Shown one piece after another: positions 1 through 32,424 of a DNA stretch of 32,424 nucleotides. The stretch is from Caryophanales bacterium (GTDB taxonomy: Bacteria; Bacillota; Bacilli; Paenibacillales; CANHCR01). The stretch lies in the NCBI GenBank assembly GCA_947459205.1, contig CANHCR010000028.1, forward strand, positions 1 to 32,424. The letters are read 5' to 3'. The translations under genes were made by a program, and so were the position numbers. The notes below the pieces were generated by a model. It was given only the letters and a program-made list of their open reading frames with translations, made no database searches and was not told where the DNA came from. The number at the start of each line of letters is the position of its first letter. Within the stretch, counting starts at the first letter, position 1.

Positions 1-6
1 CTCCCG

Positions 7-33
7 TTCTCCTAGAATAATCCCATTATATCA
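7..33 (-). promoter_or_regulatory. Extended -10 promoter and Shine-Dalgarno for a gene beyond the left edge
   Basis: The minus strand carries TGATATAAT (25-33), an extended -10 (TGnTATAAT), followed by TAGGAGAA (7-14), a good Shine-Dalgarno. It lies just after the terminator of the VWA gene, so a new minus-strand transcription unit probably begins here with its start codon outside the window. No clear -35 hexamer is seen 17 bp upstream. The short distance between the predicted transcription start and the Shine-Dalgarno is a weakness of this reading. Confidence 0.4.
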
Positions 34-52
34 TCTTCGATAGAGATACAGA

Positions 53-87
53 AAAACCTTGGTTCTCGAAACATGAACCAAGGTTTT
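53..87 (-). terminator. Intrinsic terminator of the VWA/FN3 gene
   Basis: A perfect 13-bp inverted repeat (AAAACCTTGGTTC at 53-65 and GAACCAAGGTTTT at 75-87) with a 9-nt loop lies 13 bases past the stop codon. Read on the minus strand, the stem ends in a run of five U residues. Confidence 0.9.
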
Positions 88-99
88 CCTCATTTCACT

Positions 100-1788
100 T
101 TATCTCAACTTCGGACCGCTCGTGTCAACTTGGAATGTCACGGTTTCAATCTCCAAGTTTTGGTTGCCGAAGAAGTCTTTCACCGCGCCAGCAGCAACTT
201 TCACTTGATATTCCTGCGTAACTCCGTCTTTCGCCGCGACAAGCGGTTTCGCGAACGTGACAACAATTTGATTTCTCGATGTCGATACTTTATCCGAAGC
301 TCCCAACGCCGCGTACGTGCCGTTCGTGCTCAAAGTGATTGAGTTTTTCACCAACTTCCGATCAACCACACTCACTCTTTCATTCAATGTGATGATCAAA
401 CGTGCGTTTAAGTTGCGAGACGGTAAAGCAGCACTTGCACACAAGTCAGCATCGTCATCGTCCGCTGTCTTACAAACTGGCCCTACTGAATCCGCAACAA
501 TTTGCGATGTCGTTAATGTGTTGTTTTTATTTGTGAACAAATCCTGCAAAGCATTACCAGCGATACGAATGCGATTGGTCGATCCACTTAATGCACTGGC
601 AAATTTAACAGTGATGACACCCTTGATTAATTGGATTGAATCCGTTTGACCAAGTGCAACGAAAGTAGCACCATCTGCCGCAAACGTCACTGCAGAACGG
701 AGACCCGCTTCTTTTTCTGCTTTCGAACCAGTCGTTGCATTGAACGATTCTTCATCGAATGCAATCGTAACCGTTTTGTTATCTGCTCCAAGCGATACTT
801 TGCTTAATACAGGTCCATCCATGTCTTCAATTTCAGCCGAAGTAATTTCATCCGACTTGTTACTAAGCAAATCTCTTAATGATTCATCAGCGAACTTCAC
901 TTGATTGTCGTTCGTTGACAAAGGCGTCGCTAATGTAATGATCACTTCACGTCCGCTGACACTTACTTTATCTTTTGCAGCGAGCGCTCCGAAACTTCCG
1001 CTACCACGTTTAAACGTGATTGCATTTTTGAAACTTACCGCAACATCAGCTGGTTTTGCTCCCGCAGTAGCCATGAAAATCTTTTCGCTGAAGCGAAGCG
1101 TAATTTTCTTTTTCTTTTTGTCCATCGAAGATTTGATTAGTTTCGGTCCGGTCACATCGACAACAAGCGGCGTTGTAATTTGCTCGCCAGAAATGTAATT
1201 AAATCTGTCTTTAAGTGCTTCATCCGCAATCTTGATGCGGTTGTAGTATCCAGTAATTTGATTTTCAAATGTGATAACGATTGTATTTTTCTTAATCACA
1301 ACCGTGTCATTAGCGCCAAGCGGCACATATTCCGGATCTTGCTCGTTCGCTTCATTCGTAATGGTAATCAATTGTTTTAACGTTTTCTTCGACTCACCTT
1401 CGCCCACTTCAATAGCTGAACTGTTGTCGAAAATAGTGTCATCAAAGTGAATCGTCGCTATTTTGTTGGTCGCATTTAAAGTTACGTTCGATTGTGCAAC
1501 TGTAATTTCAAACGAATTTTCAACCCACAGACCACCGGAATCCGTAGAACGTACACGGATAAATTGCGACTCTTGTTCTGCAAAATCAAATACAATCGCA
1601 GCTTTCAGTACGTTATCATCAATCCAGAAATTTGAATTATCATCGCTGCCTTCTCCAACTACGAGAGAATAAGTGAAGGTATCATCCTCGTTCGCATCCG
1701 TAGTTTCGAGCACACCGATTTCATAGTCAACCCAAACATTTTCAGGTACAGTCGTACCATTCAACACTAGTTCTGTAGGAGCCTCGTT
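100..1788 (-). other. C-terminal block shared with the giant cadherin protein
   Basis: Residues 513-1074 of the VWA protein. The cadherin-like domain (SLVVGEGSDDNSN) is followed by four Ig-like units with a recurrent pattern of hydrophobic strands, PL...N-I-IA..AL-D and N. It is collinear with 4240-5979 although the N-terminal parts of the two proteins are unrelated in layout. Confidence 0.8.
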
Positions 1789-3324
1789 GTCCGAGAGTGT
1801 AGACACTGATACGATGTTGCTAGCATCAGATACGTTCGCAGCCGCATCTTTAGCTTTCACGGAAAACGTATAAGCGGTTGCAGGCGTTAATCCAATCACA
1901 TCAAACGATGTAATATTTATTCCATTTAGAATAGCAGGCAAAGTCGCTATAACATCATCGCCTTGATAGACATCGTATGCAGTTACCGCTACGTTGTCAG
2001 TCGAAGCAATCCATGTCAATTGCAAAGAAGTTTGCGTAATGTAATTAGCCACTAATGACATTGGTGCAGTCGGCGCAATCGAATCATTCATATTCACCGA
2101 AAGTGCAGGGCTCAATGTAGATAAATTGCCTGCGTTATCACGTGCAGCCACTGTCATCGAATAAACTTGCGTTGAAGACAATCCAGTTAACGTTGTACTG
2201 TATGAAGTCGCTGTCGTTGCAGCAATCGTTGCAACTGCTGTTCCACTGCGATAAACGACGTATTCTTTCACTCCAGAACCTGAATCAGTAGATCCGTCCC
2301 ATGAAAGTGTGAAACTAGTTGTCGTCTTGTTAGAAACGGCTAAATTGGAAGGTACTGTTGGTGCTGTAACGTCCAACGTCCTAAACGTTACTGACGAACT
2401 AAACGGTGAACACGTTCCTGAATCACAAGCTTTTACCCGCATTGAATACTCCGTGTATTCACTCAATCCTGTCATTACATATTGTTTTGTAGTCACGATG
2501 TTACTCGCTAATGAATTAAGCGATGTTGAGAATCCAGATGTAATGTAATAATAAGCACCATTTGTTGGATTCGACAAGCGAGACAATTGAGTTTGGGTGG
2601 ATGCCGTTGTTGTAGAAATGACTGTTAATTTGATGTTCTGATTTTTCAATGTTTGGGCGACTGTGTCGATGTCATAAATCGACTTTCCATCCCCGCCGTC
2701 TCCATCGTTATTGTCATGCACTTCCGCATCGGTAACCAAAACAAAGTGTTTTGCTGCGTCATTACGGAACGCAAGTGACAAAGCACCGTTCGTAGGATCA
2801 GCAATACCCTCTAGACCGGACTCTCTCCAATCTCCTCCGCTCGCAAGTGAAACATTACTCATTGTATTTTGAAATGCAGTTGCATCACTAGTAAAGTTCG
2901 TTTTAATCAACGGCTCACCATAGGTCGTATCTGAGTAAGTTACGAGCCCTAAACGATAGTCACCGCCACCTGCAGCTAAATTACTAGCAAACGAATTAAT
3001 GTTATTTTTTACGTTGTTAATATGTGAGCCCATACTTCCTGAACGATCGATGATGAAGACAATGTCAACTTTCGTTGTCGACGTCTCTTGGATCGTGTCA
3101 ATCAATGATTCTGCCCCGCCACTTTGAGTGCGATAAATCTCATAGTCAGTTGCACTGGTATCGCCACTAAAACTGAGGGTCGCTCCACTACCTGTAACAC
3201 CAGATACGAACAGGTTTGTCGGTGTCGTTGCATCGGCGTAAACAGATACACCAAGTGAAGTGAACAACATCGAAACAATCACAAACAAGGATAAACTACG
3301 CTTAAAAAACTGCAAATGAAACAT
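100..3324 (-). CDS. Secreted VWA / FN3 / cadherin / S-layer-like Ig protein
   Basis: 1074 aa, start ATG with AAAGGAG (3333-3339) 8 nt upstream. Residues 1-30 are a Sec signal peptide ending SVYA. Residues 34-80 are the first half of an FN3 domain, 86-278 a VWA domain, and 279-318 the second half of the same FN3 (YVMTGLSEYTEYSMRVKA). The VWA has the metal-site motif DRSGSMG (D93, S95, S97), a GGDWRESGLEG segment resembling hemicentin-type VWA domains, and TD at 198-199. Two more FN3 (319-413, 414-510), a cadherin-like domain (513-612) and four S-layer SbsA-type Ig domains (613-1074) follow. The protein ends VDTSGPKLR at what would be the start of a further Ig unit. No LPXTG, SLH or membrane anchor is seen. 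Residues 513-1074 are paralogous to the C-terminus of the giant cadherin gene. Family knowledge suggests metal-dependent protein binding outside the cell; the ligand is unknown. Confidence 0.9.
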   Translation of the reverse strand: MFHLQFFKRSLSLFVIVSMLFTSLGVSVYADATTPTNLFVSGVTGSGATLSFSGDTSATDYEIYRTQSGGAESLIDTIQETSTTKVDIVFIIDRSGSMGSHINNVKNNINSFASNLAAGGGDYRLGLVTYSDTTYGEPLIKTNFTSDATAFQNTMSNVSLASGGDWRESGLEGIADPTNGALSLAFRNDAAKHFVLVTDAEVHDNNDGDGGDGKSIYDIDTVAQTLKNQNIKLTVISTTTASTQTQLSRLSNPTNGAYYYITSGFSTSLNSLASNIVTTKQYVMTGLSEYTEYSMRVKACDSGTCSPFSSSVTFRTLDVTAPTVPSNLAVSNKTTTSFTLSWDGSTDSGSGVKEYVVYRSGTAVATIAATTATSYSTTLTGLSSTQVYSMTVAARDNAGNLSTLSPALSVNMNDSIAPTAPMSLVANYITQTSLQLTWIASTDNVAVTAYDVYQGDDVIATLPAILNGINITSFDVIGLTPATAYTFSVKAKDAAANVSDASNIVSVSTLSDNEAPTELVLNGTTVPENVWVDYEIGVLETTDANEDDTFTYSLVVGEGSDDNSNFWIDDNVLKAAIVFDFAEQESQFIRVRSTDSGGLWVENSFEITVAQSNVTLNATNKIATIHFDDTIFDNSSAIEVGEGESKKTLKQLITITNEANEQDPEYVPLGANDTVVIKKNTIVITFENQITGYYNRIKIADEALKDRFNYISGEQITTPLVVDVTGPKLIKSSMDKKKKKITLRFSEKIFMATAGAKPADVAVSFKNAITFKRGSGSFGALAAKDKVSVSGREVIITLATPLSTNDNQVKFADESLRDLLSNKSDEITSAEIEDMDGPVLSKVSLGADNKTVTIAFDEESFNATTGSKAEKEAGLRSAVTFAADGATFVALGQTDSIQLIKGVITVKFASALSGSTNRIRIAGNALQDLFTNKNNTLTTSQIVADSVGPVCKTADDDDADLCASAALPSRNLNARLIITLNERVSVVDRKLVKNSITLSTNGTYAALGASDKVSTSRNQIVVTFAKPLVAAKDGVTQEYQVKVAAGAVKDFFGNQNLEIETVTFQVDTSGPKLR

Positions 3325-3332
3325 AACTTCAA

Positions 3333-3339
3333 CTCCTTT
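3333..3339 (-). promoter_or_regulatory. Shine-Dalgarno of the VWA gene
   Basis: AAAGGAG sits 8 nt before the ATG at 3322-3324 and fixes that start. Confidence 0.8.
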
Positions 3340-3392
3340 AATGATTTCAAATTAATTCCATAATGATGATATCGGTTTTTTCAACCTCAGTT

Positions 3393-3401
3393 GTTATATC
3401 A
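3393..3401 (-). promoter_or_regulatory. Possible extended -10 promoter of the VWA gene
   Basis: TGATATAAC on the minus strand, just past the stop codon of the formyltransferase gene. It resembles the TGATATAAT elements before the giant cadherin gene and at the left edge. No convincing -35 is present. No strong terminator separates the two genes, so read-through from the formyltransferase promoter is equally possible. Confidence 0.3.
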
Positions 3402-3407
3402 CAAAGT

Positions 3408-4094
3408 CTATACAATTGGCTTTCGATCCTCTGCTTCAAAATAAAATTTCCGCCCTTCCACAATGGTATATGCACCCTTGTAGGATGGATATGATGATGC
3501 TTTTAATTTCAATTGAATTTCTGATTCGTCCGTACAATCGCTCGGAATGTAAAACAATTCAAGCATTTGTTTTCTTGTGAACGGCTTCCGTCTCCAATTT
3601 TCGGATGATACAGGTAATTCCTCATCATTAGCAATCATATTTATGATTCGTTCAAAACAATATAACAAATGTGTCATAGACTTTAGTTTAAGCGATTCTA
3701 CTGACTCAAACTCTGAAATGCTAAAATATGAAGTCATTATGATTTGACCAGTATCTACTTTAGCGTTCATATGATGACAAGTGATTCCATATGTTTTTGC
3801 TTGTTCATAAAGAGCAAAGTTATAGCATCCAGTGCCTGGATAGTCTGGTGAACCGGGATGAAAATTAATTGCGGCTGTTTTTGCCGATTGTAGAATACGC
3901 TCGGGAATAATCCAAGGCGATACAAACGAGATGACAAACTTCGGTTTATGTATGGATAATGATAAATCGAATGGTTCACCGCTGTCCCCGCGGATGGAGA
4001 TGAATTCATCTTTGAAAAAACTTTTTAAGATTAGTTCAGCATAATCACAAAACAAATTATTCTTTTTTGAGAACATCATCACTTTGCAAGACAC
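3408..4094 (-). CDS. N10-formyltetrahydrofolate-dependent formyltransferase-like protein
   Basis: 228 aa with the start taken at GTG 4094. AGGAGGTG (4100-4107) lies about 6 nt upstream of that GTG. The upstream in-frame ATG at 4127 lacks a ribosome site and coincides with the predicted transcription start. The sequence has the Formyl_trans_N core: INFHPG (N77, H79), then a glycine-rich stretch and VDTGQII (D114), the Asn-His-Asp triad of formyltransferases. A C-terminal part of about 60 aa (KASSYPSYKGAY...GRKFYFE) resembles the accessory domain of sugar-modifying formyltransferases. It is shorter than methionyl-tRNA formyltransferase (about 310 aa) and has no signal peptide, so it is cytoplasmic. 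A likely role is N-formylation of a nucleotide-linked amino sugar for a surface glycan, but no sugar-pathway partner gene is present, so the substrate is open. Its G+C looks lower than that of the flanking giant genes. Confidence 0.8.
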   Translation of the reverse strand: MSCKVMMFSKKNNLFCDYAELILKSFFKDEFISIRGDSGEPFDLSLSIHKPKFVISFVSPWIIPERILQSAKTAAINFHPGSPDYPGTGCYNFALYEQAKTYGITCHHMNAKVDTGQIIMTSYFSISEFESVESLKLKSMTHLLYCFERIINMIANDEELPVSSENWRRKPFTRKQMLELFYIPSDCTDESEIQLKLKASSYPSYKGAYTIVEGRKFYFEAEDRKPIV

Positions 4095-4099
4095 AATCA

Positions 4100-4107
4100 C
4101 ACCTCCT
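4100..4107 (-). promoter_or_regulatory. Shine-Dalgarno deciding the formyltransferase start
   Basis: AGGAGGTG lies inside the longer reading frame that begins at 4127 and is ideally spaced for GTG 4094. This favours the shorter protein. Confidence 0.7.
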
Positions 4108-4133
4108 ATCAACAAAATCAAAAACATGTACTA

Positions 4134-4142
4134 ATGATAACA
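4134..4142 (-). promoter_or_regulatory. Possible extended -10 promoter of the formyltransferase gene
   Basis: TGTTATCAT on the minus strand fits TGnTATnAT. Transcription would start near 4127, leaving a leader of about 33 nt to the GTG at 4094. It is just downstream of the terminator of the giant cadherin gene. The -35 region is a T-run with no consensus hexamer. Confidence 0.4.
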
Positions 4143-4172
4143 CAAATAAAAAAAAATTTCTTTAACGAAAAA

Positions 4173-4214
4173 AGGACTTTCAAGTGGAGTTTGTAACCCA
4201 GTCTTGAAAGTCCT
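4173..4214 (-). terminator. Intrinsic terminator of the giant cadherin gene
   Basis: A perfect 12-bp inverted repeat (AGGACTTTCAAG 4173-4184, CTTGAAAGTCCT 4203-4214) with an 18-nt loop. On the minus strand it is followed by a run of six T. It lies 25 bases after the stop codon at 4240. Confidence 0.85.
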
Positions 4215-4239
4215 CTTCTCAGTATTTCATGTCAACAAA

Positions 4240-5979
4240 TTACCGCAATGCCGGACCGATATTATCAACGGTATACGCATCAGAGATAATCTCTAAGTTT
4301 TTATTACCAGTGGTATCCTTAATCGTATTGGCAAGGATCTTAATACGGTAATATTTATTTCTAGCTGGCATCGATGGTGTCTTATCTTTGAAATTGAATT
4401 TGATGATGGACTTACCTTTCGCACCATTTGTTGTTACGTCAGCTGCAATCGGTGCAAATGTTGCTGTTTCATCATCAGGACTGTCACTTACGCTGAAGAA
4501 TACATTGAGACGGAAGGCGTTAAGGACCTCTTTTTTGTCAACTTCCAAAGCATTGAACACTTCTTCATTCAACACAACTTCTAGCACTTTGTTTTTCCCT
4601 TTAGCAGGTAAACTTGCAGATACAAGTTTCGGCCCTTCTTCATCGGCTACTAGAATCGATGTAATCGCGCCATCATTGGTATTACCGAAGATGTCTCTCA
4701 CCGTATCTTCTGTAAGTTGAATGCGGTTCTGATCTCCTGTTAACGGTGTAGCCAAAATGACAGTAAGCGTACTACCCGACACTACTACAACGTCTAACTC
4801 CGTTAATTTGTTATAAGTCGGAATTGGGCTGTTTGCATTTTTCGAAAGATAAATCGTGTTTCTTAGTGCTGGCAAAGCAACTTTTCTTGTGCCAGGAAGG
4901 TTGTTTTTAATTTCCTCATTGAATTGAATCGAAATCGTTTTGTTGTCTTTGCCAAGTGTAACCTTCTTCAAAACAGGTCCCACTTTATCCAACTCAATAA
5001 TTGGGGTTTCGATCGACTCATTTAGATTTTTACTTCTGTCAACTAACGCACCAGCATCAATTTGAATTCGAGTATCAGAAGTTGTAATCGATTTACTAAA
5101 ATTAATGACTAGATTACGTTTGTCGAAACTGATTCGATCTTTCTCACCAAGCGCCGAATACGTTGGAGTAGCACTACTTGCATTAAACGAGATTCTAACT
5201 TTCGACCTGAAGTCTAACTCTTTTTCAGGATTTTTCGGTGCATTGGAACCGTATGCGATAATTTCATTGAATGTTAACACAAGTCTTTTGTTCCTTTTAT
5301 CAACAAATCTCGCTTCGATATATTTCGGACCAGCAACGTCGATTAAGAGTGGAGATGTGAATTGATCGTTAGGGAACAAGTTTCCACCTTGGTCTCGCAA
5401 GATACCACCCAAAATTTTAAGTCGATTGTACTGAGTGGTAATCGGGCTTCTTACTTGTAGAACGATTTTGTTACCTCTAATGTTCAGCGTATCTTCTGCT
5501 GTCAAGAATGTATCGTATTCTGGATTAACCACATTCGCTTCGTTTGTGATGTGAATCGCATTTTTGAGCGCTTCTTTGTTCATCGATGCTAATAGGTTCT
5601 CTTTGAAGAAAATCGTGATCTGATCAATTGCCACACCTTTAATCAGTTTGCCTTTTTCAAGGATTGCATTCGCTTGCGTCACTTGAATTTGGAATGCTTG
5701 CTCTAAATACAATCCTGAAGGATCCGTGACACGGACACGTACAAATTGAACTGGTTTGTCGTAGCTTAATGAAACGTTTGTTTTCAAATGTTTGCCATCA
5801 ATGATGTAGTTCGAATTGTCCTCACTACCCTCACCGACTACCAGTGAATATTTCAGAGTTTCTTCGGCATCGTCCGGGTCGCTGGCTGCAAATTCACCAA
5901 TCAGGAAGCCCAACCAAACTTTCTCATCCACACGATTATTACTTAGTGTCAAGGTTGTAGGCGGCTCGTTGCCATTTAC
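4240..5979 (-). other. C-terminal block shared with the VWA protein (cadherin + 4 Ig-like)
   Basis: This segment encodes the last, divergent cadherin unit (starting VNGNEPPTTLTLSN) and four SbsA-like Ig domains. It aligns collinearly with 100-1788. Matching signatures are SLVVGEGS-DNSN, HITNEAN/TITNEAN with PEY, YNR-KI, DV-GPK and the terminal VD--GP-LR. The two blocks are paralogous and may be the functional tail of this protein family. Confidence 0.8.
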
Positions 5980-8900
5980 TATCGTAATCGCAAATACCTT
6001 TTCAAAAGTGAAACTGCCATCTGAGACCTGAATTCGAACCGAATATGAATTCTTTGTTTCGTAGTCGAAAATTGAGCTCGTTCTTAATTTATCGTTAAGA
6101 ATATTAAAACTCATGTTGTCCGTTGATCCTTCACCTCTAACTAAAGTGAATGTAAATGTTGAAGGTTCATCCGGGTCTTCTGCAGTCAGTTCACCTACAA
6201 CCGTGTTTATCGGTCTGATTTCTTCGATCGATAAATTGCTCAGTGAGATGTTCGTTGGTGCTTCGTTAACATCATTTACCTCGATAATCACTACTGATTC
6301 AAATGTAAGACCATTGTCGGAAACTTGAACGCGAATCGAGTAGACATTCTTTGTTTCAAAATCAAATATTGATTCCGTTAATAATTGATTTCCTTCAATA
6401 GAGAAATGTTCATTATCTTCATCACCGATACCAGGAACGAGACTAAATTCAACTTGTGAAATTGCATCTTCATCTTCTGCTTGGAGGATACCGACCAAAG
6501 TACCAATCGGTTCATTTTCATCCACCATACTCTGATTCAGGGAAATGTCACTAGGTAAATCATTCAAATCATTCACGGTTACAGTCAATACTTTCACGAA
6601 AGCAAATTCTTGATTCGCTACTCTAACTCGTACTGAATAGGTATTCTTCTCCTCGAAATTCAAACTGTTTTTTGCAAGCAAGTTTTTACCACTAATTGTG
6701 AACTTATCGTTGTCAGTCGAACCCGTGCCAGCAACGAGTGAGAACGAGAAGGTGTTGTCGCCATCAAGCGTATTGTGTGCTAATTCACCGACAACCGCAT
6801 TGGAACCTTTATTCTCATCAATGCTGCTTGGTGTCAATGTAATGTCAGTAGGAGCCTCGTTGATGTTGATGACATTGATGGTGAATGCTTTTTCAAACGT
6901 AAACTCGCCATCTACTAATTGAACGCGAACACTCATAGTAGGAATTGCTTCAAAATTCAAACTAGCCGTTGCACGTAGAGCATTGCCACTAATATTGAAA
7001 CTTGAATTATGAGTAGATCCTTGACCATTAACGAGATTAAATGTGTAAGTGCTTCCCGCGTCAACATCAACTGCACTGAGATTACCAACAACACCATTCG
7101 GTCCCGAATTTTCAAACAGACTGTCATTGCTTAACAAAATGTTAGTTGGAGCTTCATTCACATTCGTAACCGTAATCGTAATTGGTTGTTCAAACGTCAA
7201 CCCACCTTGATCAGTCGTACGAACACGAATCAGGTAACTGTTTTTCACCTCAAAGTTGAGACTGCTATTCACTGTGATTGTATTGCCAGTAAGTGTGAAT
7301 GCCCCATTATCCGTTGATCCAGTACCTGTCACCAAGGAATAAGTAAATGTGCTACCCGCATCTTGGTCTGTCGTACTCAATGTGCCAATCGTTGCGTTTG
7401 CGGCATTGTTTTCCGCAATGCTTGTTGCACTGAGTGCAAGAGCTGTCGGCGCTTCGTTTACATCTGTAACCGTAATTGTAAACGGCTGTTCAAATGTCAA
7501 TCCACCTTGATCGGTCGTTCGAACACGAATCTCGTAACTGTTCTTCACTTCAAAATTTAACGAACTGCTTACTCTCAACGAATTACCGTTGATTGTAAAC
7601 GAAGCGTTATCAGTTGAACCCGTACCTGTAACCAAACTGTAGGTGAATGTGCTGCCCGCATCTTGATCAGTGGTCGAGAATGTACCAATCGTTGCATTCA
7701 CTGCATTATTTTCTACAATCGACGTGTTGCTAATTGTCAAAGCTGTTGGCGCTTCATTCACATCGTTCACGGTAATCGTAAAGGTGCGTTCAAAAGTCAA
7801 TCCGCCTTGATCAGTTGTACGAACACGAATCGAGTAACTGTTTTTCGTTTCAAAATTAAACGAATCTACAGCGTTTACGTTCGCACCGCTAATCGCGAAT
7901 GATGCGTTATCAGTTGAACCTGTGCCAGTGACAAGTGTGTACGTGAACGTATTGCCTGCATCCGGATCGGTTGTCGTCAATGCACCAACCGTTGCGCCCG
8001 TAACGTTATTCTCATTAATCGATGTGCTGCTGATGTTGATCGCTGTCGGTGTTTCGTTGACATTCGTGACTGTGATCGTGAACGTCTGGTCAAATGTCAA
8101 ACTACCTTGATCAGTGGTACGCACTCGAATCGCATAACTCGTTTTCGCTTCAAAGTCTAATGAGTTGTTGACGGTTAACGAATTGCCCGTAATGGTGAAG
8201 GAAGCATTATCTGTCGATCCTGTGCCAGTTACAAGCGTATACGTAAATGTATTCGCGGCATCTTGATCCGTAGTACTGAGTGTGCCGATTGTCGCTCCTG
8301 CAGCGTTGTTCTCGGCAATCGTATTGTTACTTAAAGCTAATGCAGTTGGTGCTTCGTTCAAATCATTGACGGTTACTGTAAATGTTTGTTCAAAGAAGAG
8401 ACCGCCTTGATCGGTTGTACGGACACGAATCGCATAGCTGTTTTTCACTTCGAAGTTCAACGCAGCATTTACATTGAGCGAAGAACCGGCAATCGTAAAG
8501 CTCGCATTGTCTGTTGAACCTGTACCTGTCACCAAAGTATAGGTGAACGTACTGCCTGCATCTTGGTCAGTGGTAGTTAATGTGCCTACCGTTGCTCCTG
8601 CAAGGTTGTTCTCGTTGATTGCTGTCGGAGTAAGCGTCAACGCAGTTGGCGTTTCGTTGACATTGGTAACAGTGATTGTGAACGTCTGCTCAAATGTCAA
8701 ACCGCCTTGATCAGTGGTACGGACACGAATCGCATAACTGTTTTTCGTTTCAAAGTTGAGACTGCTATTTACCGTTAATGTATTGCCAGTAATCGAGAAT
8801 GCACCATTATCTGTTGAGCCAGTTCCAGTCACAAGTGTGTAAGTGAACGTATTGGCTGCATCTTGATCGGTTGTAGTAAGCGTACCGATGGTTGCGTTGG

Positions 8901-11900
8901 CAACGTTGTTTTCTGCGATGCTAGTCGCGCTAAGTGCAATCGCAGTCGGCGCTTCGTTTACATCCGTAACCGTTACAGTAAACGTTTGTTCGAATGACAA
9001 TGCGCCTTGATCGGTCGTACGAACACGAATCGCATAACTATTTTTTGTTTCAAAATTCAACGAACTGTTCACTGACAAGGTGTTGCCAGTAATCGTAAAT
9101 GAAGCGTTGTCTGTCGAACCTGTACCAGCAACCAAACTATAAGTGAACGTGTTGGCTGCATCTTGATCGGTCGTTGTGAATGTACCGATGGTTGCATTCG
9201 CAGCATTATTCTCTGCAATCGACGTATTGCTGAGTGCTAGCGCAGTTGGAGCCTCATTCACATCATTCACAGTAATCGTAAACTGACGTTCAAAAGTCAA
9301 ACCACCTTGATCTGTCGTACGAACACGAATCGAGAAGCTATTCTTCGTTTCAAAATTGAAGGAACTAACTGCTGTCAAGTTTGCACCGGTAACCGAGAAT
9401 GAAGCATTATCAGTAGATCCCGTACCAGTCACAAGTGTATACGTGAACGTATTGCCTGCATCAGGGTCAGTCGTCGAGAAGGCGCCAACTGTTGCACCGG
9501 CAGCGTTATTCTCGTTGATCGAGGTGCTGCTAATATTCAATGCAGTCGGTGTTTCATTTACGTTTGTCACCGTAATCGTAAACGTCTGCTCAAACGTCAA
9601 ACCACCTTGATCCGTTGTACGAACACGAATCGCATAACTCGTTTTTGACTCAAAGTCTAATGAATTGTTCACAGTCAATGTGTTGCCAGTAATTGTGAAT
9701 GCTGCATTATCGGTTGAACCTGTACCTGTAACCAATGTGTAGGTGAACGTGTTCGCAGCATCTTGATCGGTAGTGCTAAGCGTACCGATTGTCGCACCTG
9801 CAGCATTGTTCTCTGCAAGCGTGTTATTGCTCAACGCCAAAGCAGTCGGTGCCTCGTTCAAGTCATTGACCGTCACGGTGAACGCTTGTTCAAAGAACAG
9901 TCCACCCTGATCCGTCGTGCGAACACGAATTGCATAACTATTTTTCGTTTCAAAGTTCAATGCGCTGTTGACACTTAAAGTAGCTCCGGTAATCGTGAAG
10001 CTTGTATTATCAGTTGAACCAGTGCCAGTCACCAAAGTATAAGTAAACGTGCTGCCTGCATCTTGATCGGTTGTAGACAATGTACCAACCGTTGCACCTG
10101 CAGTGTTATTCTCGTTAATTGATGTTGGGTTCAGCGCCAGTGCAGTCGGTGCCTCGTTTACATTCGTAACTGAAATTGTAAACGTCTGCTCAAACGTCAA
10201 ACCGCCTTGGTCCGTCGTACGGACACGAATCGCATAACTGTTTTTCGATTCAAAGTCGAGAACACTATTTACAGTCAATGTATTACCGGTAATCGTAAAG
10301 GCTCCGTTATCTGTCGATCCGGTACCTGTCACAAACGAATACGTAAACGTATTTGCTGCATCCGGGTCTGTTGTACTTAACGTTCCAATCGTTGCATTGG
10401 CAGCGTTGTTCTCTGCAATGCTCGTCGCACTAAGTGCAATCGCTGTTGGTGCTTCGTTTACATTCGTTACGCTAATCGTAAATGTCTGTTCAAATGTCAG
10501 ACCGCCTTGGTCAGTCGTGCGAACACGAATCGCATAACTATTCTTCGTTTCAAAATTCAAGGAACTATTGACAGTCAACGTGTTGCCAGTGATAGCAAAC
10601 GATGCATTGTCCGCTGATCCGGTACCAGTGACTAACGTGTAAGTGTGCGTATTCGCAGCATCTTGATCCGTTGTCGTGAAAGTACCTACTGTAGCATTCA
10701 CAGCATTGTTTTCCGCAAGCGAAGTATTGCTCAATGCCAGTGCTGTCGGCGCTTCATTGACATCATTCACTGTAATCGTGAAAGAACGCTCGAACGTCAA
10801 TCCGCCTTGATCTGTCGTACGGACACGAATCGCATAACTAGATTTGTTTTCAAAATTGAAGGAACTTCCTGCATTCAAGTTTGCACCAGCAATTGAGAAC
10901 GATGCATTGTCAGTCGACCCCTCACCGGTGACTAATGTATACGTGAACGTATTGCCTGCATCAGGATCAGTCGTTGTGAAAGAGCCAACCGTAGCACCAG
11001 TCGTATTGTTCTCATTAATCGATGTACTGCTAATGTTTAGCGCTGTCGGTGTTTCATTCACATTTGTTACCGTAATTGTGAACGTTTGCTCGAACGTTAA
11101 TCCACCTTGGTCTGTCGTACGGACACGAATCGCATAACTCGTTTTTGTTTCGAAATCAAGACTACTGTTTACAGTTAACGTATTGCCAGTAATCGTAAAC
11201 GAAGCGTTGTCCGTTGAGCCTGTACCCGTTACAAATGTATATGTGTGTGTACTGCCTGCATCTTGATCCGTCGTTGTAAACGTGCCGATGGTTGCGTTCG
11301 CTGCATTGTTTTCTGCAATTGATGTGTTGCTCAACAACAGCGCTGTCGGTGCTTCGTTTAGATTGTTAACTGTCACTGTGAATGTTTGCTCAAGGAACAA
11401 ACCACCCTGGTCTGTCGTACGTACTCGAATCGCATAGCTGTTTTTCGTCTCGAAGTTAAGCGATGCATTTGCATTCAAAGAAGCGCCGGCAATCGTGAAC
11501 GAAGCATTGTCTGTCGAACCGGTACCCGTTACAAGTGTATAAGTAAAGGTACTGCCTGCATCGACATCTGTCGTTGCGAATTGACCGACTGTTGCACCCG
11601 CAGCGTTGTTCTCGTTAATCGAATTTGGAGTCAACGTCAGCGCGGTCGGCGTTTCGTTGACATTGGTCACAGTGATTGTGAACGTCTGCTCAAATGTAAG
11701 ACCGCCTTGATCGGTGGTGCGCACACGAATCGCATAACTATTTTTCGTTTCAAAATCGAGACTGCTATTTACAGTAAGTGTGCTGCCAGTAATCGTGAAG
11801 GAAGCATTGTCCGTCGATCCAGTTCCGGCAACCAGTGCATAAGTAAACGTGCTACCTGCATCTTGGTCCGTTGTGCTCAACGTTCCGACTGTAGCATTCG

Positions 11901-14900
11901 CTGCATTGTTCTCAGCAATGCTCGTTGCGCTTAGCGTAATCGCTGTTGGTGCTTCGTTTACGTTTGTTACGCTAATCGTAAATGTTTGTTCAAATGTCAA
12001 ACCGCCCTGGTCCGTCGTGCGAACACGAATCGCGTAACTGTTTTTCGTTTCAAAGTTCAATGAACTATTCACAGTCAATGTGTTTCCGGTGATAGTAAAC
12101 GACGCGTTGTCCGTTGAACCGGTGCCAGTCACAAGAATGTAAGTATGCGTATTTGCAGCATCTTGATCGGTTGTAGTAAATGTACCGATCGTCGCATTCG
12201 CGGCATTATTTTCCGCAATCGTTGTATTACTTAATGCTAATGCTGATGGTGCTTCATTCAAATCATTCACTGAAATGGTAAATGCTTTTTCGAATGTTAA
12301 ACTTCCTTGATCTGTCGTACGCACACGAATCGAGTAAGTTGATTTAGTCTCGAAGTTAAACGCAATCGCTGCATTCAAACTTGAACTTACAATCGCGAAC
12401 GAACCATTATCTGTAGAACCTGTCCCTGTTACAAGCGTGTAAGTGAACGTATTGCCTGCGTCCGGATCTGTTGTGGTAATCGTTCCGATGGTAGCACCTA
12501 CTGCATTATTTTCATTGATGGCAGTTGGCGCGATATTCAAATCGGTTGGATTTTCATTGACGTTGACAACGGTAATCGTAAATGTTTGTTCAAAAGTCAA
12601 ACCGCCCTGGTCTGTCGTGCGAATACGAATCGCGTAACTGTTCTTCGTTTCAAAATCCAAACTACTGTTCACAGTCAAGGTGCTACCTGTAACCGTAAAG
12701 GATGCATTATCGGTCGAACCTGTTCCCGTTACTAAACTATAAGTAAAGGTACTGCCTGCATCTTGGTCAGTCGTAGTCAACGTGCCAACTGTTGCACCCG
12801 CTGCATTATTTTCATTGATTGAAGTAGCGCTTAAAGTAAGGGCTGTAGGTGCTTCATTCACGTTCGTCACATTAATCGTGAACGTCTGCTCTAAGAACAA
12901 GCCACCTTGATCCGTGGTGCGAACACGAATTGAGAAACTATTTTTCGTCTCAAAGTTATAAGATGCTGCGGCATTCAAAGAATTGCCAGTAATCGTGAAA
13001 CTTGTATTATCGGTCGAACCTGTTCCCGTAACGAGTGTGTACGTGAACGTATTCGATGCATCCGGATCAGTTGAACTGAGTGTGCCGATGTTCGCTCCAG
13101 TCAAATTATTTTCGGCAATCGTGTTGTTGCTTAAAGTAAGCGTTAAAGGCGTCTCATTCACATCATTTACTGTAATCGTAAATGTCCGTTCAAAGGACAA
13201 TCCGCCTTGATCAGTAGAGCGAACGCGAATCGAATAACTGTTCTTCGTTTCAAAGTTAAATACTGCGCCTGCGTTCAAGTTCGCACCGACAATTGAGAAC
13301 GTTGCGTTGTCTGCCGAACCATCGCCAGCGACAAGCGTGTACGTAAACGTATTGCCTGCATCAGGGTCAGTAGTCGTGAAAGAACCGACTGTTGCACCAC
13401 TTGCGTTGTTTTCGTTAATCGCTGTGTTGCTGAGCGCAATCGCCGTCGGTGTTTCGTTCACGTTCGTCACAGTAATCGTGATCGCTTGTTCGAACGTCAA
13501 TCCACCTTGGTCAGTTGAACGAACACGAATCAAATAACTGTTCTTCGTTTCGAAGTTCAATGAACTGTTCACAGTGAGCGTGTTACCGGTGATTGTGAAC
13601 GAAGCATTGTCGGTCGATCCTGTACCAGTTACCAAAGTGTAAGTATGCGTATTACCGGCATCTTGATCGGTCGATGTGAATGTGCCCACCGTCGCATTCG
13701 CCGCATTATTCTCAGCAATCGTAGTCGAACTTAAAGTGATCGCAGTCGGCGCTTCATTCAAATCGTTGACAGTAATATTGAACGTTCTATCAAACGTAAG
13801 ACCACCTTGATCGGTCGTACGAAGACGTATCGAGTAACTCGATTTCGCCTCAAAGTTCAGCGAACTGTTCACGTTCAGATTACTACCCGCCACAGTGAAA
13901 CTCGCATTGTCGGTCGAACCTGTTCCTGTAACTAACGAATACGTGAAAGTATTTCCCGCATCTGGATCAACTGATGACAAAGTACCGATCGTTGCGCCAG
14001 CCGTATTGTTTTCATTAATCGTAGTAGCACTTAGGTTGAGGTTCGTAGGTGCCTCATTCACGTTCGTCACCGTTATGGTGAATGTTGTCTCTGTTGTTAA
14101 CCCGCCCTGGTCGGTTGAGCGCACACGAATCGAGTAACTGTTCTTGCTCTCAAAGTCAAGTGAACTATTTACAGTCACCGTGCTGCCGGTAATGGTAAAG
14201 GATGCGTTGTCTGTCGATCCCGTACCGGTTACGAGCGTATAGGTAAATGTACTGCCAGCATCCGGATCAGTAGTGGTCAAAGTGCCCACCGTTGCACCTG
14301 CAGTATTATTTTCGGCAATCGACGTAGTGTTCATGGCAATCGCTGTCGGTGATTCATTCACGTTCGTTACCGTGATGGTAAACGCTTTGTCAAATGTCAA
14401 CCCGCCTTGATCTGTCGTCCGAACGCGAATCGAGTAACTCGTCTTTGTTTCAAAATTCAACGAGTTATTCACAGAAAGCGTCGCGCCAGTGATGGAGAAT
14501 GAAGCATTATCCGTTGACCCCGTACCTGTTACAAATGAGTACGTATGCGTATTGCCCGGGTCGCTATCGGTCGTCGTGAATGTCCCGACCGTTGCATTCG
14601 CTGCGTTGTTCTCGGCAATCGAAGTTGAACTCAACGAAATATCCGTCGGAGCCTCATTCGAGTTGAGAACGCTAACTGTTAATGCCTGCTCAAAAAACAA
14701 TCCACCTTGATCCGTTGAGCGAACACGAATGGAACGTGTAGATGACGCCTCGAAGTCAAGTGACGCCGTCGCAAGCAAGGAACTTCCAGTTACCGAGAAA
14801 AGTGAATTATCGGTAGAGCCAGTACCTGTGACAAGCGTGTAAGTAAACGTATTACTCGCATCTGGATCGACTGTAGACAAAGTGCCGATCGTACTATTTA

Positions 14901-16536
14901 CTGCATTGTTTTCAGTAATTGAATTTGGATTGAGCGAAATGTTTGTCGGAGCTTCGTTAACATTATTGACAGTAATCGTAAATGTTTGTTCGAATGTCAG
15001 TCCGCCCTGATCCGTTGTGCGAGCACGTATGGAGTAACTTGACTTTGTTTCAAAATCAAAGGCTTGGTTCGCAGTCAGGCCGGAACCACTGACCGTAAAT
15101 GAGCCATTGTCTGTTGATCCAGTGCCAGTAATTAGTGCATACGCAAACGTACTGCCAGCGTCAGGATCCGTAGTCGTAAATGTCCCGATTGTTGCACCGA
15201 CCGCATTATTCTCATTAATCGATTGAGCAGTTAATGTAAGATTAGTCGGTGATTCATTAACGTTCGTTACGCTAATGGTGAACGCTTTTTCGAAAAAGAG
15301 GGCGCCATCATCTGCTGTACGAATCCGAACAGAGTAGTTGTTTTTCGTTTCGAAATTGAAAGAGCTTGCCGCACGAAGTTGGTTGCCAGATATGCTGAAG
15401 AAACCATTATCTGTAGAACCAGTCCCAGCAACCAAAGAGTATGTGAAAGTTGAACTATCCACGTCAGTCGACGACAAATCGCCAATCGTTGCACCAACCG
15501 CATTGTTCTCAGGAAGCGAAGAATTGCTAAGTGAAATATCCGTAGGTGTGTCGTTTACTCCACCGATAGTTACAGACACAGTTGCAGTATTGGATGTATG
15601 TTTTTCGGTTGTTAAAGTCTCAGCAACTCTAAATGTAAATGTATCCGTACCGAATTGATTGGCAGCAGGCGTATACGTGTACGCACCTGTTGCCGTATTT
15701 GTGATGCTAACTGTCCCCCGAGTCGGTTGTGTCAAGATGGAGTAAAGTAGAGTGTCACTCTCAACATCACTAGCGGAAAGGGTTGCATTGACTGGGGTAT
15801 CTTCGGTGACTGTCAAGTTAGTATTATTAGCAATTGGAACATCATTCACAGCAGTTACTGTTAATGAAAACCCCGAAAAAGAGCCTAGACTGCTTTGCAG
15901 ACCATCCGTAGCTATTGCTGAAAAAGATATCGGCGTGCTCGTGAAATAGTTAGCTGCAGGAGTAAGTCTAATTGTTGTAGCATTCAACATCGAAGCACTT
16001 ACTGTCGCAGCACTACCTCCAGTTACCGAAATAATCGGCATTGTTCCCTCCGGATCATCCCAACTGACCGGAATATCTAAAAATTGGTCCTCAGTCAAAA
16101 CTTGATTGGGTATAAAAGGAATAGAAGGTGCTTCGTTGACATTCGTCAAACTTATTGTGAACACCTTTTCAAGTGTCTGTAAACTCGTTGTCGCTCTGAC
16201 CCGAACAGAGAAAGTGCTCTGGCTCTCAAAATCCCACCCCATTACTCTAGTTTGAAATGAGCTGCCATTGATTCTGAAATTGGGATTATCATCATCACCC
16301 GTGCCAGCGACTAATGTGAAAGTGGGGGTAGTCGCACCCCAACCACCACCAGCAACTGCTAACGTTCCAATCGTTAAATTGGAACTTGAGTTTTCCGGGA
16401 ACGACGAATTTGACAACGTAATGTCAGGCGTTGTGTTTGCATAAGCCGTTAAAATTGGAGTCGGCAAAATGCTTGCTGATACAGTTAAAAATATCAGCAA
16501 ATAAATCATTAGTGAGTTTAGCGTTCGTTTCTTCAT
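4240..16536 (-). CDS. Giant secreted cadherin-repeat protein
   Basis: 4098 aa from ATG 16536, which has AGAGGTG (16543-16549) 6 nt upstream. A GTG three codons earlier (16545) overlaps that ribosome site and is less likely. A signal peptide (1 to about 33, ending LTAYA) is followed by a cadherin unit, two cadherin-like/tandem-95-type Ig domains (about 135-325) and 33 consecutive cadherin repeats (about 325-3624). The protein ends with four S-layer-like Ig domains (about 3625-4098) and the peptide VDNIGPALR. Repeats carry Ca-type motifs: NVNEAPT linkers, ENN, D-x-DAGNTFTY, GTGSTDN, FETKNSY-I-VR-TDQGG. Family knowledge predicts a long, calcium-stiffened rod. No anchor motif is visible. The last cadherin and the Ig block match the C-terminus of the VWA protein. 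A likely role is an adhesin or extracellular fibre; this is inferred from architecture only. Confidence 0.92.
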   Translation of the reverse strand: MKKRTLNSLMIYLLIFLTVSASILPTPILTAYANTTPDITLSNSSFPENSSSNLTIGTLAVAGGGWGATTPTFTLVAGTGDDDNPNFRINGSSFQTRVMGWDFESQSTFSVRVRATTSLQTLEKVFTISLTNVNEAPSIPFIPNQVLTEDQFLDIPVSWDDPEGTMPIISVTGGSAATVSASMLNATTIRLTPAANYFTSTPISFSAIATDGLQSSLGSFSGFSLTVTAVNDVPIANNTNLTVTEDTPVNATLSASDVESDTLLYSILTQPTRGTVSITNTATGAYTYTPAANQFGTDTFTFRVAETLTTEKHTSNTATVSVTIGGVNDTPTDISLSNSSLPENNAVGATIGDLSSTDVDSSTFTYSLVAGTGSTDNGFFSISGNQLRAASSFNFETKNNYSVRIRTADDGALFFEKAFTISVTNVNESPTNLTLTAQSINENNAVGATIGTFTTTDPDAGSTFAYALITGTGSTDNGSFTVSGSGLTANQAFDFETKSSYSIRARTTDQGGLTFEQTFTITVNNVNEAPTNISLNPNSITENNAVNSTIGTLSTVDPDASNTFTYTLVTGTGSTDNSLFSVTGSSLLATASLDFEASSTRSIRVRSTDQGGLFFEQALTVSVLNSNEAPTDISLSSTSIAENNAANATVGTFTTTDSDPGNTHTYSFVTGTGSTDNASFSITGATLSVNNSLNFETKTSYSIRVRTTDQGGLTFDKAFTITVTNVNESPTAIAMNTTSIAENNTAGATVGTLTTTDPDAGSTFTYTLVTGTGSTDNASFTITGSTVTVNSSLDFESKNSYSIRVRSTDQGGLTTETTFTITVTNVNEAPTNLNLSATTINENNTAGATIGTLSSVDPDAGNTFTYSLVTGTGSTDNASFTVAGSNLNVNSSLNFEAKSSYSIRLRTTDQGGLTFDRTFNITVNDLNEAPTAITLSSTTIAENNAANATVGTFTSTDQDAGNTHTYTLVTGTGSTDNASFTITGNTLTVNSSLNFETKNSYLIRVRSTDQGGLTFEQAITITVTNVNETPTAIALSNTAINENNASGATVGSFTTTDPDAGNTFTYTLVAGDGSADNATFSIVGANLNAGAVFNFETKNSYSIRVRSTDQGGLSFERTFTITVNDVNETPLTLTLSNNTIAENNLTGANIGTLSSTDPDASNTFTYTLVTGTGSTDNTSFTITGNSLNAAASYNFETKNSFSIRVRTTDQGGLFLEQTFTINVTNVNEAPTALTLSATSINENNAAGATVGTLTTTDQDAGSTFTYSLVTGTGSTDNASFTVTGSTLTVNSSLDFETKNSYAIRIRTTDQGGLTFEQTFTITVVNVNENPTDLNIAPTAINENNAVGATIGTITTTDPDAGNTFTYTLVTGTGSTDNGSFAIVSSSLNAAIAFNFETKSTYSIRVRTTDQGSLTFEKAFTISVNDLNEAPSALALSNTTIAENNAANATIGTFTTTDQDAANTHTYILVTGTGSTDNASFTITGNTLTVNSSLNFETKNSYAIRVRTTDQGGLTFEQTFTISVTNVNEAPTAITLSATSIAENNAANATVGTLSTTDQDAGSTFTYALVAGTGSTDNASFTITGSTLTVNSSLDFETKNSYAIRVRTTDQGGLTFEQTFTITVTNVNETPTALTLTPNSINENNAAGATVGQFATTDVDAGSTFTYTLVTGTGSTDNASFTIAGASLNANASLNFETKNSYAIRVRTTDQGGLFLEQTFTVTVNNLNEAPTALLLSNTSIAENNAANATIGTFTTTDQDAGSTHTYTFVTGTGSTDNASFTITGNTLTVNSSLDFETKTSYAIRVRTTDQGGLTFEQTFTITVTNVNETPTALNISSTSINENNTTGATVGSFTTTDPDAGNTFTYTLVTGEGSTDNASFSIAGANLNAGSSFNFENKSSYAIRVRTTDQGGLTFERSFTITVNDVNEAPTALALSNTSLAENNAVNATVGTFTTTDQDAANTHTYTLVTGTGSADNASFAITGNTLTVNSSLNFETKNSYAIRVRTTDQGGLTFEQTFTISVTNVNEAPTAIALSATSIAENNAANATIGTLSTTDPDAANTFTYSFVTGTGSTDNGAFTITGNTLTVNSVLDFESKNSYAIRVRTTDQGGLTFEQTFTISVTNVNEAPTALALNPTSINENNTAGATVGTLSTTDQDAGSTFTYTLVTGTGSTDNTSFTITGATLSVNSALNFETKNSYAIRVRTTDQGGLFFEQAFTVTVNDLNEAPTALALSNNTLAENNAAGATIGTLSTTDQDAANTFTYTLVTGTGSTDNAAFTITGNTLTVNNSLDFESKTSYAIRVRTTDQGGLTFEQTFTITVTNVNETPTALNISSTSINENNAAGATVGAFSTTDPDAGNTFTYTLVTGTGSTDNASFSVTGANLTAVSSFNFETKNSFSIRVRTTDQGGLTFERQFTITVNDVNEAPTALALSNTSIAENNAANATIGTFTTTDQDAANTFTYSLVAGTGSTDNASFTITGNTLSVNSSLNFETKNSYAIRVRTTDQGALSFEQTFTVTVTDVNEAPTAIALSATSIAENNVANATIGTLTTTDQDAANTFTYTLVTGTGSTDNGAFSITGNTLTVNSSLNFETKNSYAIRVRTTDQGGLTFEQTFTITVTNVNETPTALTLTPTAINENNLAGATVGTLTTTDQDAGSTFTYTLVTGTGSTDNASFTIAGSSLNVNAALNFEVKNSYAIRVRTTDQGGLFFEQTFTVTVNDLNEAPTALALSNNTIAENNAAGATIGTLSTTDQDAANTFTYTLVTGTGSTDNASFTITGNSLTVNNSLDFEAKTSYAIRVRTTDQGSLTFDQTFTITVTNVNETPTAINISSTSINENNVTGATVGALTTTDPDAGNTFTYTLVTGTGSTDNASFAISGANVNAVDSFNFETKNSYSIRVRTTDQGGLTFERTFTITVNDVNEAPTALTISNTSIVENNAVNATIGTFSTTDQDAGSTFTYSLVTGTGSTDNASFTINGNSLRVSSSLNFEVKNSYEIRVRTTDQGGLTFEQPFTITVTDVNEAPTALALSATSIAENNAANATIGTLSTTDQDAGSTFTYSLVTGTGSTDNGAFTLTGNTITVNSSLNFEVKNSYLIRVRTTDQGGLTFEQPITITVTNVNEAPTNILLSNDSLFENSGPNGVVGNLSAVDVDAGSTYTFNLVNGQGSTHNSSFNISGNALRATASLNFEAIPTMSVRVQLVDGEFTFEKAFTINVININEAPTDITLTPSSIDENKGSNAVVGELAHNTLDGDNTFSFSLVAGTGSTDNDKFTISGKNLLAKNSLNFEEKNTYSVRVRVANQEFAFVKVLTVTVNDLNDLPSDISLNQSMVDENEPIGTLVGILQAEDEDAISQVEFSLVPGIGDEDNEHFSIEGNQLLTESIFDFETKNVYSIRVQVSDNGLTFESVVIIEVNDVNEAPTNISLSNLSIEEIRPINTVVGELTAEDPDEPSTFTFTLVRGEGSTDNMSFNILNDKLRTSSIFDYETKNSYSVRIQVSDGSFTFEKVFAITIVNGNEPPTTLTLSNNRVDEKVWLGFLIGEFAASDPDDAEETLKYSLVVGEGSEDNSNYIIDGKHLKTNVSLSYDKPVQFVRVRVTDPSGLYLEQAFQIQVTQANAILEKGKLIKGVAIDQITIFFKENLLASMNKEALKNAIHITNEANVVNPEYDTFLTAEDTLNIRGNKIVLQVRSPITTQYNRLKILGGILRDQGGNLFPNDQFTSPLLIDVAGPKYIEARFVDKRNKRLVLTFNEIIAYGSNAPKNPEKELDFRSKVRISFNASSATPTYSALGEKDRISFDKRNLVINFSKSITTSDTRIQIDAGALVDRSKNLNESIETPIIELDKVGPVLKKVTLGKDNKTISIQFNEEIKNNLPGTRKVALPALRNTIYLSKNANSPIPTYNKLTELDVVVVSGSTLTVILATPLTGDQNRIQLTEDTVRDIFGNTNDGAITSILVADEEGPKLVSASLPAKGKNKVLEVVLNEEVFNALEVDKKEVLNAFRLNVFFSVSDSPDDETATFAPIAADVTTNGAKGKSIIKFNFKDKTPSMPARNKYYRIKILANTIKDTTGNKNLEIISDAYTVDNIGPALR
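7168..15267 (-). repeat. 27 tandem cadherin units of exactly 300 bp
   Basis: Every unit encodes 100 residues from (T/N)-x-x-NE-x-P to F-I-V. The codons for the R-R-TDQGG motif recur at the same offset every 300 bp from 7221 to 15021 with no drift, so there is no codon insertion or deletion across 8.1 kb. Flanking cadherin units (15268-15564 and the units below 7168) are 99 residues or irregular. The units resemble each other closely in protein but differ at many synonymous sites. A second, 1,500-bp period is superimposed (see findings). Confidence 0.92.
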
Positions 16537-16542
16537 ACCATA

Positions 16543-16549
16543 CACCTCT
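16543..16549 (-). promoter_or_regulatory. Shine-Dalgarno deciding the giant cadherin start
   Basis: AGAGGTG is 6 nt before ATG 16536. The alternative GTG start at 16545 lies inside this motif, so the ATG is preferred. Confidence 0.65.
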
Positions 16550-16618
16550 AATTACATGATTTTTGCGATGAATATACAATGTTGAGTAAGTATATTTAAA
16601 CTTGCAGTAGCAAATGGT

Positions 16619-16729
16619 TCATAGTCGATACACACTTAATAATGAAGGGATTAAGAAGATATGACGATTACTCACACGAGAGTTTGCAAACGATGAATAG
16701 TTCGTAACTTGAAACTGCAACAATTTCAT
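16619..16729 (-). CDS. 36-aa small ORF in the leader of the giant cadherin gene
   Basis: ATG at 16729 is preceded by GAGGTGG (16734-16740, spacing 4-5 nt) and an extended -10 promoter 46 bases upstream. The frame ends with TGA at 16619, 82 nt before the cadherin start. The N-terminus MKLLQFQVTNYSSFANS resembles the opening of AAA/OLD-type ATPases (M-K-x-x-x-F-x-VTNF-S-x-x-DS), but no Walker A or further homology follows. It may be a leader peptide, an independent small protein, or the surviving tip of a lost ATPase gene. The similarity is short and judged by eye. Confidence 0.4.
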   Translation of the reverse strand: MKLLQFQVTNYSSFANSRVSNRHIFLIPSLLSVYRL

Positions 16730-16774
16730 AAAACCACCTCCATTATGCGTGCATGATAAAATACAATCTATTAC

Positions 16775-16783
16775 ATTATATCA
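16775..16783 (-). promoter_or_regulatory. Extended -10 promoter of the small ORF / giant cadherin unit
   Basis: TGATATAAT on the minus strand matches TGnTATAAT perfectly. The -35 region is weak. The predicted start near 16768 gives a leader of about 230 nt before ATG 16536 that contains the 36-codon ORF. The stretch 16546-16937 holds only this promoter, the small ORF and the upstream terminator. Confidence 0.55.
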
Positions 16784-16834
16784 TTAGTTTGTATAGACGA
16801 AAAGTCATTCTGGATGTTTTTTCATATTTTTGTA

Positions 16835-16868
16835 AAACACCTCTCGATTCGACAATCGAGAGGTGTTT
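16835..16868 (-). terminator. Intrinsic terminator of the DUF6273/CTLD/InlB-repeat gene
   Basis: A perfect 15-bp stem (AAACACCTCTCGATT 16835-16849, AATCGAGAGGTGTTT 16854-16868) with loop CGAC, about 70 bases past the stop at 16938. On the minus strand the stem runs into a short T-run (TTTT). Confidence 0.85.
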
Positions 16869-16937
16869 GCGTTTTGATTTTGTTATCGGCTAAACGGTTA
16901 TTTTTTTTTACTTCTTTTTTATTTTAAAATTTCAATT

Positions 16938-19900
16938 TTAAGGAAACGTCGTCACACTGATCGTTGTGCTGTTCGTGAAGTTTTTCGCCGCGTCGAGCGA
17001 GCGCACATACACACTGTACGTCGTACCGGCCGTCAACCCACTGAAATTGTATGACGTCGTTGTACCGCTGACGGTCGCAAGGTACGCGCCGTTGCGATAA
17101 ATGTTGTAATTCGCCACCGCCACATTGTCAGTCGCCGCTGTCCAACTGATGCGGAAGCCGGTTTTGCTGAGATTGCTGCTCGTGACGTTGGTCGGTGCGG
17201 TTGGTGCGGTTGTATCGCCCGCAGCCAGTGTTGTTACGCTGATCGTCGTGCTGTTCTCAAAGTTTTTCGCAGCGTCGAGTGCGCGCACATACACGCTATA
17301 GGTGGTCGATGCCGTCAAACCGCTGAATGTATACGTCGTCGTTGTGCCGCTGACGGTAGCCAGGTACGAACCGTTGCGGTAAATGTTATAACCCGTTACA
17401 CCAACGTTGTCTGTCGCCGCCGTCCAATTGATGCGGAAACCGGTTGTCGTAACGCTACTACTCACAACATTCGTCGGCGCAGTTGGCTTCACCGTGTCTG
17501 CAAGATTCGCCGTAGTCGTCACCGAAAGGGCCGTGCTGTTGGTAAAGTTTTGCTCCGCGTCGAGTGCGCGTACGACGATGCTGTACGTCGTGCTCGGCGT
17601 CAAGCCACTGAAGTTATACCTCGTCAGCGGCGCATTGACCGTCGCCACATACGTACCGCCGCGATACAAGTTGTAAGCCGTCACACCGACGTTGTCCGTC
17701 GCAGCCGTCCAACTGATGCTAAAGCCGCTACCACTTATGTTGCTGCTCACCACATTGGTCGGTGCACTCGGTGCGATCGGGTCCGGTGTAAAGGTGGTCG
17801 CAATCGGCACCGCTGTCGATCTCGCCGATCGGTTGCCCGCCAAGTCGAACGCTTCAATTCTGATTTGGTGCGTTTCATTGAACGGCAAGTTGCTGAAATT
17901 GAACGATCTCACACCGTTTTTCAAGGTGTTCACATACGAACCGTTGCGATAAATATGGTAGCCGTCAACCCCGACATTATCCGTCGAAGCGTTCCAACTA
18001 ACCGTGAATCCGCGTTTCGTGATGTTGCTCGCCGCCACACCCGTAGGCACCGTCGGTGCAGAACCGTCTGTCGTGGTGAACGTCAACGGCGTCGTCAGCA
18101 GTGAGCGATTGCGTGCTGCATCGACTGCGAGCACCGTCAATGTGTAACTCGTCAACTGCGTCAAGCCCGTCAACTCTGTACTTGCTGTTGGCACCGTCTT
18201 GATATAGACACCATTTTGATAGACGTTGTAACCGGTCACACCGACATTGTCCGTCGACGGCGTCCAGGTGAACAACGCTTTATTTGCATAAATGAACGTT
18301 GCTGTCACGTTTTGCGGTGTCGTCGGTGGCAACACATCCGGCGGCGTCAGAGTCTTCACAGCGAGCGGCGCCGAACGTGCCGATCGGTTACGCGAACTGA
18401 GTCGTTTCTCTGCGTCAAACGCTTGCACGGTCATGGAGAACGTCGTGGTGTGCGCACGCCCTGTGACCGTATACTGTGTACCGGTAATCGAACCTAAGAA
18501 GTTTCCGTTGATGAATACGTTGTAACCGGCAACCCCAACATTGTCAGTCGACGGATTCCAACTGAGGACGAAACTGTTTGTCGTAATTTGTGAAGCCACG
18601 AGGCCCGTCGGCACGGACGGCGCTTCGGTATCGTAGGTGATGACCAAAATCGCATTGCTCGGCGCCGATTTGTTGCCTGTACCATCGACGGTGACGACGG
18701 TGAAGTTATTTTCTTCCTCCGGAATGAGGTTGGTCGCAGTATACGAAGTTTCGGTTGTCGTCGCGATCAAGGAACCATTGTTAAAAATTTCGTACGACAC
18801 ATTGCCGGAGTTATCACTGCCCGCACCCCACGTCAATTTGACCGTCGTTTCGGTTTTTTGGCTGTCGCCGAGCGCGGTCGGTGCCGTCGGGATGATTTCA
18901 TCGACATCGTTGATGGAGATAGAAATCACTTTTTCGAAGGTCGCGCCTTTGCTGTCGGTGACGCGCACACGCGCGGTGTATGATGACTTCGTCTCAAAGT
19001 CGAACGCAGCATTGACTTTCAGTGCATTGCCGTCAATCGTAAAACTGTTGTTATCCGCATCGCCGTCGCCACTAACGAGCGTGTAGGTGAACGTCTCATC
19101 GGCATCCGTATCGTTCGTCGTCAATGTAGCCACCGTCGATCCGATTGCGCTGTTTTCATTGACGGTGTTTGTGCTCACCGTTATCTCGGAAGGCGTGGTG
19201 TTTGTTTGTGATGCCGGCGTGAAAACTGATAACTCCGAAGTCGCCTCGGATACCGAGTTGTCTTTCATTTTTGCCTTGACCGTAAATTTATGCAGTGTGA
19301 GAGGCGCCAAACCGGTCACTTGGAACGACTGTGCCGGCGGATTGCCGTCGCTGCCACTGACCGTGCCGATAAGCACGCCGTTGCGATAAATCTCATAAGC
19401 GTCGACGTTTGTATCCTCACCGAGCAACGACCATTGCAAAGTGGCACTAGTCGCTGTCAGTTTGCTGCTGTCTTGTTGCAAACCGCATATTGTCGGCGCA
19501 GGCAAGAAGTAGCCGCTACCGTCTCCGCCCGAACCACGGTACATGACAAACGGATTTTGCTCCGTGCCAGTGCCGTTCAAGACGAAACTCATCTTTTGCT
19601 TATCAAGTTGCATCATCGGGCGGACGCCGATATATCCACCATTCGAAGCACCAGCCGAGTTCAAGTAATTGTTTGAACCCTGTTGACGATAAATACTCAT
19701 TAGACCAATACCCTCAGGATAGTTGGATGGAGTCTGCGACCAATAGTCCCAGTTATTAGTGGTGCTGAAATTGTTCAAGTTCATATAATATTGTGCATTC
19801 ATATCACTTTTCGCAATACAAACAAGTTCCGTTGTCGGTTTCGCAGGAATATAAGAAGCTCCGCCGACCGTGCTGTTTTTCCCTACAAATTCCACCAATT

Positions 19901-22900
19901 GAGGAATCGTCGGCACAATGACTGAATCTGTTACCGTTTTGTAAAATCCGGTTTGAGACGTGCTCAGTGTACTTGCCTGCGTCCAAGCCGAATTTACCCA
20001 AGCAGATGGGAAAAATCCGGTACCACCGTCTTTCTTTGCTTGATCCTTCGTATGAATCTCTGATTGATACGTGTACGGCTTAATCATCGCTCGTTCGGTT
20101 GCTGTGAAATTTCCATCAGCGAGAAATCCTTTCTCGCTCGCATAATTCAAGAGTGGAGTCCCAGAAAAAATCGGATTGTTTTGAATCCAGTCAATCGTAT
20201 TGGCGCCACTATTCGACTGACTACTGTTCAGCCATTGGCGGATATTGGAGTCCAAATAATAACTACTACCCGAAAAAGATCGAGCGTTGTCAGGGCTATG
20301 ATAAGAACCACTTGCATCGAACGGTTTCAAACTGAGAATGCGGTCAGACAACAGCATCGGATTGCCGGCACTGTCTTTGCCGACAACGCGCCATACGATT
20401 GGAGCACTGTAATAAGTTCCAAACTTCACATATTGTCCAATTTGTAATTCCGAGAACACGTAAACAGTGATGATTTTTACAAATGTGAATCCAGCACTAT
20501 CCGTTACACGAATACGCAGACTGTATGAGGTCTCCGTGCGCGAATCAAATGCGGTGGCGGTGCGCACTTCTCCATTTTGAATCGTAAAGAAGTGATTATC
20601 TTCATCGCCATCACCGCTAATTAGAGAAAAAGTAAACGTATCGTTCTCGTTTATATCAGTGGCGCTAAGTGTCCCCACAAGAGATCCAATTGAACTATTG
20701 CGCGCAATCTCATTTTTGCTAATGAATACATTCGACGGCGGTTGCGGGTCGACATTCCACTTTCCATATAGCGTGATGTTACCGCTCGGTGCCGTGCTGA
20801 AATCGAATCCATCTGTCAGACCACTATTCGTAAACCAGCCAGCAAATAAGTAGCCGGCACGCGTCAAAGCAGCAGGTTCACTTATCGTCTCGCCAGGTGC
20901 AAACGTGACGGATGGCACGCTGCCACCGCCGTTGCTGACGAAACTTGCCGTATATTGAAGCCATTTTGCATAGAGTGTGACATCGCCCGTCACTGGCGTT
21001 GCGAACGAATACGCTTGCGTGAGCGCACTGTCGCTGAACCAGCCCCCGAAGCCGTAACCGCTACGTGTTGGTGCGGACGGTTCGGTGACCGTCGCATTCG
21101 GCGGTTGGGATTGACTAGCGACTGCAGAGCCGCCATTGCTATTGAACGTCACCGTATAAGCAATCCACTTGGCGTACAATGTGATGTCGGATTTGACCGC
21201 GATATTGAAAGCAAATGGTTTCGTAAGCGCCACGTCGGTGTACCAGCCGACAAAGCTGTGATTATTTTTCGTCGGTGGCGTCGGTTCACTCGCTGTACTA
21301 CCAAGCGCAACGGACTGTGAAGCGACTGCGGAACCACCGTTGCTGTCAAACGTCACGGTGTATGCGACCCATTTCGCATAGAGAGTGAGATTGGACGTGA
21401 CCGCTGCTCTGAAATCGTACGGGGTTGTCAAGGCGCTATCCATGAACCAGCCGGCGAAGCCGAAGCCTGCTTTGGTAGGGTTGGTCGGCATTGGAAGAGC
21501 CAACGAACTAGGCTGTTGTACCGCCGCAATCGTGTTGCCGTCAGCAGTGTCGAATGTGACCGTGTGGTAGCGGTACAGCGCTACCGAGGCCGTTAGCGAT
21601 TTGGCTGAACCGCTATATTCTACATAATAATTATCCGGATTGTTGTTGTTTGTCCCCGTACATGTGGAAAGATTAAGCCATCCGCATCCATACGTGTACG
21701 TGCTCGTGATGTTTTCCCTAGCATCATTCCAACCAGAAGTACCGAATAAAACAAAATGCTCGCCACCCGAATTGTTCGGTTCTCCATCAGCCCAACTCGT
21801 CACAAATCCTGTGACAGTTTCTACATCGGGACTATTGCCATTACTGAACAGTCCCCGCTCCGCCGAAGGGCCAGTCACCCAGTGAAACCGTCCTTCCGCT
21901 GCGGGTTGGTTCGCAAACCCAGTCGTCGTATTGTTCCCTAACGAGCTATTGACGGTCGCGAACTCGTCGCTGCCGCCGAGCCAACCAGAGACGTTAAACA
22001 TATTTTTCAAAAATGCATCTTCGGCGGTCGTTTGGAGTGTTGCCAAATAACCGTTCAACACACCCGCGGTCTGACGGTTTTCAGCAGCTGGACGTGCATT
22101 ATTCCAACGTTGCTTCGAATTCACGACTTCATAATAATTCGTTTGACCGTTCGGCAACTGCAGAGGCAATGCCGCACCCAACGTGTAACGAATCGTGCGC
22201 GGCGCATTGTTAGTCGAATTCGTCGTGAACCGAACCGTGCGTAACAACGTTTGCCAATTTGCCGGCGTCGTCGAACCGTTGAAGCGCAACAAACCAGTCG
22301 TTGTATTAAAAGACGTCACCGTCACGCCGGACGGCAAACTGCCTGTGTACGATAAACTGTCTTTTCCGGCATCAAAATTGCTACTGATGAGTACCGTCGC
22401 GCCGTTGATGGAACTGCTCGACGTAATCGGCGAGACGTTCGTCGGAATGACTAACCCGGAATCAATCGCCGTACCTGCCGCACTGATCGACTGCTGTCCG
22501 ACACTCGCCTTGATATAGATGTCAAGCGAACTCACGCTTAGCACAAACGTTTTTTCGAAACTGGCGTTCGTGCCATCGGTCACCCGCACACGGACGCTGT
22601 ATGAACTTTTACCCGAGATATTCGGAGTATCATGGAGCAGCAACGATGAACCCGAAATGCGGAACGATTGGTTGTCCGTGTCACCCGCACCCTGAACTAA
22701 GGCATAGGAGAATGAATCCTCAGTCGTTAAATCACTGGCGGATAATTGTCCGACCGTTGCCCCGTGTCCGGCATTCCCAAAAATGGTCGTGTTACTTAGT
22801 GAAATATTCGTTGGACGTTCTGAATTGACCGTGATGGAGATCGCTTTCTCGAACGATAATCCACCACCATCTGTCGCTTTCAGGCGAATTGTCAGTCCGT

Positions 22901-24116
22901 TTTTGACCGATGCATCAAGCGGTTCTTGCAAATAGAGCGCGTTATTGGAAATAGTGAATAATGAATTGTCCGTATCTCCTTGCCCGACTGCAAAGGAGTA
23001 TGTTGCGCTATCGCCAACCTTCGGATCGCCGGAACTCGAGATATCCGCGGCTTTCGCGCCGACAGCAAGTGTGTCAGAAACGGTTTGACTGCTCAGACTA
23101 ATATCAGTCGGTGGACTGTCCACGAACGCTACCGTGTGCGGATTCGTGCACGTACCAGTTCCACCGGATATGCTAGTGACGGTAGGGTTCAACTGAAGTG
23201 CGGGACGAATGCCGACGTGTATACTGCTAGCGTAAAAATCAACAATACTCGTTCCCCATTGATCCACTACGCGAACACTGGCTCCCTCATTCATCACATA
23301 TAGAGGATGACTAGTGTTGGACAAGGTAGCGGGAGTGTTGAGATAATATGGAGTACGAGTACTAGCTGTCGTAGAAATTCCAGGATGCCAACCGCGGTCA
23401 ATCACATATTCTTTCAACTGCTTGAGAGATAATAGAAAAACGTTGTCTATCACCGTTTGGTAATAGGCGGAATCATAATTTTGCATGAAATTAACATTTA
23501 AAAATTGTGTGTAGATATGTCCTTCCGAGCCTCCGTCGGCTCTCCATGAGTCTATCGTACCAATGATAACATTATGCGTCAACGGCTTAATCATTGCGCG
23601 CTCTGTGGCGGTAAAATTGCCGTTTGCAAGAAAGCCTTTTTCCGTGCTGTAATTCGTCCCGTAATCGTACTGTGTCCAAGGGTCGTTTTGAATCCAATCA
23701 ATAAGATCTGATCCGGCATTGGACTGGGCACTGTTTAACCATTGACGAATGTTTGAATTCGGGTAATAATTGCTACCATTGTTTGAACGTGCTGTGGGAC
23801 CGCCATTCGCTGCCAGATGAAAGGATCCTTTCATATCAAACGGCTTATTACCGATTGACTGCTCAGCAAACAACATTGGCGTGCCCGTACCATCTACATT
23901 GATGACTTTCCATACAATGGGACCCCTCGTCGTATAGGAGCCGAAGACGACACAATCGCCAACCTCCAATGAAGCACCTGCTCCCCCGCTCGACGCTTGC
24001 GCAACGTTTGTCGTCACCCCGTCTTCAGTGAACGGAATCGCAGGAACGACGCCGCTAAAGAGCAACAAACATGCAAGAATGACGGACCATACTGATTTAG
24101 CTTGATGAAATGACAT
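16938..24116 (-). CDS. Giant secreted DUF6273 / CTLD / InlB-repeat / FN3 protein
   Basis: 2392 aa, ATG with GGAGGG 7 nt upstream. A signal peptide (about 1-42, through NVAQA) is followed by a DUF6273-like domain (about 50-330, containing SNIRQWLNS and GNFTATERAMIKP) and two cadherins (330-527). An Ig-like domain comes next with a CTLD inserted in it (CTLD about 659-832; GEPNN and WND motifs), then four InlB B-repeats (about 847-1123; GGWF/TLYAKW) and a cadherin (1125-1220). A second DUF6273 (1224-1525) repeats RQWLNSSQSN and GNFTATERAMIKP. The rest is FN3 (1538-1635), cadherin (1639-1737) and seven FN3 (1740-2392), ending SVTTFP. No anchor is seen. The FN3 tail aligns with that of the upstream CTLD gene, and both genes share an upstream element. 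EPN plus WND predicts calcium-dependent mannose-type sugar binding. Overall it is probably an adhesin; the DUF6273 function is unknown. Confidence 0.9.
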   Translation of the reverse strand: MSFHQAKSVWSVILACLLLFSGVVPAIPFTEDGVTTNVAQASSGGAGASLEVGDCVVFGSYTTRGPIVWKVINVDGTGTPMLFAEQSIGNKPFDMKGSFHLAANGGPTARSNNGSNYYPNSNIRQWLNSAQSNAGSDLIDWIQNDPWTQYDYGTNYSTEKGFLANGNFTATERAMIKPLTHNVIIGTIDSWRADGGSEGHIYTQFLNVNFMQNYDSAYYQTVIDNVFLLSLKQLKEYVIDRGWHPGISTTASTRTPYYLNTPATLSNTSHPLYVMNEGASVRVVDQWGTSIVDFYASSIHVGIRPALQLNPTVTSISGGTGTCTNPHTVAFVDSPPTDISLSSQTVSDTLAVGAKAADISSSGDPKVGDSATYSFAVGQGDTDNSLFTISNNALYLQEPLDASVKNGLTIRLKATDGGGLSFEKAISITVNSERPTNISLSNTTIFGNAGHGATVGQLSASDLTTEDSFSYALVQGAGDTDNQSFRISGSSLLLHDTPNISGKSSYSVRVRVTDGTNASFEKTFVLSVSSLDIYIKASVGQQSISAAGTAIDSGLVIPTNVSPITSSSSINGATVLISSNFDAGKDSLSYTGSLPSGVTVTSFNTTTGLLRFNGSTTPANWQTLLRTVRFTTNSTNNAPRTIRYTLGAALPLQLPNGQTNYYEVVNSKQRWNNARPAAENRQTAGVLNGYLATLQTTAEDAFLKNMFNVSGWLGGSDEFATVNSSLGNNTTTGFANQPAAEGRFHWVTGPSAERGLFSNGNSPDVETVTGFVTSWADGEPNNSGGEHFVLFGTSGWNDARENITSTYTYGCGWLNLSTCTGTNNNNPDNYYVEYSGSAKSLTASVALYRYHTVTFDTADGNTIAAVQQPSSLALPMPTNPTKAGFGFAGWFMDSALTTPYDFRAAVTSNLTLYAKWVAYTVTFDSNGGSAVASQSVALGSTASEPTPPTKNNHSFVGWYTDVALTKPFAFNIAVKSDITLYAKWIAYTVTFNSNGGSAVASQSQPPNATVTEPSAPTRSGYGFGGWFSDSALTQAYSFATPVTGDVTLYAKWLQYTASFVSNGGGSVPSVTFAPGETISEPAALTRAGYLFAGWFTNSGLTDGFDFSTAPSGNITLYGKWNVDPQPPSNVFISKNEIARNSSIGSLVGTLSATDINENDTFTFSLISGDGDEDNHFFTIQNGEVRTATAFDSRTETSYSLRIRVTDSAGFTFVKIITVYVFSELQIGQYVKFGTYYSAPIVWRVVGKDSAGNPMLLSDRILSLKPFDASGSYHSPDNARSFSGSSYYLDSNIRQWLNSSQSNSGANTIDWIQNNPIFSGTPLLNYASEKGFLADGNFTATERAMIKPYTYQSEIHTKDQAKKDGGTGFFPSAWVNSAWTQASTLSTSQTGFYKTVTDSVIVPTIPQLVEFVGKNSTVGGASYIPAKPTTELVCIAKSDMNAQYYMNLNNFSTTNNWDYWSQTPSNYPEGIGLMSIYRQQGSNNYLNSAGASNGGYIGVRPMMQLDKQKMSFVLNGTGTEQNPFVMYRGSGGDGSGYFLPAPTICGLQQDSSKLTATSATLQWSLLGEDTNVDAYEIYRNGVLIGTVSGSDGNPPAQSFQVTGLAPLTLHKFTVKAKMKDNSVSEATSELSVFTPASQTNTTPSEITVSTNTVNENSAIGSTVATLTTNDTDADETFTYTLVSGDGDADNNSFTIDGNALKVNAAFDFETKSSYTARVRVTDSKGATFEKVISISINDVDEIIPTAPTALGDSQKTETTVKLTWGAGSDNSGNVSYEIFNNGSLIATTTETSYTATNLIPEEENNFTVVTVDGTGNKSAPSNAILVITYDTEAPSVPTGLVASQITTNSFVLSWNPSTDNVGVAGYNVFINGNFLGSITGTQYTVTGRAHTTTFSMTVQAFDAEKRLSSRNRSARSAPLAVKTLTPPDVLPPTTPQNVTATFIYANKALFTWTPSTDNVGVTGYNVYQNGVYIKTVPTASTELTGLTQLTSYTLTVLAVDAARNRSLLTTPLTFTTTDGSAPTVPTGVAASNITKRGFTVSWNASTDNVGVDGYHIYRNGSYVNTLKNGVRSFNFSNLPFNETHQIRIEAFDLAGNRSARSTAVPIATTFTPDPIAPSAPTNVVSSNISGSGFSISWTAATDNVGVTAYNLYRGGTYVATVNAPLTRYNFSGLTPSTTYSIVVRALDAEQNFTNSTALSVTTTANLADTVKPTAPTNVVSSSVTTTGFRINWTAATDNVGVTGYNIYRNGSYLATVSGTTTTYTFSGLTASTTYSVYVRALDAAKNFENSTTISVTTLAAGDTTAPTAPTNVTSSNLSKTGFRISWTAATDNVAVANYNIYRNGAYLATVSGTTTSYNFSGLTAGTTYSVYVRSLDAAKNFTNSTTISVTTFP
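20745..21575 (-). repeat. Four InlB B-repeat (Listeria-Bacteroides) units
   Basis: Four units of roughly 68-70 residues share YTVTFDSNGGSAV, EP-PT, G-GFGGWF-D and TLYAKW. Such repeats occur in surface proteins of Gram-positive and gut bacteria and have a ubiquitin-like beta-grasp fold. Confidence 0.85.
21620..22140 (-). other. CTLD of the DUF6273 protein (EPN, WND)
   Basis: Encodes NYYEVVNSKQRWNNAR through YYVEYSG, with GYLATL, GEPNNSGGEH and GWND. It is inserted between the Ig-like strands RTIRYTLG and SLTASVALYR. A cysteine-containing loop (CGWLNLSTC) lies after WND. Confidence 0.75.
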
Positions 24117-24123
24117 GATAAAT

Positions 24124-24129
24124 CCCTCC
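24124..24129 (-). promoter_or_regulatory. Shine-Dalgarno of the DUF6273/CTLD gene
   Basis: GGAGGG is 7 nt before the ATG at 24114-24116 and supports this start. Confidence 0.8.
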
Positions 24130-24151
24130 GTGGATAATCCAGAATATTTCT

Positions 24152-24180
24152 ATCATAATATAAAAATCAAAGTTTGCATA
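24152..24180 (-). promoter_or_regulatory. Putative promoter of the DUF6273/CTLD gene
   Basis: A -10-like TATGAT (24152-24157) lies 16 bp downstream of ATGCAA, a poor -35. The gene with four CTLDs has the equivalent TACAAT 17 bp after the same ATGCAA. A weak -35 directly beside a conserved palindrome fits an activator-dependent promoter. Confidence 0.4.
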
Positions 24181-24200
24181 TTGACAAAATGTCATATTTT
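24175..24200 (-). promoter_or_regulatory. Candidate operator, copy 1 (TGACA-N3-TGTCA)
   Basis: Contains the perfect palindrome TGACA-N3-TGTCA (24182-24194) inside a 26-bp segment that matches 30892-30917 at 22 positions. Its centre is about 43 bp upstream of the predicted transcription start. No known regulator can be assigned from the sequence. Confidence 0.5.
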
Positions 24201-24227
24201 ATATTTTAGCTTAGTCTATTTCTCAAA

Positions 24228-24255
24228 AAACAACCCCCGTTTCCGGGGGTTGTTT
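24228..24255 (-). terminator. Intrinsic terminator of the four-CTLD gene
   Basis: A perfect 12-bp stem (AAACAACCCCCG 24228-24239, CGGGGGTTGTTT 24244-24255) with a 4-nt loop, followed on the minus strand by a T-run. It lies about 40 bases after the stop at 24294. Confidence 0.92.
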
Positions 24256-24293
24256 GCCTATCAATATCTTTATTCTTGTAACTGAGTTACACG

Positions 24294-27200
24294 TTACGGC
24301 AGCGTCGTCACCGTCACCGCATTGCTCGCTGCGGACAAATTGCGCTCCGCATCCACTGCGCGCACGGTGAACGTGTGTTCCGTGTTCGCCGTCAAATTAC
24401 GTGCATTGAAGAACGTCGACAAGGCGCTCGCTGTGCCGAAGTACGCACCGTTGCGGTAGATGTTGTACGCCGTCACTGCGACATTATCTGTCGAAGCCGT
24501 CCAACTGATGCGCACGCTCGTTCTTGTAAGGTTGCTACTCGTCACATTGACCGGTGCAGTCGGTGCGACCGCATCCAACACTGGCGTCGTGCTAACAGAG
24601 ATTGCGTCAGTCAAAGTAGACAGATTGCTCGCCGCGTCAATCGCACGCACCGCAATTTGATGTGTTTCGTTCAATGCCAAGCCTGCGAATGCGAACGACG
24701 TCAAGCCGTTGCGCACAGTCGCGACCTGTACTCCATTACGCAATACTTGGTAACCTGTCACACCGACATTATCCGTCGAAGCCGTCCAACTCACTGTGAA
24801 ACCAGTTCTTGTAATCGCGCTTGCTGTAAGGTTCGTCGGCACTGTTGGTGCCACACCTTCCATCGTTGTGATCGTAAATGGTGCAGACAAGGTCGAGCGG
24901 TTTTTCGCCGCATCAATCGCCTGTAGACGTACTGAGTATGAAGTCAGTGGCGTCAAGCCCGTCAATTCCGTACGATTGGCAGAGACTGTTTTTATTAATA
25001 CGCCATCGACATACACGTTGTAACCAGTAACGCCCACATTGTCTGTAGAAGCCACCCAACTGAAGAATGCGGAATCTTTTGTGATTAGCGATGTGCTGAT
25101 TGCGCCTGGTACCACAGGTGCTTGCGAGTCTGCGGTGCGCAGAATGACCGGCACGCTTTGCGCCGAACGATTTTTGGAAGCATCGAACGCCATCACCGTG
25201 ATCGAATATGGTGTATTTTGTTTCAAACCTGTGATTGTAAGACGATTTCCTTTGATAGTGCCAACAAAATCACGATTGCGGTAGACATTGTAACCTGTCA
25301 CACCGACGTTGTCTGTGGAAGCATCCCACTGAATACGTAAGCTGGTCGGCGTTGATTCAATCGCCGTAATGTTGACCGGAATCGATGGGGCGACGACGTC
25401 CGGCGTCGTAAATGTCACGGAATTACTGTTCGCCGATCTGTTGCCTGCGGCATCGATAGCGACAATCGTCAAGGTGTGCGACACACCCGATGCGATACCT
25501 GTCACATTGTAAGGTGATTCTGTCGCCGAAGCAATTAACGTAGAGCCACTATACACTTCATAACCGGAAACTCCTACGTTGTCCGTCGAAGGTGTCCAAG
25601 TCAACGTTACACCTGTGCCCGTAACATTTGAGAACGTTAAATCTGCCGGAGCAGTCGGTGCCGAATCATCGCCATCTGTGACCGTTATCGCTATTGATTG
25701 TTCAAACGTCAACCCACCACCATCTGTCACACGTACACGAACCGAATAACTTGATTTCGTTTCAAAATCGAAACTTACATTTGCGCGCAAGTTTGTACCG
25801 CTGATATTGAATGCTCCATTGTCCGCATCACCATCACCGCTCACCAGTGTATACGTCGCCGTATCACTTGGATCAACATCCGTTCTGTTAAGTGTACCGA
25901 CAACCGCGTTCACATCTGCATTCTCTGCAATCGAACTTGCACTTAGCGTGATATCACTAGGCGCATCATTCGCATTTGTAACAGTAATCACAAACGACTG
26001 TTCGTACGTTAACCCTCCGCCATCCGTCGCGCGGATACGGACGCTGTAACTTGATTTCGTTTCAAAATCGAAACTGGCATTAGCACGCAGGCTTGTCCCG
26101 CCAATATTGAAACTGCCGTTATCCGCATCACCGTCACCGCCTACCAATGTGAACGTCGCCGTGTCTCCTGTATCAGTATCTGTTGCACTTAATGAGCCAA
26201 CCATTGCGTTCGAACCAGCATTTTCAGCGATTGTGCTGGATGTAAGCGAAAACCCAGTCAAAGCTTCATTGACGTTCGTCACAGAAATAGTAAGCACTTT
26301 TTCAAATGTTCGGTTCGTGCTATCCGTCACTCGGATACGAATCGAGTACGAGGATTTCGCTTCGAAGTCAAACGAAGCATTTGCACGCAGACTCGTTCCG
26401 CTAATACTGAAAGAACCATTGTCTGTCGAACCTGCGCCACTTACCAAAGTGAACGATGCTGTATCGCCCGCGTCCGCATCCGTCGCACTCAATGTACCAA
26501 CTGAGACATCCGCGCCAGCATTTTCAGCAATGGTGTTGCCGGACAATGAAATGTTAGATGGCGTATCCTCTTGTGCATTGATCGTCACTATGAGATTAGC
26601 AGCTGTCGGCGTATCACCGCCATAGCCGATTCCGCCATATTCAACGATGTAGCCTGCGATTGTACCAGCTGTCGGCGAATTCGGCAAATCATTCCATTTC
26701 CCACTACCATTTGCCACAAACTGTACATAATCTTCATTGTTGGAGTTGTTCGGTTCGCCAGAGTTCCAGTTGGAGTAGGTAGCCGTTTGCCCCCCTTCCG
26801 GTCCATCGATATAACGCCAAGTATTTTCTGTTACTTGGTCTGTCAACCCTTGCCATCCTGATAAAACACCAATATTTGAAGTTATAAAGGCATTTTCAGC
26901 AGCCGAAGAAATATTCGCCAAATAGCCATTCAAACCATAAAGTGATTTTCCAAGTGCGGCCGCCCTTGCGTCCGACCAAGAAATGTCTTGCGCACTCACA
27001 TACTGATAATAATGACCGTTGGCCGGATAGAAGAAGAATCCTGTTTTATTGATGCGATACGATTGTGGCGTGCGTCCATCATGCACCGTCAAACTCAATG
27101 AATCACTACCATTAAAATTCGCATTCGGCGTATAGACAAGCGTCGCCAACGAACTGTTCAGGTTCGCAACCGAACCGACCAATTGCAAACTTCCTGTGTT

Positions 27201-30200
27201 TGCACCCGTAACCGCCAAACCTGTACTCACCGTAACCTTTAACGTACCGTTGCTTGCACCGACATTCACCGTAAGCGACGTACTATCTTGATCTTGAACG
27301 GTAATTCCGCTCAATGTCACATTGCCATCTTCATTAACGGTTGACGTATCCGGCCCGAGAATATACGGCCAGTACATCATCGATACGGTGAGTGGAGTTT
27401 CCGTAGTACCTCCATTACCGTCCGTTACACGCACACGAATCGAGTAACTGCTGACTGAGCCGTCAAGATTGTTTATCGAACGAAGCGTTGTCCCGTCGAT
27501 TGTAAATAATGCATTGTCCGTTGAACCCGTACCGCTCACCAAACTGTAGGACAGGGAAGATGACGCCGTTTCCACGTCCGTCGAGGAAAGTGAACCGACA
27601 ACAGCATTCGCGCCACTATTCGTTGCTAAGCTGCTTGGATTTAACTGTGCAGCTGTCGGCAAGTCATTCACCGAACTGAGTGTAATCGCGATTGTTTCTG
27701 TCGGCAAATTACCAGTCGTGCCATACTCGACCGCAGCGGATACGGTGGAACTACAACCTGCATCGTTCCATGTTTTTAGCGCATCGTCACGCATTGCTGC
27801 ACAGTCTTCATTATTGACATTGTTTGGTTCACCACTGGTCCAATTAGTGTAAGAACCCGCAGTATCTGCTTCAGGTCCGTCTGCCCAACGCCATTGCCCT
27901 TCCGTTGTGATATCGTTATAACCAATCCAGAATACCCAATTGGATGGCGTAAGTCCGCCGACAAATTGTTGCTCAGCCACCGATGTAATGTTCGCCAAAT
28001 AACCGTTGACACCACTCACCGAGCGCGCCAACGCCGTTGAACGAGCTTGTGTCCATGTACCTCCGGATATAATTTCATAATAATGATTTGTAATCGGTGT
28101 ATATTTAATATTACTGTCATTACGTTTGTACGTCGTGCGTGAAGCCACGCCACGCTCATCCTCGACAGACAGACTGACACTCGCCGCCCCAAAATAGTTT
28201 TGCGTACCGCTGAACACGAGTGTACCGATTGAGGTACTGACATTCGCCGGTGTACCCGTCAATGTCAAGGTCGCCGTATTCGCACCGCCAATGGAGACGC
28301 CGCTCGAGTTCGTCACATTCAGCGTGCCGTTCGTCGCTGTCACTGTCGCGGTAACCGTGCTACTATCCGGGTCTTGTACCGTCACACCGGACAATGAAAG
28401 ATTCGTATCTTCAGTGCCGGAAAATGTAACAGCACCCATTACCACTGGATTCGATGCAACTTTGATGGTATATACATTTTCTACTGTTCCGCCATTCGGA
28501 TCTGTTCCGCGAACACGAATCGAGTAGTTGTTACCTTCATATCCATTCAAATTAGACGCCGTGCGCAATTCATTGCCGACAATCGAAAATTTAGAATTGT
28601 CACTCGAGCCGGTGCCCGCTACTAAACTGAAGGTCACGTTGCTGCCACTCTCCACATCAGAACCGGATAAAGTCGCAACCGTCGCGCCACTGCCGGCAAG
28701 ATGATCGACACTTGTATCCGATAGCGTGAACGTCGGATTGTCATTGACACTGTTTACAGTAATCGCAATGGTTTCTGTCGGTAAACTGTTGGTCGTGCCG
28801 TACTCTACCAAATAGAAATACCCGCTCGCACAGTTGTTATCATTCCATTTTTTATCCGATTGATTACTAGTGTGTATACAATCCTCATTATTATTTGAAT
28901 TATTCGGTTCGCCGGGATTCCAGTTCGAGTAGGATACCGTTTGACCCGCTTCCGGACCGTCTGCCCAACTGAATGTGTTTTCCGTCGTGATATCGTTCAA
29001 ACCAAACCAAACTTCCCAATTTGATGGAAGGATTGACTGAATAAATGATTGCTCCTCAGCCGAGGTGATATTCGCCAAGTAACCGCTCAAGCCACTCACC
29101 GAGCGAACTTTCGCATCTGTACGAGCAGCTGACCAATTCAAAGTCGTAGAAACGGCTTCATAATAGTGATTTGTGGCCGGCGAGTATTTAATCGCGCTAT
29201 CGTTGCGTTTGTACGTCGCACGCGACACTTCACCGCGCTCATCTTCTACCGAAAGACTGACACTTGCAACACCGAAGTAATGCTCATTCCCGCGGAAAAC
29301 TAATGTTCCGATGGCTGTGCTAACATTTGCCGGCGAACCCGTCAATGTTAAGGTTGACGTATCCGCACCGCCAACCGTCACGCCTGTCGTAGTCGTCACG
29401 TTCAATGTACCGTTCGTCGCCGTCACTGTCGCCGTTACAATATCACTTTCCAGATCTTGCACCGAGATGCCGGTCAAAGATAAATTCGTGTCTTCATTGA
29501 CTGTGAGTGATGTTACCGGACCTGTAATGAACGGATTGGTCAACACTTTGATGACATACGTGTAATCTTTCGAACCGCCGTCCGAAGCAACCGCGCGAAG
29601 GCGAATCTGATAGTTGTTCGCAACGTAGCCGCTCGCCGCAAAATTCGTGCGCAATTCGTTGCCGACAATCGAGAATTTCGAATTGTCTGTCGAACCAGTC
29701 CCAGACGTAAAACTATACGTTACGTTACTGCCACTCTCAATATCCGAAGCAGTAAACGTGCCGACCGTTGTGCCACTCGGCGCGAACTGTTCAACGCTCG
29801 TACTCGACAACGTCAATAACGGTTCGTCGTTCGCTTGATTGACCGTCAACGTAATGTTAGTGTCAAGTGGCGCCGTTTGCGTTTCATACTCTACTAGGTA
29901 TTTATAAGAATTGTGGCATTGTACGTCATTCCAAAAACCGCCGCTTCCAAACGTTACACAAGATTCGTAGCGGAGATGCAAATCAATCCATTGAGTCGAG
30001 TTATCCGGTTGGCCAGGACCCCATCTAATATACCCTTGGTAAGAGTTGTTGGTACCATTATTCTCCGGTCCATGGTGCACATACCATGTGCCTAACTCGT
30101 AACCATCTTGCAGAGGACCTCCATTTTTCAACATCTGTGTCGCGCCAAACAAAGCCGTGTCTGCAAATGAATTCGCCAAGAATGTATTTTCCTCGCCACC

Positions 30201-30818
30201 TGAAATGTTCGCGGGATAACCTACAACACCGGCATAGGTACGCTGCATGCTTCCCCAGTTGAAAATGACGTCATAAGCTTTTCTAGCCGACTGCACCAAC
30301 TCATACGTTTTGCCCGTCGCCGGATTGTATGCATATTGCGTGTCCGTGCGTTTGTACTGGACTGGCGAAGTCCTGCCGTCCGTCACCGTCAAACTGATTG
30401 TTTCCGTACCAAATTGCTCAAGTCCCGATTGGAATCGTAATGTAGCAATCGCAGCATTCAAATTTTCTACTGAACCGCTAAATTGCAAACTACTCGTACC
30501 TGCACCTGTCACCGACAAACCGGTACTGGCACCAAGCGAGAGCGAGCCGCGCGTCGACGTGATATTGACCGTCAAATTGGTCGAATCAGGATCGCCGACT
30601 TTAATCCCCGTCAAGCCGATTTGTTGGTTCTCGTTACCCGTGTAGGTAACCGGACCCAAAATCCACGGTTTGGCTGGGCCGTTGCTTATCGACGCCTCAG
30701 CAGCACCAAACTCGAAATTCCATGGTTCCAGCGAGCTGAGCGCCGGCGCGTAGCCGCTGAGTAACAGGGCTGTAGCTAACAAGACGGTTAGCCACCTTTT
30801 ACTGAAAGTAGACAACAT
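24294..30818 (-). CDS. Giant secreted protein with four C-type lectin-like domains, cadherins and FN3
   Basis: 2174 aa, ATG with AGGAG 8 nt upstream. A signal peptide (about the first 43 residues) precedes four modules. Each is an Ig/cadherin-like domain with a CTLD inserted before its last strand; in modules 1-3 a complete cadherin follows. CTLDs are at about 164-310, 544-676, 904-1038 and 1262-1400. CTLD1 has the sugar-site motif QPD; CTLDs 2-4 have EPN; all four keep WND. CTLDs 1-3 have the Cys pair flanking WND, and CTLD4 lacks it. Three cadherins (1412-1712) and five FN3 (1713-2174) follow, ending AVTVTTLP with no anchor motif. The FN3 tail parallels that of the downstream DUF6273/CTLD gene. 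Established CTLD chemistry predicts calcium-dependent binding of both galactose-type and mannose-type sugars. The likely role is glycan adhesion. Confidence 0.9.
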   Translation of the reverse strand: MLSTFSKRWLTVLLATALLLSGYAPALSSLEPWNFEFGAAEASISNGPAKPWILGPVTYTGNENQQIGLTGIKVGDPDSTNLTVNITSTRGSLSLGASTGLSVTGAGTSSLQFSGSVENLNAAIATLRFQSGLEQFGTETISLTVTDGRTSPVQYKRTDTQYAYNPATGKTYELVQSARKAYDVIFNWGSMQRTYAGVVGYPANISGGEENTFLANSFADTALFGATQMLKNGGPLQDGYELGTWYVHHGPENNGTNNSYQGYIRWGPGQPDNSTQWIDLHLRYESCVTFGSGGFWNDVQCHNSYKYLVEYETQTAPLDTNITLTVNQANDEPLLTLSSTSVEQFAPSGTTVGTFTASDIESGSNVTYSFTSGTGSTDNSKFSIVGNELRTNFAASGYVANNYQIRLRAVASDGGSKDYTYVIKVLTNPFITGPVTSLTVNEDTNLSLTGISVQDLESDIVTATVTATNGTLNVTTTTGVTVGGADTSTLTLTGSPANVSTAIGTLVFRGNEHYFGVASVSLSVEDERGEVSRATYKRNDSAIKYSPATNHYYEAVSTTLNWSAARTDAKVRSVSGLSGYLANITSAEEQSFIQSILPSNWEVWFGLNDITTENTFSWADGPEAGQTVSYSNWNPGEPNNSNNNEDCIHTSNQSDKKWNDNNCASGYFYLVEYGTTNSLPTETIAITVNSVNDNPTFTLSDTSVDHLAGSGATVATLSGSDVESGSNVTFSLVAGTGSSDNSKFSIVGNELRTASNLNGYEGNNYSIRVRGTDPNGGTVENVYTIKVASNPVVMGAVTFSGTEDTNLSLSGVTVQDPDSSTVTATVTATNGTLNVTNSSGVSIGGANTATLTLTGTPANVSTSIGTLVFSGTQNYFGAASVSLSVEDERGVASRTTYKRNDSNIKYTPITNHYYEIISGGTWTQARSTALARSVSGVNGYLANITSVAEQQFVGGLTPSNWVFWIGYNDITTEGQWRWADGPEADTAGSYTNWTSGEPNNVNNEDCAAMRDDALKTWNDAGCSSTVSAAVEYGTTGNLPTETIAITLSSVNDLPTAAQLNPSSLATNSGANAVVGSLSSTDVETASSSLSYSLVSGTGSTDNALFTIDGTTLRSINNLDGSVSSYSIRVRVTDGNGGTTETPLTVSMMYWPYILGPDTSTVNEDGNVTLSGITVQDQDSTSLTVNVGASNGTLKVTVSTGLAVTGANTGSLQLVGSVANLNSSLATLVYTPNANFNGSDSLSLTVHDGRTPQSYRINKTGFFFYPANGHYYQYVSAQDISWSDARAAALGKSLYGLNGYLANISSAAENAFITSNIGVLSGWQGLTDQVTENTWRYIDGPEGGQTATYSNWNSGEPNNSNNEDYVQFVANGSGKWNDLPNSPTAGTIAGYIVEYGGIGYGGDTPTAANLIVTINAQEDTPSNISLSGNTIAENAGADVSVGTLSATDADAGDTASFTLVSGAGSTDNGSFSISGTSLRANASFDFEAKSSYSIRIRVTDSTNRTFEKVLTISVTNVNEALTGFSLTSSTIAENAGSNAMVGSLSATDTDTGDTATFTLVGGDGDADNGSFNIGGTSLRANASFDFETKSSYSVRIRATDGGGLTYEQSFVITVTNANDAPSDITLSASSIAENADVNAVVGTLNRTDVDPSDTATYTLVSGDGDADNGAFNISGTNLRANVSFDFETKSSYSVRVRVTDGGGLTFEQSIAITVTDGDDSAPTAPADLTFSNVTGTGVTLTWTPSTDNVGVSGYEVYSGSTLIASATESPYNVTGIASGVSHTLTIVAIDAAGNRSANSNSVTFTTPDVVAPSIPVNITAIESTPTSLRIQWDASTDNVGVTGYNVYRNRDFVGTIKGNRLTITGLKQNTPYSITVMAFDASKNRSAQSVPVILRTADSQAPVVPGAISTSLITKDSAFFSWVASTDNVGVTGYNVYVDGVLIKTVSANRTELTGLTPLTSYSVRLQAIDAAKNRSTLSAPFTITTMEGVAPTVPTNLTASAITRTGFTVSWTASTDNVGVTGYQVLRNGVQVATVRNGLTSFAFAGLALNETHQIAVRAIDAASNLSTLTDAISVSTTPVLDAVAPTAPVNVTSSNLTRTSVRISWTASTDNVAVTAYNIYRNGAYFGTASALSTFFNARNLTANTEHTFTVRAVDAERNLSAASNAVTVTTLP
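26620..27030 (-). other. CTLD 4 coding segment (EPN, WND, no Cys pair)
   Basis: Encodes GHYYQYVSAQ through AGYIVEYGG. The core motifs GYLANI, GEPNN and KWND are present. The two cysteines that flank WND in the other three domains are absent, so this copy would lack that disulfide. Confidence 0.75.
27710..28110 (-). other. CTLD 3 coding segment (EPN, WND)
   Basis: Encodes NHYYEIISGG through AAVEYGT with GYLANIT, GEPNN, EDC and TWNDAGC. It sits between the Ig strands SVSLSVEDERG and TETIAITLSSVND. Confidence 0.75.
28795..29190 (-). other. CTLD 2 coding segment (EPN, WND)
   Basis: Encodes NHYYEAVSTT through YLVEYGT with GYLANIT, GEPNN, EDC and KWNDNNC. It has the same scaffold position as CTLD 3 and is its closest relative by eye. 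Confidence 0.75.
29885..30330 (-). other. CTLD 1 coding segment (QPD, WND)
   Basis: Encodes GKTYELVQSA through YLVEYET. The sugar-site tripeptide is QPD (in WGPGQPDNS) instead of EPN. Cysteines flank FWND (YESC...VQCH). The domain is longer than the other three. Confidence 0.75.
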
Positions 30819-30826
30819 GTTTTCAT

Positions 30827-30831
30827 CTCCT
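30827..30831 (-). promoter_or_regulatory. Shine-Dalgarno of the four-CTLD gene
   Basis: AGGAG is 8 nt before the ATG at 30816-30818. Confidence 0.75.
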
Positions 30832-30867
30832 AATTATTTTTTGAATATCAATATGGAAATACACTCT

Positions 30868-30897
30868 ATTGTAATCATAAAACATCAATATTGCATA
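30868..30897 (-). promoter_or_regulatory. Putative promoter of the four-CTLD gene
   Basis: TACAAT (30868-30873) lies 17 bp after ATGCAA. The layout matches the promoter of the DUF6273/CTLD gene, and both -10 boxes are followed by AG. No intrinsic terminator separates this region from the FN3/stalk gene upstream, so read-through is also possible. Confidence 0.4.
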
Positions 30898-30917
30898 GTT
30901 ACATAGTGTCATATTTT
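30892..30917 (-). promoter_or_regulatory. Candidate operator, copy 2
   Basis: Matches 24175-24200 at 22 of 26 positions. The palindrome is TTACA-TAG-TGTCA on the plus strand (30899-30911), with one arm mismatch. Its centre is about 44 bp upstream of the predicted transcription start, nearly the same as in copy 1. Confidence 0.5.
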
Positions 30918-30933
30918 CATAAAAATTGTCTTA

Positions 30934-32424
30934 TCATGATTTCGTTACAATCACCTGATAACCTACCTCTCTAGCGACAAAACTCAGTGGGATCAGCAAC
31001 GTTCCATTTCGAAAGAGCGGGACACCAGGTATCATCTTCTGTTTGCCGTTAACGAATGCTACGGTCTTACCGGCGGTCATTGTCATTGTGAAGCCTCTCT
31101 TGGAAGCTGCCACTGTTTTCGTCTTGGCATCGTATTTGACCGACAGCCCCAATGCCTCGAGAAAAGGTTTATAAGGAATCATCGTTTGGCCGTTCACGAT
31201 GATAGGAGCAAATCCGGTTCCAAAGTTCAAAAGTTTGAAATTAGCGTACACCTGTTTCCCAATCAGCTTGATAGTGGGTTGTGTCCTAACTAATGCACTG
31301 AATCCAGATTTGTTGTTGGCAGCATCGATGGCTCTTATTGTGAAACTTTGAACGGAATTCTCATTTAAACCAGTCACTCGATAGTTGGTCGTCTTTGAGG
31401 TGCCAATTCGTTTGCCGTTACGGAAAATTTCATAGCCAGTTACGCCAACACGGTCGAAAGATGCTTGCCAGTTTAATGTAAGTGCAGTGCCCGTAATTCG
31501 AGATATAGATAGTTTGGACGGTGCTGTGGGAGGCGTACCATCAAGTGTTTTCACCGTTAACGGCTGGCTCATTCCCGACACATTCCCCGCTGCATCCTTC
31601 GCTTTCACTGTAATCGTATAAAACGTATTGTCGCTTAATCCGCTAAACGTGTAACTTGTACCAACAACCGTCGCCAACAATGATCCATCACGGTATACCT
31701 CGTAACCAGTCACGCCCACATTGTCCGTCGATGCCGTCCAACTCACACTAAAGCCGCTCGAATTAATATTTGAAGCAATCAACCCACTCGGTACCGTAGG
31801 TGCCGTGCCATCCAACGTCTTCACAACCAACGCCTGGCTCGCCCCCGACACGTTCCATGCCGCATCCGTCGCTTTGACCGTAATCGAGTACGCCGTGTTG
31901 TTGGTCAATCCGCTAAACGTGTAACTTGTTCCAGCAACCGTCGCCAACATTGATCCGTCACGGTACACCTCATAACCTGTGACACCAACATTATCTGTGG
32001 ACGCCGTCCAATCAACCGTGAAACTGCTCGTTCCAATATTTGAAGCAATCAACCCACTCGGTACCGTAGGTGCCGTACCATCCAACGTCTTCACAACCAA
32101 CGCCTGGCTCGCCCCCGACACGTTCCCTGCCGCATCCGTCGCTTTGACCGTAATCGAGTACGCCGTGTTGTCGGTCAAGCCACTAAATGTGTAACTCGTA
32201 CCAGCGACCGTCGTCACCAGCGTTCCGTCAAGGTACACCTCGTAACCTGTGACACCAACATTATCTGTGGACGCCGTCCAATCAACCGTGAAACTGCTCG
32301 TTCCAATATTTGAAGCAATCAATCCACTCGGTAACGTAGGTGCCGTACCGTCCAAAGTCTTCACAACCAACGTTTGGCTCAAACTGGACACGTTTCCTGC
32401 CGCATCCGTCGCTTTCACTGCGAC
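30934..32424 (-). CDS. FN3-repeat protein with copper-amine-oxidase-N stalk domain (N-terminus beyond window)
   Basis: The reading frame is open to the window edge, where the sequence is mid-FN3 (VAVKATDAAGN), so the true start is outside. Visible are one partial and four complete FN3 domains of about 90 residues (STDNVGVTGYEVYRDG, SYTFSGL, ITVKATDAAGNVSG). They are followed by about 100 residues of a Cu_amine_oxidN1-type stalk domain: IIVNGQTMIPYKPFLEALGLSV and, after KTVAFVNGK, a second half LLIPLSFVAREVGYQV. This domain is common at the ends of Paenibacillaceae extracellular proteins; despite its name it is not an enzyme and binds no copper in most proteins. No terminator is seen before the next gene. 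Function beyond a surface or matrix role cannot be assigned. Confidence 0.85.
   Translation of the reverse strand, partial: VAVKATDAAGNVSSLSQTLVVKTLDGTAPTLPSGLIASNIGTSSFTVDWTASTDNVGVTGYEVYLDGTLVTTVAGTSYTFSGLTDNTAYSITVKATDAAGNVSGASQALVVKTLDGTAPTVPSGLIASNIGTSSFTVDWTASTDNVGVTGYEVYRDGSMLATVAGTSYTFSGLTNNTAYSITVKATDAAWNVSGASQALVVKTLDGTAPTVPSGLIASNINSSGFSVSWTASTDNVGVTGYEVYRDGSLLATVVGTSYTFSGLSDNTFYTITVKAKDAAGNVSGMSQPLTVKTLDGTPPTAPSKLSISRITGTALTLNWQASFDRVGVTGYEIFRNGKRIGTSKTTNYRVTGLNENSVQSFTIRAIDAANNKSGFSALVRTQPTIKLIGKQVYANFKLLNFGTGFAPIIVNGQTMIPYKPFLEALGLSVKYDAKTKTVAASKRGFTMTMTAGKTVAFVNGKQKMIPGVPLFRNGTLLIPLSFVAREVGYQVIVTKS
31531..32424 (-). repeat. 270-bp tandem FN3 repeats, near-identical DNA
   Basis: Units begin at 31531, 31801, 32071 and 32341, exactly 270 bp (90 codons) apart. 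The units at 31801 and 32071 are nearly identical over long stretches, including silent sites, which indicates recent duplication. The array continues past the window edge. Confidence 0.85.

Follow-up and report, generated by a model that had tools for sequence, protein, structure and literature searches.

Two adjoining genes of a Paenibacillales bacterium probably encode secreted, fiber-like surface proteins in which C-type lectin domains (CTLDs) are held in split immunoglobulin (Ig)-like mounts, as side-mounted lectins that attach to glycans. Both lie on the minus strand of the window, by which we mean the whole 32,424-nucleotide stretch of DNA analyzed: gene A is the open reading frame (ORF) 24294-30818 (2174 aa), and gene B, next to it, is ORF 16938-24116 (2392 aa). 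Gene A is laid out as four units, each an Ig-like domain split by a CTLD and followed by a cadherin, and then further cadherins and an fn3 array. Its split modules, M1 to M4, occupy aa 50-332, 427-695, 789-1054, and 1150-1420 and recur every ~361-377 residues, and gene B contributes the fifth split domain of the window, B1 (Table 1). An earlier note, made from the letters of the DNA alone, had described four CTLD-split modules in gene A and one in its neighbor; both ORFs and all five copies were recovered, and the flanks that it quoted, SVSLSVEDERG-[CTLD]-TETIAITVNSVND and RTIRYTLG-[CTLD]-SLTASVALYR, match the translation exactly. Its count of five is correct for the window, and the total for the genome is 12. 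The N termini of both proteins are signal-peptide-like and stalk repeats are present; a Pfam search found no anchor domain in either gene, and we infer that the products are attached to the surface. Gene B also has DUF6273 domains (PF19789; aa 47-310 and 1227-1505), which are un-nested and in tandem with cadherins, and at locus L208 a DUF6273-like stretch stands immediately after a nested CTLD. Elsewhere in the window, a 4101-aa protein with 28 cadherin stretches is encoded on the same strand (4240-16545), and downstream, likewise oriented, are genes for a small protein that partially matches formyl transferase (3408-4127) and for a vWFA and fn3 protein (100-3324). Scans for promoters and terminators did not rise above chance, and PHROGs gave no match.

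Table 1. Predicted features of the split modules and stalks of genes A and B, with the basis of each assignment
Feature	Position	Strand	Basis
M1 scaffold first part, aa 50-154	30357..30671	(-)	Uninterrupted-domain profile 2-109 of 130 at aa 51-153
M1 inserted CTLD and linkers, aa 155-319, QPD...WND	29862..30356	(-)	Alignment with M2-M4; site
M1 returning last strand TNITLTVNQANDE	29823..29861	(-)	Graft gain weak, rank 202 of 2032
Cadherin-like spacer 1, aa 333-426	29541..29822	(-)	Divergent repeat, 58% identity to spacer 2
M2 scaffold first part, aa 427-535	29214..29540	(-)	Profile 2-105 of 130
M2 inserted CTLD, aa 536-680, EPN...E...WND	28779..29213	(-)	Lectin_C aa 577-665; own-genome match E 8.5e-18; site
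M2 returning last strand TETIAITVNSVNDNP	28734..28778	(-)	Graft rank 1 of 2030
Cadherin-like spacer 2, aa 696-788	28455..28733	(-)	Identities to other cadherin-like repeats
M3 scaffold first part, aa 789-896	28131..28454	(-)	Profile 2-109 of 130
M3 inserted CTLD, aa 897-1039, EPN...E...WND	27702..28130	(-)	Lectin_C E 8.1e-16; site
M3 returning last strand TETIAITLSSVNDLP	27657..27701	(-)	Graft rank 5 of 2031
Cadherin-like spacer 3, aa 1055-1149	27372..27656	(-)	Identities; complete beta domain in model
M4 scaffold first part, aa 1150-1253	27060..27371	(-)	Profile 2-104 of 130; AlphaFold2 strands 96-190 of model
M4 inserted CTLD, aa 1254-1405, EPN...E...WND, no cysteines	26604..27059	(-)	Lectin_C E 1.8e-9; model Z ~18
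M4 returning last strand AANLIVTINAQEDTP	26559..26603	(-)	Lone strand 353-358 of model; graft gain weak
Three more cadherin-like domains, aa 1421-1716	25671..26558	(-)	Pfam Cadherin, best stretch aa 1429-1513
C-terminal fn3 array, aa 1717-2174	24297..25670	(-)	Pfam fn3, 5 stretches
B1 scaffold first part, aa 528-649, B-type Ig-like	22170..22535	(-)	B-type profile; unsplit relatives L189, L020, L151
B1 inserted CTLD, aa 650-840, EPN...E...WND	21597..22169	(-)	Own-genome profile match 21687-22169 E 2.6e-51; model Z ~16
B1 returning last strand, aa 841-851, within SLTASVALYRYH	21564..21596	(-)	Strand 315-320, model's last element
Own-genome proteins with nested CTLDs	L205:97-3633; L207:1328-10894; L208:416-13681; L209:4998-10613, 11674-17061; L210:3110-9178		

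The inserted domains are recognizable as CTLDs at the levels of both family and predicted fold. Pfam Lectin_C (PF00059) matches M2, M3, and M4 above its curated cutoff (E 1.1e-40 for the whole gene A protein); the divergent copies M1 and B1 had no Lectin_C match in the Pfam search, and the CTLD of gene B is consequently unrecognized there. M1 can be aligned with M2-M4 as a full nested module, and B1 matches the profile of these CTLDs with an E value (2.6e-51) that has to be read with B1 itself being a row of that profile. When compared with solved structures, the CTLD profile fell nearest to the animal mannose receptor, DC-SIGN, and langerin families, with an IgY receptor of the mannose-receptor type as its best match (E 8e-26). 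The models discussed below likewise match solved CTLDs, at Z 18.6-17.4 for M4 and 16.0-14.8 for B1, and carbohydrate-binding animal CTLDs are among the matches at Z 15-18. With the B1 model as query, Foldseek returned no structure from BFVD or PDB that spans the whole nested module; the lists of structure matches were filled by CTLDs, so that a missing whole-module PDB match is no evidence in either direction.

Profile analysis gives good support to the conclusion that the CTLD interrupts an Ig-like domain that would resume after it. Joint alignment of nested and uninterrupted domains misplaced the last strand, and we therefore relied on profiles and a graft test. A search of public plasmid records with M4 recovered relatives with uninterrupted scaffolds (Azospirillum, Microvirga, Nostoc, and Variovorax), and the profile built from these begins to match M1-M4 at its position 2 and ends at positions 104-110 of 130, exactly where the CTLD starts; in the copy on contig C46 of the same genome it covers positions 4 to 109. 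Many domains of tandem relatives outside the profile (L167, L168, L169, and L171) reach positions 129-130. As the earlier note had supposed in speaking of a short turn, the same two strands are linked by ~10-20 residues in the uninterrupted relatives, for instance, LTVTVTDASNASTTTSRTIVVNNLNDAP (L186) and RTVSYTVNDSAANSNTVSSTINVAPVNDAP (L189). Some of the unsplit relatives occur inside proteins that also bear split copies: the B-type scaffold, that of gene B, is unsplit in L189 and both split and unsplit within one protein in L020 and L151. The graft test joined the pre-CTLD part to the segment that truly follows the CTLD and compared the score with those of all 24-residue windows of the protein. 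In M2 (rank 1 of 2030) the true segment came first and in M3 (rank 5 of 2031) close to first. M1 (rank 202 of 2032) and M4 (rank 144 of 2032) gave a less clear outcome, and in these two the last strands of neighboring cadherins score equally well. Truncated matches to Pfam Big_9 were dropped as a sign of nesting, as the uninterrupted domains of L187 and L188 are likewise truncated.

Structure prediction of the M4 and B1 regions, which the earlier note had proposed as a check, gave two AlphaFold2 models that each show a canonical CTLD and, after it, a single isolated strand. The first covers residues 1057-1515 of gene A (cadherin-M4-cadherin; 30-row alignment; pLDDT 87.0, pTM 0.77). Its strands 96-190 form the scaffold, the CTLD follows, and residues 353-358 (A 1409-1414) are the sole strand before the next cadherin, which starts at 365. 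The second covers B 528-851 (45-row alignment; pLDDT 80.5, pTM 0.80) and ends with a strand at 315-320, with no further domain in the construct. Strand assignment by DSSP requires pairing, and this last strand is likely to pair with the scaffold strand preceding the CTLD. The predicted secondary structure thus fits the profile result of a domain that stops at the CTLD with one strand following it, and the proposed placement of the CTLD between the last two Ig strands is borne out to that extent. The long cadherin matches of the gene A model have TM scores around 0.2 and prove nothing about the split; they were set aside.

On this basis, the CTLD would be the ligand-binding part, set into an Ig/cadherin-like domain between its final two strands so that this domain serves as a split mount, and the cadherin and fn3 repeats would form a rod. 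Because the N and C termini of the CTLD lie side by side, the rod would run on through the Ig domain, and the lectin would hang off sideways with its calcium/sugar site facing away; such a projection is a reasonable expectation from the geometry. Each gene A protein would then present four side-mounted lectins, and their most likely role would be attachment to glycans of cells, polysaccharides, or neighbors.

The arrangement is not confined to the window. A profile of the CTLDs matched 11 places in the 2.5-Mb genome; M1 brings the total to 12 CTLDs, distributed over 8 giant secreted proteins and all nested by inspection. The seven outside the window belong to six of these proteins, which are 1179-4422 aa long and encoded on contigs C46, C17, C32, C36, and C41. 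Repeats resembling the final fn3 repeat of gene B number at least 150 in the same genome and are spread over many ORFs, the longest of 4422 aa; several of these ORFs have ...SVTT(L/F)P as their C-terminal end and no known anchor. The earlier note had counted the five copies as so many insertions; they are better understood as duplicated units, since scaffold and CTLD identities within gene A run roughly parallel (69% and 59%, respectively, between M2 and M3) and CTLD groups are tied to scaffold type. On the parallel identities, we rejected an independent insertion for each gene A copy. A quick tree placed the genome's seven B-type copies in a single supported group (97), separate from those of the A-type, the type of gene A, a pattern that fits two nested units, each duplicated whole; the A-type copies are not clearly one group, support is low overall, and the M1 branch is very long.

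Lectin_C is rare among the relatives of this bacterium, being found in 2 of 198 genomes sampled from its order, its own included, and in 8 of 398 sampled from its phylum; the genome collection represents its family by its own genome only. Scanning 84,980 species genomes with the CTLD alignment returned at least 517 relatives. We scored the best 80 of these loci for scaffolds: of 83 CTLDs that could be tested, 79 come directly after a scaffold of one of three types (69 B-type, 8 C-type, and 2 A-type). Some of the profiles used for nesting were run on loci that had supplied their rows, so that the counts lean positive, and this one describes the CTLD subfamily, not all bacterial CTLDs, because the loci were picked by similarity to the query. 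One of the remaining four (L028) appears A-type by eye. The best-matching nested loci come from Bacteroidota (including Flavobacteriaceae), cyanobacteria, planctomycetes, and others. By these profile matches, members of this CTLD subfamily are usually nested across many phyla. Un-nested CTLDs were seen in three loci placed in Bacillota (L176, L178, and L180) and one cyanobacterium (L190), and nested ones in four further loci placed there (L005, L179, L181, and L182); the placement is the one suggested by domain content (SLH and Cu_amine_oxidN1). L181 has the order of gene B, with a nested CTLD and then Listeria-Bacteroides-type repeats, and in L179 the nested unit is part of a protein with SLH anchors. 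When run on L005 and L179, Pfam recognized the CTLD and left the B-type scaffold preceding it unmatched. Phage contigs have CTLDs in two settings, one an A-type-like scaffold and the other a beta-sandwich of a further type. In IMG/VR contigs (L108-L164, e.g., L121:3755-4534, L125, and L139), the CTLD is seemingly inserted as TFTYSGYIRNADGTGAVNVPVKLY-[CTLD]-VLHQTVYTNASGYYSFSQ; the phage beta-sandwich looks carboxypeptidase-regulatory-like by eye, and the CTLD is the sole part to which Pfam gives a name. Clostridioides plasmids (H6 and H8) also encode Ig-like proteins that have a CTLD match.

The residues of the primary calcium site bear on what these domains might bind. The motif EPN...E...WND is intact in M2, M3, M4, and B1, and M1 has QPD...WND, the galactose-type form. 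In animal lectins, as set out by Drickamer, EPN goes with mannose-type ligands and QPD with galactose-type ones. We suggest from these residues that the CTLDs of the window bind Ca2+ and sugar. Many CTLDs bind protein rather than sugar, and the nested domains might instead be mainly structural or spacing bulges or bind proteins, which we regard as unlikely. Such a role would accord with the lack of cysteines in the M4 CTLD and with the altered site residues in 7 of the 12 genome copies, all of them outside the window (WAD in C46, WVD in C17, WQD and FVD in C32, DPN with MQD in two C36 copies, and EPS with WND in C41); sugar binding is, accordingly, not required of all copies. It is hard to reconcile with the four of five window copies that keep EPN...E...WND and the fifth with QPD...WND, and with motif matches in the genome-collection loci that have EPN in 80 of 84 and WND in 82 of 84, residues that a spacer would not need. 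If the side-mounted lectins do bind glycans, this lineage may have built combs of them with differing specificities (EPN, QPD, or altered) from two separately duplicated units, 12 CTLDs in 8 proteins of a 2.5-Mb genome whose order otherwise nearly lacks CTLDs; we offer this only tentatively.

Alternatively, the proteins could be scaffolds for polysaccharide degradation rather than cell adhesins, with the lectins holding polymers. Repeats of the fn3 and cadherin types are also found in glycanase scaffolds, and NCBIfam records a resemblance to the fn3 part of the exoglucanase CbhB that is far under the cutoff, but Pfam and NCBIfam searches found no catalytic domain in gene A or B, and we think this improbable. 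It is very unlikely that the CTLD sits in simple tandem between a complete Ig domain and a cadherin, with the flanking strands in separate domains: the small score added by the post-CTLD segment in M1 and M4 and the indirect nature of the strand pairing would allow it, but by profile the domain ahead of the CTLD is missing its final strand in every gene A copy, a sole strand separates the CTLD from the next cadherin, nothing follows that strand in the B1 model, and the same break recurs across different scaffold types. Finally, a diversity-generating retroelement, an element whose usual targets have this fold, might use the CTLDs as its variable display proteins, but this seems most improbable, as the reverse transcriptase matches of the genome (G000:C10:55806-56400 and C71:2925-3188) are short or broken and no contig with a CTLD gene has one.

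Side-mounted lectins in split Ig-like domains thus remain our preferred reading of genes A and B, and they would carry the split-domain principle over from RTX adhesins to true C-type lectins and into another phylum. They further suggest that many large, poorly annotated proteins of Bacteroidota, cyanobacteria, and planctomycetes present lectins likewise, and serial copies with differing calcium-site residues in one protein offer a direct test of multispecific lectin fibers in bacteria. As a domain architecture, nesting proved less new than the earlier note had envisaged, given its frequency among the best-matching loci and the split Ig domains published for RTX adhesins. Graham et al. reportedly stated in 2024, as a general rule, that ligand-binding domains emerge from split Ig-like domains. 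The searched open literature, most subscription journals lying outside it, yielded no paper linking split domains or domain insertion with C-type lectins.

The proteins of Flavobacteriaceae, cyanobacteria, and planctomycetes share the CTLD subfamily and the insertion point, mostly with the B-type scaffold of gene B; in the stretches examined they mostly have one CTLD match per protein, whereas gene A has four on an A-type scaffold. Fibrillar-adhesin-like proteins (PMC8286594 and PMC9210967) are similar in combining stalk repeats with an adhesive domain; the word "nested" is absent from the main texts of both papers, the passages found in them describe no nesting, and PMC9210967 makes no mention of C-type lectins. 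Intimin has a terminal lectin-like D3 domain (PMC7718877), and intimin and invasin resemble genes A and B in having an Ig-like rod and a domain of the CTLD fold. In those inverse autotransporters, however, it is a single domain placed in tandem at the end, whereas the CTLDs here are internal, nested, repeated, and closest to animal calcium-dependent CTLDs, and Pfam found no intimin/invasin or autotransporter match in either gene.

A close parallel is with RTX adhesins, in which ligand-binding domains emerge from split Ig-like domains and a lectin-like module that binds fucosylated glycans projects from such a mount (PMC12077191 and PMC10865825). In FrhA of Vibrio cholerae, AhLap of Aeromonas hydrophila, and MpIBP of Marinomonas primoryensis, as we propose for genes A and B, a ligand-binding insert interrupts an Ig-like domain that continues beyond it; the adhesin inserts project from a rod of repeated beta-sandwich domains, as we would expect here. 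Their inserts are PA14, peptide-binding, carbohydrate-binding, RTX, or vWFA domains, whereas here the insert is a CTLD. RTX adhesins are Gram-negative proteins with a type I secretion signal and a ligand-binding region near the C terminus; gene A, in contrast, repeats its CTLD insert four times from the N terminus and ends in an fn3 array, not an RTX beta-roll, and Pfam found no RTX match in gene A or B. Set beside the RTX adhesins, these proteins follow the same principle with another inserted domain, in another phylum, and in serial copies.
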